IMG/VR virus record: IMGVR_UViG_3300033155_000580
Span: 1 to 51,102 of that record
Source: a virus
Direction: 5' to 3' (one strand)
DNA: 51,102 nucleotides
Shown: one piece after another, positions 1-51,102 of the stretch
How the letters are laid out: each line of letters starts with the position of its first letter
Numbering within the stretch: the stretch's first letter is position 1
Notes under the pieces: model-generated
The model's input: only the letters and a program-made list of their open reading frames with translations
Told to the model about the DNA's origin: nothing
The model's database searches: none
Program-made: the position numbers and the translations under genes

Positions 1-396
1 TTTGATGATATGCCTCATGTCGACGGATCATCATCTGCACCATTAAACGATAATACAGGTGTCGCCATAAATAAAGTCTTTTTGACAGGTATCAATTATG
101 GAGGCTCAGAGCATGTACAGGAATTCCTCCAATCACGTTATTCTAGGATGAGCCAGGTTAATAATTATATTCAGCTAGTGACCGTACCAGGATCAACAAA
201 TCGTACAATAGGCGATATTGTGACACTAAACGTTAGATCAACATTAGTAGCGAATGACGGCTCACAACATGACAAATATCTATCAGGCAATTACCTTATC
301 ACGAATATTAAGCACGTCTTATTAAAAGACTCATATGAACAGACATTAGAGTTACACAAAGATTGTTTCAAAGAAGAATTGGAGAGTTTATCATAA
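1..396 (+). CDS. Baseplate hub protein, gp27-like, C-terminal part (cut by window start)
   Basis: The reading frame is open from base 1, so this is the end of a longer gene. The visible 131 residues contain a segment about binding and movement through a grid of polar strands and end in SGNYLITNIKHVL...SYEQTLELHKD. That ending is typical of the closing beta-barrel of gp27/VgrG-type hub proteins in T4-like phages. In the family, a trimer of gp27 forms the hub that carries the gp5 spike and docks the tail tube. The next gene is gp5-like and overlaps the stop codon by one base (TAATG), which fits tight co-translation of hub and spike. The methionine at base 10 is internal and not a true start. 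The assignment rests on the C-terminal pattern and the neighbour, not on a full-length comparison. Confidence 0.7.
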   Translation, partial: FDDMPHVDGSSSAPLNDNTGVAINKVFLTGINYGGSEHVQEFLQSRYSRMSQVNNYIQLVTVPGSTNRTIGDIVTLNVRSTLVANDGSQHDKYLSGNYLITNIKHVLLKDSYEQTLELHKDCFKEELESLS

Positions 397-1496
397 TGAC
401 AACCGCAACAGAATATATGGGAATGGGTATGCACTGGTGGACAGGCGTAGTCGAAGACCGTAAGGATCCATTAAAGCTAGGACGCGTCCGTGTGCGTATA
501 TTAGGACTTCACTCAGAGCAACGTATTGAAGACGACATTAATGGCGTAGGTATTCCTGTTGATCAGCTTCCGTGGGCATTCCCGTTACAAGGTGTCAATT
601 CAGCAGGCATGAATGGTATAGGTCAATCTCCTTTAGGCTTTGTTGAAGGCTCATGGGTTGTGGGGATATCAAGAGACGGTGATGCATACCAAGATCTTAT
701 TGTATTAGGCTCACTCGGTGGCATACCAGCGAACGCACCCATACAAGACGGATTTAATGACCCAAACCTTGTATACCCTAAAGTTGATTTCCTTGATGAG
801 CCAGATACCAATCGTCTTGCGCGTAATGAAAAGATTGAAGAAACCGTTGTACAAACTAAATTAGATTCCGTTAATAAAGGTATTCCGAAGGCTCAAAGTG
901 GTGAATGGGATGAGCCAGATACCCCTTATGCGCCTGAATACCCGTTCAATCATGTAAATGAATCTGAATCAGGCCATATATCCGAGGTTGATGATACACC
1001 AGAACACGAACGCCTTCACACTTATCATAAGGCAGGTACATTCGAGGAAATCCATCCTGACGGCTCAAAGGTTACCAAAATCGTAGGTGATGATTGGAAT
1101 ATATACCTAAAAGACAAATCAGTATACATAGCAGGAAACTTATCTATCACTATTGATGGTAATGCAGAGTTATACGTTAAGGGAGACTCAGACCTCAAGG
1201 TTGATGGTAATGTCGTACAGAATATAGCAGGTAACGTCACTCAGAACATATCTGGCAACGTTTCACAAGACATTGATGGTAACGTATCAGAACATGTAGC
1301 AGGTTCAGCGGATATCAATATTGACGGTAATACAACGGTCGTGTGTCCTAATACGCATGTGACAGGAGACGTAACAACTAAGGGCAATGTAACCCTTGAT
1401 GAAGGAAGTGGAAAAATTGTTACCACAGAACATATCTGTGCATTTACAGGCGCACCCCACATAGATGGTTCCTCATCTTGTAAAGCTAAGAAGTAA
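396..1496 (+). CDS. 5: Baseplate central spike, gp5-like, without lysozyme domain
   Basis: I place the start at 396 (ATG overlapping the upstream TAA, with GGAGAG about ten bases ahead) rather than further upstream. The 366-residue product opens with an OB-fold signature (HWWTGVVEDRKDPLKLGRVRVRILG) that binds the gp27 hub in T4. It ends in a repetitive beta-helix rich in D-G-N-V and N-I-S-G-N steps (about residues 235-335), the membrane-piercing needle. T4 gp5 has a lysozyme domain between these parts. Here the middle (about residues 145-235) is a short linker of acidic and proline-rich sequence with no room for it. The C-terminus has HICAFTGAPHIDGSSSC, a Cys/His-containing tip that could bind a metal ion. 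Role: tip of the tail tube that breaches the outer membrane. Confidence 0.88.
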   Translation: MTTATEYMGMGMHWWTGVVEDRKDPLKLGRVRVRILGLHSEQRIEDDINGVGIPVDQLPWAFPLQGVNSAGMNGIGQSPLGFVEGSWVVGISRDGDAYQDLIVLGSLGGIPANAPIQDGFNDPNLVYPKVDFLDEPDTNRLARNEKIEETVVQTKLDSVNKGIPKAQSGEWDEPDTPYAPEYPFNHVNESESGHISEVDDTPEHERLHTYHKAGTFEEIHPDGSKVTKIVGDDWNIYLKDKSVYIAGNLSITIDGNAELYVKGDSDLKVDGNVVQNIAGNVTQNISGNVSQDIDGNVSEHVAGSADINIDGNTTVVCPNTHVTGDVTTKGNVTLDEGSGKIVTTEHICAFTGAPHIDGSSSCKAKK

Positions 1497-1519
1497 TTAT
1501 AGTCTAGGACTAAGACATC

Positions 1520-1957
1520 ATGCCAAACCCAGGTCAAGCTTCAATAAAAGCAATAATCATTAGTACACCACTCTCGGTAAAAGGCTTTAATACAACATTC
1601 GTAGATGGTATATTCACTAACCAATTAGCACAAGGAATATCAGATGGTTGGGGATCATTATATCCTACTACACCTAGTACATGTGAGAATGGAATAGACG
1701 CCGCTTTATCATCATTTATTAATAGTGGTTGGGAAGGTCAAGATTATATACGTTGTTTAGGTAAAGGTATAGATGATGAGGTACAGGCATGGGTCAGTTC
1801 ATGGGACAATGATGATAATATTCACTATTATGCTCCAAGTGTAGGAAGTATTGTAGCCAGTATGAAGGCATGTTTCCCAAGATATAACCATACTGACACT
1901 CTTAGAACTGCGGTTGCTACGGCATTCATGGCTTATTTTGTTCAGGAAGCAGGCTAA
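1520..1957 (+). CDS. Hypothetical protein in spike/baseplate cluster
   Basis: A 145-residue protein that I do not recognise. It begins MPNPGQASIKAIIIST and is rich in Ser, Gly, Trp and Asp, with four cysteines spread over the chain (one after PSTC, one in YIRCLG, one in MKACFP) and no signal peptide or membrane segment. It is not a PAAR protein: the repeated P-x-A-R motif and metal-binding His pattern are absent. The position directly after the spike gene suggests a tail or baseplate-associated protein, perhaps packaged in the baseplate or tail tip, but this is inference from location only. It is followed by a long stretch without clear genes. Confidence 0.6.
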   Translation: MPNPGQASIKAIIISTPLSVKGFNTTFVDGIFTNQLAQGISDGWGSLYPTTPSTCENGIDAALSSFINSGWEGQDYIRCLGKGIDDEVQAWVSSWDNDDNIHYYAPSVGSIVASMKACFPRYNHTDTLRTAVATAFMAYFVQEAG

Positions 1958-2470
1958 ATGTATATCCTTAGAGCACTAGGCTGTCAGATATTGACGGATA
2001 TCACGTTTAAGATCACGTTTTGCCACTCATAAGGAAAACCTTATGCATGAGAGCAGGGGTATAAGCATTCCCTTTTTAGACATTTATGAGAATTACTGAG
2101 AAAAGATGGTTTCAGACCCTTGTGACGGCATATGACTGAGATATATTATGTGACGATATTGAGGAAGGCATATTGGTGAAGAATACTGATATGGAATATT
2201 GAGGTTACCGTCCTTCGGCTCTCGGTCACTCGCATCCAACCATTATATCACACTCTGGGTCTCATTACAAGCGTGATCCTCGGGAAGAGTAGATACCACA
2301 TTATGACACAGATGTCAAGGCCCAGGCACTCTTCGCTCTGTGTTCGCAATAGATCTAAGGCATCCGTCCAGGTGTATAGACTAGAGCAAAGACAATAAAT
2401 AACAATATTCCTTAACCATATGACATAAGCCTTAATACATATTGTCTAATCGAAATGATACACTCATTAA

Positions 2471-2478
2471 TATAAATA
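2471..2478 (+). promoter_or_regulatory. T4-type late promoter upstream of gp25
   Basis: Exact TATAAATA octamer, 29 bases before the gp25 start codon. Its transcript would carry a leader of about 23 bases. Confidence 0.6.
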
Positions 2479-2493
2479 CATCTAAACTTCTAT

Positions 2494-2501
2494 TATAAAT
2501 A
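2494..2501 (+). promoter_or_regulatory. T4-type late promoter abutting the gp25 start
   Basis: Exact TATAAATA only five bases before ATG at 2507. With T4 late promoter geometry (octamer at -13 to -6), transcription would begin at the A of the ATG, giving a leaderless message. No Shine-Dalgarno sequence is visible before this gene. Confidence 0.5.
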
Positions 2502-2506
2502 ATACT

Positions 2507-2896
2507 ATGCCAAACAATACAAAGTTCTCAGACATAGACTTCAACTTTATTGCCCATCCTATAACAGGTGACATCGTAAAGCAAACAGATGAAGACTCAG
2601 TAATACAATCCGTTAAGACATTAATATTAACGCGCTACTATGAGCGACACTTTCACCCAGAGATTGGATGCCAGATACATGGTCAACTATTTGAAATGAT
2701 ATCTGATATAACAGCAGATGCAATAGGTGACAGTATACGCGGTATCATTATTAACTGGGAACCAAGAGCTGACATACTTACCTTAGACGTAACACCAGAT
2801 GATGCGAACAATGGCTATAGTGTCTTCCTTAAGGTAAAGATGAAGAACATATTAGATCCAATAGATGTTACATTTTTCTTAACACGGAGTAGATAA
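2507..2896 (+). CDS. 25: Baseplate wedge protein gp25
   Basis: The 129-residue product has the compact GPW/gp25 fold pattern: an N-terminal segment ending HPITGDIVKQTDEDSV, a conserved helix (VIQSVKTLILTRYYERHFHPEIGCQI) and a C-terminal strand region ending in TFFLTRSR. In T4, gp25 sits in the baseplate inner ring, joins the wedge to the hub and helps start sheath assembly through its resemblance to the sheath C-terminal domain. Length matches the family (about 130 residues). The gene has no obvious ribosome site and lies directly behind a late promoter, so initiation may be leaderless. It is followed by two small frames and then gp6, its wedge partner. Confidence 0.92.
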   Translation: MPNNTKFSDIDFNFIAHPITGDIVKQTDEDSVIQSVKTLILTRYYERHFHPEIGCQIHGQLFEMISDITADAIGDSIRGIIINWEPRADILTLDVTPDDANNGYSVFLKVKMKNILDPIDVTFFLTRSR

Positions 2897-2901
2897 AATA
2901 T

Positions 2902-3039
2902 ATGTCGCGACGAATAAGACATGCGCAGAATAGATATAGTTGGACAAAGAGATTAGAAAAATTAAGACAGTACGTACGACAAATAAGAATTTATAGAAGG
3001 ATTAGACATGGACAACATGTGCCCCACGCTGGACGATGA
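2902..3039 (+). CDS. Small very basic hypothetical protein
   Basis: A 45-codon frame that starts five bases after the gp25 stop codon, with GGAG about a dozen bases ahead. The product begins MSRRIRHAQNRYSW and has about twelve arginines and no acidic cluster, so it could bind nucleic acid or be disordered. Its end overlaps the next frame by 32 bases. I recognise no family. The dense packing of this genome argues that the interval between gp25 and gp6 is coding, but the frame could be chance. Confidence 0.4.
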   Translation: MSRRIRHAQNRYSWTKRLEKLRQYVRQIRIYRRIRHGQHVPHAGR

Positions 3040-3181
3040 GATAATAAGGTCCGTCAAGATAGACATAGAAGAAAGACATGTAAAAAATGTGAGATCCAGA
3101 CTTGAGGCCGTGGGTTTAGCCGCTACCCGAAACTTATCAGACGCAGATGATACGAGTCCACACCTCATATACACGGATTAA
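3008..3181 (+). CDS. Small hypothetical protein between gp25 and gp6
   Basis: A 57-codon frame preceded by a good ribosome site (AGAAGG at 2995-3000, seven bases ahead of ATG). The product begins MDNMCPTLDDEIIRS and ends SPHLIYTD. It is mixed acidic and basic, probably helical in the middle (EERHVKNVRSRLEAVG), with one cysteine and no membrane segment. No family is recognised. The location in the wedge gene cluster suggests co-expression with gp25 and gp6. A longer antisense frame over the same bases is very likely a shadow. Confidence 0.5.
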   Translation: MDNMCPTLDDEIIRSVKIDIEERHVKNVRSRLEAVGLAATRNLSDADDTSPHLIYTD

Positions 3182-3242
3182 AAATTAGGTCTACCCAAAA
3201 ATTTAGGAACAATAGAGAATCTACAACTAGGAATCTACCACA

Positions 3243-4967
3243 ATGAGTATAAATGTAACAGAATTAGACTTTGACGCTATTAAGAGTAACTTGATAGATC
3301 ATCTCAAGACTCAAACTGAGTTTCAAGACTATGACTTCACAGGGTCAGCCATGAATGTTCTAATAGATACATTGGCATACACGACTCACTATATGGCTAT
3401 CCATGCCAATATGTCTATAAACGAGGTATTCCTTGACTCTGCTGTATTAAGGAACAGTGTTATAAGCAAGGCAAAGGAGCTTGGCTATTTCCCGAGACAG
3501 CGTACAGGATCATTAGCAATAGTGAATCTGAGTATCACACCAGCGATTAATCCAGGGTCAAGTATAGTAATTGATAAGGGTACTAAATTTGTATGTGCCC
3601 TTGATGGTCAGACATTTGAATTTGTAACAACAGAAGGTCAGTTACTTGTTGAGGGTCCTGTAGGAACATACAGTGGAGATATTAATATCATACAAGGTAT
3701 ATACGCTGATCAGGTATGGGTTCATAATGCAGCAGATGACGATGAGCATTTTATTATCAGTCAGAAGGATATTGATACAGATAATTTAAGTGTGAATATA
3801 GCCTTGATACCAGGGTCGCCTACAGTGGATGCATGGTCAGTAATGGCAGATGTAGTAACAGTGGGGCCTGAAAGTAAAATATTCTTTTTGCAAGAAGTGT
3901 CAGATGAGCGTGTGGAGATATACTTTGGTGATGGTGTCCTTGGTGAGGCATTGATTGATGGTAACGAGATTACTGCTACATACCTGACTAACAAAGGATC
4001 GGATAGTAATGGCTGTGCAGGGTTTGTTCTATTGAATGATGTAGGCATATACCTGAAGGGAGAGTTTACTCTTACTGATATTGAAAAGGCGAGTGGTGGT
4101 GCCGAAGCAGAGTCAATTGAATCTATTAAACATATTGCCCCACTATTATATCAAGCGCAGAACCGCGCTGTATCTGTTGACGACTATAAGGCGCTATTGC
4201 TTGCTAACTATGGCGACATTGAAACTGTATCCGTATGGGGCGGTGAAAGTAATGTGCCTCCGCAATACGGTCGTGTGTTTATATCAATTAAGCCTGTGAG
4301 TGGTTTGGCCCTTAGTCCTGGGGCAAAGGATTTTATAACGATTAATATACTTGATCGATACTCTGTGGTAGGAATATTACCTGAGTTGGTTGATCCTATA
4401 TTTACTTATTTGAATATAACCTCCGAGGTTGTGTATGACGGAAACAAGACTACGCTAGGTACGGGTGATATTACTCTTGCTGCTATTGACGCGATCACAG
4501 GATACTTCGATGTGAACTTGTCTGAGTTTGATACTGTATTCAGGTATAGTCGTTTCCTTAACGCTATTGACGATGCAGACGTATCCATATTAAATAACGT
4601 TACGACAATAGACATGGTGAAGAAGTTTGATGTGGTGTCAGGTGAAAGAACATACTTGCTTGAATATAATAATGAGATTGAGCAAGGGTCTGTAACGTCA
4701 GATGAATTTGATGTGGCTGGCGACACACTTACGTTCGGTGATGAAGACGGTATCTTATATGAGTACGTAGATGATGTCCAAGGCGTGGCTATTGGTGTTG
4801 TTGACTATGCGCTAGGAAGTGTAACGATTCAGAACTATGACTTTGATCAAAGCATAACTAATTTTAAAGTCCAGGTGGTACCTGCTGAACAGGATATATA
4901 TACTAAACAGAACAACTTACTTATTCTTGGAGAGACAAATGTTATTAGTATTATTGAAGTCTTATAA
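3243..4967 (+). CDS. 6: Baseplate wedge protein gp6
   Basis: The 574-residue product has the classic gp6/J-type baseplate opening: LDFDAIKSNLIDHLKTQTEF, then YDFTGSAMNVLIDTLAYTTHYMAIHANMSINEVFLDSA, then an ordered series of beta-rich domains. It includes the conserved segment about disordered mid-protein sites AVSVDDYKALLLANYGDI and VSVWGGESNVPPQYGRVFISIKP. In T4, gp6 dimers form the continuous inner ring that ties the six wedges together and drives the hexagon-to-star change. Length is close to the 550-660 residues usual in the family. The start at 3243 is the only good ATG before the conserved domain. The neighbours gp25 and the gp7-position protein form the rest of the wedge. Confidence 0.93.
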   Translation: MSINVTELDFDAIKSNLIDHLKTQTEFQDYDFTGSAMNVLIDTLAYTTHYMAIHANMSINEVFLDSAVLRNSVISKAKELGYFPRQRTGSLAIVNLSITPAINPGSSIVIDKGTKFVCALDGQTFEFVTTEGQLLVEGPVGTYSGDINIIQGIYADQVWVHNAADDDEHFIISQKDIDTDNLSVNIALIPGSPTVDAWSVMADVVTVGPESKIFFLQEVSDERVEIYFGDGVLGEALIDGNEITATYLTNKGSDSNGCAGFVLLNDVGIYLKGEFTLTDIEKASGGAEAESIESIKHIAPLLYQAQNRAVSVDDYKALLLANYGDIETVSVWGGESNVPPQYGRVFISIKPVSGLALSPGAKDFITINILDRYSVVGILPELVDPIFTYLNITSEVVYDGNKTTLGTGDITLAAIDAITGYFDVNLSEFDTVFRYSRFLNAIDDADVSILNNVTTIDMVKKFDVVSGERTYLLEYNNEIEQGSVTSDEFDVAGDTLTFGDEDGILYEYVDDVQGVAIGVVDYALGSVTIQNYDFDQSITNFKVQVVPAEQDIYTKQNNLLILGETNVISIIEVL

Positions 4968-4972
4968 TAAAG

Positions 4973-5110
4973 ATGAGGGCATGGGTGTATAAATTATTAA
5001 CCCCAGAAGAAAGAGCTGCCTTGAAAGCGCGAGCAATGGATACTCCGTACCTTGATAAGATGTTAAAACTAAGAGCGGTAAAGATTTATAGAAATAAAGA
5101 GCAGCCTTAA
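4973..5110 (+). CDS. Small basic hypothetical protein after gp6
   Basis: A 45-codon frame starting five bases after the gp6 stop. The product begins MRAWVYKLLTPEERAAL and ends IYRNKEQP. It is helical and basic in the second half, without a membrane segment. The ribosome site is weak (AATAAAG). I recognise no family. It fills most of the space between gp6 and the next large gene, which supports it modestly. It may be translationally coupled to gp6. Confidence 0.45.
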   Translation: MRAWVYKLLTPEERAALKARAMDTPYLDKMLKLRAVKIYRNKEQP

Positions 5111-5135
5111 AAATAATTTTTCTACAAACCGAGAG

Positions 5136-5165
5136 TGTACATTATTAACGCTTGTACATTATTAA
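5136..5165 (+). repeat. Two direct 13-base repeats ahead of the gp7-position gene
   Basis: TGTACATTATTAA occurs at 5136-5148 and again at 5153-5165, a spacing of 17 bases, in the leader of the next gene. It could be a binding site or simply a local duplication. Confidence 0.5.
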
Positions 5166-5194
5166 TGAACAGAGATAAAGAGTGAACAAACAAT

Positions 5195-8100
5195 ATGTCT
5201 GATATAGACAACGGTAAAAAGATATCAATATTTGCAGCAGAGCTGGTGCCTTCACATGTACGTGAGAGCTATCCTCAGTTCGTATTGTTCATTGAAAAGT
5301 TCTTTGAATACATTGAAAGAGATTTAGGTGAGTATGATTTAATAACCCACTTGAGAGATTATGCTGATATAGATAATACAGTGGATGAGTTCCTTGCTGA
5401 ATTTAAAAAGCAGTATGGGGATTACCTGCCAGAGACATTGCAAGCTGATTTAAGATTGTTAATGAAAAACATACGAGGCTTTTATTTAAGTAAAGGTACT
5501 GAAGGCTCATATGAATTTTTGTTTCGTACCGTGTTCGATACTTTCATAGATTTTTATTATCCTAAGGAAGATATACTTCGAGCATCAGATGGTACATGGA
5601 TCGTCCCAGTATATTTGTTTTCAGACGGGACGGACTTCTCACCATTCTTTGACAAAGTGCTCGTGGGTCAAACGAGTGGTGCTGAAGGTTATGCTGACTT
5701 AACAAAGCTATTAGAGAACCCGCCACTATCAGGTCCACCAAATGAAATAGGATTAAGACTTATTTCTGTTGACGGTATATTCCTTGATAATGAAGTGGTA
5801 CAAATTAAAGATGACCCAGGCACAACGTTTACTATAGATGCTGTCGAAGGAACAATAGTTACAACAGGTGAATGGGTTGATGAAAAAGGTTTCTTGAGTT
5901 GGAACAAGTACATACAGGATAGTTATTACTACCAAGAATATTCTTATGAAATTACTTCTTCAATAGGTATCCTTGATTACAAGAAAGTTATTGACGGTTC
6001 TATTCACCCAGCAGGTATGAAACTGTTTGCGGTTGTTACAGCCGAAGACTTTTTAGTTGTGCCTATGCCAAACGTGTTACCTGTTGACGCAGGAAATGTT
6101 ACACATGCGAACGGCTATGACTATACAACATGGGAACCACAAGAAATATTATGGAGAGTTATTAGTTGGCTTGTCCTTAACACAGGCGATATGCAAATCA
6201 TTCCTCATCAAATGACAGAGGATAGATTGGACGTATCATTCAATCCAGTAAGGTATGAACCTTCACATGCGTTTGATTATAGAACTTTTGAATTAACAAG
6301 GGAAACTGCTCGTGGTAGGAATGAAGCATATCCTATATCTAACTTTGAACAATTAATTCCTCTTGAGTTTGAAGAAGCATTGTCTAAGTATTCATTGATT
6401 CCTTTCATTGATGGTGTAAAGATTCACTTGGATAATTATGATATTGTTAATAGAGATTTAAGTATTCCTGCTGCCCCTGCTGCGGGAGCAAAGATTAATG
6501 CATTGTATGTTAGTAAGACATACCTACCAGAATCATTTGTGGCTACAGGTGCAGAGAATGTATATTCAATGAGTCGCATTCCTACAGATGAGGAAAACAT
6601 TTTAGTATTCCAAAATGGTTTGAAACTTATTAAGGATATAGAATATAATATTGTCGAAGCGGCTATAGGTACTTTGTCAATTGATGAAGCATGGGAAACA
6701 GAAGCAATTACACAAGACATTACACAAAATTCACCTGCAGGGTTTGGTCTTAATAATGAAGGCCATGATGTTTCAATGGACACAGCAGGATTAACAATGG
6801 TTTCAGGTGCGCCTTCAGGTAGCACTGTTGACCCAGGAAAAGTTTTTGTTAGTATCAACACAGGAAATAATACATGGGCTCTACAACAAGAGCTAGTACC
6901 AACAAATAATTTTGCAGGCTCACCAGTTGGTTTAGGGCCTAGTGTAGGTTACGGGCAAGGCGTTGCAATTTCAGGTGATGGTAACACGGTTGTTGTTGGT
7001 TGTCCTGGTTTTGAATTTGATATGGACATGGGTGGAGGCCCAGCATCTACAACAACAGGAGCGGGTTGTATATTTGTGTTTACACGAATAGGTGTTGTAT
7101 GGACACAAGTTGCTCAACTAACTGTAGATGGAGTTGACACTGTAGGTGGAACAACTGATTGGGATTTATTCATTGGCTCGTTTGGTTGGAGTGTTAATTT
7201 GTCGAGAGACGGAAATACAATGGCTATAAGTAATCCAAACTTTGATAACAATAAAGGTTATTGTGGTATTTACTGGAACAACGGTGGTGTATGGACATTC
7301 TTAGAAAGGATAACACTTGCGGCTCCTGCTGTAAATGATTGGAACGGACGTGGTGCTTTAAGTGACGATGGCTCTGCACTTGCTATAGGTGTAGGAGGTG
7401 TTGATGGTGTTGGAACAGATAGAGGTAGCGTAAAACCATTTATAAGAAGCGGCACCCTTGGTACAACATATAATACTGACGGCCCCGACATTACTTCAAC
7501 TGATCCTGCAGACTGGGATTACTTTGGTGACAATGTTAGAATGGGTAGTGATGGAACAAGATTGTTTATCACATGTGCAGGTGAAGATTTTGGTGCGGTG
7601 TTAAACACAGGTGCTATATTTTATTTTGAAAGAACTGCGCCTGGCACATGGGTATTTAGACAAAAGATTTATACACCAGACTTAGAACCTTATGGTTGGT
7701 TTGCATGGTACAACTTAGATATATCAGAAGATATGGAAGTCCTTGTTGGTGGTGCTCCGTGGGTAGATTATGGTGGCGGGTATTATGATAACTGGGGTGA
7801 GATATTTATTTTTGGTTATGATTCAGGAACAAATTTATATGAGTTCCGTTTGAAGATTGAAGATCCTCAACGTTTATCAGATCCTACACCACAACATAGA
7901 TACGGTATTAGTGTAACTGTTAATGGAGATGGTTCTATAATAGGCGTAGGTGCTGAATCGCAAGATAATCCTGTAGGTCCAATTGACGCTGCAGGCGCTG
8001 TTTATACTCATGAGGTAGATCAAACAAACGTAGGAATGGGTGGTGGTTTTGTGCTGACTGACGGCCTTGAGATTGTGGCAACTCCTACATTAGGTGATGA

Positions 8101-8476
8101 TATAGAAGTAATACATCTTGAAGATACGAACGTTCCATATTTACCATCCGAGACGTTCCTCGGAGATGGTGCTACAACTGATTTCACATTATCCTCAACC
8201 ATACCTAGGGGCAAGGGTAGCAACGTATTGGTATCGGTCGACGGAGTCGTTAGACAGCGCGGTGTTGAGTTTGACATACGATCTGATGGTAAGACAATCT
8301 TCTTTGCTGTGGATCAGATCCCAGGGATTGGTGCATTGGTTGACGTTGTATTCTTACATAATGTAGATTATGAGAACCAGACCAGATTAGGAAATGGGAC
8401 AAAGACATCCTGGCAGCTTGAGAAGATACCCCACAGGTTCCCATATGTTCCAATCAATGAAATAACAATAACTTAA
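5195..8476 (+). CDS. Large baseplate wedge protein at the gp7 position, with inserted beta-propeller
   Basis: The 1093-residue product begins with an N-terminal domain common to marine T4-like phages: YPQFVLFIEKFFEYIERD, then LMKNIRGFYLSKGTEGSYEFLFR, then DFYYPKEDILRASDG. A small beta-sandwich starts near residue 465 (NILVFQNGLKLIKDIEYN). It is then interrupted at about residues 505-945 by FG-GAP/integrin-alpha-like repeats (VAISGDGNTVVVGCP, LSDDGSALAIGVGG, VTVNGDGSIIGVGAES). It resumes with DDIEVIHLEDTNVPYLP. The C-terminus holds a fibre-type module (FLGDGATTDFTL...VLVSVDGVVRQRGVEFDI). Position between gp6 and gp8 matches gp7, the wedge initiator, but I see no direct T4 gp7 match. Transcription may come from upstream, as no late promoter octamer precedes it. 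Confidence 0.65.
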   Translation: MSDIDNGKKISIFAAELVPSHVRESYPQFVLFIEKFFEYIERDLGEYDLITHLRDYADIDNTVDEFLAEFKKQYGDYLPETLQADLRLLMKNIRGFYLSKGTEGSYEFLFRTVFDTFIDFYYPKEDILRASDGTWIVPVYLFSDGTDFSPFFDKVLVGQTSGAEGYADLTKLLENPPLSGPPNEIGLRLISVDGIFLDNEVVQIKDDPGTTFTIDAVEGTIVTTGEWVDEKGFLSWNKYIQDSYYYQEYSYEITSSIGILDYKKVIDGSIHPAGMKLFAVVTAEDFLVVPMPNVLPVDAGNVTHANGYDYTTWEPQEILWRVISWLVLNTGDMQIIPHQMTEDRLDVSFNPVRYEPSHAFDYRTFELTRETARGRNEAYPISNFEQLIPLEFEEALSKYSLIPFIDGVKIHLDNYDIVNRDLSIPAAPAAGAKINALYVSKTYLPESFVATGAENVYSMSRIPTDEENILVFQNGLKLIKDIEYNIVEAAIGTLSIDEAWETEAITQDITQNSPAGFGLNNEGHDVSMDTAGLTMVSGAPSGSTVDPGKVFVSINTGNNTWALQQELVPTNNFAGSPVGLGPSVGYGQGVAISGDGNTVVVGCPGFEFDMDMGGGPASTTTGAGCIFVFTRIGVVWTQVAQLTVDGVDTVGGTTDWDLFIGSFGWSVNLSRDGNTMAISNPNFDNNKGYCGIYWNNGGVWTFLERITLAAPAVNDWNGRGALSDDGSALAIGVGGVDGVGTDRGSVKPFIRSGTLGTTYNTDGPDITSTDPADWDYFGDNVRMGSDGTRLFITCAGEDFGAVLNTGAIFYFERTAPGTWVFRQKIYTPDLEPYGWFAWYNLDISEDMEVLVGGAPWVDYGGGYYDNWGEIFIFGYDSGTNLYEFRLKIEDPQRLSDPTPQHRYGISVTVNGDGSIIGVGAESQDNPVGPIDAAGAVYTHEVDQTNVGMGGGFVLTDGLEIVATPTLGDDIEVIHLEDTNVPYLPSETFLGDGATTDFTLSSTIPRGKGSNVLVSVDGVVRQRGVEFDIRSDGKTIFFAVDQIPGIGALVDVVFLHNVDYENQTRLGNGTKTSWQLEKIPHRFPYVPINEITIT

Positions 8477-8495
8477 GAACTAACTAATTATCTAT

Positions 8496-8503
8496 TATAA
8501 ATA
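8496..8503 (+). promoter_or_regulatory. T4-type late promoter upstream of gp8
   Basis: Exact TATAAATA 33 bases before the gp8 start, followed by a leader with AAGAGAAG as a possible ribosome site. Confidence 0.7.
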
Positions 8504-8536
8504 ATACTAACATATAAAATATAAGAGAAGACAGAC

Positions 8537-9391
8537 ATGCCAACAATTGTAACCACACCATTCGAGACACTAAATGCATATAATTTTGTGAAACGCTTCC
8601 GAGAGGCGGGTGAGAAATTATATGTTGCCATTGGCGGAACAAGCGTATGGCCAGATGAACTTAACCCACCAACTCCCCTGAAGACTCAGCAAGAGATTGA
8701 AGACTTCTGGAACGACATGATTGGTATGCAGAGAGCGCAGATAGCTGACTTGGAACTAATGGTTCCTAGAGTCAATTGGGTAGTTGGAATGACAACTCTT
8801 GAAACTTTTGATAAGACAGACCCAAATGCTTTTGCCACAGACTTTTATATTGTAAATAGTTTGAACGAAGTATTCCAAGTAACAAATGTAGATACCCCAG
8901 GTGCTGCTACTGTTACAGAACCACAAGGTCATAATACTGGTGTTGAAATTGATACAGGTGATGGGTATGGTTATACATTCCTATTCACAATTAGTTTACA
9001 AGATGCACAATTTAGATTAAGTGACAACTGGTTCCCAGTTCCTATACTTTCAGAGATTGATGCTGAGCAGATTGCGAACGGTGATGTAGATGCTTATAAA
9101 GTTCTTGGTGCGAAGTTTGCTTTCATGAGAGTTAAACTAGATGACTCAGCTACAGTAGACGGCTTGCCAGATATTACATACAGACAAATTGCTGTTATTG
9201 CTAACCCACATATTTGGGATGGTATCAACCCAACTATCCCAGCAACTGCAGATCACTATACAGTTTCAAATATGCCAGCAGGTTTCACGTTTTCAGATTA
9301 CTCTGGTCAATTGTTACATATTGAAAACAGACCACCTATTGTTCGTATTGCAGGACAGTTTGAAGAAACAAATTTAATTTTCGACTTCTAA
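8537..9391 (+). CDS. 8: Baseplate wedge protein gp8
   Basis: The 284-residue product carries the gp8 hallmarks: KLYVAIGGTSVWPDELNPPTP near residue 28, the helix EIEDFWNDMIGMQRAQIADLELMVPRVNW, and a central beta region with the conserved GYGYTFLFTISLQDAQ and FRLSDNWFPVP segments. In T4, gp8 dimers bind gp7 and gp10 in each wedge and gp6 above. The length is slightly below T4 gp8 (334 residues). The gene has its own late promoter and is followed 12 bases later by the giant DUF4815-type gene, with AAGGATTATAG as ribosome site. Confidence 0.85.
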   Translation: MPTIVTTPFETLNAYNFVKRFREAGEKLYVAIGGTSVWPDELNPPTPLKTQQEIEDFWNDMIGMQRAQIADLELMVPRVNWVVGMTTLETFDKTDPNAFATDFYIVNSLNEVFQVTNVDTPGAATVTEPQGHNTGVEIDTGDGYGYTFLFTISLQDAQFRLSDNWFPVPILSEIDAEQIANGDVDAYKVLGAKFAFMRVKLDDSATVDGLPDITYRQIAVIANPHIWDGINPTIPATADHYTVSNMPAGFTFSDYSGQLLHIENRPPIVRIAGQFEETNLIFDF

Positions 9392-9403
9392 GGATTATAG
9401 AAA

Positions 9404-12400
9404 ATGCCAATGGATTTAAATATCTCTCCATACTACGATGACTTCGATGAGACGAAGAACTTCTTAAGGATGTTGTTCATCCCTCGCCGTGCCGTACAGG
9501 CTCGAGAGTTAACTCAGCTACAATCAGTTTTACAAAATCAAATATCTAGATCAGCTAGTCATATATTTGTTGACGGTACATCTATTATAGGTTCTCGTGT
9601 AAAAGTTGATTTCAATAAACCATTCCTTGATGTTGCAGACGTAACAGGCTTTGCTGTAGGTAATGCAATCAATAAAGCGGGCGACTTAAATATTAGTGCG
9701 ACAATCACAGAGATTGACATAGCAAATAATTTAATTTATTTTAATGTTGTTAGTGGAGATTTTGTTAACGGTGAAACAGTTGAGAAGACTGGCGCTCCAG
9801 GAACTAATCAAGTTATTGTCCTAAGAGGCGATGCAACAAAGGCAGCAATTGAACCAGGACTTGTTTATGTTGGTGGCTCGTTTGTTGTTATGAACTCACA
9901 AGAAATATATGTTGAGGCTGAAGGTAATACAGGCAACTTTGTTATTGGTTATACCTTTGACGAAGATATAGTAACACATGAAAACGATCAAACATTATTA
10001 GATCCTGCAAACGGATCATTCAACTTCCTAGCGCCAGGCGCAGCACGTTATCGTGGACAAGGAACATTAGTTGCATATACTGAAGGTGATACATATGCAG
10101 ATAACTTTTATCAAGTTTCCTTAATTAGAAACGGAGAAGTAATTACAAAACAAGATAAGGTTCAGTACGCTGACCTTATTGATTTACTTGCCCGTAGAAC
10201 ATTCGATGAAAGTGGCAACTACTCAATTAAAGAATTCCCAATCATCCTTGAAGAGCATGATACAGATCCAGCAAAAATTAAAATTGGCTTGGAACCAGGT
10301 AAAGCTTATGTATTAGGATATGAGCAAGAAACAATTGCCACAATAGAAATTGAAACTGACAAAGCTCGTGAAACAGAATTAATTGATAACTCTAATATTT
10401 ACGCAGACATAGGCCCTTATATAGAAGTGGCAGATGATGGTACAGGACTTCCTGATATTACTGGCGGAATATTTGATGTTACAACAAAAGAAATTGTTAC
10501 ATTGTATTCAGACAATGCAGCAACAAACGTTTTAGGTACAGCAAGGATCACTTCATTAATTAAAGGTCCTAACAACCGTCACCGTATTTACTTGAGCGAA
10601 GTAAGTGGAATAACAGACTTACTTGCTTCTGTAAAATCTATTGATAACGTTGGTGGAACCATTGCAGTAACAAACACAGATAATATTACAGGACTTACTG
10701 TTGTAGGTAATAGACCAAACAACGTACCAGTATTTCCTTTGTCACTTGAAAATGTAAAAACATTCACAGACGTTCAATATGATTTTGTAAGAAGTTTTTC
10801 AGGTATAACTGTATCAGCTAATCAAGCGACTATTATTGCGGCAGATGACGTATCAGATTTTAGTGCCAACATCGCAGACATCATGTTAATAACAGAAGCG
10901 GGTGTTGTTCAAACAGGATATAGTATTTTAGGAACTTCTCCAAGTTCATCAGGTACCCCAGGAACAATCACAATAGCTGGACTTAATGTAGGTCCAATAG
11001 ATGTTATTGTCAAGATGCATAAACGTGTAGGTCAACATAAAGTTAAAACACTCGTTCCTAATCAAGTTGAAAATTTTGTTTCAGGTGGAGCAGCAACTTT
11101 CGATCTAGCAAATGTAGACATTCAAGGTATTGTTAGTATCACACAAGATCCTAACGGAACTCCAGTTGCCCTTGATGTTAGCTTGTTCACACTTGAAGAT
11201 GGAATACAAGATTACTATTATACTAAAGGTTCAATCACAGGACCGTTTGTAAACTTGGAAGAGTATGATGTTGAATATAGTTACTTCCAACATTCAGGCG
11301 CTGGTGATTACTTCTCAGTAGACTCATATGATATTTCATTATATGATTCAATTCCTACTTATGTTTCAAAAGATGGTGCCTCTGTATTTACATTAAGAGA
11401 TTGTATTGACTTTAGACGTTCAGTAGATGATCTTCCAGGTGGTACAAACTTAATTTATCCTGGTGAGAATATTTCACTTGACTATGAATTTTACTTAAGC
11501 CGTACTGATAAAGTTTATATTGACCAGTATGGAAACTTTGGAGTTATACAAGGTGTAGCTTCACGCTTCCCTGAAACTCCAAACGATATAGATAACTCAA
11601 TGACATTATATGTTTTGAGACTTCCACCATACACTTTCAATCCTGAAGACATCGGTGTTCAATTGATTGAGAATAAAAATTACACAATGAGCGATATAGG
11701 TTCACTTGAAAATAGAATTGAAAACTTAGAATATTATACATCACTTAACTTGCTAGAAAAAGAAACTGCTGACTTGTCAGTAACAGACGTTTACGGATTG
11801 GAGAGATTCAAGAATGGTATTGTTGTGGATGATTTTTCAGGACATGGTGTTGGTGATGTTTACCATGAAGATTATAATTGCTCGATTGATGTTGATGAAG
11901 GAATATTAAGAACTCCTTTTGATATTGATAATGTTAATTTTGAGGTTACTGACGATACTCCAACACTTACAACAAAGAACATGAAAGTTCACGAACATAT
12001 TGCAACGTTAGATTATACAACAGATGTTTTGGTAGATCAGCCTCATGCAAGTACAGTTTCAAATGTGAACCCTTACGCTGTATTTTTATGGGTAGGATCA
12101 ATTAACTTGAGCCCACCGTCAGACAATTGGTTTGAGACAAGAAGACTTCCCGCAGTTGTGATAAATGTTGCGGCTTCAAACGATGATTTGAGAATTTTAA
12201 GAGATCAAGCTGCATGGATAGGGACACGCTGGGATGGTTGGAGAACATTATGGGCTGGCCGTGCCAGTGTCGAAACTGTAGTTCCTTGGTGGGGTAGTCA
12301 GAATATCACTGTTAATAGAATTATTAACAGAACTAGTCAACAAAGAGTAGGCACTTCAATAAGAGTTGTACCAGGAACAATCAGAAGGACTTTGAATGAT

Positions 12401-14338
12401 AGGGTTGTAGATACTTCTATTATACCATTCATGAGACCATTAGATATTGAATACACTGCTACTGGAATGAAACCTTTTATTGATTTGATTGCAACGTTTG
12501 ACGGTGTTGATGTTTCAGATCAATGTACAAATCTTGTGACAGATGCAGTAGGTTCAGTTACAGGAACATTTTCAATTCCTGATTCAAATGATGATGCACC
12601 TGCAAAGAGAAAATTCAGAACTGGATCTAAAGTATTCAGACTTGCTGACGATGCCGTTAACCCAAGCACTTCATCTGAAGAGCAATTTACTTCAAGCGGT
12701 TTACTACAATCAAAACGTAGAACAATTGTTGCAACAGAAACACCAAGGCTTGTTCAAACAAGAGTAGTTGAAACAAGAAATCTTGATACTCGTATTTGGT
12801 CAGACCCAATTGCAGAATCCTTTTTGATTGATCAAGAGGGTGGCGCGTTCTTATCAGACATTGATATTTTCTTTGAAAGTAAGGCTAGCTTGCTCCCTGT
12901 TAAATTGTTTATTGTTGAAATGGAAAACGGTATACCTACTCAAAATATTGTACCATTCACAGAGGTTAGTTTACTCCCAGGCCAAGTTAATACTTCGGCC
13001 ACTGGCGTGGATGCAACTAAATTTACATTTTCAGATCCTGTTTATTTACAAGACAATACTGAATATGCTTTTGTCCTAACTTCTAATAGTGACGAGTATA
13101 AAGTATTTGTTGCAGACGTTGGTGGGATTGATTTGATTTCAGGTAGTGTTATTGCAAAACAACCTTATGCAGGAGTTATGTTTTCATCTCAAAACTCAAG
13201 CACATGGACACCAGACCAAGCTAAAGATATTAAGTTCAAGATCAACCGTTGCGTATTCGACACAGGTTCAGTTGGTAGTTTAGACTTGAACTCTGAAACA
13301 GGGTTGGACGGTATCAATGCAACGACTATCATGTTTAATATTGACACATTGATTCTAAATAATACAGATATTGGTTGGCAGTATAAATTTACAAATGATG
13401 CTTCGTTAATTGATTTTGGTAATAAGTCAAACATTGAGATGACTGAATTAAAATCAATCACAACAGGTCCACTTAATGCATTAAATGTTACAGCAACCTT
13501 AATATCAGGTGACGATGCAATATCACCAGTTATTAACTTGAATCGTGCAAGCGCCTTCATGATTGAAAATCTTGTTGATGCTGGAGACGCAGGAACATAC
13601 TTAACAAGAACAATTAACTTAGAAAATCCTTCAGATGATTTGAGAGTTTTGATTGATGCTCAATTACCTGGAAGCTCTAGTGTTGACTTGTATTATAAGA
13701 CAACAGAGTCATTCACTTCAAGATCAGTTACACTTCAAGCAGGTGGTATCCTTGAAGATGTTATTGGACGTATTCAATATGTCTACCATGTAAACGGATT
13801 AAATATTGACTTAGATCCTAGTAGCACAGTGTCAGTAACAAAGGTTGTTTCAAATACAACATATTTGAAAGACATTACAAATTACGATGTAATAAATGCA
13901 GGTGCAATTTTTGTACAATTCCCTGATGATATTATCCCAGCTGGGGCAGCGTCAATTGATATATGGCCTGCAGGCGGTGGCGGTTATGCGCTTGGAGAAT
14001 ATGTTTACTACACACCAACAGGAAAAGTTTATAGATCATTAATTGCTACAAACAATGACGAACCTACAGTAGATGTAGCATCGTTTGAAGAAGTTCCTTC
14101 AGCAACATTAACAAGCGGAATAAATGCTAACGTTGAAGATGTATGGCGCCCAATGAAATTAGAATCAACAATCAACCCTGTGTTAGATGTTGCTAATCAA
14201 TTCATTGAATACACATATATCCCAGAGTCAGTAGTTGATGAAGAGTTTAGCTCGTTTGCTGTTAAGATAGAACTTAACTCTGTTGGCTCAATCAATACGC
14301 CGTTTGTTAAAGCGTTCAGAGCATTGGCTGTATACTAA
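9404..14338 (+). CDS. Giant virion structural protein, DUF4815 type
   Basis: The 1644-residue product starts with the DUF4815 signature of marine T4-like phages: LNISPYYDDFDETKNFLRMLF followed by AVQARELTQLQSVLQNQISR near residue 35. The rest is mostly beta-strand with a collagen-free linker at about residues 1020-1130 that is rich in RRT, RIWS and TQTR-like repeats (VETVVPWWGSQNITVNRI, TRLVQTRVVETRNLDTRIWSDPIAESF). The segment LIDQEGGAFLSDIDIFFESK is a jelly-roll entry conserved in this family. In related phages it is an abundant virion protein of the baseplate periphery or fibre network; the exact location is not established here. Its stop codon overlaps the next ATG by one base. Confidence 0.75.
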   Translation: MPMDLNISPYYDDFDETKNFLRMLFIPRRAVQARELTQLQSVLQNQISRSASHIFVDGTSIIGSRVKVDFNKPFLDVADVTGFAVGNAINKAGDLNISATITEIDIANNLIYFNVVSGDFVNGETVEKTGAPGTNQVIVLRGDATKAAIEPGLVYVGGSFVVMNSQEIYVEAEGNTGNFVIGYTFDEDIVTHENDQTLLDPANGSFNFLAPGAARYRGQGTLVAYTEGDTYADNFYQVSLIRNGEVITKQDKVQYADLIDLLARRTFDESGNYSIKEFPIILEEHDTDPAKIKIGLEPGKAYVLGYEQETIATIEIETDKARETELIDNSNIYADIGPYIEVADDGTGLPDITGGIFDVTTKEIVTLYSDNAATNVLGTARITSLIKGPNNRHRIYLSEVSGITDLLASVKSIDNVGGTIAVTNTDNITGLTVVGNRPNNVPVFPLSLENVKTFTDVQYDFVRSFSGITVSANQATIIAADDVSDFSANIADIMLITEAGVVQTGYSILGTSPSSSGTPGTITIAGLNVGPIDVIVKMHKRVGQHKVKTLVPNQVENFVSGGAATFDLANVDIQGIVSITQDPNGTPVALDVSLFTLEDGIQDYYYTKGSITGPFVNLEEYDVEYSYFQHSGAGDYFSVDSYDISLYDSIPTYVSKDGASVFTLRDCIDFRRSVDDLPGGTNLIYPGENISLDYEFYLSRTDKVYIDQYGNFGVIQGVASRFPETPNDIDNSMTLYVLRLPPYTFNPEDIGVQLIENKNYTMSDIGSLENRIENLEYYTSLNLLEKETADLSVTDVYGLERFKNGIVVDDFSGHGVGDVYHEDYNCSIDVDEGILRTPFDIDNVNFEVTDDTPTLTTKNMKVHEHIATLDYTTDVLVDQPHASTVSNVNPYAVFLWVGSINLSPPSDNWFETRRLPAVVINVAASNDDLRILRDQAAWIGTRWDGWRTLWAGRASVETVVPWWGSQNITVNRIINRTSQQRVGTSIRVVPGTIRRTLNDRVVDTSIIPFMRPLDIEYTATGMKPFIDLIATFDGVDVSDQCTNLVTDAVGSVTGTFSIPDSNDDAPAKRKFRTGSKVFRLADDAVNPSTSSEEQFTSSGLLQSKRRTIVATETPRLVQTRVVETRNLDTRIWSDPIAESFLIDQEGGAFLSDIDIFFESKASLLPVKLFIVEMENGIPTQNIVPFTEVSLLPGQVNTSATGVDATKFTFSDPVYLQDNTEYAFVLTSNSDEYKVFVADVGGIDLISGSVIAKQPYAGVMFSSQNSSTWTPDQAKDIKFKINRCVFDTGSVGSLDLNSETGLDGINATTIMFNIDTLILNNTDIGWQYKFTNDASLIDFGNKSNIEMTELKSITTGPLNALNVTATLISGDDAISPVINLNRASAFMIENLVDAGDAGTYLTRTINLENPSDDLRVLIDAQLPGSSSVDLYYKTTESFTSRSVTLQAGGILEDVIGRIQYVYHVNGLNIDLDPSSTVSVTKVVSNTTYLKDITNYDVINAGAIFVQFPDDIIPAGAASIDIWPAGGGGYALGEYVYYTPTGKVYRSLIATNNDEPTVDVASFEEVPSATLTSGINANVEDVWRPMKLESTINPVLDVANQFIEYTYIPESVVDEEFSSFAVKIELNSVGSINTPFVKAFRALAVY

Positions 14339-14571
14339 TGGCTAAGGAAAAAATTAAAGATGTAGATAATGCTTACAGAGATTCACACTCTAAGGGAATC
14401 ATATTTACAGACAATAATAAATATGAACAAGCAAAACGTAGAAAGCTTGAGAGAAGAAAAAATATGCAGGCAGCATCTGCTCAAGGTAGCGTTATAGGTA
14501 AAATGCAAAGAGAACTCGACGAGTTAAAAGATTTAGTAAACAAACTAATTAAAAAGAAGAGTAATAAATAA
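14338..14571 (+). CDS. Small coiled-coil protein after the DUF4815 protein
   Basis: The 77-residue product is very basic at the centre (KRRKLERRKN) and ends with a short coiled coil (MQRELDELKDLVNKLIKKK). It has no membrane segment. One-base overlaps on both sides (TAATG) place it in a translationally coupled trio with the giant protein and the next baseplate/fibre gene. It may be an assembly factor or trimerisation chaperone for one of these, but that is inference from size, coiled coil and context. No family is recognised. Confidence 0.65.
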   Translation: MAKEKIKDVDNAYRDSHSKGIIFTDNNKYEQAKRRKLERRKNMQAASAQGSVIGKMQRELDELKDLVNKLIKKKSNK

Positions 14572-15758
14572 TGTCCCACTTAGATCAAGTAGAAAATACT
14601 GATACGTTTAAGACTTGGAGAGTAAGTCATAACAATATTATAGACTTAATAAATCTAGGTACAATAGGAACGGTTACTGTAGATTCAGTTAGGGAAATGC
14701 TTAACTGGGTAGAGTCAGCAGGCATATTCAACGGTTGCTCAGTAACAGATGCAGGTGGCGGTAATGTTGATGTTGCTGGCGGTGAAGCATTTTTAAGGAT
14801 TGGAGCAAACGTAGGTGACGAAATTGTGGTTGCACAAATACCACCTCTTGCAGCTATCACTCCTACTGATCAAGACATTACATATATTTGGGCAGACTAT
14901 AATGCTGGTGTACCTTCAATTGGTTCTTCAACAAATGCAAACGATTTCAATGGGCACGATAAATGTTTAATCGCCCTTGTTTCAAGAGAAGGTACAGACG
15001 TTACAATTCTTGAAGCACAAGAAAAACCTGTTGATAACTCAAATCGTATTAATCAAATGATGATTGATACACACGGTATTCACCATGTTCAAGGTGGTTC
15101 AAGAATAAGTGAAACAGGTACAAGGAACTTTGCAGTATCAGCAGGCGCATTTTACCGTGGCTTGAAGAAGGTTACTCATCCAGATCATGATACAGCAGGC
15201 GCAGACAACTTTGAATACTATTATAAAGATGGTATAGGTGGTTGGGTAGAAGTTGGATCCCAAACACAAATAGATAATGTAAACTATGACGATGGCTCTG
15301 GTACACTGGCCGCATTGACCGCAGGTAACTATTCAGTTCATTGGGTGTACATGAAGATAGGAACTAACAAACACGAGTTATATGTATTGTATGGAAGTGG
15401 TGATCATGCAACGGTTGAAGATGCAAGAGCAGAAGAAGTTCCTGCTTCAATACCACCTACGTTAGAAGAAGTGGGTGTGTTGTTAGGTAAAATAATTATA
15501 TTGAAGAATGATAATTTATATGCTTCTGTTGAAACTGCCTTCGGTGCATCATTCATAGCAGGCGCACCATCAAACCACGAAAACTTAACTGGATTACAGG
15601 GTGGAGCAGTTGGCGATCATTATCACTTAACAGGTGCAGAGCATACAACAATTAGTGGTCATCCTGGGGATACAGCAAACCCACATAGTGTGACGGCTGT
15701 ACAAGTAGGTGCTGACCCTGAAGGTGAAGCTCTTGCAATGTCAATAGCCCTAGGATAA
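14571..15758 (+). CDS. Baseplate/tail fibre protein with His-rich C-terminus
   Basis: The 395-residue product begins with DTFKTWRVSHNNIIDLIN, an N-terminus seen in several marine T4-like fibre or baseplate proteins. A beta-rich centre follows, including the segment DTHGIHHVQGGSRISETG near residue 162. The C-terminus contains closely spaced histidines (LQGGAVGDHYHLTGAEH, then NPHSVTAVQVGA). These resemble short fibre stalk motifs that trimerise and, in T4 gp37, bind iron through H-x-H. It is probably a trimeric fibre attached to the baseplate. The start overlaps the preceding stop. Confidence 0.7.
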   Translation: MSHLDQVENTDTFKTWRVSHNNIIDLINLGTIGTVTVDSVREMLNWVESAGIFNGCSVTDAGGGNVDVAGGEAFLRIGANVGDEIVVAQIPPLAAITPTDQDITYIWADYNAGVPSIGSSTNANDFNGHDKCLIALVSREGTDVTILEAQEKPVDNSNRINQMMIDTHGIHHVQGGSRISETGTRNFAVSAGAFYRGLKKVTHPDHDTAGADNFEYYYKDGIGGWVEVGSQTQIDNVNYDDGSGTLAALTAGNYSVHWVYMKIGTNKHELYVLYGSGDHATVEDARAEEVPASIPPTLEEVGVLLGKIIILKNDNLYASVETAFGASFIAGAPSNHENLTGLQGGAVGDHYHLTGAEHTTISGHPGDTANPHSVTAVQVGADPEGEALAMSIALG

Positions 15759-15764
15759 TAAATA
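15757..15764 (+). promoter_or_regulatory. Late promoter variant
   Basis: AATAAATA, one mismatch to the late octamer, 25 bases before the GTG start of the next gene and straddling the preceding stop codon. Confidence 0.35.
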
Positions 15765-15789
15765 GTTTAAATAAACTGGAGATAATAAA

Positions 15790-16134
15790 GTGGCAACAAA
15801 CGAATTTAAAAGATTCTCTGTAACTATATCAGCGATCACAGAAGGTACTGCAAATACAGTATATACCGTTCCTGTTGGAAAGGAAGTAGTTATTGTAGGT
15901 ATGAGATTTGCAAACCAAGGCAATGCAAACGAGCTTGCTCTTAATGTGTTCATTGAAGATGGCGGGGCAAACAAATTTTACCTATCAGGTAAGAATACAC
16001 CATTACCAATAGGTTCAGCATTAGAAATGCAACAAGGTAAAACTGTTTTGATTGCAAATGATATTTTGAAAACATATGCAGACATTGCAAATGAAGGCGA
16101 TCTTACTTTATCAATATTAGAAAGAACACCTTAA
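15790..16134 (+). CDS. Small beta-rich structural protein (GTG start)
   Basis: The 114-residue product begins with GTG, preceded by GGAGAT about eight bases upstream. It has repeated short strands (SVTISAITEGTANTVYTVPVGKEVVIVGMRF) and reads as a single small beta-sandwich such as those used as fibre or capsid decoration domains. No cysteines and no membrane segments are present. Location between two fibre-type genes suggests a tail accessory protein. I do not recognise a named family. Confidence 0.6.
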   Translation: MATNEFKRFSVTISAITEGTANTVYTVPVGKEVVIVGMRFANQGNANELALNVFIEDGGANKFYLSGKNTPLPIGSALEMQQGKTVLIANDILKTYADIANEGDLTLSILERTP

Positions 16135-16146
16135 GGATAAGGAATC

Positions 16147-17352
16147 ATGCCAGGATATATAGGTAGAACAGAACTAAACACCGTTGGTGGAGCAATATCA
16201 AGAAATGCTTTTGTTGGTAATGGGGCTCAAACCTCTTTTGGGCCTTTAGACCAAACACCTTTTGACGAGGAAGAAACTATTGTAACGATCAATGGTGTTG
16301 TTCAACACGACGCGTCTTATGCAGTGGTTGTAGATTATGTAAACTTTGCGGTGGCTCCAGATAACTTAGATGATATAGAAGTTAAGGTTCATTCAACAGA
16401 AAGAAAACCTGCTGAAGGTGTTGGCCCAGAAGAAGTTACCCTTGCAAATTTAAGTACAGTAGATATTATAACTTCTAATGATAAATTTGATAGAGCGTTA
16501 ATTCCCTCAAAGCGATTAGTAGAGTTAGCAGTAAATGATCTAAATGCCTCCAAGGCTGATTACGAAAACGCTTTCGTTTTAATGACTGTTACTGGTAAAA
16601 CTTTTGCTATAAGCACCTGGAATGGTGGTGGTGAATTTGTGATTGCCGCGGCAACAGGACAGTTTAACCTGGCCGTGGCCTTTGGTATGGGAACTATTAA
16701 GACAGTAGATGCTGTAGGTAATACAGGAGAACTCACTGGACCTATAACTATACAAGCCAATCAGATAGTTAAGGTAAGATATACAGCTAACGATGAAGCT
16801 ATAGTGGAGTTACCTTATATTGTAGCTGGAGGTTCAGCTGGGAATTCATGGAACTTATTAGACACGGCAACTTTTTCAAGTACACCATCTTACAATGTTC
16901 CTATTGTGCTAGGCGCATATGAGAGATATAAACTTGACTTTATAAATTTTGTACCTAGTTCAAACGGAAGCCATTTATCAATGCGTGTAAGAAATGCTGG
17001 CATCCAAGATAGTGGAAATAATTATAGATATGTTATGAATCTTACAAATGAAAATGCTTTAACAGAATCAATATTAGGAACTGGAGGATCATCTACAAGT
17101 GAAATTGTACTTGCTACAAGCTTATTAAATACAACATATAAGTTTAATGGAACTTTTTACCTTAATGATCCTAGTGATGTTGGTAATAGAACAGAAATAC
17201 GTGGTACATTTTCTTATACTAATTCAAGTGGTGTTCGTTTTAATGGTAGAGGTAGTGGATGGTATACCCCACTATCGGCTGTAAGTGATCTATTAATATT
17301 CATGAGTGGTGGATCTCTAGCAAGTGGCAAAATGAAACTTTACGGAAAATAA
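16147..17352 (+). CDS. Tail fibre protein with receptor-type C-terminal domain
   Basis: The 401-residue product opens with the module FVGNGAQTSF...ETIVTINGVVQHDASYAV, the same type as at the C-terminus of the gp7-position protein. A helix-rich connector follows (LIPSKRLVELAVNDL), then a small beta domain near residues 140-225. The last 170 residues form a domain seen at the ends of marine phage fibres: YERYKLDFINFVPSSNGSHLSMRVRN, closing with GGSLASGKMKLYGK. This end is likely the surface-exposed, receptor-binding face. The gene opens the accessory fibre region and is followed closely by another fibre gene. Confidence 0.7.
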   Translation: MPGYIGRTELNTVGGAISRNAFVGNGAQTSFGPLDQTPFDEEETIVTINGVVQHDASYAVVVDYVNFAVAPDNLDDIEVKVHSTERKPAEGVGPEEVTLANLSTVDIITSNDKFDRALIPSKRLVELAVNDLNASKADYENAFVLMTVTGKTFAISTWNGGGEFVIAAATGQFNLAVAFGMGTIKTVDAVGNTGELTGPITIQANQIVKVRYTANDEAIVELPYIVAGGSAGNSWNLLDTATFSSTPSYNVPIVLGAYERYKLDFINFVPSSNGSHLSMRVRNAGIQDSGNNYRYVMNLTNENALTESILGTGGSSTSEIVLATSLLNTTYKFNGTFYLNDPSDVGNRTEIRGTFSYTNSSGVRFNGRGSGWYTPLSAVSDLLIFMSGGSLASGKMKLYGK

Positions 17353-17366
17353 TAGGATAATATAAA

Positions 17367-18074
17367 ATGGCAAGTAGCCCATATATAGGAAGATCATTAG
17401 AATCAAGCGTTGAAGATGGAGAAGTTACTTCGGTTAAACTTGCGACAGGTGCTGTAACGTCTGCAAAGCTTGGAGCGAGTGCTGTTACAAATGCAAAGAT
17501 TAACAACGGTGCTGTATCAGAAGATAAACTTGCGGTTGCTGTTCAAACAAAATTAAATAGCGGTTCTGGAATTGTTACAGGTATAAATCCAACAACATCA
17601 TATTTTGTAAATAACTCAACAGTCTTAGTACAGGCAACAAGTTTAGTTTGCTCAATACCAGAGGCTGGTATTTACGCTATAGATATAATGTTGAATACAG
17701 GACACGACACAGTTGTTCCAACTGCAGGTTTAAGATTGAATGCAAGATACACAGGATCATACTGGGCGAATAATGGTCGCACGAAAGGTTTTTGGACGCT
17801 CCACCACACAACTGATACTGGAGGCACATCGTCTCAAACTACAATTCAAGGACAAACTAACTTACCTTCTACTATTAATATGGGAAGTAACTCACATGGA
17901 CAATTTTCAATAAGTGCAGGAAATGATTATTATTACCAGTTTGTTGAAGGTAAGTTCATTTTAGATGCTGCAGACGTTGGAGACGTAGAGATTTGGTTTG
18001 CACAGAATACTGCCGTAGCATACAACACATCTATTAATAGAAACTCTTGGATTAAAGCAACTAAGATAGCGTAA
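17367..18074 (+). CDS. Short tail fibre with repeat stalk and jelly-roll-like head
   Basis: The 235-residue product begins with a stalk made of short repeats (GEVTSVKLATGAVTSAKLG, then AVTNAKINNGAVSEDKL), which form triple-stranded beta shafts in phage fibres. The C-terminal 170 residues look like a C1q/TNF-type jelly-roll (CSIPEAGIYAIDIML ... KFILDAADVGDVEIWFAQN). Such heads often bind sugars or proteins. The same stalk motif opens the glycine-rich adhesin at 18822 (KGSNIAPGAVELAHLAPGAV). The sulfotransferase gene follows after nine bases, so the two are probably translated from one message. Confidence 0.65.
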   Translation: MASSPYIGRSLESSVEDGEVTSVKLATGAVTSAKLGASAVTNAKINNGAVSEDKLAVAVQTKLNSGSGIVTGINPTTSYFVNNSTVLVQATSLVCSIPEAGIYAIDIMLNTGHDTVVPTAGLRLNARYTGSYWANNGRTKGFWTLHHTTDTGGTSSQTTIQGQTNLPSTINMGSNSHGQFSISAGNDYYYQFVEGKFILDAADVGDVEIWFAQNTAVAYNTSINRNSWIKATKIA

Positions 18075-18083
18075 CGGAATATA

Positions 18084-18812
18084 ATGTATATCACAAAACA
18101 ATTTATATATCTTCATGTCCCAAAAACTGGTGGACAAACAATGCTTAGAATGCTAGAGCGTTTTAGGTTCATGTTCAGAGGTAGGGGTAGAGGATTTCAT
18201 AGATCAGTAGATTCACTCAATCCTAAAATGTTGGAAGATAAACAAAAATATGCCTTAGTTAGGAACCCTTGGGATTGGTATACATCTTGGTATTATTATT
18301 TAAAAGAAACTCCAAGCTTACATAATGTTTTATTTAAAACAATAAGCAATAATGGAAAATATAGTTTTAAGAGATCTATCAATAATTTATTTGATATGAT
18401 TGAAGGTGGTGAAGAAATCAATGGTGAATTTAATACAGCTATTGTTAATGCACCTTTAAGACGACCACTTCAAGTTAGTGGAGACGATGTTGAAAGGATG
18501 CAGTCTTGGGATTGTGGTTTACAATCTTTTTATTATCACTACTTAATATTTGGAGATGAAGCTCTTGACAGTCATGATTATTCTAATGTTACAATAGGTA
18601 AACAAGAAACTTCAAGAGAAGATCACCTTAACTTTTTCAAGAGTTTAGGTATTGAAAATGATAGACTAACAAAAACAATAACAAACCATCGTAGATTAAA
18701 TGCTACTAAGAAAGACTACGGTAAGTATCAAGATCAATATGACAATGCACTGAGAGATCGTGTTGCAGAAAAAGAAAGTTATATCATAGAAAAGTATGGC
18801 TATACATTTTAA
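18084..18812 (+). CDS. Sulfotransferase family protein
   Basis: The 242-residue product shows the two hallmark motifs of PAPS-dependent sulfotransferases. A 5'-phosphosulfate loop, HVPKTGGQTML, lies at residues 11-21. A 3'-phosphate-binding segment, ALVRNPWDWYTSWYYY, lies at residues 57-72, with R60 and S68 in the expected places. This pattern fits the sulfotransferase-2 type, which sulfates carbohydrates or tyrosines using PAPS. Length is near the lower end for a complete enzyme. It sits between two tail fibre genes, nine bases from each. Possible substrates are sugars on the host surface or residues of the phage adhesins; neither can be decided from sequence. No signal peptide is visible, so it acts in the cytoplasm, where PAPS is made. 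Confidence 0.82.
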   Translation: MYITKQFIYLHVPKTGGQTMLRMLERFRFMFRGRGRGFHRSVDSLNPKMLEDKQKYALVRNPWDWYTSWYYYLKETPSLHNVLFKTISNNGKYSFKRSINNLFDMIEGGEEINGEFNTAIVNAPLRRPLQVSGDDVERMQSWDCGLQSFYYHYLIFGDEALDSHDYSNVTIGKQETSREDHLNFFKSLGIENDRLTKTITNHRRLNATKKDYGKYQDQYDNALRDRVAEKESYIIEKYGYTF

Positions 18813-18821
18813 GGAAAAATA

Positions 18822-19469
18822 ATGGCAACTAAAATAAAAGGATCAAACATAGCACCAGGTGCGGTTGAATTAGCACATCTTGCCCCAGGTGCTGTATTAC
18901 ATGGTATGAAAACACTCACCGCAGGAAATGCTTGGTCTGCGGAGTTTACAGGCCCACATACAATAATTTTATGTGCTGGTGGTGGCGGTGGTGGCGGTGG
19001 AGCTACAGGATCTCCAGGTGGTTATGGTTATCCAGGTGAAGGTGGTGATGGTGGTAATTTTGCAATTACACAAATGATAATACAGTCTTTAACAAAAGAT
19101 GTTTCATATACAATTGCAATAGGAGCAGGCGGCATTGGCGGTGCCCCAGGTTTCCCAGGGCTGGCTGGACAACAAGGTGGAAGTACAACGTTTGACAGCA
19201 CTACAATGATTGGCGGCGCTGGCGGAGATGGTGGCGGTGGTGCTTACACAACTGCAAACGGCGATGTAGGTTTAAATTGCATTCCTTATGGGTTAGGTGG
19301 TGCTGGTGGAGTAAGTGCTCCTGGAGTAGATGGTAATCCAGGAAGTGCTGGAGCAGGCTTTGGAGCAGGCGGTGGCGGAGGCGGCGGTGGCGGTTATCAT
19401 GTATCTATAGGATATCTTGGAGCCGTGGGTGGTGCTGGGTCCCCAGGATTTATATTAATATTATGGTAG
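18822..19469 (+). CDS. Glycine-rich tail fibre tip adhesin, copy A
   Basis: The 215-residue product has a short N-terminal stalk (NIAPGAVELAHLAPGAV), a beta segment (AWSAEFTGPHTIILCA) and then long glycine-rich runs separated by conserved loops. The glycine blocks resemble the polyglycine-II sandwich of the gp38-type adhesins of T2-like phages, where loops between glycine strands contact the host receptor. The loops with variable residues here include SPGGYGYPGEGG, GLAGQQGGSTTFDSTTM and AYTTANGDVGL. The C-terminus is hydrophobic (GSPGFILILW). Copy B at 26717 is nearly identical over most of its length. The final codons overlap the cupin gene. Confidence 0.75.
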   Translation: MATKIKGSNIAPGAVELAHLAPGAVLHGMKTLTAGNAWSAEFTGPHTIILCAGGGGGGGGATGSPGGYGYPGEGGDGGNFAITQMIIQSLTKDVSYTIAIGAGGIGGAPGFPGLAGQQGGSTTFDSTTMIGGAGGDGGGGAYTTANGDVGLNCIPYGLGGAGGVSAPGVDGNPGSAGAGFGAGGGGGGGGGYHVSIGYLGAVGGAGSPGFILILW

Positions 19470-19478
19470 ACATTAAAT
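18972..19478 (+). repeat. Glycine-rich adhesin duplication, copy A
   Basis: This stretch matches 26930-27437 at the DNA level with long identical blocks, for example through the GGYGYPGEGGDGGNFAITQMI region and the NGDVG...CIPYGLGGAGGVSAPGV region. Identity continues past the adhesin stop codon into the first codons of the next frame. Boundaries are approximate. Confidence 0.75.
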
Positions 19479-19864
19479 TAATAACAGAAAAAATAGTTTC
19501 GGAAATTGATGGTGGTCCTATTGAAGCAGAATATATAACCGCGGTTTTAAAATTGGTTGCTGGAGATAGAGATAAACTATATCAATATAATAAATTTGAA
19601 GTAGATGTTTATGGTGGAATTATTTATAGAAAAATGTTGATATCTGGAATAGGGGAAGCTGTTAAATCTCATAAACATGTTTATGATCATTTTACCTTTA
19701 TTCATAAAGGGAGTGTAGATATAAATGGTGAAATATTCCATGCAGGGCAGTTTGCAAAGGTACCTGCAGAAGCCATCCATACAATTAAAGCATTAACAAA
19801 CGATTGCGAAGTTTATTGTATTCACTCAGAATATGAAGCAGAGCAAGGAGAACTAAACAAATGA
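19463..19864 (+). CDS. Cupin-domain protein next to adhesin A
   Basis: The 133-residue product has a cupin pattern. Motif 1 has H70 and H72 with D75/H76 (SHKHVYDHFTFIHKGSVDING). Motif 2 has a conserved G and H106 (HAGQFAKVPAEAIHTI). The two motifs give a single small metal-binding barrel. Cupins include oxygenases, isomerases and simple sensors, so the reaction cannot be assigned. The start overlaps the adhesin stop by seven bases (ATGGTAG), which ties its translation to the adhesin. The same place after adhesin B holds a dioxygenase of a different family. A role in modifying the adhesin or a host surface sugar is possible. Confidence 0.65.
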   Translation: MVDIKLITEKIVSEIDGGPIEAEYITAVLKLVAGDRDKLYQYNKFEVDVYGGIIYRKMLISGIGEAVKSHKHVYDHFTFIHKGSVDINGEIFHAGQFAKVPAEAIHTIKALTNDCEVYCIHSEYEAEQGELNK

Positions 19865-20223
19865 AAGGTTTTATAGTATTTAATAAAAATGATGATTCAG
19901 AAGTTGCTAGATATTCTGGCGGGGCTCAAACTCCTGCAGATATATTATCTGCAAATGGTTTTGATACTGATATTGTAGATTGTTTAGACTTTGAAATAGA
20001 TAAAGGTATGGCGGAAGCAGATTTCAGCGTAGCATCTGGGGTAATTGTCGAGGCTACTGTAGATACTGCTACTAAGAATCTTAGGATAGCTAATAAACAA
20101 CTTCTTCAAAATGAATTAATTATAGAAACATTACTAAACGAGATTAATCTAATAAGGACAGCACAAACATTACCTACTAGAAGTAAGGCAGATATAGAGG
20201 CTTTTCTAGATAGCAGGCTATAA
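19861..20223 (+). CDS. Hypothetical protein, possible fibre assembly factor
   Basis: The 120-residue product starts MKGFIVFNKNDDSEVAR, overlaps the cupin stop by four bases (ATGA) and has a helical C-terminal half (NKQLLQNELIIETLLNEINLIRTAQ) that could form a coiled coil. Small proteins with such a helix, encoded directly after a fibre tip, are often assembly chaperones, but I do not recognise this family. No metal-binding motif or membrane segment is seen. Confidence 0.6.
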   Translation: MKGFIVFNKNDDSEVARYSGGAQTPADILSANGFDTDIVDCLDFEIDKGMAEADFSVASGVIVEATVDTATKNLRIANKQLLQNELIIETLLNEINLIRTAQTLPTRSKADIEAFLDSRL

Positions 20224-20241
20224 AACCCAAATCACAGCGGC

Positions 20242-20249
20242 AATAAATA
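20242..20249 (+). promoter_or_regulatory. Late promoter variant
   Basis: AATAAATA preceded by C, 38 bases before the next gene, in a 64-base spacer; one mismatch to the octamer. Confidence 0.35.
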
Positions 20250-20287
20250 GTACAAACAATAATAAAAAATAAATAAATGGAACTATT

Positions 20288-20647
20288 ATGACAGATAGAG
20301 AAGTTCACACAGGGAATTACAATGGCTTGGATAGAAGAATCCCAGCCCAGGAATGGCACACAAATAAAAATTATTTTTTGTCAATCATCTTCTTGATCAT
20401 CGCTAATATAGGATCTACCGTCTGGTGGGCAGGCGGGATCAACTCAGATGTAAGGCAGTTGAAGGAAAGACCTGATCTAACAGAAAGGGTTGTCCAGCTT
20501 GAAACTACTATCGCTCTAAATGAAAAATATTTTAATGAGTTTAGAAGAACTCTAGAAAGTATGAATACCACAATCACTAGAATCGATCGTGAGCAAGCCC
20601 GTAGAAAATCAATTGTTGATAGAGCCGAAAAAAACCAATCTAACTAA
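20288..20647 (+). CDS. Single-pass membrane protein with coiled coil
   Basis: The 119-residue product has a polar N-terminus with a GLDRRIPAQEWH segment, one membrane helix at about residues 29-50 (FLSIIFLIIANIGSTVWWA) and a helical tail (RVVQLETTIALNEKYF...LESMNTTITRIDREQARRK). The layout resembles holin partners, i-spanins or small inner-membrane proteins carried by T4-like phages. The likely lysis pair lies at 32583-33622, so this one may serve another role such as superinfection exclusion. It is an odd passenger within a fibre gene run. Confidence 0.6.
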   Translation: MTDREVHTGNYNGLDRRIPAQEWHTNKNYFLSIIFLIIANIGSTVWWAGGINSDVRQLKERPDLTERVVQLETTIALNEKYFNEFRRTLESMNTTITRIDREQARRKSIVDRAEKNQSN

Positions 20648-20662
20648 AGATGAATACTAAAA

Positions 20663-21034
20663 ATGAAAAGACGTTTAGGATCGTTCTATCGAGGGGACAC
20701 AAAAACTTTTAAAATTGTAGTTGCAGATATTGACGACGTACCTGTGGATATCACAGGGTGGGAGTTTTGGTTTACTATGAAGGCAGATGATTATCTACCT
20801 GACACTGAGGCAGTTATCCAAAAACATATATCAATCCCTTTGCTGGATGCAGAAGGATTGTTAGGAAATGCTTATGTGGTATTATTGTCTACAGAGACAG
20901 AAGTAATTCCAATAGGTACATATTTTTATGACTTCCAAAGAGTTCTGCAACAGGCTCCAGGTGATCCACCAAGTGTAACAACGATAATGTCTGGCACAAT
21001 TTCAGTCATCTCAGACATAACAAGGAGCGTTTAG
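20663..21034 (+). CDS. BppU-like baseplate/fibre adaptor, copy A
   Basis: The 123-residue product starts GSFYRGDTKTFKI, contains DITGWEFWFTMKAD and ends FYDFQRVLQ...SGTISVISDITRS. This pattern occurs in the N-terminal domain of BppU-type baseplate upper proteins and in small phage proteins that anchor fibres. The paralogue at 28271 shares the YRGDTKT, W-x-x-WLT-K and YFYDFQRV segments. The gene is followed three bases later by the collagen-like gene, and both could form an adaptor plus tip. Confidence 0.6.
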   Translation: MKRRLGSFYRGDTKTFKIVVADIDDVPVDITGWEFWFTMKADDYLPDTEAVIQKHISIPLLDAEGLLGNAYVVLLSTETEVIPIGTYFYDFQRVLQQAPGDPPSVTTIMSGTISVISDITRSV

Positions 21035-21036
21035 TC

Positions 21037-21315
21037 GTGGCGGATACAATTAAAGTAACGATTGTTGAGACAGGTCCACCAGGCCCAGCGGGTCCGATAG
21101 GTCCAACAGGTCCTGCAGGTGGCGGAGGTGGTGGCGGCGCGGTTGTAAGTCCTACAGAACCAACATCTGCTGTCGCTGGTGATATGTGGTACAATCCAGA
21201 TGACGACGAGCTTTTTATATATAATGTAAATATTGGACAATGGGAACAAATACCGTTTGTATCAGATTTTAGTGACCCAGGTGGTACATTAATCATAGAA
21301 GGTGGTGGTTTCTAA
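21037..21315 (+). CDS. Short collagen-like tail protein (GTG start)
   Basis: The 92-residue product starts with GTG preceded by AAGGAG. Residues 13-27 are a run of five Gly-X-Y triplets (GPPGPAGPIGPTGPA), followed by seven glycines. The second half is a small domain found on many fibre tips (PTSAVAGDMWYNPDDDELFIYN...GQWEQI). Collagen-type triplets form triple helices in phage fibres. The neighbour at 20663 is probably its partner. There are few triplets, so it would be a short trimerisation rod rather than a long shaft. Confidence 0.7.
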   Translation: MADTIKVTIVETGPPGPAGPIGPTGPAGGGGGGGAVVSPTEPTSAVAGDMWYNPDDDELFIYNVNIGQWEQIPFVSDFSDPGGTLIIEGGGF

Positions 21316-21326
21316 ACCATCTTTTT

Positions 21327-21334
21327 AATAAATA
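21327..21334 (+). promoter_or_regulatory. Late promoter variant
   Basis: AATAAATA in a T-rich context, 46 bases before the long fibre gene that follows. Confidence 0.35.
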
Positions 21335-21379
21335 ATAACAAATATAATAAACAAAGTATAGAACAAGGAAGGCATAAAA

Positions 21380-23191
21380 ATGGCTCTTATTCAAATTAAA
21401 CGCTCTACAGGAACAGCGACACCGCCTTCACTGGCTGAAGGTGAATTAGCGTATTCAGAATTATCCGATAATTTATTTATTGGTAAATCAGGGTCAGTAG
21501 TTGCCAAGATTGGCGGCTTGACAGAAGTCAATAAATTAGCTGGTGTTGAGGCACTTGCCGATGTAACAGATACAGCAAACGTTACCGCAGCAGGCGCGTT
21601 GATGGACAGCGAGTTAGCTTCCGAATCAGCAGTTAAAGCAACTACAGCGGCATTTTTGACTGCAGACGAAACTAAATTAGACGGTATTGAAACCGCAGCT
21701 ACAGCAGATCAAACAGGCGCTGAGATTAAAACAGCTTATGAAGCAGAAGCAAATGCATTTACAGATGCACAGTTTACTAAATTAGGTGGAATTGAAACAT
21801 CAGCCGATGTAACAGACACAGCAAACGTAGACGCTGCAGGTGCAGTAATGCACACAGACGTATCTGGTGGCAACGATGGCTTCTTATTGAAGACTGGTGC
21901 TGAAACATACGAATCAGTTAAACTTAATAGAGGCGCGGCTGCTGCTCCAATTGCAACAGACGACACTAACTCAGGCTACTCAGTAGGTTCACGTTGGATT
22001 GATACTACAAACAACGAAGAATGGTTATGCGTAGACGCAACTGCAACTTCGGCTGTTTGGTTAATGGTTTCAGGTGGTGGTGACGTAGATGGTCCAGGCG
22101 TAGCAGTAGATAACGCTGTAACACGTTTTGATGGTACTGACGGTAAGAACGTTCAAAGCTCTGGTGTAGTAATTGATGATTCAGACAACGTTACTGGAAT
22201 TGCTAATCTTAGCTTAACAGGAACAGTAGATGGTCGTGATGTTGATGCCGACGGTACAGCACAAGATGATCACATTGCAGACGTTTCAGGTAACCCACAC
22301 GCTGTAACATTAGAACAAGCACGTTCAGAAAATGGTACACTTGCAGGTAATATTGCAATGGGTGGTTTCAAAGTAACAGGTGCTGGTAACGGTACCGCAG
22401 CAGGCGACTTAGTTAATAAGAGTCAATTGGATGCGGCACAAGCTGGTATTTTGGTTAAAGATGGTTGTCGTGTTGCTACAGATGCAGCACTTCCTGCAGT
22501 AACCGCAGCAGGCGCAAGCGTTGGTAAAACTTTGACAGCAGATGCAGTAGGCATTTTAACTGTTGACGGAGTTGCAACTTTATTAGGTGATCGTGTTTTG
22601 GTTAAAGACCAAGTTGCTCAAATAGACAATGGTATTTATGAAGTAACAACCGAAGGTACAGCAGGCGTTGCGTTTATACTTACTCGTGCTACTGACTATG
22701 ACGGCGACCCTGCATCAGAAATCACTGAAGGAACATTCACGTTCATTAGTGAAGGTACTGCAAATCAGAAATCAGGTTGGGTATTGTTAGATGATGCTGA
22801 CTTTACAGCAGGTGTTGCAAATGTTGACGTTGCAAGCAACGAATTAGTATTTGCTCAGTTCCAGGGCTTACCAGCATACGTAGAAGGCTCAGGCATTGAT
22901 ATTACTGGTGATACAATTTCAATGGATATCACTAACTTAACAACAGCGGCCGTTGTTGCTGCAGATGAACTAGCGTTTTACGATATAAGCTTAGGTGCAA
23001 TACGCAAAACTACAGTTTCATTGTTACTAGGTGCTATCAGTGGTCTAAGTAATGTATTGAACGACGCAGACATTTTTGTTGGTAATGGTTCAAACATTGC
23101 AACAGGTGTTACAATGTCAGGCGATGCTACAATGGCAAATGACGGTACAATCACACTTACAGCCGCAGCGTTAGATGGTGGTTCATTCTAA
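21380..23191 (+). CDS. Long tail fibre protein, module A
   Basis: The 603-residue product starts with an N-terminal domain common in marine phage fibres (LIQIKRSTGTATPPSLAEGELAYSE...NLFIGKSG). Repeats of the type LADVTDTANVTAAGA and FTKLGGIETSADVTDTANVDAAGA form the shaft near residues 60-160. A middle module (SGYSVGSRWIDTTNNEEWLCVDATATSA) and a domain with LLGDRVLVKDQVAQIDNGIYEV follow. The C-terminus ends in short repeats (GDATMANDGTITLTAAAL). It is a trimeric fibre shaft protein. The terminator-like hairpin about 38 bases downstream ends the module. Confidence 0.75.
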   Translation: MALIQIKRSTGTATPPSLAEGELAYSELSDNLFIGKSGSVVAKIGGLTEVNKLAGVEALADVTDTANVTAAGALMDSELASESAVKATTAAFLTADETKLDGIETAATADQTGAEIKTAYEAEANAFTDAQFTKLGGIETSADVTDTANVDAAGAVMHTDVSGGNDGFLLKTGAETYESVKLNRGAAAAPIATDDTNSGYSVGSRWIDTTNNEEWLCVDATATSAVWLMVSGGGDVDGPGVAVDNAVTRFDGTDGKNVQSSGVVIDDSDNVTGIANLSLTGTVDGRDVDADGTAQDDHIADVSGNPHAVTLEQARSENGTLAGNIAMGGFKVTGAGNGTAAGDLVNKSQLDAAQAGILVKDGCRVATDAALPAVTAAGASVGKTLTADAVGILTVDGVATLLGDRVLVKDQVAQIDNGIYEVTTEGTAGVAFILTRATDYDGDPASEITEGTFTFISEGTANQKSGWVLLDDADFTAGVANVDVASNELVFAQFQGLPAYVEGSGIDITGDTISMDITNLTTAAVVAADELAFYDISLGAIRKTTVSLLLGAISGLSNVLNDADIFVGNGSNIATGVTMSGDATMANDGTITLTAAALDGGSF

Positions 23192-23195
23192 TCAT

Positions 23196-23203
23196 TATAA
23201 ATA
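23196..23203 (+). promoter_or_regulatory. T4-type late promoter after fibre module A
   Basis: Exact TATAAATA just after the stop codon of the preceding fibre, only 25 bases ahead of a strong hairpin at 23229. Confidence 0.55.
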
Positions 23204-23228
23204 TAATGGTATGAAGAAGTAAACAACG

Positions 23229-23257
23229 ATGCCCTTCATATGAAGGGCATCTTTATA
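23229..23257 (+). terminator. Intrinsic terminator-like hairpin
   Basis: A perfect 12-base inverted repeat GATGCCCTTCAT / ATGAAGGGCATC at 23229-23252, followed by TTTAT. The U-tract is short, so the hairpin could instead protect the 5' end of the downstream message. Confidence 0.65.
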
Positions 23258-23295
23258 TAACCTTAGCTATATAGCTTTAAAATATAAGGTGCCAA

Positions 23296-26200
23296 ATGGC
23301 AAACGAAATCGTATTAAAAAGATCTGCGGTTGCGAACAATGCTCCAGCCGTTGGAGACTTGGCTCTCGGTGAAGTTGGTATTAATACAAATGATGGTCGC
23401 GTATTCATTAAAAAGAATGACGGCGCAGACTCAATTGTAGACATTACTGATAACGTAAGAACTAAAACAACTACAGACCCTTCAGCAACAGATGACAATT
23501 CAAGTGGTCACCGTCCTGGTGACTTATGGCTAAACACAACCTCACAAAATGTATTCATACTTGTAGATGATTCAAACGCTGCGTCCATATGGACAAACAT
23601 AACAAGTGATCGCGGCGGTAGTCTACTTCACAGTCAATGGGGTTTAGTTCACACAATAGATAATCCAAACGCCTTTGGGACAAGTCAATATGACTTTTTT
23701 GGTTCTGCTGTTTATGGTAGCAGTGGAGCAGCCTCTGCGGTATCAGGCGATTATATGGTTATTGGAGCTAACCAAGAAGATGAGGTAGGTGGTAATGGTT
23801 CTGGTAAGGTTTATGTTTTCAATATACACACAGGTTTATTAGCACGAACAATAGATAATCCAAACGCCTACGGAACAGTTTCAAATGATTATTTTGGTAG
23901 GTATATAGATATTGATGGAACTAAATGTGTAATTGCTGGTTCTGGTGAAGATGATGCAGGTGGTAATAGTTCTGGTAAGGTTTATGTTTATGACGTAACA
24001 ACTGGAGAATTATTACTTACAATAAATAATCCTAATCCTTATGGAACCAGTGCGTATGATGAGTTTGGCGTTTCTGTTGGGATCAGTGGTAATAATATTA
24101 TTGTAGGCGCACACAATGAAGATGAGTCAGGACTAACTAATTCTGGTAAGGCTTATATATTTAATGCAACAACTGGAGCCTTATTACAAACATTAAATAA
24201 TCCTAACGCATATGGAACGGCTGCTTACGATCAATTTGGTAATCAAGTCTCAATTGATGGAAATAATTGTATTGTGGGAGCAAGATTTGAAGATGATGCA
24301 GGTGGCCTTAGTGCTGGTAAAGCTTATATATTTACAGTCTCAACTGGAGCTTTATTACATACTCTAGATGATCCTAACGCATACAGCACTTCTGCTGGCG
24401 ATCAATTTGGTAATAATCTTGACATAAGTGGAAACTATGCTGTTGTAGGTGCATGGTATGAAGACGACGGAAATAATTATTCAGGTAAGGTTTATATTTT
24501 CAATGTAACAACAGGTGCTCTACTTTGGACTTTAGATAATCCAAATCCTTATGGAACTTCGTACTACGATGCGTTTGGTGCTAAAGTAGCTGTAGAAGGT
24601 AACTACGCCGCAGTAACCGCATGGTTTGAAGATGATGCAGGTGGGAATCAGTCAGGTAAGGTTTATATTTATGACGTTACAACTGGAGGTTTAATACACA
24701 CTTTTGATAATCCAAACGCATATGGAACAGCCGCATATGATTACTTTGGTTCTATTGTTTCATTATCAGACAAATATATTATTACTGCGGCATCTTATGA
24801 AGATGATGTATCTGGAATTCAATCAGGTAAAGCGTATGTGTTTGCTCTTGAGGATTTATATGAAACAGATGCGCAAAGTTTATTAGCAGCTATAAAATCT
24901 ATAGGTGATGGTAGCGGTATAAATGCTACTTACTTAGAAGGTAAAGATTCAAGTGAATTTGCTACGTCAGATGATTTATCTTTACTTGCTCCACTGGCAA
25001 GCCCTGCACTAACAGGAACTCCAACTGCTCCAACTCAAAGTGCAGACGATAATAGTACGAAGCTTGCTACAACTGCCTATGCAGACGCCCAAGCTCTTTC
25101 AGGTGGCGACCCAGCATTTACAAGTGATCCTTTAGGATTTAATTATCCAACTGCCCCAGGTGCCAACTCAATAGCGATTGCTATTGACGCAGACGCGAAA
25201 GAACAAAACTGCATTGCTTTTGGTAATGGAGCACAAGCAGGTTTAGTTGATTCAGGAACAGGAAATCGAAATGCAATTGCAATAGGAATTCTTGCAAAAG
25301 CGTATAATAGGTATAGTCTTGCATTAGGCGTTGAGGCAGTGGCTGGCTTAACTGGCGCAAGTGTTTTTTATGCAACTGCAATCGGTTGGAACTCATTATG
25401 CGAGGGTGCATCTGCAATTAGTGTTGGGTCATTATCTAAAGCTCTTGCATACGAAAGTATTGCTATTGGTTCCTCTGCCGAAGGAAGAGAAAGTAATTCT
25501 ATTGCAATTGGCCCAGCCGCACAATCAGGACAAACTAATGGTGGTGGAGACGAACAAGATACAATTGCAATAGGAAACGTAGCGAAAGCGTATGAGAGTG
25601 GCGGTATTTCAATTGGTAGAGCTGCAACCACAGGTAAAAATGGAACAAGTATTGACCCTTATGCAATTGCAATAGGTTATCAATCAGAAGCAATTGAAGA
25701 AAAATCAATTGCTATAGGTTATACAGCGGACAGTAAAGGAACATCCGCTGTATCAATTGGTGACGGAGCTATAGCAAAAGAAACAGCCAATGTTGCAGTA
25801 GGACAATATGCTTTAACAGGACAAACTGAAGGTGGAAGTAATGAAGGATCTGCCATTGCTGTAGGAGCAAGTTCAAAATCATACGAGATAGGATGTGTGA
25901 GTATAGGTGCTCTTGCAACTTCAGGTAGAAACGGATCAACAAATGATCCTTATGGTGTTGCTGTAGGTTATTTTGCTATTGCAGACCAAGGATACACAAC
26001 TGCATTAGGATATTTTGCCAAATCAAAAGGAACATCTTCAGTTTCAATAGGAGCAAACTCCGAAGCAAAAGAATCTACAACAATTGCTATAGGTGCCTCA
26101 GCGATTGCAGGTAGGACATATGCATCTGCAACAAATGAACGAGCAATTACAATAGGTGTTCTTAGTAAGGCTTATAATAAAGGATGTGTAACTTTAGGTG

Positions 26201-26712
26201 CTGGGGCAGTATCAGGTGATGTGGGTACTAATAATGAAGATTATGCAATTGCAATAGGTGATAGTGCAAATGCAGTTTTAGCAAATACAATCGCGCTTGG
26301 ACAAGGTGCAACTGTAACTAACAAAGGTGAAATGGTAACTGCATTAGGAACAAACGCCTTTGAGAAGAAAATTGTATTACAACAAGATTTCACTTCGGCA
26401 TCATTCACAGCCTTCACAGATTCACCAGTTATCCCAAGTAATAAAGCATGGAAGTTCACAGCACAAATAATTGCTCGTCAAGCTGTAACAGGTGAGGTTG
26501 CTTCATATAAAATTGATGGAATGATTAAGAACATTGCAGGAACAACTACAATAGTTGGAACAAATTATACTCTTGAAGAAGAAGAAGATGCAACTTGGGA
26601 TTGTGTATTAGTTGCTAATGATACAAATGATACTTTAGAAATTCAATTTAAGACTGACGGAACAGCAAACGCCGTTTCCGTACTTGCTAACATACTGATA
26701 ATGGAGGTATAA
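23296..26712 (+). CDS. Giant fibre: beta-propeller repeats plus YadA-like head
   Basis: The 1138-residue product has four parts. The N-terminus (residues 1-110) is the marine fibre attachment type (IVLKRSAVANNAPAVGDLALGE). Residues about 119-520 hold seven repeats of 55-60 residues, each with D/N-NPN-x-YGT, a Y-D-x-FG, an I/VVGA or similar, an EDD-x-G and a SGK-x-Y-x-F strand, as in FG-GAP propellers. A connector (SPALTGTPTAPTQSADDN) follows. Residues about 620-1018 hold YadA-type head repeats (AIAIG-x-x-A-x-A, SIAIGYTADSKGTSAVSIG). The C-terminal 110 residues are a beta domain (AWKFTAQIIARQAVTGEV). This looks like a trimeric adhesin. Confidence 0.78.
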   Translation: MANEIVLKRSAVANNAPAVGDLALGEVGINTNDGRVFIKKNDGADSIVDITDNVRTKTTTDPSATDDNSSGHRPGDLWLNTTSQNVFILVDDSNAASIWTNITSDRGGSLLHSQWGLVHTIDNPNAFGTSQYDFFGSAVYGSSGAASAVSGDYMVIGANQEDEVGGNGSGKVYVFNIHTGLLARTIDNPNAYGTVSNDYFGRYIDIDGTKCVIAGSGEDDAGGNSSGKVYVYDVTTGELLLTINNPNPYGTSAYDEFGVSVGISGNNIIVGAHNEDESGLTNSGKAYIFNATTGALLQTLNNPNAYGTAAYDQFGNQVSIDGNNCIVGARFEDDAGGLSAGKAYIFTVSTGALLHTLDDPNAYSTSAGDQFGNNLDISGNYAVVGAWYEDDGNNYSGKVYIFNVTTGALLWTLDNPNPYGTSYYDAFGAKVAVEGNYAAVTAWFEDDAGGNQSGKVYIYDVTTGGLIHTFDNPNAYGTAAYDYFGSIVSLSDKYIITAASYEDDVSGIQSGKAYVFALEDLYETDAQSLLAAIKSIGDGSGINATYLEGKDSSEFATSDDLSLLAPLASPALTGTPTAPTQSADDNSTKLATTAYADAQALSGGDPAFTSDPLGFNYPTAPGANSIAIAIDADAKEQNCIAFGNGAQAGLVDSGTGNRNAIAIGILAKAYNRYSLALGVEAVAGLTGASVFYATAIGWNSLCEGASAISVGSLSKALAYESIAIGSSAEGRESNSIAIGPAAQSGQTNGGGDEQDTIAIGNVAKAYESGGISIGRAATTGKNGTSIDPYAIAIGYQSEAIEEKSIAIGYTADSKGTSAVSIGDGAIAKETANVAVGQYALTGQTEGGSNEGSAIAVGASSKSYEIGCVSIGALATSGRNGSTNDPYGVAVGYFAIADQGYTTALGYFAKSKGTSSVSIGANSEAKESTTIAIGASAIAGRTYASATNERAITIGVLSKAYNKGCVTLGAGAVSGDVGTNNEDYAIAIGDSANAVLANTIALGQGATVTNKGEMVTALGTNAFEKKIVLQQDFTSASFTAFTDSPVIPSNKAWKFTAQIIARQAVTGEVASYKIDGMIKNIAGTTTIVGTNYTLEEEEDATWDCVLVANDTNDTLEIQFKTDGTANAVSVLANILIMEV
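23650..24860 (+). repeat. Seven tandem propeller repeats in the giant fibre
   Basis: About 171-base coding repeats; each begins near AATCCAAACGC or AATCCTAACGC and encodes one 55-60 residue unit. Copies diverge at the third codon position, so the array has aged as protein rather than as recent DNA expansion. Confidence 0.75.
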
Positions 26713-26716
26713 GAAA

Positions 26717-27427
26717 ATGAAAGTAAAAAATCCTACCATTGATGGTGCGGTATTAACAGGTGACTCAACCGCAGTTACACAAAGCGCAGATGATAATAGT
26801 ACAAAAATTGCTACAACTGCCTACGCAGATAATGCAGGTGGCGGTGGCGGAGGTGCAAGTACAATTAAGTTAATATCTTCTGGAACTACGTTCACTGCTT
26901 TATATACAGGTATTCATACAATATTTTTATGTGGTGGTGGCGGTGGCGGTGGCGGCGGCCAAACAGGTACACCTGGTGGTTATGGTTATCCAGGTGAAGG
27001 TGGTGATGGTGGTAATTTTGCAATTACACAAATGATAAAACAATCTCTAGTAAAAGACACTGTATATACAATTGCAATAGGAGCTGCTGGCGGTGGCGGC
27101 GCGCCAGGATATCCAGGCGTAGCTGGACAACAAGGTGGAAGTACAACGTTTGACGGCGTTACCATAACTGGCGGTCCAGGCGGCGACGGCGGCGGCGCCG
27201 CCTACACAACTGCAAACGGCGACGTGGGGATAAATTGTATTCCTTATGGGTTAGGTGGTGCTGGTGGAGTAAGTGCTCCTGGAGTAAATGGTAATCCAGG
27301 TGGTGCAGGTACAGGACATGGGGCTGGCGGCGGTGGCGGCGGTGGCGGCGGTTATCATGTATCTATAGGATATCTTGGAGCGGTAGGTGGCCCTGGGTCC
27401 CCAGGATTTATATTAATATCATGGTAG
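26717..27427 (+). CDS. Glycine-rich tail fibre tip adhesin, copy B
   Basis: The 236-residue product is a paralogue of the 18822 gene. Its N-terminus (AVLTGDSTAVTQSADDNSTKIATTAYADNA) matches the connector of the preceding giant fibre rather than copy A, so the adhesin has been joined to a new stalk. The glycine-rich body then follows copy A closely, with changes mainly in some loops (QTGTPGGYGYPGEGG, GGGGAPGYPGVAG, FDGVTITGGPGG). It ends GSPGFILISW. Like copy A, it probably makes a polyglycine-II type receptor-binding tip. The dioxygenase gene follows after seven bases. Confidence 0.75.
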   Translation: MKVKNPTIDGAVLTGDSTAVTQSADDNSTKIATTAYADNAGGGGGGASTIKLISSGTTFTALYTGIHTIFLCGGGGGGGGGQTGTPGGYGYPGEGGDGGNFAITQMIKQSLVKDTVYTIAIGAAGGGGAPGYPGVAGQQGGSTTFDGVTITGGPGGDGGGAAYTTANGDVGINCIPYGLGGAGGVSAPGVNGNPGGAGTGHGAGGGGGGGGGYHVSIGYLGAVGGPGSPGFILISW

Positions 27428-27437
27428 ATATAAAATG
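26930..27437 (+). repeat. Glycine-rich adhesin duplication, copy B
   Basis: Matches 18972-19478. Similarity runs through the stop codon to about 27437, where the frame of the former cupin start (ATG GTA GAT ATA AAA) breaks off into the next gene. Confidence 0.75.
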
Positions 27438-27950
27438 TTCTTTGATGGTAGTTATAATAACTTAGGAAAAATTGATTCGTCATTACTTGATGAAATAAAA
27501 AATAAAATTATTAATATAAGTGAAGATGAGTGGCTGGATGATTCTATTGAAAGACAGCAATCATTCACAGTTCATAAAAACGTAAATAACTATAATATAT
27601 TATTTGATTATGGAAATTTCCAAGAACTTGATAATAATAAAACAATAGATCGAAGATCAAATTGGAGTGAATTAGATAATATAGTAGATGGAGAAATTGT
27701 TGGTTTATTAATTGTTAATCTACACGCAGGTAAAGATATACCACTACATGTAGATGATGGTGAACATTTAAAAAACTCACGTAGAATACATTTACCAATA
27801 ATAACAAATAAAAATGTTATTTTTAACGTAGACGGAGAGTATATAAATATGAAAGAGGGTTATTTATATGAAATAAATAATATGAAGCCCCACAGCGTTA
27901 AGAATAAAGGTTTGAGAGATAGAATACATATTATAATAGATGTGAAATAA
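27435..27950 (+). CDS. Aspartyl/asparaginyl beta-hydroxylase-like dioxygenase
   Basis: The 171-residue product fits the Asp/Asn hydroxylase fold of Fe(II)/2-oxoglutarate dioxygenases. The iron triad would be H105 and D107 (PLHVDDGEH) with H153 (NMKPHSVKN). R163 in RDRIHIIIDV would bind 2-oxoglutarate. The conserved RRIHLPIITN strand is at 116-125 and the M-x-EGYLYEINN strand at 139-149. Such enzymes hydroxylate Asp, Asn or other residues on protein substrates, or small molecules. It lies seven bases after adhesin B, so the adhesin is a candidate substrate; a host surface protein is the alternative. The gene is complete but lower in GC than its neighbour, and replaces the cupin found after copy A. 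Confidence 0.78.
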   Translation: MFFDGSYNNLGKIDSSLLDEIKNKIINISEDEWLDDSIERQQSFTVHKNVNNYNILFDYGNFQELDNNKTIDRRSNWSELDNIVDGEIVGLLIVNLHAGKDIPLHVDDGEHLKNSRRIHLPIITNKNVIFNVDGEYINMKEGYLYEINNMKPHSVKNKGLRDRIHIIIDVK

Positions 27951-27962
27951 GGAAAAAACAAA

Positions 27963-28235
27963 ATGGCATTAGAATTAGGAATCACAACAGAACATGGTAT
28001 TACGTTAGCAAATTCTTATACAAGAATTGTAAATTACTCAGGTGATATTGATAATGTTCGTGTCCAAACAATAACACACGCAGATGCAGCGGCAAGAACA
28101 GCAAATGATAAACAGATTAAGTCTGAATCATATGTATTTTCTGCTCCTGACACTGTTCCTGCTGGTGGATTAATAGATTGGGCTTATGCTCAAGTCAAAG
28201 CACTACCTGAGTTTACAGGATCAGTAGACGTATAA
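27963..28235 (+). CDS. Small hypothetical fibre-region protein
   Basis: The 90-residue product starts ALELGITTEHGITLANSYTRI and contains RTANDKQIKSESYVFSAPD. It reads as a small mixed alpha/beta domain, without cysteines or membrane segments. Similar short proteins lie among fibre genes of marine phages. Its TAA stop codon forms part of a late promoter (TATAAATA at 28231). No function assigned. Confidence 0.6.
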   Translation: MALELGITTEHGITLANSYTRIVNYSGDIDNVRVQTITHADAAARTANDKQIKSESYVFSAPDTVPAGGLIDWAYAQVKALPEFTGSVDV

Positions 28236-28238
28236 ATA
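28231..28238 (+). promoter_or_regulatory. T4-type late promoter overlapping a stop codon
   Basis: Exact TATAAATA that contains the TAA stop of the preceding gene; 32 bases before the next start codon. Confidence 0.65.
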
Positions 28239-28270
28239 GTATTATACATAATCTAAAAGACTAGGCAGCT

Positions 28271-28624
28271 ATGCACATAAAAAGACTAAACGGAATTTAC
28301 CGAGGCGATACGAAAACTTATAAGTTCAACTTCCCTGGAGTTGATATTACGGATTGGACTATCTGGCTGACTTTAAAAATAGATGAGTTGTCGTCTGATG
28401 CCGCTGCGGCTATTCAAGTATCATCTACAGCAGGTGATAATGTTTTAGATGACCCAATCAATGGGATCATGTATGTCACTATCCCATCAGATCAGTCTGG
28501 CACATTAGAGCCTGGCCAATATTTTTATGACTTCCAAAGAGTCATTCAAGGAAGCCCTCCTGATGTTAGAACATTATTGGCAGGACAGGTTGAGATTTAT
28601 ACAGATATCACGCTTGCGACCTAA
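28271..28624 (+). CDS. BppU-like baseplate/fibre adaptor, copy B
   Basis: The 117-residue product shares the pattern of the 20663 gene: IYRGDTKTYKF, then DITDWTIWLTLKID, then GQYFYDFQRVIQ, and a closing VEIYTDITLAT. Identity is moderate rather than recent. It is preceded by its own late promoter and is followed nine bases later by the 194-residue gene. In copy A the partner is the collagen-like protein, so adaptors of this family may carry different tips. Confidence 0.6.
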   Translation: MHIKRLNGIYRGDTKTYKFNFPGVDITDWTIWLTLKIDELSSDAAAAIQVSSTAGDNVLDDPINGIMYVTIPSDQSGTLEPGQYFYDFQRVIQGSPPDVRTLLAGQVEIYTDITLAT

Positions 28625-28633
28625 GGGGTAATC

Positions 28634-29218
28634 ATGGGATACCCTGCAATAAATCAAGTTTCAAACACTGTTCATCTAGCAGAAGAATTTATTATAAATC
28701 TTGTTGAGGAGACTCTTGAGATAGGCCCAGGTGATTCAATCACAATGGACCTCGTTGAAGATACCATTGAGGTATTAACAACTGAAGAGATTATTACAGT
28801 ATCTCCTGAGGAAGAAGTCCTCCAGTTCAACCTTTCAGAAGTAATCGAAATAATCAAGCCTGTAGAAACTGGCTTGCAATATGCTGAAGACGCAATAACC
28901 TCAATCAGGGTAGTTGCTTCACATTCAACCAAGATATATACAGCTATAAGATGGCTGGTGTATGCTAGGTCTACGATTGACCCAACAAATAAAAAATATT
29001 TTCAGGTATCAGCCTTTCACGATGGAGACAGTGTTGACGATGCCACCCAGGTGAAATTCTTTTGTATTGGTAATATGACCTTTGGGTTAGATATAATAGA
29101 TATAGATTTTGATGTTCAATTAAGTGGGGCTGGAGCAAACCAGGTAATGTCACTGACTGTACAGTCCACAGAAGAGGTCGATGTGAGAGTTTCAGCAGAT
29201 GCCATTGTTGAAATGTAA
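28634..29218 (+). CDS. Fibre-region protein with beta-sandwich C-terminus
   Basis: The 194-residue product has an acidic, repetitive N-terminal half (EETLEIGPGDSITMDLVEDTIEVLTTEEIITV). Its C-terminal half (about residues 90-194) has the same pattern as the C-terminus of the next fibre: KWMVYA/RWLVYA, then F-x-x-HDG, DATQ, and SGAGA-x-QVM-L-x-V-x-ST. The domain is therefore used twice in tandem genes and is probably a tip or trimer cap. No enzyme motif is visible. Confidence 0.6.
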   Translation: MGYPAINQVSNTVHLAEEFIINLVEETLEIGPGDSITMDLVEDTIEVLTTEEIITVSPEEEVLQFNLSEVIEIIKPVETGLQYAEDAITSIRVVASHSTKIYTAIRWLVYARSTIDPTNKKYFQVSAFHDGDSVDDATQVKFFCIGNMTFGLDIIDIDFDVQLSGAGANQVMSLTVQSTEEVDVRVSADAIVEM

Positions 29219-29229
29219 AGACCTTAATT

Positions 29230-29237
29230 CATAAATA
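29230..29237 (+). promoter_or_regulatory. Late promoter variant
   Basis: CATAAATA, one mismatch to the octamer, 41 bases before the next fibre gene. Confidence 0.45.
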
Positions 29238-29278
29238 ATAACAACGGATAGTTAATTACAACATAGGGAGAGACACAC

Positions 29279-30550
29279 ATGTCGTCTAATTCATTTTTTG
29301 AAGTCGAAAAGGGCTTACAAATTGGGTCAGCAGTATTTTTATCAGGGGCTGGCGCTCCAGGTGGGGCTGGTGATCCTGATCTCGTTGGTTTAGGTTCATT
29401 TTACTTAGACACAACAAATGGTCAAATTTATCTTAAAGATACGGCTGGTACAGGTGTTGATAAGTGGGATACACTTTCAACCTCTACATACGTAGATAGT
29501 CAAGTTACTGCAGGTGGTTCATGGCGCGAACCAGTAGAAGCAATTGAAGATACATTAACTGCTACACCAGCCGCAGCAACAAATACAATCGACGGTGAAA
29601 CTATAGTCACAGGAATGCGAGTATTGTTCACCAACCTTACTACTCCAACAGATAGGAATGTTTGGGTTGCAACTGGTACAACAGGTGCGTGGACATGGAC
29701 AGAAGATGTACAAGAAGAAACATCTGGTGATACAATCTTTGTTTACAATGGTTCACACGCAGGTCAAACTTGGGTTTATAACGGTACTGATTGGATCCAT
29801 ACAGCGTCTACATCAGATGATGAATTAGGCTTTTTACGTTCATTCATTGGTAAAGGTGCAGCAGGTTCAGAATCTCCATCATATGCGAGTGCTTTGGTTG
29901 TAACACAAAACGCAAACTTAGAAACTGCAATTGGTGAATTAGATGTAGTTGTAGATGGTAACACAACAGACATTGGAACAAATGCAGGTGCTATTACTAA
30001 CTTACAAAACGAAGACGGATTTATTCGTACGTTTGTAGGTAAGAGTGCAGCAGGTTCAGAGACACCAACTTATACATCGAATGGTTATATTTCTAATGGT
30101 GATACATTAGAAGCTGCTATTGGCAAGTTAGATAATCAAATCGGTATTAACGTAGGTAATATTAATGCCAACGCTTCTGAAATTGCACAAGCAAGAACAG
30201 AAACACAGGCACTTAACGTTACAACTTTAACAACTGTAGATAGTGTGAATTGTGATGTTACAGCCGCTGTCAAGTGGATGGTATATGTTCAAGGTAACTT
30301 GGTAGGTGATGCCGCTAAGAAATTTTGTATTGAAGTTTTTGCAACTCATGACGGACACAACGTATCAGGTGGCGCAGACGCAACTCAAGCAGACGACACA
30401 CAATACGCTAAATTGAAAGTTGGAAACCTTTCAGGCTTAGACATTAGTATTGACGTTTCAGGTGCAGGCGCCGCTCAAGTTATGAACTTGAAGGTTGTAT
30501 CAACAGACGCAGTAGATGTTAGAGCTGTAAGAGAAGTTATTGACTTTTAA
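29279..30550 (+). CDS. Long tail fibre protein, module B
   Basis: The 423-residue product starts SSNSFFEVEKGLQIGSAVFLSGAG, has a fibre module with LGSFYLDTTNGQIYLKD and TWVYNGTDWIHTAST, then two copies of a shaft unit (FLRSFIGKGAAGSESPSY and FIRTFVGKSAAGSETPTY, each followed by LE-A-IG-LD). The C-terminal domain matches the preceding gene (AVKWMVYVQGN...GGADATQADDTQYAKL...SGAGAAQVMNLKV). A GGAGAG ribosome site precedes the ATG. It is the counterpart of the 603-residue fibre in module A. Confidence 0.72.
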   Translation: MSSNSFFEVEKGLQIGSAVFLSGAGAPGGAGDPDLVGLGSFYLDTTNGQIYLKDTAGTGVDKWDTLSTSTYVDSQVTAGGSWREPVEAIEDTLTATPAAATNTIDGETIVTGMRVLFTNLTTPTDRNVWVATGTTGAWTWTEDVQEETSGDTIFVYNGSHAGQTWVYNGTDWIHTASTSDDELGFLRSFIGKGAAGSESPSYASALVVTQNANLETAIGELDVVVDGNTTDIGTNAGAITNLQNEDGFIRTFVGKSAAGSETPTYTSNGYISNGDTLEAAIGKLDNQIGINVGNINANASEIAQARTETQALNVTTLTTVDSVNCDVTAAVKWMVYVQGNLVGDAAKKFCIEVFATHDGHNVSGGADATQADDTQYAKLKVGNLSGLDISIDVSGAGAAQVMNLKVVSTDAVDVRAVREVIDF

Positions 30551-30578
30551 TAGTTGATAACACATAACAGGAATTGTT

Positions 30579-31079
30579 ATGGCGACAAACTTAGATAAAG
30601 CGTTTGAAGTAGACGCAATAGTAATAGGTGAACTCGTCGGCATCGTAGCTGGTGTCGACGATCCTACTATATCAGGGCAGACCGCACCTTTAGGATCTTT
30701 ATATTTAAGAACAAATGGTGACATTTTTAAGAAGGCTGGCGCAGGAAATATTGATTGGGAAGTCCTGGAAGCCACAACACAAACTCTTACTTCTACAAAT
30801 GAATATAAAGGCCACGTTAATGTTGCTGTTAATTATAACGCAACAGATAAGGTTATAATTCTAGTAGACAGTACAGCACAAGCAGTAACAATCTCTCTAC
30901 CAGATGCAGCAACATACCTGAATAAAATATTCCATGTAAAATGGAAAGCGGGTAATAACCTTGTATCTATATCAGCACAAGCAGGTCAAAATATTGACGG
31001 TGACCAGGTTCATATAATGGGCGATCTATATGATTCATTAGAATTTATATCAGACGGCTCAGATTGGTTTATTGTATAA
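30579..31079 (+). CDS. Tail fibre tip-like protein
   Basis: The 166-residue product has a first domain with GQTAPLGSLYLRTNGDIFKKAGAGNIDWEVLE, typical of marine phage fibre modules, and a second that resembles small beta-helix caps (VTISLPDAATYLNKIFHVKWKAGNN...YDSLEFISDGSDWFIV). It ends without a membrane segment. Its closeness to the following repeat protein (nine bases) suggests one complex. The specific role is unknown. Confidence 0.6.
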   Translation: MATNLDKAFEVDAIVIGELVGIVAGVDDPTISGQTAPLGSLYLRTNGDIFKKAGAGNIDWEVLEATTQTLTSTNEYKGHVNVAVNYNATDKVIILVDSTAQAVTISLPDAATYLNKIFHVKWKAGNNLVSISAQAGQNIDGDQVHIMGDLYDSLEFISDGSDWFIV

Positions 31080-31088
31080 GGAATTAGA

Positions 31089-32063
31089 ATGGCGTATAAA
31101 CACCAGCAAAATGTACAAGACGGCGAAACATTAATAGGTGAAGCAGGTCCTAATACGACTAAAGGTTCTCTTATACATGTTAAAGATAATACTGGTAAAG
31201 CAAGACCATTATCAACAGATGCCGCGGGTGACATACGCGTCGCGACTCAGGGGCAAGTGCTTCCTGATGATCCTACCGCAGCGAGGAAGGGGTCTTTGCT
31301 ATATGTTGAAGACGCTGCAGGTAACGCACAAACATTAAAAACAAATGCTGACGGTGATATTCCTGTTGCTCCGAGAGATTTGATTTTAGATGGTGACCCA
31401 GTTGCAGGAATTAAAGGTCCGTTGATTCATGTTGCAGATGACATTGGAGATGCTACACCTTTAACACTTGAGCCAGATGGCTCTGTAAAAGTTTCACAAA
31501 CACAATTACCGCCGCCTATCGTAGGACAACAAAACGTTACACGATTTTTGACAGGTTCATTAGGATCGGCAGGTATTGTTAGGAGTGGTGTAACATTACA
31601 ACAAGGTGTAGATGGGTCTGCTTCACCAGTAGAATTTTATATAGGATCACACCTTGATTACGATATTCACGTTATGCAAATTACTATTGTTATAGGTGAC
31701 TCGGCGGTTACTCATAACAACTTTGGTAATGTTAATCCATTAACAAATGGTTGGACGTTAGAGATTCAAGAGTCTGGTGAAACATACGAGATTATTTTAA
31801 ATGCTAAGACAGGTGGTGAGTTGATTGCACAATCTGGTTTTAGTAATCCGTTTGGTGATGGTCTTGGTTCGTTTGAATTGACAAACTGGGACGGGAACAG
31901 TGATGCTTCTATTATTACAATACCTATTTACCAATGGCTTCCTAATGGCTTGCGTATTGGTCGAGATTCATTAGATGAATTAAGATCAAGAGTAAATGAT
32001 GATCTAACAGGACTACAACACTTTGAAGTTCGTATCTTCGGATTTAAGAACTACCCAGTATAA
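31089..32063 (+). CDS. Structural protein with three tandem repeats
   Basis: The 324-residue product has three repeats of about 40 residues in the first 135 residues, each with a KGSLIHV or KGPLIHV strand, a D-x-x-G-x-A turn and a GDI or GSV close. The remainder (from LPPPIVGQQNVTRFLTG) is a beta-rich domain ending FEVRIFGFKNYPV. It probably forms an extended fibre or baseplate attachment with a globular tip. The gene lies between other fibre-like genes with 8-10 base gaps. Confidence 0.6.
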   Translation: MAYKHQQNVQDGETLIGEAGPNTTKGSLIHVKDNTGKARPLSTDAAGDIRVATQGQVLPDDPTAARKGSLLYVEDAAGNAQTLKTNADGDIPVAPRDLILDGDPVAGIKGPLIHVADDIGDATPLTLEPDGSVKVSQTQLPPPIVGQQNVTRFLTGSLGSAGIVRSGVTLQQGVDGSASPVEFYIGSHLDYDIHVMQITIVIGDSAVTHNNFGNVNPLTNGWTLEIQESGETYEIILNAKTGGELIAQSGFSNPFGDGLGSFELTNWDGNSDASIITIPIYQWLPNGLRIGRDSLDELRSRVNDDLTGLQHFEVRIFGFKNYPV

Positions 32064-32072
32064 GGAATAACA

Positions 32073-32558
32073 ATGGCAGATGCACCACATAAAACGGAAG
32101 ACGGATTACCTAAAGTTTATCCTTCATGTAGGCCTCATGGAACTACAACCTATTTTACTGGTGCGGGTGATCACCCAGTAAATGGCGTAGGTCAAGGAAA
32201 TAAATTATTATTTAAGTTAGGTGTTAATGATCCTAGTCAAAAAGTTGATCTTACATTCAATGAAGATGTATACATTAAAGACGGTTATATGATTGCAAGG
32301 GGCGCGCCGTTTGGTGCGTCTGTTGATATTGAAGTTTATCATCCTGGTCTACAGAAGGTTGTTAGTTGTTTTGGTAAAGCTATACCTATTTTAGACAATG
32401 GTTGGTTCCCTTTAGATACAGAGGATAGATCATTAATGCCTGCGGGATTAATGTTAAGAATAACATGCCGTAATGCTGACGGAGTAGATAATGCTGAAGG
32501 TTCTGCTGAATTTGTAATGGCAGGAAGAATAGAAATGTACAGGAAGACTACTGTATAA
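32073..32558 (+). CDS. Hypothetical structural protein at the end of the fibre region
   Basis: The 161-residue product begins ADAPHKTEDGLPKVYPSCRPHGTTTYFTG. It is beta-rich (KVDLTFNEDVYIKDGYMIARG, then GASVDIEVYHPG) with three cysteines and no membrane segment. It is the last gene before the putative lysis cassette, whose late promoter overlaps this gene's stop codon. A fibre tip or decoration protein is possible. Confidence 0.55.
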   Translation: MADAPHKTEDGLPKVYPSCRPHGTTTYFTGAGDHPVNGVGQGNKLLFKLGVNDPSQKVDLTFNEDVYIKDGYMIARGAPFGASVDIEVYHPGLQKVVSCFGKAIPILDNGWFPLDTEDRSLMPAGLMLRITCRNADGVDNAEGSAEFVMAGRIEMYRKTTV

Positions 32559-32561
32559 ATA
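32554..32561 (+). promoter_or_regulatory. T4-type late promoter of the lysis cassette
   Basis: Exact TATAAATA overlapping the stop codon of the preceding gene, 21 bases before the holin candidate, with AAGGAG as ribosome site. Confidence 0.7.
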
Positions 32562-32582
32562 TAATATAATAAGGAGAAAGCA

Positions 32583-32846
32583 ATGGACGCTTTTTTGAAT
32601 TTCATACATAAAGGACAAGTAGTACGTAGAGCAATTTTGTTATGGGCGGTTTGGCTTTCAACTGTTGTATCTTTTGAGATGATAGAATACTCTATCAAGT
32701 TTTCAGAGAAAAATGGTGAGGAGTTATTAGGTGTTGCTGCGGTTATTGGCGCAATCCTAACACCTGTCCTTGGCTTAACTGGTTGGATAATTAAAAATTA
32801 TGCTGCAAATCCTTCAGTCGTAGAGAAGGATCAAAAAGAAGGATAA
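32583..32846 (+). CDS. Holin candidate
   Basis: The 87-residue product has two hydrophobic segments: residues about 17-34 (AILLWAVWLSTVVSFEMI) and about 49-70 (LLGVAAVIGAILTPVLGLTGWI), joined by a charged turn (KFSEKNGEE), and a charged tail (KDQKEG). This two-helix layout fits class II holins, which form pores in the inner membrane at lysis. It is driven by a late promoter and followed by a spanin-like pair, which supports a lysis role. No sequence-level holin family is recognised. Confidence 0.55.
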   Translation: MDAFLNFIHKGQVVRRAILLWAVWLSTVVSFEMIEYSIKFSEKNGEELLGVAAVIGAILTPVLGLTGWIIKNYAANPSVVEKDQKEG

Positions 32847-32849
32847 ATT

Positions 32850-33260
32850 ATGTTTGGGGCATTAATCAGTTTTATGGGTGGAGCAAAACTTAAATTAATA
32901 GGTGCTGGTATCATTGCACTTCTATTATGGGCTGCTTGGAGTCATTACACTTATATAAGAGATGATCGTATTCAGCTTATTAAAGATAAAGCTATAATTG
33001 AAACTGCTCTTAAAACAGAGAAGGCCAGCTTTTCGTCTTATAAAATAACAACTGAAAAGAACTATAAAGATATTCAAGAAGATATTATTAGCTTGGATAA
33101 AGATTATAAAAAATCTGAGAAGAAGGTTAGAAAGTTTAGCAAGATGCTTGAAAGACATGATCTTGGTCACTTGACATTTAAGAAGCCAGGATTAATTGAA
33201 CGTAAAGCAAATAGAGCAACAAAGAAAGTCTTTAAAGACTTTGAGGAGTTAGGCGAATGA
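32850..33260 (+). CDS. i-spanin-like inner membrane protein
   Basis: The 136-residue product has one N-terminal membrane helix (about residues 13-30, KLKLIGAGIIALLLWAAW) followed by a long charged coiled coil (KDKAIIETALKTEKASFSSYKIT...DYKKSEKKVRKFSKMLERHDL) facing the periplasm. This matches Rz-type i-spanins. The next gene overlaps by four bases and encodes a lipoprotein, the usual o-spanin arrangement. Together they would fuse the inner and outer membranes at lysis. Topology is inferred from the helix position. Confidence 0.65.
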   Translation: MFGALISFMGGAKLKLIGAGIIALLLWAAWSHYTYIRDDRIQLIKDKAIIETALKTEKASFSSYKITTEKNYKDIQEDIISLDKDYKKSEKKVRKFSKMLERHDLGHLTFKKPGLIERKANRATKKVFKDFEELGE

Positions 33261-33622
33261 AAAAATTAATTATCATTGCCCTTGCTTCTACTTTTATGCT
33301 TTCAGGTTGTTTTTGGAACACAAAAACTGAATATATAACTAAAATTGTTGAGGTTCCAGTTAATAATATAGTTTATGCAAGGCCAATGCGTCCTTCACTA
33401 TTAAACATAGAGTGGAAAGTTTATGGTGAAAAGAACCGAGGTGATGCTGTTATATATTTACAAGATAAAGCTTTAATGTGTTTAAGTATACCTCATTATG
33501 AGAACCTTGGGAAAAACATGACAAGGATTTACTCAACCGAAGAAGGTTTATATAGTTTGTTAGATAAATATGAAGCTGATAGAGCTACAGATGAAGCCAA
33601 AGAAGCTACAAAGGAAGAATAA
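33257..33622 (+). CDS. o-spanin-like lipoprotein
   Basis: The 121-residue product starts with a lipoprotein signal: MKKLIIIALASTFMLSGC, with lipobox LSGC and the modified cysteine at residue 18. The mature part includes RPMRPSLLNIEWKVYG, a segment resembling one found in phage lipoproteins near spanins, and ends in an acidic helix. It overlaps the i-spanin-like gene in the style of Rz/Rz1. Length is longer than many o-spanins, so another outer-membrane role is possible. Confidence 0.65.
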   Translation: MKKLIIIALASTFMLSGCFWNTKTEYITKIVEVPVNNIVYARPMRPSLLNIEWKVYGEKNRGDAVIYLQDKALMCLSIPHYENLGKNMTRIYSTEEGLYSLLDKYEADRATDEAKEATKEE

Positions 33623-33624
33623 TA

Positions 33625-34371
33625 ATGGCAACAAGCGTTTTTAATAGATTAGAATCACCACAGGAGTTAATTGACTACGCCTGCAGGAAACTGGGTGCGC
33701 CTGTCATTAATATTGAGATAGATCAATCTCAAGCCGAAGATAGAATAGATGATGCGATGCAATTGTTTATGCAACGGCACTATGACGCCGTCGAAGAAGT
33801 ATGGATCAAAACAACTTTCAATGCATCTGATATAACTCGTGGCTACAAAAGAATGGATGAAAATTTAGTTGCTGTTATTGGTATGATTGAACACTCATCT
33901 AGTTCATTAGAACCAGCTTGGACAGATATCACCTACCAATTAAAATATAATAACATGGTAGATATCACTTCCCCAGATATTGTTAATTATGTATTGACAA
34001 TGGAACATATTAATTTGATCAATAGTCTAATCAAGCCTAAAAGATCATTTCAGTTTAACAAATATTCACACCAATTAAAAGTTATGGGTAATTTGAAAGC
34101 TGGAGACTTTGTTGTGGTTCAAGCTTATAAAAGTTTAAATCCAGACTTTGTTTTAGACATATACAATGATGAATGGTTAAAGAGATACGCTACTGCTCTT
34201 ATTAAAAGACAGTGGGGAGCAAACTTGAAGAAGTTTGAAGGTGTACAGATGCCAGGTGGAATCACACTTGACGGACAATCAATTTTTGACGAAGGTAATG
34301 AGGAAGTTCAATCTCTTGAACAAGAGTTTTCACTAACATATGAATTACCCGTCGACATGTTCATGGGATAA
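33625..34371 (+). CDS. 13: Neck protein gp13
   Basis: The 248-residue product has the neck protein signature LIDYACRKLGAPVINIEIDQSQAEDRIDDAMQLF in residues 16-50 and a beta-rich remainder including RSFQFNKYSHQLKVMG. In T4, gp13 joins with gp14 to seal the portal after packaging and form the collar on which the tail docks. Length is slightly below the T4 protein (309 residues). In T4, gene 14 follows directly; here five small genes intervene. Confidence 0.85.
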   Translation: MATSVFNRLESPQELIDYACRKLGAPVINIEIDQSQAEDRIDDAMQLFMQRHYDAVEEVWIKTTFNASDITRGYKRMDENLVAVIGMIEHSSSSLEPAWTDITYQLKYNNMVDITSPDIVNYVLTMEHINLINSLIKPKRSFQFNKYSHQLKVMGNLKAGDFVVVQAYKSLNPDFVLDIYNDEWLKRYATALIKRQWGANLKKFEGVQMPGGITLDGQSIFDEGNEEVQSLEQEFSLTYELPVDMFMG

Positions 34372-34382
34372 GGAATTTAAAA

Positions 34383-34595
34383 ATGTCATTAGAAAAAACT
34401 GCAAAATTAATAATTGAAGGTAATGAAGACCCAAAACTTGATCAATTTTTTAAATTTCTAGATAAAATAGAAGCGCAAGCTAAAAAGAAACAATCTGAAA
34501 TGGATAAAATAGAAATACAATGGGATAAAGTAGTTGCTAAAATAGCAAAAGCGGGCGGCAAAGTTAGTTATAGTTTTAAGGATAGTTTAGCGTGA
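34383..34595 (+). CDS. Small helical hypothetical protein in the 13-14 interval
   Basis: The 70-residue product is strongly helical and charged (KFLDKIEAQAKKKQSEMDKIEIQWDKVVAKIAKAG). It starts twelve bases after gp13 with AAGGAAT as ribosome site. Its stop overlaps the GTG of the next gene. It lacks the targeting-like N-terminus of its neighbours (SLEKTAKLIIEGNEDPKLD, although IIEG is a possible cleavage-type site). It may be a component of the same head-protein group. Confidence 0.55.
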   Translation: MSLEKTAKLIIEGNEDPKLDQFFKFLDKIEAQAKKKQSEMDKIEIQWDKVVAKIAKAGGKVSYSFKDSLA

Positions 34596-34909
34596 AAAAC
34601 TTTAAAGAATTTATAGATGAAAAGGTTGATAAACGTCTAACAAAAGTTCTTCATCGTATACCTGCAAATATTAAAGCAACTTTAAATTATATAAAATATA
34701 AACATAAAACATTAAAAAAAACTGACGATGAGATTGTAGTTGAAATATCAAAAGGTAAGAAGAGGGTAGAAATAACAGTTCTTGCAGATGATTTAGAATA
34801 TTTGAACTGGGTGTTATATGAAGGTAAAAATATTGTTGAATCTGGAAATGATAATGTTTATAATGAAGTTAAAAAAATAGTCAATAACTTTTTAGATAAG
34901 AATAAATAA
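34592..34909 (+). CDS. Candidate internal head protein 1 (GTG start)
   Basis: The 105-residue product starts with GTG overlapping the preceding stop (GTGA). Its N-terminus MKNFKEFIDE resembles the capsid-targeting sequence of T4 internal proteins (MKTYQEFIAE type), and IDE|K fits the I/L-x-E cleavage rule of the gp21 prohead protease. The remainder is small, basic and alpha/beta (RIPANIKATLNYIKYKHKT...VEITVLADDLEYLNWVLYEG). If cleaved, a mature protein of about 95 residues would stay in the capsid and could be injected. The function of the mature part is unknown. Confidence 0.6.
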   Translation: MKNFKEFIDEKVDKRLTKVLHRIPANIKATLNYIKYKHKTLKKTDDEIVVEISKGKKRVEITVLADDLEYLNWVLYEGKNIVESGNDNVYNEVKKIVNNFLDKNK

Positions 34910-35379
34910 TGAAAAACTTTAAAGAATTTATAAGCGAAGCCTCTACACCAGCCGAAGGTATGATGAAGGATATTGAAAAGAGTTTTAAAAAGCAATTTCC
35001 TAAAGGCTGGTCAATCATACACCAAGGTGGAGGTATATCAAAAGACACTATCTCTATAGTAATTGGTCTTATTGGTAACAAGAGCGATTTACCAAATGGG
35101 ATATTAGAGAATGATCCAATGTTTCATTCATGGTTGTTATTTCAACACCCTAAAGGATACACCGCTGAGATACTACAAGCAGGAATTAGTATTAACCCAC
35201 CAGAAGATAGTTACTTGGCAATGGGTAGAATTAAAACGAAATGGCGCAAGACAACTGGTGACGAAGCCAAGATGGTTAAAACGCTTGACGCTTTTTTTAA
35301 GAAGTTGAAGAAATTAGTTAAAGATAACGAAGATAACATCTTCGGACGAAGCAAATATAACGATAAATATTTTAAATAA
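34909..35379 (+). CDS. Candidate internal head protein 2
   Basis: The 156-residue product has nearly the same start (MKNFKEFISE, then AS) as its neighbour, with ISE|A as a probable gp21-type site. The remainder has a beta-rich core (GWSIIHQGGGISKDTISIVIGL, then FHSWLLFQHPKGYTAEILQAG) and a basic helical end. I do not recognise the fold. The start overlaps the preceding stop by one base. The pair of identical N-termini in adjacent, otherwise unlike proteins is best explained by a shared sorting signal. Confidence 0.6.
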   Translation: MKNFKEFISEASTPAEGMMKDIEKSFKKQFPKGWSIIHQGGGISKDTISIVIGLIGNKSDLPNGILENDPMFHSWLLFQHPKGYTAEILQAGISINPPEDSYLAMGRIKTKWRKTTGDEAKMVKTLDAFFKKLKKLVKDNEDNIFGRSKYNDKYFK

Positions 35380-35390
35380 GGAAAATCACA

Positions 35391-35633
35391 ATGAAGAAGG
35401 ATTTAAGAGAAGAGGCAAGGAAAGTGATGGGGATAAATGAGGTAAAAGGTAATCCTAAATCCTTAACGAAAGATTTTAATGATTTGTTTCATTTAATGAA
35501 AAAAATGCCTGATGATATGCCAACTACATTAAATACATTATCTTCAAATAAACCTAAAATAGCTGCAGAATTGGATGGTGCTATTAGGACAGTTAATGAA
35601 ATGGTTGGTAGAATTTTAAAAGGTAAAATTTAA
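35391..35633 (+). CDS. Small helical protein in the internal-protein group
   Basis: The 80-residue product begins MKKDLREEARKVMGINEVKGN. It lacks the exact targeting motif, but INE|V and LRE|E fit the same protease rule. The rest is helical with a basic end (NEMVGRILKGK). A good ribosome site (AAGGAAA) precedes it. It could be another packaged protein or a scaffold accessory. Confidence 0.5.
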   Translation: MKKDLREEARKVMGINEVKGNPKSLTKDFNDLFHLMKKMPDDMPTTLNTLSSNKPKIAAELDGAIRTVNEMVGRILKGKI

Positions 35634-35654
35634 CAATTAAATAAGGAAAGTAAA

Positions 35655-35888
35655 ATGTCTAAATATAAAAGTCTAGAAGAATCAGTAAGGACAATGAACG
35701 AAGCGTTTGATACAGGCAAAGTAATTAAAGCCTTGATTGATACTTCTTTCGGTGGTAGCAATGAAGAGCAAATGAAAGCTATCCAACTTATGAAAGGATT
35801 GGCAACATCAGATGATCCAATGTCAAACAAGTTTATGAAAGCATTAGATGCCTTCACAAGCAAGATGGATGCGGATAGCTTCAAATAA
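35655..35888 (+). CDS. Small helical protein in the internal-protein group
   Basis: The 77-residue product starts MSKYKSLEESVRTMNEAFDTG, where LEE|S and MNE|A are potential protease sites. The rest is a short helical region (EQMKAIQLMKGLATSDDP...FMKALDAFTSKMDADSFK). Its stop overlaps the next ATG. No family is recognised; similar size and N-terminal pattern group it with its neighbours. Confidence 0.5.
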   Translation: MSKYKSLEESVRTMNEAFDTGKVIKALIDTSFGGSNEEQMKAIQLMKGLATSDDPMSNKFMKALDAFTSKMDADSFK

Positions 35889-36187
35889 TGAAAACGTTTG
35901 CTGAATTTATATCTGAAGGTAAGACTATAACACTTTCAAATAAAGTGTTTGATGAATTATGGGCTTTAGAATATGACACTGTAAGTAATGGTTCTCCAAA
36001 AGAGAAAATAGAATTGGCAGACGCGTTAGAAGCTGCAAAGAAGAAAGGCGCCAGTCGTGTTTTGAATGTATCAGATAAAGTTTATGAATATACAAAGAAA
36101 GCTTTAGAGAATGCTATTGATATAGCCGACGATCAAAACAAAAAATCATTAATGAACACTCTTAAAAAGGCAATGGATAAACTGTAA
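35888..36187 (+). CDS. Candidate internal head protein 3
   Basis: The 99-residue product starts MKTFAEFISE, then GK. This is the closest match in the window to the T4 capsid-targeting sequence, with ISE|G as the cleavage site. The mature part is helical and mixed in charge (FDELWALEYDTVSNGSPKEKIEL...KVYEYTKKALENAIDIAD). It overlaps the start of gp14 by one base. Packaging in the capsid is inferred from the N-terminus only. Confidence 0.6.
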   Translation: MKTFAEFISEGKTITLSNKVFDELWALEYDTVSNGSPKEKIELADALEAAKKKGASRVLNVSDKVYEYTKKALENAIDIADDQNKKSLMNTLKKAMDKL

Positions 36188-36834
36188 TGGCTATTAAGTC
36201 TCATTTCAATTTATACGGATTAAATCCTGAGGATGGAAGCAATAACAACGAGCAAACTTTAATAAAAGATCTTGTTGCTGAGGCTATTCAAATGTATGGT
36301 ATAGATGTACAATACCTTCCTCGTACACTGCAAAAAGAAGATAAATTATTTGGTGAAGATATACTTTCATCATTCGACGACGCATATACAATTGAGATGT
36401 ATATTCAAAACGTAGATGGTTATGAGGGTGAAGGTGAATTCCTTAAGAACTTTGGTTTAAGCGTAGGTGATCAAGGAACACTTGTTGTATCCTCACCAAG
36501 ATTCACAGAAGTTACTACAATGGCAAAACCTCTTGAAGGTGATTTGATTTACTTCCCATTATCAAAAGGTTTATTTGAAATAAAATTTGTTGAAGATGAA
36601 AAACAATTTTATCCAGCAGGATCATTACCACAATATGTTCTAACTGTTGAATTGTTTACATACTCTTCAGAAGACTTCAATACAGCTATTCCTGAAATTG
36701 ATATTATATCAGATGTTGATCAAGACCCATTAACTGTAGGTCCTGGTGACCCATCAGATGCAAGTGATGATATAGAAACTGAGGCAGCATCATTCTTAGA
36801 TTTTGAAGAAGATAATCCATGGGGTAATTATTAA
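36187..36834 (+). CDS. 14: Neck protein gp14
   Basis: The 215-residue product fits gp14: a start of the AIKSHFNLYGLNPEDGSNNNEQTLIKDLVAEAIQMYGIDVQYLPR type, a beta core (DAYTIEMYIQNVDGYEGEGEFL) and an acidic end with DFEEDNPWGNY. In T4 it joins gp13 to complete the head and attach the tail. It overlaps the previous gene by one base and abuts gp15 at its end. Length is close to T4 gp14 (256 residues). Confidence 0.87.
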   Translation: MAIKSHFNLYGLNPEDGSNNNEQTLIKDLVAEAIQMYGIDVQYLPRTLQKEDKLFGEDILSSFDDAYTIEMYIQNVDGYEGEGEFLKNFGLSVGDQGTLVVSSPRFTEVTTMAKPLEGDLIYFPLSKGLFEIKFVEDEKQFYPAGSLPQYVLTVELFTYSSEDFNTAIPEIDIISDVDQDPLTVGPGDPSDASDDIETEAASFLDFEEDNPWGNY

Positions 36835-37632
36835 ATGTTCGGTCAAACGTTTTATTTTAATACAAGTCGAAAGATTGTTGCTGGCTTTGGAACTCTATTC
36901 AATAATATAAGTATTGAAAGGAAGGACGCTGCAGATGCAGTTGTTAAAACTTTAAATATTCCTTTGGCATATGCGCCTAAGCATAGATACCTTGCACGTT
37001 TAAGACAAGACTTAGCTGCAACAGGTGGAACAACTCCAAGTATCAAAACAACACTTCCTAGAATGAGTTATCATTTAGAAGGTTTTGATTATGATGCAAC
37101 AAGGCAAGTGAGTCCACTTAATTATAAAAAAACTAAACATGCTACAGACGCTAATTTGTTTATTAGGCAAATGAACCCTGTACCTTGGAACTTTAATTTT
37201 TCATTAAATGTATTTTCCAAAAACATGGAAGATGGTTTACATATCATAGAGCAAATAATTCCTTACTTCCAACCACACGTTAATATAACTATTAAAGACA
37301 TCCCTGCTTTAGATATTAGAAGGGATATTTCAATAGGACTTCAAAGTGTTTCACCTACTGATAATTACGAAGGTAGTTATGACGACGAAGATAGAATATT
37401 GTCATGGGATTTTAACTTCCTAGCAAAAGGATATTTTTATCAGCCAATTACAGAGACTGGAGTTATTAAAAACTTTTTTGCTTATATCGGTAACACTCCA
37501 GAATATGCAAATTGGTCTCCAGAACAAATTATAGAATCAGTTGGTGTATTAGTTGACCCTCAAAGCGCGGCTATAGATGATCCATTCACAACACCTACTA
37601 CTATAACTGAAGGTCCTATCATAAAACCATAA
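36835..37632 (+). CDS. 15: Tail sheath stabiliser gp15
   Basis: The 265-residue product matches the pattern of T4 gp15: a MFGQTFYFNTSRKIVAGFGTLFNNI start, LPRMSYHLEGFDYDATRQ, the NPVPWNFNFSL strand, IIEQIIPYFQPH and a RDISIGLQSV strand. In T4 it forms the hexameric ring that caps the tail and joins the neck. It starts at the base after the gp14 stop. The C-terminal 25 residues are proline and threonine rich. Confidence 0.88.
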   Translation: MFGQTFYFNTSRKIVAGFGTLFNNISIERKDAADAVVKTLNIPLAYAPKHRYLARLRQDLAATGGTTPSIKTTLPRMSYHLEGFDYDATRQVSPLNYKKTKHATDANLFIRQMNPVPWNFNFSLNVFSKNMEDGLHIIEQIIPYFQPHVNITIKDIPALDIRRDISIGLQSVSPTDNYEGSYDDEDRILSWDFNFLAKGYFYQPITETGVIKNFFAYIGNTPEYANWSPEQIIESVGVLVDPQSAAIDDPFTTPTTITEGPIIKP

Positions 37633-37644
37633 GAGTAATAAATT

Positions 37645-38154
37645 GTGACTAAAAGAAAGAACACAATAAGTAAATCTACAAAAGCACTCGACGAAGCACT
37701 TAACATCGCAGAAGATATAATTGAAGCAGAGGTTATTGAAGATGTTCCTACCATTGTTGAGGAATCCAACGTTCAAATAATCACAGCGTCTGATCAGAAT
37801 AATAGTGTATCCAAAAGAGAAAATGAAATCGAAAGTGATTATGATCTTGCCCGTACAACTATGCGAGGTCTTTTAGTTAAAGGTAATGAGGCTATTGAAA
37901 GGATATTAGAGCTTGCTAAGGGTAGTGAGCATCCAAGAGTTATTGAAGTTGCTGCAGGAATTATTAGAGATACTTCAAATGTAGCCAAAGACTTAATGCA
38001 AGTACATAAAATAAGAAATGACGTTGAGACACCAGGATCAAAAGGATCTACAGGAGAAGGTGGTGAAACTAAAGATGGTGTTACAAATGTTTTCATTGGT
38101 TCAACAGCCGATCTGAAAAAAGCCATAGACGATTCGTCAAAGAAGACTAAATAA
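37645..38154 (+). CDS. 16: Terminase small subunit gp16 (GTG start)
   Basis: The 169-residue product starts with GTG; an AAGAGTAATA segment precedes it. The conserved part is DYDLARTTMRGLLVKGNEAIERILELAKGSEHPRVIEVAAGIIRD (about residues 66-110), then KDLMQVHK and the C-terminal VFIGSTADLKKAI. This fits T4-like gp16, which forms rings and regulates gp17 activity during packaging. The N-terminal 60 residues are acidic and variable. The large subunit starts four bases after its stop. Confidence 0.88.
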   Translation: MTKRKNTISKSTKALDEALNIAEDIIEAEVIEDVPTIVEESNVQIITASDQNNSVSKRENEIESDYDLARTTMRGLLVKGNEAIERILELAKGSEHPRVIEVAAGIIRDTSNVAKDLMQVHKIRNDVETPGSKGSTGEGGETKDGVTNVFIGSTADLKKAIDDSSKKTK

Positions 38155-38158
38155 CAAT

Positions 38159-39835
38159 ATGATTGAAGATGCAGTAAAATTAAGTAGACACCAAACATAC
38201 CTAGGTAATCCTAAGCTAAAGAGAGAAGCGGTTGAGATTGCTTTCACTCAAGATCAGATTGATGAATATGTTAAGTGCCGTGACGACATAAGTTATTTTG
38301 TTAGAAATTATATGAAAATCACCCATGTTGACGATGGCCTTATTCCTTTTGAGATGTGGCCGTTTCAAGATGAGTTATTACATCACCTTGTAGATAATAG
38401 ATTCAGTATTGTAAACACTGCGCGTCAGGTAGGTAAAACAACTATCACTGTCGCTTTCTTGCTCCACTATATATTATTTAATGATTATAAGTCTGTAGGA
38501 ATACTTGCCAATAAAGGAGCAACTGCTCGTGAGATCCTAAGCAGATTACAATTGGCTTATGAATGTTTACCTTATTGGTTGCAACAAGGTGTAATTGAAT
38601 GGAACAAAGGTTCAATTGAATTAGAGAATGGTTCTAATATACTGGCGGCGTCTACTTCAAGTGCTACTGTTCGTGGTTATTCATTCTCAACAATATTTGT
38701 GGATGAAGCTGCTTTCGTATCAACCAACATATGGGAAGGTTTTTATAATTCAGTATATCCAACAATATCATCTGGTAAGCATACCAAGATTATATTAGTT
38801 TCAACTCCAAATAGCCTTAACCACTTCTACAAGCTGTTCACGTTTGCAGAAGCAGGTAAAAATGACTACAAGCCGTTCTCCGTCACTTGGAGAGACGTTC
38901 CTGGCAGAGACGAAGCTTGGAAGCTTGAGACAATTAGAAATACGAGTGAGGATCAGTTTTCACAAGAACATGATTGCCAGTTCCTTGGTTCTACTAATAC
39001 ACTTATATCCTCTAAGAAGATCAGAGCACTTACTCCAATCACTGAAATATATAGAGATGATGAAGGTAAGTATAAGATGTTCAAGGCTCCTGTAGTTAAT
39101 AAAGAAGAGCCTAAATTAAATCATACTTACATGCTGACCGCAGATGTGGCGAGAGGCCGTGGGATGGATTACTCAGCATTGTCCGTTGTAGATATAACTG
39201 AATACCCATTCGAGCAGGTGGCAACATGGAGGAGTAATAATGTTTCACCTCTAATGTTCCCAGACATTATTGCAAAGATTGCAACCGATTATAATATGGC
39301 ATATGTCCTGATTGAGAATAACGATGCTGGTGAAGAAGTTTGTAATATCCTCAACTACGAATTAGAGTATGAAAATATATTGTCACCTATGGCAGGGAAG
39401 AAATTTCAACTAGGAGTGAAGACAACAAAATCAGTAAAAAGATTAGGTTGCTCAAACTTCAAAGATCTTGTAGAGAAAGACAAGCTTATCATATATGACG
39501 AAGACACTGTTAATGAGATAGCTGGTTTTGTTGCCAAGGGCGTTTCATATGAGGCAGATGGGGATGGGCACGATGATCTTGTTATGGGATTGGTGATTTT
39601 CTCATGGTTATCATCTCAGGAGTTCTTCAAGGAATTATCTGACAGTGATATGAGAAAAACATTATTTCAAGAGAACATTAAAAGGCTGGAAGATGAATTA
39701 ACACCCTTCGGCCACATAGATAAAGGACTTCAATCAGCACCTGGACAGGGCACTTTACCAGATACCTTCAAAGAAGATGGTGAAGTGTGGCATACCGTGG
39801 GTGGTGAGGATGATACAGGTTTTGGATCACTCTAA
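38159..39835 (+). CDS. 17: Terminase large subunit gp17
   Basis: The 558-residue product is a complete packaging motor. The ATPase domain has Walker A ARQVGKT at residues 88-94 and a Walker B/DE box IFVDEA near 179-184, with the STPN coupling motif near 215. The nuclease domain has D329 (TADVARGRGMDYS), E386 (VLIENNDAG) and D472/D473 (DGHDDLVMG), which fit the acidic triad of T4 gp17. Length is near the family norm (550-610). The downstream leader contains the gp18 promoter. Confidence 0.95.
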   Translation: MIEDAVKLSRHQTYLGNPKLKREAVEIAFTQDQIDEYVKCRDDISYFVRNYMKITHVDDGLIPFEMWPFQDELLHHLVDNRFSIVNTARQVGKTTITVAFLLHYILFNDYKSVGILANKGATAREILSRLQLAYECLPYWLQQGVIEWNKGSIELENGSNILAASTSSATVRGYSFSTIFVDEAAFVSTNIWEGFYNSVYPTISSGKHTKIILVSTPNSLNHFYKLFTFAEAGKNDYKPFSVTWRDVPGRDEAWKLETIRNTSEDQFSQEHDCQFLGSTNTLISSKKIRALTPITEIYRDDEGKYKMFKAPVVNKEEPKLNHTYMLTADVARGRGMDYSALSVVDITEYPFEQVATWRSNNVSPLMFPDIIAKIATDYNMAYVLIENNDAGEEVCNILNYELEYENILSPMAGKKFQLGVKTTKSVKRLGCSNFKDLVEKDKLIIYDEDTVNEIAGFVAKGVSYEADGDGHDDLVMGLVIFSWLSSQEFFKELSDSDMRKTLFQENIKRLEDELTPFGHIDKGLQSAPGQGTLPDTFKEDGEVWHTVGGEDDTGFGSL

Positions 39836-39846
39836 AGGTACAGAAT

Positions 39847-39854
39847 CATAAATA
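39847..39854 (+). promoter_or_regulatory. Late promoter variant upstream of gp18
   Basis: CATAAATA, 84 bases before the sheath gene, with one mismatch to the octamer; the leader contains a hairpin. Confidence 0.5.
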
Positions 39855-39902
39855 ATTACAGTTATTAACATGTGGAACTAAAAAATCTATATATTTAGAA
39901 AA

Positions 39903-39919
39903 GGGGTAAGGAATACCCC
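39903..39919 (+). other. Leader hairpin before gp18
   Basis: GGGGTA, loop AGGAA, TACCCC, located 20 bases before the sheath start. It could affect translation or message stability; no U-tract follows. Confidence 0.45.
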
Positions 39920-39938
39920 CAGATAAGGAGAATAAAAA

Positions 39939-41495
39939 ATGGGTTTCAGTTTATCAGCTTCTGTAAACGTAAAAGAACTTGACCTGACTACTACTGTCCC
40001 TGCAGTTGCGACCTCAATAGGCGCAATGGTTGGTGATTTTGCTTGGGGTCCTGTAGAACAAGTTACACTTGTTGACAGCGAAAACAATCTTGTAAAACAC
40101 TTCGGCCTGCCAGGTGAGACAAACTTTGTAGACTGGTTTTCAGCTTCAAACTTCCTTTCATACGCAAACAATCTTAAGTTAGTAAGAGCAGTTGGCGCAC
40201 TTGCAGAAAATGCTGGTGACACTGACGGCATCTTGGTTAAAAACTTAGATGATTATGATTTGAATGGAACAAGTATTGATGCATCATTAAATAGCTTTGT
40301 TGCTAAGTATCCAGGTGTATTTGGAAACGGCATTGAAGTAGAACTAGCAGACAGCACGAACTTTGTTGGTTGGACACACGAGGCAGACTTTGACTATGCT
40401 CCAACAGGTCAAGAGATATTTGTGGTTGTGTTGTTAGATGGTGACATTGTTGAAAAATTCACAGCATCTGAAGATGTTGCTGCAAAAGACTTTAATGGTA
40501 ATAACAACTATATTGAAGAATTGTTAAATCGTACTTCTCAATATGTTTATGTTGTTATGGCTAACTTAGACACAGGTACAAATGGTTTCAGTTACCCACT
40601 TGCTGGCGGATTAGACGATGCTCCAGGTGATTCAGAACGTATATTAGGTTATGATTTGTTTTCAAACTCAGACGATATAGACATTAGCTTGGTGATGCAG
40701 GCAGGTGCTTCTAGCGTAGTTGGTTTGTATATCAAAGACAATATTGCAGACTCACGTAGAGATTGTGTTGCATTCTTATCACCTGCTAAAGCAGACGTGG
40801 TAGGTTCATTAACAGCAGTAACAGATACAATCGCAACCAGAGATGGTTTTGGTTCAAGCTCTTATTGTGTTATGGATAGCAACTATAAATATCAATATGA
40901 CAAATACAACGACAAATATCGTTGGTTGCCACTTAACGCAGACATCGCTGGCTTATGTGCTAGAACAGATGATGTTGCTGATCCTTGGTTCAGCCCAGGT
41001 GGTCCTAACCGTGGTCAAATTAAAAATACAATCAAACTTGCTTACAATCCTTCAAAAGCTGAAAGAGATGAGTTGTATAAGAATGCTATCAACCCAGTTG
41101 TTACATTCCCAGGTGAAGGAACATTGTTGTATGGTGATAAAACATTACAAACTAAGCCTTCAGCGTTTGATAGAATCAATGTGCGTAGATTGTTCATTGT
41201 ACTTGAAAAGGCAATTGCAACATTTGCAAAATACAGCTTGTTTGAATTTAACGATGTGTTCACACGCAACCGTTTCGTAAGTGCTGTAGAACCATTCCTA
41301 CGCAATGTTCAAGGAAGACGTGGTGTAGTTGATTTTAGAGTTATTGCTAACGAGACTAATAACACAGGCGAAGTAATTGACAGAAATGAATTTGTAGCTG
41401 ATATTTATATCAAGCCTAACAGAAGCATTAACTTTATATACCTTAACTTCGTAGCTATTAAATCAGGCGTAACATTTGAAGAAATCATAGGCTAA
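39939..41495 (+). CDS. 18: Tail sheath protein gp18
   Basis: The 518-residue product has the sheath N-terminus (SASVNVKELDLTTTVPAVATSIGAMVGDFAWGPVEQVTLVDSENNLVKHFG) and C-terminal domain (YSLFEFNDVFTRNRFVSAVEPFLRNVQGRRGVVDFRVI) typical of the myovirus sheath. Six-fold rings of gp18 contract to drive the tube through the envelope. Length is shorter than T4 gp18 (659) and close to marine relatives. A GATAAGGAG ribosome site precedes the ATG. Confidence 0.93.
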   Translation: MGFSLSASVNVKELDLTTTVPAVATSIGAMVGDFAWGPVEQVTLVDSENNLVKHFGLPGETNFVDWFSASNFLSYANNLKLVRAVGALAENAGDTDGILVKNLDDYDLNGTSIDASLNSFVAKYPGVFGNGIEVELADSTNFVGWTHEADFDYAPTGQEIFVVVLLDGDIVEKFTASEDVAAKDFNGNNNYIEELLNRTSQYVYVVMANLDTGTNGFSYPLAGGLDDAPGDSERILGYDLFSNSDDIDISLVMQAGASSVVGLYIKDNIADSRRDCVAFLSPAKADVVGSLTAVTDTIATRDGFGSSSYCVMDSNYKYQYDKYNDKYRWLPLNADIAGLCARTDDVADPWFSPGGPNRGQIKNTIKLAYNPSKAERDELYKNAINPVVTFPGEGTLLYGDKTLQTKPSAFDRINVRRLFIVLEKAIATFAKYSLFEFNDVFTRNRFVSAVEPFLRNVQGRRGVVDFRVIANETNNTGEVIDRNEFVADIYIKPNRSINFIYLNFVAIKSGVTFEEIIG

Positions 41496-41500
41496 TATGT

Positions 41501-41522
41501 TGGTGGGAGTAATATCCCACCA
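41501..41522 (+). terminator. Hairpin between sheath and tube genes
   Basis: Perfect 8-base stem TGGTGGGA / TCCCACCA with a GTAATA loop. There is no U-tract; the tube gene's late promoter starts two bases later. It could be a weak terminator or an RNA-processing site that separates the two messages. Confidence 0.45.
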
Positions 41523-41523
41523 G

Positions 41524-41531
41524 TATAAATA
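41524..41531 (+). promoter_or_regulatory. T4-type late promoter of gp19
   Basis: Exact TATAAATA, 23 bases before the tube gene, with ACAAGGAAT as ribosome site. Confidence 0.7.
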
Positions 41532-41554
41532 ATATAACAAGGAATATCAAGAAA

Positions 41555-42046
41555 ATGAATATAACAGATTTCAAGGGATCATTTAATGCGTTGGCTAAAC
41601 CAACTCTTTACAGAGTATATGGTTTTGGTGCCGATCGACAGCTTGAATTTTTATGTAAGGCAGCACAACTACCAGGCGCAACCTTGGGAGTTATTGAAGT
41701 TCCTTACATGGGAAGAAAAATCAAAGTTGCAGGTGATAGAACATATGCAGAGTGGACACCAACTATTATGGCTGACGACACTTTTGCACTTAGAACCTAC
41801 TTTGAAGAATGGACAAACAAAATCAATTTGCCAGAAGGAAATACTGGTCAATCATCTGTAGAGTCTTACAAAGAAGATGGTTACATTGAACAATTGACTG
41901 AAGACAACAAAGTTATTGCAATATATAAAATGATTGGCTGCTTCCCAACAGAAGTTGCTCCAATTGACGTGTCTTTTGAGTCTAACGATACTGTTGAAGA
42001 ATTTACAGTAACACTCCAAATGGATTATTGGATTCGCGAAAAATAA
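41555..42046 (+). CDS. 19: Tail tube protein gp19
   Basis: The 163-residue product has the tube protein pattern: SFNALAKPTLYRVYGFG, LEFLCKAAQLPGATLGVIEVPYMGRKIKVAGDRTYAEWTPTIMAD, and a final NDTVEEFTVTLQMDYW. The length equals that of T4 gp19 (163 residues). It stacks as hexamers inside the sheath and conducts DNA. A separate late promoter gives high output. Confidence 0.93.
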   Translation: MNITDFKGSFNALAKPTLYRVYGFGADRQLEFLCKAAQLPGATLGVIEVPYMGRKIKVAGDRTYAEWTPTIMADDTFALRTYFEEWTNKINLPEGNTGQSSVESYKEDGYIEQLTEDNKVIAIYKMIGCFPTEVAPIDVSFESNDTVEEFTVTLQMDYWIREK

Positions 42047-42058
42047 GCTTTACCAATT

Positions 42059-42066
42059 AATAAATA
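42059..42066 (+). promoter_or_regulatory. Late promoter variant upstream of gp20
   Basis: AATAAATA, 10 bases before the portal ATG; T4-type spacing would put the start about at 42072, leaving only a five-base leader. Confidence 0.3.
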
Positions 42067-42076
42067 GGATTGTTTA

Positions 42077-43663
42077 ATGAATTTATTTGGTTTTAACATA
42101 ACTAAGTCTACAGCAGAGAAAGAAGAAAGTAAATTAAAATCTTTCATTGCTCCTGACGAAAATGATGCAGCGATTGAACTTGAAGGTGGAGTAGGTAATT
42201 ATCAGTATAACGCCGACTTTGAATTAAGTTACAAAAGTGAAGAGCAGCTTGTTACCCATTATAGATCAATGGCTTTACAAGCTGATATTCAAGCCGCATT
42301 AGATGACATTGTTAATGATGCCATTTCGTTTGACTCTGACGGCAAGCCAGTAGAAGTTAACCTTGAGAAAACAAAGTTTTCAAAGAGTGTTAAGAATAAA
42401 ATTAAAACTGAATTTGAAGAAGTTTTAAGGATCTTAAATTTCAATGAGTCAGGTGATGAACTATTTAGACAATGGTATGTTGATGGAAAACAATATCATC
42501 ATATTGTAGTTAATCCTGATAAAGAATCTGAAGGAATTAAGGATATCAGGTTCATTGATCCGCGTAACATTAAGAAAGTTAGGAATGTTGAGAAGAAGAT
42601 TGTTGACGGTGTTGAGGTAATTGCTTCAACAGATGAGTTTTTCATATATGAAGAGCGTACAAAAGAACGCGGCACCAAACAACAACTTCAAATAGATCCT
42701 AAAGCGGTTGTATATACCCACTCAGGTTTATATGACGATGAAAAGAATGTTATGTTGTCTTATATGCATCAGGCAATTAAACCTTTCAATCAGTTAAAGT
42801 CACTTGAAGATTCAGTTGTTATTTACAGATTATCAAGAGCCCCTGAACGTAGAATATTTTATGTAGACGTTGGCAACTTACCAAAGACTAGGGCTGAAGA
42901 ATACCTTAAGTCTGTAATGAGCAAGTACCGCAATAAGATTGTGTACGATGTTAATACTGGTAATGTAAAAGATAACGTTGCACATAGATCAATGCTAGAA
43001 GATATTTGGTTGCCACGTAGAGAAGGTAGCCGTGGAACAGAAGTATCAACTTTAGAAGGTGGTCAAAACTTAGGCGAGATGGATGATGTTAATTATTTCC
43101 GTCAAAAGCTATACGCTTCACTAAGGATCCCACTAACAAGACTTGATCAAGAAGCAACGGTTAGTATAAGTAGAGCAAGTGAAATATCTCGTGATGAAAT
43201 TAAATTTTCAAAATTCATAGAGAAATTACGTAAGAAGTTTGCACGTTTATTTTATAGACTACTTAAAACACAACTTATCCTTAAGAACATTATCACTGAG
43301 GATGATTGGGATAAACATAAAGAAAACATCCTTTTCAACTTCACCTCAGACATGCATTTTGCTGAATTGAAAGAAGCAGAGATTATGTCAGAAAGAGTTG
43401 AGATGCTTGGCAACATGGAAGATTATGTTGGTAAATACTTTTCAATTGCTTATGTAAGAAAATACATTTTAAGACAATCTGAAGATGATATTGCATTGAT
43501 GGATAAACAAATTAAAGACGAAGAAGAAGCTGGCCTGAACGACGATGATGAAGATGATGGTGGTGGTGGCGGTGGAGACTTTGGCGGCGGTGGTGATGAA
43601 GAACCAGCCGATGAAAAACCAGATGATGGTGAAGAAGATGAAAAACCAAGCGGTGAAGAGTAA
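42077..43663 (+). CDS. 20: Portal protein gp20
   Basis: The 528-residue product shows the T4-like portal pattern: a stem region with LEEDALDDIVNDA-type sequence (here AALDDIVNDAISF), the conserved FIDPRNIKKVRNVEKK, LYDDEKNVMLSYMHQAIKPFNQLKSLEDSVVIYRLSRAPERRIFYVDVGNLPK and the SRASEISRDEIKFSKF helix. The last 40 residues are acidic and glycine-rich (DDDEDDGGGGGG...). Length is typical. It forms the dodecamer at the packaging vertex, where prohead assembly starts. Confidence 0.95.
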   Translation: MNLFGFNITKSTAEKEESKLKSFIAPDENDAAIELEGGVGNYQYNADFELSYKSEEQLVTHYRSMALQADIQAALDDIVNDAISFDSDGKPVEVNLEKTKFSKSVKNKIKTEFEEVLRILNFNESGDELFRQWYVDGKQYHHIVVNPDKESEGIKDIRFIDPRNIKKVRNVEKKIVDGVEVIASTDEFFIYEERTKERGTKQQLQIDPKAVVYTHSGLYDDEKNVMLSYMHQAIKPFNQLKSLEDSVVIYRLSRAPERRIFYVDVGNLPKTRAEEYLKSVMSKYRNKIVYDVNTGNVKDNVAHRSMLEDIWLPRREGSRGTEVSTLEGGQNLGEMDDVNYFRQKLYASLRIPLTRLDQEATVSISRASEISRDEIKFSKFIEKLRKKFARLFYRLLKTQLILKNIITEDDWDKHKENILFNFTSDMHFAELKEAEIMSERVEMLGNMEDYVGKYFSIAYVRKYILRQSEDDIALMDKQIKDEEEAGLNDDDEDDGGGGGGDFGGGGDEEPADEKPDDGEEDEKPSGEE

Positions 43664-44004
43664 TGCCTGATAAAGAAGCTAAAATTAAAGATGCAGTAGC
43701 CGAAGCCCTTGCTATAAAAAAGGAAGAGCGTTTAGCCACACTTAAGAAAATAGGTGTGATTGTAGGTATTGTTATGGCAGTAGGTGGCGCCTTATGGGGT
43801 TCTGCTCAGGCAGCTATTTATTATCACTTGGATGAAAGATATGTTCAAGTTGCATCATATGTTGACGCTAAGAAGCAAGAACGTATTGCCTTCTTGAATG
43901 ATAAAATATTTATTTTAACATTTAAAGTTAATAGTGGAACAGCATCTCCAATAGAACACGCTCTATTAGAACGCTATAAAAACGAATTAATAAATTTACA
44001 TTAA
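43663..44004 (+). CDS. Single-pass membrane protein after the portal
   Basis: The 113-residue product overlaps the portal stop by one base. It has a helical basic N-terminus (KDAVAEALAIKKEERLATLKK), a membrane segment at about residues 28-50 (IGVIVGIVMAVGGALWGSA) and a coiled-coil-like tail. T4 proheads assemble on the inner membrane, so a small membrane protein here could help anchor portal assembly. No family is recognised. Confidence 0.6.
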   Translation: MPDKEAKIKDAVAEALAIKKEERLATLKKIGVIVGIVMAVGGALWGSAQAAIYYHLDERYVQVASYVDAKKQERIAFLNDKIFILTFKVNSGTASPIEHALLERYKNELINLH

Positions 44005-44021
44005 GACTAGGACATTAAAAA

Positions 44022-44180
44022 ATGGCTAAGAAAGATATGGCAGTAACCAAAATCAAATCACCTGCTGATTTTAAACAAACTATCGCAGATAGGCTTGATG
44101 AAAAGTCTATCACAGCACTTGAAGCACTTAGAGTAAGTCTTTCAAATAAAGTGCTAGAGAAGGCGTCTAATGACAAGTAA
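44022..44180 (+). CDS. Small prohead core-like protein
   Basis: A 52-residue frame too short to be obvious, starting with ATG behind a weak site (GACATTAAAAA). The product has SPADFKQTIADRLDEKSITALEALRVSLSN, which recalls the N-terminal helices of T4 gp67/gp68-type core proteins. The next gene begins ten bases before this frame ends. The place in the order (after the portal and before the protease) matches T4 gene 67. Confidence 0.55.
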   Translation: MAKKDMAVTKIKSPADFKQTIADRLDEKSITALEALRVSLSNKVLEKASNDK

Positions 44181-44649
44181 AATCAAAAATTTAATTGATT
44201 TTTTAAGTAGCGATAAAACATCGCCCGCAGATGCCCTTGACGTTTTTAATGACGTTATGAAAGAGAAGTCAGACGAAGCTATTGATAGTCTTAGACAGCT
44301 TGCTTTTGAAGGTGTTACTGAAGAAGATGAAGAAGATCAATATGAGGAATGTGATTGCGAGGAAGGCGATGAAGATTGTAACTGCGAAGAAGTTGTTACA
44401 GAAGCTGGCCGAAAGATCGTAGTTAAAGTTGACTCAAAAGGTAAACGTCGTAAGAAGCTTGTTTGTGGTCCAGGTAAAAAGAGTAAGGATGGTAAATGCG
44501 TTGTTCAAAAATCATCTGAAAAAATTGCTCGTAAGAAAGGATTGAAGAAAGCTGTACGCTCGAAGAAGGCTGGTGGTGCAGGAGCGAAACGTAAAGCTAA
44601 CATTAAGAGAAATAAAGCTCTTAAAAAACGTAAGTCTCAAGGATTGTAA
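44170..44649 (+). CDS. Prohead core protein candidate with acidic-to-basic switch
   Basis: The 159-residue product starts with a helical part (IKNLIDFLSSDKTSPADALDVFNDVMKEKSDEAIDSLRQLAFEG). A strongly acidic, cysteine-containing stretch follows (EEDEEDQYEECDCEEGDED). The second half is very basic (KGKRRKKLVCGPGKKSKDGKC, then KKAVRSKKAGGAGAKRK). A protein that is acidic at first and basic at the end fits a core component that is cleaved by the prohead protease, with a basic DNA-binding fragment remaining. VTE|A fits only loosely the family cleavage rule. Position corresponds to T4 genes 67/68. Confidence 0.6.
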   Translation: MTSKIKNLIDFLSSDKTSPADALDVFNDVMKEKSDEAIDSLRQLAFEGVTEEDEEDQYEECDCEEGDEDCNCEEVVTEAGRKIVVKVDSKGKRRKKLVCGPGKKSKDGKCVVQKSSEKIARKKGLKKAVRSKKAGGAGAKRKANIKRNKALKKRKSQGL

Positions 44650-44650
44650 A

Positions 44651-44893
44651 ATGCCAAGTTTAGAACAACAATCAAAATCATTAATGGAAGGCGAAATCCT
44701 TAAAGAAAAGATTGCATCTACTAAAGCTGTTAAGAAAGAGTTAGGTAAGATGTTAAGTGTGATGGGTAAGATGAACGATAAGGTTGCTATGGAATTTGAT
44801 GATTATATGGATAATAATTCAATACAAAAGATTTTAAGAAATATAGAAGATCTTGAAAGTACAATTATAAGTGTTGGACACAAATTAAAATAA
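44651..44893 (+). CDS. Small helical protein of the head cluster
   Basis: I start this gene at the ATG at 44651, directly after the preceding stop; the open frame upstream lies inside the previous gene. The 80-residue product begins MPSLEQQSKSLMEGEILKEKI and is nearly all helical (VKKELGKMLSVMGKMNDKVAMEFDDYM...SIQKILRNIEDLESTIISVGH). LME|G resembles the gp21-type cleavage site. A core or internal role is likely from the location, but unproven. Confidence 0.6.
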   Translation: MPSLEQQSKSLMEGEILKEKIASTKAVKKELGKMLSVMGKMNDKVAMEFDDYMDNNSIQKILRNIEDLESTIISVGHKLK

Positions 44894-44904
44894 GGGAATA
44901 TAAT

Positions 44905-45204
44905 ATGTCAAGTTTACAAGATGCAATTAAAAATATTGGAAAACCAAAAGTTGATCCAATGGTTAAAGAGATAATTGAACACGAATTGTTCATTGAAAAT
45001 CTTGCATATGGTTCAGAACCAGTAAACCCAGAACAAACAAAAACAGAACGCGATTACTCTGCACAAGATATGGCTTGGAGCCTTATCAATACTGCAAGAC
45101 GACTACGCGGCACGGAAGCAGATGATGCTGAGATAATGAAAACTGTTAAAGAGCTTATGACACTTATACATAAGAACCTAACAGATCAAGGAATCAAGGT
45201 ATAA
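44905..45204 (+). CDS. Hypothetical protein before the prohead protease
   Basis: The 99-residue product starts SSLQDAIKNIGKPKVDPMVKEIIEHELFIENLAYG and ends with helices (YSAQDMAWSLINTARRLRGTE, then IMKTVKELMTLIHKNLTDQGIKV). It lies two bases ahead of the protease gene. No domain is recognised. It may act in capsid assembly with its neighbours. Confidence 0.6.
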   Translation: MSSLQDAIKNIGKPKVDPMVKEIIEHELFIENLAYGSEPVNPEQTKTERDYSAQDMAWSLINTARRLRGTEADDAEIMKTVKELMTLIHKNLTDQGIKV

Positions 45205-45206
45205 AA

Positions 45207-45860
45207 ATGAAGCTGATCACAGAAATAAACGAAAATACAGAATTACTTACTGAAGGTAAGGGTAAAGATAAAAAATATTTCGTTGAGGGTATATTCCTTC
45301 AAGGTGGTATTAAAAACCGTAATGGACGTGAATATCCAGTAGAAACACTTATGAAAGAAGTGTCTCGCTACAATGCTCAATATGTAAAGCAGAATAGAGC
45401 GTTTGGTGAATTGGGTCATCCTGAAGGTCCTTCAATCAACTTAGATCGTGTATCACATATGATCACCAGTTTGAAGAAGGAAGGTAATGACTTTGTTGGT
45501 CGTGCCAAGGTTATGGACACACCATACGGTAGAGTAGTAAAGAATTTCATTGATGAAGGTGCTAAGTTAGGTATATCCTCACGTGGGATGGGTAGCATTA
45601 AAAAGGAAGGTAATAGGAATGTTGTTCAAGATGACTTTTATCTTGCAACTGCAGGAGACATTGTTGCTGACCCTTCAGCCCCAAGCGCCTTTTTAAATGG
45701 TATTATGGAAGGAAAAGAATGGATCATGGAAAGCGGCGTCCTGATTGAAAAGGATGTTGAAGATTACAAAAAGCGTATAAATGCAGCAAGTAGATCTGTT
45801 TCAAGGGAAACTGAGAAAGAGATGCTGGCGGTATTTGAGAGTTTCATAAATAAACTCTAA
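45207..45860 (+). CDS. 21: Prohead core protease gp21
   Basis: The 217-residue product matches T4 gp21: KYFVEGIFLQGGIKNRNGREYPVETL near residues 23-48, AFGELGHPEG near 65-74, VSHMI, GISSRGMGS at 122-130 with the nucleophile serine, and GDIVADPSAPSAF. This herpes/T4-type serine protease processes scaffold, core, capsid and internal proteins at I/L-x-E sites after assembly. The N-terminal LTE|G may be a self-cleavage site. Its length is close to T4 gp21 (212). Confidence 0.93.
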   Translation: MKLITEINENTELLTEGKGKDKKYFVEGIFLQGGIKNRNGREYPVETLMKEVSRYNAQYVKQNRAFGELGHPEGPSINLDRVSHMITSLKKEGNDFVGRAKVMDTPYGRVVKNFIDEGAKLGISSRGMGSIKKEGNRNVVQDDFYLATAGDIVADPSAPSAFLNGIMEGKEWIMESGVLIEKDVEDYKKRINAASRSVSRETEKEMLAVFESFINKL

Positions 45861-45871
45861 ACAAGCAAATT

Positions 45872-45879
45872 TATAAATA
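45872..45879 (+). promoter_or_regulatory. T4-type late promoter of gp22
   Basis: Exact TATAAATA, 49 bases before the scaffold gene. Confidence 0.7.
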
Positions 45880-45928
45880 TAATTTATAATACAATTATAA
45901 CAACAGGTATCTAGATTAGGAGCAAAAT

Positions 45929-47080
45929 ATGAATTTTCAATGCCCAGAATGTGAAACTGTAATGGAACTTAAGGAAGACAAGCACGTTTGCCCTAATGCA
46001 GATTGCGGTCACGAAGTTACACTTGCAGAAGCTAACGAATTATTTGAAGATGGTAAAATCATTGGTCTTGTAGAAGACAGTGAAATTGATGAAATCCTTG
46101 AAACTTTGAAAGAAGCTAAGAAAACTTCTAAGAAGGAAGAAGAGGATGAAGATGAAGAAGATAAAGACGACGACGACGACAAAATGAAGAAAGAAGGTAA
46201 AAAGTCATCTAAGAAAGAAGAAGAAGATGATGAAGATGAAGACGACGACGACGACGACAAAATGAAGAAAGAAGGCAAGAAAACTGCCAAGAAAGAAGAA
46301 GACGACGAAGACGAAGATGATGAAGAAGATAAAGACGTGAAAGAAGAGTCTTTTGATATTGATTCACTTGATCTTGATATGTCAGAAGACGTTGCGGCTA
46401 TGTTCAATGGTGAAGACTTGTCAGAAGCATTTCAATCAAAAGCATCTACAATCTTTGAAGCGGCTGTAAAAGCTAAAGTAAAAGACGTTGCTAAGGTACT
46501 TGGAGAGCAAAAGGTTGCTGCAATTAAAAAGGCAGTAGACGCTAACAAGACTGAGATGGAAGAAAGCTTGAATGATTACTTAGATTATGCCATTAAAGAA
46601 TGGGTAGAAAAGAACCAAGTTGCACTTGAGTCTAAGACCCGTACTGAAATGACAGATAAATTCATGGAAGGGCTTGCTTCATTGTTCAAAGAACATTATG
46701 TTGATATCCCTGCTGACCGCTTTGATGTATTGGAAGCAATGGCAGAAGAACTTGCTGACACTAAGGAAAAGTTGGATGAGCAGATCACTAAAAATGTTGA
46801 TGCTAACAAGAGCTTGAACGAAGCAACTTCAAAAGAAATCGTTTCAGAGATTGCTGAAGGATTAGCTGATACTGAAAAGGAAAAGTTGGAAAAATTAGCG
46901 GAAAATGTAAGCTTTGAAGATGAAAGCAAATTCCGTGAGGAAATCAAGACATTAAGAGAAAGCTACTTTAACAAGGGCTCATCTAGTGACGATGATGATG
47001 ATAGAGGGAGCGCAGGTGGACTTACTGAGGAAAATGATTTAGTCTCAAGCGTGTTAAAACACTTAGGTAAGAAAGATTAA
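45929..47080 (+). CDS. 22: Prohead scaffold gp22 with zinc ribbon and acidic repeats
   Basis: The 383-residue product has three parts. Residues 5-28 form a zinc-ribbon-like motif, C5-x2-C8 and C21-x4-C26 with H28. Residues about 64-136 hold three tandem repeats of Lys-Lys then long Glu/Asp runs and a KMKKEGKK spacer. The remainder (from about residue 140) is a long coiled coil (AFQSKASTIFEAAVKAKV...MEESLNDYLDYAIKEWVEKNQVALESKTRTEMTDKFMEGL) typical of gp22. T4 gp22 (269 residues) lacks the ribbon. The protein shapes the prohead and is later degraded by gp21. Confidence 0.88.
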   Translation: MNFQCPECETVMELKEDKHVCPNADCGHEVTLAEANELFEDGKIIGLVEDSEIDEILETLKEAKKTSKKEEEDEDEEDKDDDDDKMKKEGKKSSKKEEEDDEDEDDDDDDKMKKEGKKTAKKEEDDEDEDDEEDKDVKEESFDIDSLDLDMSEDVAAMFNGEDLSEAFQSKASTIFEAAVKAKVKDVAKVLGEQKVAAIKKAVDANKTEMEESLNDYLDYAIKEWVEKNQVALESKTRTEMTDKFMEGLASLFKEHYVDIPADRFDVLEAMAEELADTKEKLDEQITKNVDANKSLNEATSKEIVSEIAEGLADTEKEKLEKLAENVSFEDESKFREEIKTLRESYFNKGSSSDDDDDRGSAGGLTEENDLVSSVLKHLGKKD

Positions 47081-47098
47081 ATTCTAAATCCTTAATAT

Positions 47099-47106
47099 TA
47101 TAAATA
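47099..47106 (+). promoter_or_regulatory. T4-type late promoter of gp23
   Basis: Exact TATAAATA; a start near 47112 would give a leader of about 47 bases before the capsid ATG. Confidence 0.75.
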
Positions 47107-47158
47107 AATACAAATATAACAATATTTACAAAAGAATACTTGTTTGAGGAGAAACAAA

Positions 47159-48364
47159 ATGCAAGCTATCTTAAATGAAGCAGTAAGAGAAAAGTGGGCT
47201 CCTATCATCGAATGTGAAGATGTAGCTCCAATTAAGAACAGAGAAGTGCGTAATAACACTATTCGAGTTCTTGAAAACCAAGAAAAAGATTTAAAGGAAG
47301 CGACTAAAGCTGGCGATATGGATAATTGGGATCCAGTCCTAATTAGCATGGTTAGACGTTCACAACCTACTTTGATTGCAAACGACCTTGTTGGTGTTCA
47401 ACCAATGAGCGGACCAACTGGTTTGATCTTTGCTATCAAGTCATGGTACGGTAAGGTTCCAGGCGTTGGTACAGAAGCTTTGGCAATAACTGAACCAGAT
47501 TCAGCTTACTCAGGTAAGTATGATACAGTAGACGCAGAAGCGTTAGGTACTGCTGAAAATGTTGCTGGTGGAGTTGGTGACCCAGTTGCTGACCCAGTTG
47601 TTCAAACTGATCCTTGGAATGAAATGTCATTTGACATTACTTCAACAACTGTGGCTGCAAAGACACGCGCATTGAAGGCTAAGTATACAACTGAATTAGC
47701 ACAAGACTTAAAAGTAATTCATGGTCTTGACGCTGAAACAGAACTTGCTAACATTTTGAGCGGTGAAATTGTTGCAGAACAAAACCGTGAAATGGTACAA
47801 GAAATTAACACACAAGCTATTACAAGCACACAAGGCCAAGTACCAGGTACTTGGGACGTTGCAGATGCATCAACAGATACTGATGGTCGTTGGGAAATGG
47901 AACGTTATAAGAGTTTGATCATGGCTATTAACCGTGAGTCTAACCAAATTGCGCTTGAAACACGCCGTGGCCGTGGTAACTTCATCATTGCATCTGCTAA
48001 CGTTGTTAGCGCATTGCAAACAGCTGGACGTTTTCACTACGCAGGTGGTGATTTAGGTCAGTTGGATGGCGACACTGTTGGTATCACGTTTGCTGGTGTA
48101 ATGAACGGCATGCATAAAGTTTATATTGATCCTTATGCTGCAACTGACTATGTAACCGTTGGTTACAAAGGCGCAAACGTATATGACGCTGGTATCTTCT
48201 GGGCACCATATGTGCCATTGACAATGGTTAAAGCCATTGGTGAAGAAGACTTCCAACCACGCATTGGATTTAAGACACGCTACGGCTTGGCTTATAACCC
48301 ATTCGTATCAGGTAACGTTGGCGAAAACTCATATTACCGTAAGCTGCTTGTTACTGGTGTATAA
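47159..48364 (+). CDS. 23: Major capsid protein gp23
   Basis: I start at ATG 47159, five codons inside the longest frame, with GAGGAG at 47146-47151 as ribosome site; the frame further up begins with TTG. The 401-residue product has the HK97-fold pattern of T4-like capsids: DNWDPVLISMVRRSQPTLIANDLVGVQPMSGPTGLIFAI near residues 60-98 and later RGRGNFIIASANVVSALQTAG...IGFKTRYGLAYNPF. It is shorter than T4 gp23 (521 residues), which has a removable N-terminus and insertion domain. It forms hexamers of the head. No gp24-type vertex protein is seen in the window. Confidence 0.95.
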   Translation: MQAILNEAVREKWAPIIECEDVAPIKNREVRNNTIRVLENQEKDLKEATKAGDMDNWDPVLISMVRRSQPTLIANDLVGVQPMSGPTGLIFAIKSWYGKVPGVGTEALAITEPDSAYSGKYDTVDAEALGTAENVAGGVGDPVADPVVQTDPWNEMSFDITSTTVAAKTRALKAKYTTELAQDLKVIHGLDAETELANILSGEIVAEQNREMVQEINTQAITSTQGQVPGTWDVADASTDTDGRWEMERYKSLIMAINRESNQIALETRRGRGNFIIASANVVSALQTAGRFHYAGGDLGQLDGDTVGITFAGVMNGMHKVYIDPYAATDYVTVGYKGANVYDAGIFWAPYVPLTMVKAIGEEDFQPRIGFKTRYGLAYNPFVSGNVGENSYYRKLLVTGV

Positions 48365-48401
48365 GAGAAGTACAACAAAACAATAATAATAACGTTGTTT
48401 C

Positions 48402-48428
48402 AAAAGTGGCCGAAAGGCCACTTTTTTT
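48402..48428 (+). terminator. Rho-independent terminator after gp23
   Basis: Ten-base stem AAAAGTGGCC / GGCCACTTTT with a GAAA loop, followed by TTT. It sits 38 bases after the capsid stop codon and probably ends the main head message. Confidence 0.85.
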
Positions 48429-48443
48429 GGGCTAAATAATCTG

Positions 48444-48451
48444 ACTAAATA
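48444..48451 (+). promoter_or_regulatory. Possible late promoter variant
   Basis: ACTAAATA, two mismatches to the octamer, 36 bases before the next gene and just after the terminator; a similar GCTAAATA lies 12 bases upstream. Confidence 0.3.
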
Positions 48452-48487
48452 GTACCATAATAATAAACGTTCTAAAAGGATATTGGA

Positions 48488-48940
48488 ATGAAAGCAATAT
48501 TAAGATTCAGTAGAAAGAGATGGAGCATTGCAAGCTGGTTTATCAGAGTATTCACTATGTCTAATTATAGTCATGTGGATGTAGTAATGCCTCACACAGA
48601 AGGTCAAAGATTATTTGGTGCTTTATTATGGAAAGGTGTATCATATCACAGAAGTACATATGATCATGAGAAAGATTATTACATTGAATTTGAAAATGAA
48701 ATACAATACACAAGATTTTTCAAATTCCTTGAAGATCAAAAAGGAAAGGATTACGATATCATTTCAATTTTTGGTTTCTTCTTTCATAAACGCCAATGGC
48801 ATGATAAGAACAAATGGTTTTGTTCTGAATTAATAGCTGCGGCATCAGAGTATGCTGGCGTAAGGCTTTTGAATTTTCACACAAACAGAGTCACTCCTAT
48901 TGATTTAATTAAATCTCTAAAGGTGTGGGAGGTTAAATAA
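48488..48940 (+). CDS. Permuted NlpC/P60-type (YiiX-like) papain-fold hydrolase
   Basis: The 150-residue product shows the circularly permuted NlpC/P60 pattern, with the histidine before the cysteine: YSHVDVVM (H29) and later KWFCSELIAAA (C112), with a GKDYD segment between them that fits this family. The family cleaves peptidoglycan cross-links or acyl bonds. No signal peptide or membrane helix is visible, so it would need a holin or work in the cytoplasm or on the particle. An AAAGGATATTGG ribosome region precedes it. Its stop codon overlaps the next gene by one base. Confidence 0.68.
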   Translation: MKAILRFSRKRWSIASWFIRVFTMSNYSHVDVVMPHTEGQRLFGALLWKGVSYHRSTYDHEKDYYIEFENEIQYTRFFKFLEDQKGKDYDIISIFGFFFHKRQWHDKNKWFCSELIAAASEYAGVRLLNFHTNRVTPIDLIKSLKVWEVK

Positions 48941-49398
48941 TGTCAACTGACAATCTGAACATACAGAATAATTTTGTATTCACATTTGATAAGATCGATG
49001 GGGTTGCGTACAATACTCAAAATTTACAGCTTCCTGCAATAACGTTAGGTGAAACAATTGTCCCTAATAAATCAGTCGATTATTCTGTACCAGGAGACAA
49101 GCTTACATTTGATAAGCTGAATATAAGGTTCTTGGTAGATGAGGATCTTGAGAATTATATGCAACTTTATAAATGGTTAATGGATATGAGAAATCCAGAG
49201 ACTTGTGAGAGAGCAGATATTTACTCTGATTGTCAATTGACCATATTAAACAATAATAAAAATGTTCTAAAGAAGTTCACTTTCGTGGACTGCTACCCAA
49301 TCCTGCTAGATGTGCTTGAATTTGACTATGCATCAGACGCAGACGCCCAATCAATATCAGCCACAATTTCTTATACATATTTTAAAGAATCTGCTTGA
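48940..49398 (+). CDS. Tail-tube-like or tail completion protein
   Basis: The 152-residue product has a beta-rich tube-type pattern (NNFVFTFDKIDGVAYNTQNLQLPAITLGETIVPN, then VPGDKLTFDKLNIRFLVDEDLENYMQLYKWLMDM) similar to gp19-fold proteins. In cyanophages the equivalent place, between gene 23 and uvsY, often holds gene 3, the tail completion protein that ends the tube. I cannot choose between gp3 and another tube-fold protein by sequence alone. The following promoter overlaps the last codons of this gene. Confidence 0.68.
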   Translation: MSTDNLNIQNNFVFTFDKIDGVAYNTQNLQLPAITLGETIVPNKSVDYSVPGDKLTFDKLNIRFLVDEDLENYMQLYKWLMDMRNPETCERADIYSDCQLTILNNNKNVLKKFTFVDCYPILLDVLEFDYASDADAQSISATISYTYFKESA

Positions 49399-49423
49399 TA
49401 TTAAATCTTAGGTGTGCTATTAT
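49395..49423 (+). promoter_or_regulatory. Sigma70-type promoter of uvsY-uvsW
   Basis: TTGATA at 49395-49400, 17-base spacer, TATTAT at 49418-49423. An inverted repeat AGGTGT (49410-49415) / ACACCT (49432-49437) straddles the -10 region and could be an operator. No late octamer is present here, which fits earlier expression of the recombination genes. Confidence 0.6.
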
Positions 49424-49456
49424 AACACTTTACACCTCAGAATAGGATAACAATAA

Positions 49457-49852
49457 ATGAAGCTTAAAGATATCCAGGCAATGGCTGATAAGGATCTTAA
49501 AATCAGCCAAGACCAACTACATGAAATATCAATGGACGTACCATACCTCCATAACAAATATTATAAACATTTATCAGAAGCGCGCCTTGCTTTGAAACTT
49601 ATTGAAGCAGGATACAATAAATTATATAAAGAAAAATATAATTACTTCTCTGTGGATTATAGTATATTATTAGATCGAAAAGAGATACCAATTTATATAG
49701 CCGCGGATCCAGATATTGTTCAGGCTGATAATAAAGTATTCCTCCAAAAAGAAAAAATCAAATACCTCGAAGCTATCATTGATAATATTAGTCGTATATC
49801 TTTCAATGTTAGAAATGCAATTGAATTTATTAAATTCACACACGGCGAATAA
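49457..49852 (+). CDS. uvsY: UvsY recombination mediator
   Basis: The 131-residue product fits UvsY: a helical N-terminal region, repeated lysine/tyrosine stretches (LHNKYYKHLSEARLALKLIEAGYNKLYKEKYNYFSVDY) and the C-terminal LEAIIDNISRISFNVRNAIEFIKFTHGE. Its length is close to the T4 protein (137 residues). UvsY loads the UvsX recombinase on gp32-coated single strands. The partner gene uvsW overlaps it by one base (TAATG). Confidence 0.85.
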   Translation: MKLKDIQAMADKDLKISQDQLHEISMDVPYLHNKYYKHLSEARLALKLIEAGYNKLYKEKYNYFSVDYSILLDRKEIPIYIAADPDIVQADNKVFLQKEKIKYLEAIIDNISRISFNVRNAIEFIKFTHGE

Positions 49853-51102
49853 TGACAACAATACATCTAAAAAGATTAAATGATGTTCACATGTATGTAG
49901 ACTGTGATAGGTCTATGGCCTATGAATTGTCAGACTTCTTTTCATTTAAAGCACCTGGTTATTTCTTCAACCCATTATATAAGGCGGGAGTGTGGGATGG
50001 TGTAATCAGAATATTCAATGCCAACTCTAAAAAATTGTATGTTGGTTTAATGGGACATATGGAATACTTCGCCAAGTCTCGTGGATATACTTTAAAGGTT
50101 GACGAAGGTATATTGACTGTTGATAAACGAATAACGCCTGAGTTCACCAAAGAATTCACAGACAAGTTAAACGCATATGCTCTAGACAAATCAACAAACA
50201 CATGGGAACAAATCAAAGCAAGAGATTATCAACTCTATGCAATATATGATGCTCTGAGGTATAAACGTACAACACTTGTTTCACCTACATCCTCAGGTAA
50301 AAGTTTTATTATATACAGCCTTGTTAGATACATTCAAACTCAATTAAAGAAAAATAGAAAGGTTTTGATTGTGGTTCCTACAATTGGCCTTGTTTCACAA
50401 ATGAAGAAAGACTTTGAGGAATACTCATATAAAAATGGTTGGGACACAGAAGATAATGTTCACTTAATCCACGGTGGCCAGGATAAACACACAGATAAGA
50501 ATGTAGTTATTTCAACATGGCAATCTATATACAAGATGGGTCCAAAATACTTTGAACAGTTTGGCGCAATAATTGGGGACGAGTGTCATTTATTTAAAGC
50601 CAAATCTCTATCATCTATAATGGACAAGCTAACTGACTGCCCTTACCGTGTTGGCTTAACAGGAACATTAGGTTCTAAAACTGTTCATAAGCTTGTGCTT
50701 GAAGGTCTCTTTGGTAGATCAAAGAAATACATCTCAACAAAACAATTAATGGATAGGAAAGAAGTTGCTGACTTGACAATCAAGGCAATCAACTTAATAT
50801 ATCCTGATGAAGAGAAGAAAGCATTAACACAGGTTGTAAAAATCATCGACGGTGAGGAAGTTAAAAGGAAAGCCACATACCAAGATGAATTAAAATATAT
50901 TCTAGAACATAAGAAAAGAAATAATTTTATTATCAATCTAACTAAATCACTATCAGCGAACACACTGATATTGTTCTCACGGAACGCTCATGGTGAGTAT
51001 CTCCGAGACAAGATCACAGAGAATCTGAAAGGTACTGGTCGTACTGTCTACTTTGTTAATGGTGGTACATCTAAAGATGACAGGGAACATATTAGATTAA
51101 TA
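49852..51102 (+). CDS. uvsW: UvsW DNA/RNA helicase, N-terminal part (cut by window end)
   Basis: The frame is open to the last base, so 417 codons are visible. The N-terminal domain (residues 1-115) is basic with FFSFKAPGYFFNPLYKAGVWDG, as in UvsW. The superfamily 2 motor has motif I PTSSGKS at 145-151, motif II DECH at 243-246 and motif III GLTGTLG near 268-274, and later LILFSRNAHGEYL of the second RecA-like lobe begins. UvsW unwinds branched DNA and R-loops, shutting off origin-dependent replication in T4. It is co-transcribed with uvsY. Confidence 0.93.
   Translation, partial: MTTIHLKRLNDVHMYVDCDRSMAYELSDFFSFKAPGYFFNPLYKAGVWDGVIRIFNANSKKLYVGLMGHMEYFAKSRGYTLKVDEGILTVDKRITPEFTKEFTDKLNAYALDKSTNTWEQIKARDYQLYAIYDALRYKRTTLVSPTSSGKSFIIYSLVRYIQTQLKKNRKVLIVVPTIGLVSQMKKDFEEYSYKNGWDTEDNVHLIHGGQDKHTDKNVVISTWQSIYKMGPKYFEQFGAIIGDECHLFKAKSLSSIMDKLTDCPYRVGLTGTLGSKTVHKLVLEGLFGRSKKYISTKQLMDRKEVADLTIKAINLIYPDEEKKALTQVVKIIDGEEVKRKATYQDELKYILEHKKRNNFIINLTKSLSANTLILFSRNAHGEYLRDKITENLKGTGRTVYFVNGGTSKDDREHIRLI

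Follow-up and report, generated by a model that had tools for sequence, protein, structure and literature searches.

Related systems in T4-like phages

The host recognition cluster published for pelagimyophages and cyanomyophages (PMC7029224, 2020) contains fibre genes and accessory enzymes, is hypervariable, and has the same borders as the locus described here. Glycosyltransferases and LPS-sugar genes stand out among its enzymes, whereas in the window (the whole 51,102-nt stretch of viral DNA that was analysed) single sulfotransferase-like, cupin and hydroxylase genes lay directly against the fibre tips. That phage host-recognition islands contain Fe(II) oxygenases is already known; they were listed in 2014. 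The available part of Mizuno et al. 2014 (PMC3909814) treats Fe(II)-dependent oxygenases as host-recognition genes, together with those for fibres and gp38 adhesins; for these metaviromic islands it holds a frequency table only, without tip-enzyme linkage or mechanism. In Pelagibacter phage HTVC008M, the interval between fibre and neck genes consists of a Gly_rich_2 tip, the next gene, four 2OG/phytanoyl oxygenases and then gp13. The HTVC008M oxygenases are on the strand opposite to the fibres with ferrochelatase alongside, whereas the window enzymes were on the same strand as the tips. In T-even phages of the S16/T2 type, the glycine-rich tip gene (gp38) directly follows a fibre gene, as in the window; the window tips, however, matched Gly_rich_2 only.

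Few unexplained genes are as common in marine T4-like phages as those for 2OG-Fe(II) oxygenases, of which one genome has 24 (PMC9602691). The roles proposed for them in phages are mainly in nitrogen status and DNA repair (PMC3037559).

Fibre island of the window

The window comes from an uncultured T4-like phage. Its fibre island, which is the host recognition cluster known from the literature, extended from a VrlC-type baseplate gene to the neck genes gp13 and gp14 (gp14 at 36187) and contained tail-fibre genes together with accessory enzymes. Gene order on the VrlC side was common to Syn19, P-SSM7 and HTVC008M. The features of the island, all on the plus strand, were as follows.

9404..14338, +, VrlC-type baseplate protein, left border of the island (phrog_358, 1101 bits)
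17367..18074, +, short fibre protein, encoded ahead of the sulfotransferase-like gene (phrog_892 tail fibre, E 8e-8)
18084..18812, +, sulfotransferase-like protein, 242 aa (PF03567 below threshold; phrog_3347; motifs by eye)
18822..19469, +, glycine-rich tip 1, 215 aa (PF21722, just below the cut-off)
19463..19864, +, putative cupin, 133 aa, start codon overlapping the end of tip 1 (PF12973/PF07883 below threshold)
19861..20223, +, candidate fibre chaperone, 120 aa (position and appearance of the C-terminus only)
20663..21034, +, small structural protein with RGDTKT motif, copy A (paralogue of copy B, 43%)
21304..21321, +, hairpin resembling a terminator, closing module A (such hits were overall not above those in shuffles)
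23196..23203, +, T4-type late promoter motif TATAAATA upstream of module B (motif match)
23296..26712, +, fibre with FG-GAP repeats and YadA head repeats, 1138 aa (PF14312, E 4.5e-54; PF05658, E 7.8e-15)
26717..27427, +, glycine-rich tip 2, 236 aa (PF21722, above the cut-off)
27435..27950, +, aspartyl/asparaginyl beta-hydroxylase-type 2OG oxygenase, 171 aa (PF05118)
27963..28235, +, 90-aa protein of a family of unknown function (phrog_18037, E 1e-9)
28231..28238, +, T4-type late promoter motif TATAAATA at the start of the next transcription unit (motif match)
28271..28624, +, small structural protein with RGDTKT motif, copy B (paralogue of copy A)
33625..34371, +, gp13, head-tail adaptor Ad2, right border of the island (phrog_211, E 1.7e-43)

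Accessory enzyme genes were interleaved with the glycine-rich tip genes. The three enzyme-type genes, which the sequence-only reading had placed near fibre genes within 10 kb, were recovered as ORFs at exactly the same positions. As it had also observed, two of them followed tips in the same relative slot, the cupin after tip 1 and the hydroxylase after tip 2; the sulfotransferase-like gene preceded tip 1. Enzyme and tip ORFs were all on one strand with gaps of about -7 to +10 nt. Random placement of all three enzymes in the four tip-adjacent slots had a probability of C(4,3)/C(31,3), about 0.001, a post hoc estimate by simple arithmetic over the 31 other island genes that ignores operon structure.

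The late-promoter motifs at 23196 and 28231 enclosed the fibre, tip 2 and hydroxylase genes, and 8 of the 11 plus-strand late-promoter sites lay 25-105 nt ahead of a gene. A single near-identical relative was found in IMG/VR, and a sister virus (L028) had a different island. IMG/VR protein searches with each enzyme and tip as query matched only the same virus.

Glycine-rich tips

Tip 2 belonged to PF21722 (Gly_rich_2) with 26.4 bits against a cut-off of 24.3, and tip 1, its near-twin, scored 23.2 bits. No Pfam or PHROG hit with E up to 1 matched either tip to the gp38 family, so the label of gp38-type adhesins first given to them was replaced by Gly_rich_2-type. The two tips were paralogues with 80% identity over 187 aa, and the similarity between their loci stopped about 10 nt beyond the stop codon. 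Because tip homology ended at the stop and the downstream enzymes were unrelated, no unit of tip plus enzyme had been duplicated in the window. A single duplication of a module of about 8 kb was ruled out by the difference between the tips (80%) and the RGDTKT proteins (43%).

Enzyme genes

The predicted identity was firm for the hydroxylase and weak for the sulfotransferase-like protein and the cupin. The hydroxylase matched PF05118 with an E-value of 6.5e-11 (42.8 bits, cut-off 22.6). Its catalytic residues were intact: the Fe(II)/2OG ligands, H105, D107 and H153 of the HxD...H triad and the 2OG-binding R163, were invariant across four sequences, those of the window and of three phage homologues. 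Within their sparse annotation, none of the phage homologues was beside fibre genes. The GC content of the hydroxylase gene was 26%, compared with 37.6% for the whole window.

The putative cupin scored 19.6 bits with PF07883 and 20.3 bits with PF12973 (E 5e-4 to 8e-4), against cut-offs of about 27. A homologue in L082 shared 32% identity over 93 aa, kept the metal-binding histidines (HxH and the distal His) and weakly resembled the sugar isomerase FdtA. A scan of genome contigs with the window cupin found no relative. Cupin and hydroxylase showed no similarity, which ruled out that they were diverged copies of one gene.

The product of 18084-18812 was named sulfotransferase-like only, because its Pfam scores were below the cut-off of 22 (PF03567, 18.6 bits, E 0.0023; PF00685, 15.3 bits). 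The best phage family was a weak match to Gal-3-O-sulfotransferase (phrog_3347, E 0.0026), and the PAPS-type motifs HVPKTGGQT and RNPWDWYTSW were read by eye. Single-sequence AlphaFold models of this protein (pLDDT 38) and of the cupin (pLDDT 42) were too poor to use. With tblastn in phages, tip, cupin and sulfotransferase queries gave no match; glycine-rich queries are masked in such searches.

Tip neighbours in other viruses

Several T4-like aquatic phages had 2OG-Fe(II) oxygenase genes linked to glycine-rich tips. In post hoc statistics over complete T4-like aquatic genomes (three with a tip, no phylogenetic correction), 14 such oxygenase genes lay within 6 kb of a glycine-rich tip versus 4.0 expected (rotation P = 0.008), and fibre-island 2OG oxygenases were present in 3/3 genomes with an island tip versus 1/15 without (Fisher P 0.005). 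Fibre islands as a whole showed no significant enrichment of oxygenases (17 versus 11.7 expected, P 0.15), and a general enrichment was rejected; most 2OG oxygenases of T4-like phages sit outside the island.

The slot directly downstream of the tip was surveyed in 26 viral loci, which were found by a DNA pattern at the tip end. This pattern also gave mixed loci in cellular genomes, many apparently not phage, which were left out. A six-frame PF21722 search was not used as a survey because it missed the window's own tips. Reading of the translations recognised no enzyme in the direct slot of the 26 loci, which usually held a small chaperone-like gene. The survey suggested by the sequence-only reading had a mixed outcome, with no enzyme recognised in the direct slot, oxygenases within 6 kb of tips in the T4-like genomes and a homologue of the window cupin two genes from a tip. 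This cupin homologue was two genes past a glycine-rich tip in an independent contig unrelated to the window (G024), where the gene order was tip, chaperone-like gene, cupin, TusA, oxygenase-like gene and second tip. In contigs G003 and G004, oxygenases were also a few genes from tips.

Comparison of the Synechococcus phages S-RSM4 and S-SM1 showed a collinear block with tips 68% identical, chaperone-like proteins 50% identical, and following genes, mostly oxygenases, 32-71% identical. The block was inside the island in S-RSM4 and at 31.8-39.7 kb in S-SM1, far from VrlC at 81-88 kb. It resembled the window in that a PF21722 tip was followed by tip-linked 2OG oxygenases. It differed in having a long oxygenase array behind the chaperone-like gene, whereas the window had one enzyme per tip, from other families, with no chaperone-like gene between. 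The proposal that tips travel with an enzyme held for S-RSM4 and S-SM1, where they were inherited as a unit, and failed in the window, where homologous tips were followed by unrelated enzymes.

Possible roles of the enzymes

The oxygenase-tip linkage in relatives suggests that such enzymes may act on the tip or on its binding target. The best reading, put forward tentatively, is that the window genes encode late-expressed accessory enzymes that would most likely modify the fibre tip; the earlier interpretation of tip plus modifying enzyme was partly supported. Expressed late along with the fibres, the enzymes would take part in fibre maturation. Side chains of the tip would be modified by the hydroxylase and probably also by the cupin, both as metal-dependent enzymes, which would tune binding specificity or stability with the tip gene unchanged; the sulfotransferase may put sulfate on the fibre or on a surface sugar. 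One tip could pair with different enzymes, the enzyme slot being swapped independently of the tip. The physical link between a subset of the oxygenases and glycine-rich tips points to host recognition as another role that can be tested. If this is true, host range would be set partly by post-translational chemistry and missed by sequence-based host-range prediction. The intact catalytic residues of the hydroxylase, the tight gene spacing, the late-promoter motifs around fibre, tip 2 and hydroxylase, and the tip-oxygenase linkage in relatives speak for this reading. Against it, the 80%-identical tips of the window have unrelated enzymes, which a dedicated tip-enzyme pair would not predict. The location of most 2OG oxygenases outside the island, the opposite strand of the HTVC008M oxygenases and the weak sulfotransferase and cupin assignments also count against it, and a literature search found neither biochemical work nor virion proteomics that addressed a tip-enzyme pairing of this kind.

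A serious rival, though somewhat unlikely, is that the enzymes act instead on the host envelope. Late decoration of the surface polysaccharide by sulfation, sugar isomerisation and hydroxylation would stop related phages and progeny from binding the infected cell or debris, and the fibre island would pair binding proteins with genes altering their receptor. Pelagimyophage islands with glycosyltransferases and LPS-sugar genes have been read in this way (PMC7029224), and the S-SSM7 island is annotated with heptose kinase, epimerase and carbamoyltransferase genes. Genes of G024 look by eye like a heptose kinase, a sugar-type cupin and an epimerase, and the weak Gal-3-O-sulfotransferase and FdtA resemblances point the same way. 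Against this, no sugar-synthesis gene was recognised among the searched proteins of the window's own island, and the S-RSM4/S-SM1 block is annotated with oxygenases, without sugar genes. Aspartyl/asparaginyl hydroxylases are known mainly as enzymes that modify proteins or amino acids, which was also counted against a glycan target in the envelope.

Another serious rival, though unlikely, is that the enzymes are passengers: the island would be an insertion hot spot, the ends of fibre transcription units tolerated landing sites, and metabolic genes would gather beside tips with no action on them, which agrees with the hypervariability of the island in known phages (PMC7029224; available part of PMC3909814), the distinctly low GC of the hydroxylase gene, the diversity of enzymes at such loci (ferrochelatase, halogenase, TusA), the abundance of 2OG oxygenases throughout T4-like genomes and the known co-location of 2OG oxygenase with ferrochelatase in pelagiphages (PMC9599517), but not with the tip linkage of the S-RSM4/S-SM1 block at two different genome positions, the conserved catalytic residues of the hydroxylase, or the large tip-less islands of S-PM2 and S-B68, which have no 2OG oxygenase (S-B68 has none anywhere).

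A stronger form of the tip-modification reading is doubtful. In that form, aquatic T4-like phages would have a dedicated late maturation system. Glycine-rich tips would be chemically modified by an exchangeable set of enzymes, namely oxygenases that depend on iron or another metal, cupins and a sulfotransferase, and receptor specificity would come from this chemistry together with the tip sequence.

Other genes of the tip loci

The 120-aa candidate chaperone had no family match in Pfam or PHROG. RGDTKT copy A had a homologue in the sister virus.

Gene content of the window

The window, an IMG/VR virus record of 51,102 bases, had a T4-like gene order, and its portal was ~50% identical to the portal of marine Synechococcus phages. 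Its sole close IMG/VR relative differed by 1 base in the compared overlap and was the same virus. The enzyme and tip genes claimed by the sequence-only reading were all present on one strand, with spacings of about -7 to +10 nt (overlaps or gaps).

Main features of the window
3243: gp6
9404-14338: VrlC
between VrlC and gp13: fibre island
18084-18812 (+): sulfotransferase-like gene
18822-19469 (+): tip 1, glycine-rich (PF21722, marginally under the cut-off)
19463-19864 (+): cupin
26717-27427 (+): tip 2, glycine-rich (PF21722)
27435-27950 (+): hydroxylase
33625: gp13
36187: gp14
38159: gp17
39939: gp18
42077: gp20
45929: gp22

The hydroxylase was well supported (PF05118, 42.8 bits against a cut-off of 22.6). 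Alignment with three phage homologues showed that H105, D107, H153 and R163 were invariant, and these residues are expected to be the Fe(II) and 2OG ligands. The sulfotransferase and cupin scored under the Pfam cut-offs and were recognised by motifs only; the cupin had extra support from an independent homologue in the IMG/VR contig G024.

The T4-type late-promoter motif TATAAATA was over-represented, directly 5' of structural genes: it occurred at 14 sites on two strands (window 2471-47106) versus 6.4 expected, a count reached in 1 of 100 shuffles, and 8 of the 11 plus-strand sites lay 25-105 nt 5' of a gene start. Sites 23196 and 28231 flanked the fibre, tip 2 and hydroxylase genes, which suggests that these form one late transcription unit.

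The 1138-aa fibre at 23296-26712 carried YadA head repeats together with seven FG-GAP (integrin-type) repeats, a combination that is unusual in phage fibres. Inside the fibre island, directly 5' of gp13, Rz-like spanin genes (phrog_739, phrog_812) were located at 32850-33622. In L028, a sister virus that comes from the same series of samples, the island was similar; its tips were of the tail-collar type, with chaperone-like genes after them, and no enzyme was recognised in it.

Relationship of the two tip modules

Tip 1 and tip 2 shared 80% identity across 187 residues. Over the final complete 60-nt block 5' of the stop codon, their DNA identity was 90%, and it dropped to ~20% within tens of bases 3' of that codon; at the upstream edge, the similarity faded within the first ~45 codons. 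There was no similarity between the cupin and the hydroxylase, nor between the genes 3' of each. The RGDTKT proteins (small structural proteins, 20663-21034 and 28271-28624) were paralogous, but only 43% identical, and were about as distant from the single copy of the sister virus (33-40%); neither matched a Pfam family. Judged by eye, they are similar to the proteins with the annotation 'L-shaped tail fiber protein assembly' in S-SSM7 and P-HM1.

The tip domain was thus copied or homogenised inside the window island while its neighbours differ. In the window, therefore, tip and enzyme did not move as a unit, contrary to what had been proposed.

Tips and enzymes in other viruses

IMG/VR was scanned for DNA encoding the tip C-terminus, blind to neighbour genes, and glycine-rich tips were found in many contigs. 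The proposed pairing of tip and enzyme was borne out in part. Among 26 loci whose next gene was readable (read by eye without Pfam, a few near-duplicates included), none showed a recognisable enzyme directly after the tip, and most next genes looked like small fibre-assembly proteins; enzymes did lie near the tip in G004, in G024 and in G002/G003, which are a single kind of virus. A PF13640 oxygenase was present in 4 of 35 tip contigs, one of them under the cut-off.

Gene reading showed that G024 was T4-like, with the order tip, chaperone-like gene, cupin, TusA (PF01206), oxygenase-like gene, more fibre genes, second tip and chaperone-like gene, and a heptose-type sugar operon on the opposite strand. 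Its cupin was 32% identical to the window cupin over 93 residues (E 1e-13 pairwise, 9e-11 by phmmer); its oxygenase-like gene, named by eye, had a sub-threshold Pfam match only. The divergent operon of this island (contig stretch L097, 5160-7470) held heptose-kinase-like, cupin and sugar-epimerase-like genes, and the heptose genes of the S-SSM7 island echo it.

In 18 complete T4-like genomes, the island was placed from the VrlC end to the gp14 start, and all 2OG oxygenase matches were merged by hand. Overall, islands were not significantly enriched (17 oxygenases versus 11.7 by rotation, P 0.15); the six islands >12 kb held 17 versus 8.0 (P 0.037, post hoc). Glycine-rich island tips were present in S-RSM4, HTVC008M and S-SSM7; the PF21722 scan covered the first two, which matched strongly, and the tips of S-SSM7 were less glycine-rich. 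Oxygenases did concentrate near such tips: they occurred in 3/3 islands with a glycine-rich tip versus 1/15 others (Fisher P 0.005), and 14 lay within 6 kb of a tip, where rotation gave 4.0 (P 0.008, with P 0.010 for 3 kb and P 0.012 for 10 kb), in tests that were chosen post hoc, dominated by S-RSM4 among three genomes, and ignored phylogeny.

The best support for tips travelling with enzymes came from other phages with a different enzyme set, S-RSM4 and S-SM1. A DNA search showed that the S-RSM4 tip/oxygenase stretch was 69% identical over 76% in S-SM1. The tip (68% identical), chaperone-like protein (50%), and several oxygenases, other small genes and ferrochelatase (32-71%) were collinear, and the long fibres 5' of the block were only marginally alike. 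The block was within the island in S-RSM4 and outside the usual island in S-SM1 (31.8-39.7 kb, with VrlC at 81-88 kb; stretch L106, 13695-21603); thus, the tip and its oxygenases stay linked in two different genomic locations.

One S-SM1 block oxygenase was annotated 'leprecan', after collagen prolyl hydroxylases (annotation only). The 'DNA endonuclease V' label of some block genes is doubtful: they are candidate 2OG oxygenases, with a weak PF13640 match for the S-RSM4 copy.

Possible roles of the enzymes

Genomic linkage of enzymes and tips is the demonstrated part. Modification of the fibre tip was ranked the most likely role, tentatively, because the window enzymes are packed inside fibre operons, oxygenases gather at a single type of tip, and the S-RSM4/S-SM1 block moves with its tip. 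The window itself offers a contradiction: its two near-identical tips neighbour unrelated enzymes, so tip modification, if real, would not be fixed by the tip. The enzymes might instead modify the host envelope, a serious rival that is somewhat less likely; the window island corresponds to the host recognition cluster of PMC7029224, whose glycosyltransferases are taken there to alter the host surface. That they are passenger genes is also a serious rival, slightly less probable again.

No paper proposing or testing tip modification was found within the open literature searched. PMC3909814 assigns 8 genes for Fe(II)-dependent oxygenases to the host-recognition category of metaviromic islands, in a listing that also has fibre and gp38 adhesin genes. 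Proposed roles of 2OG oxygenases are 2-oxoglutarate balance and DNA repair (PMC3037559), and oxygenase-ferrochelatase partners are reported in pelagiphages (PMC9599517).
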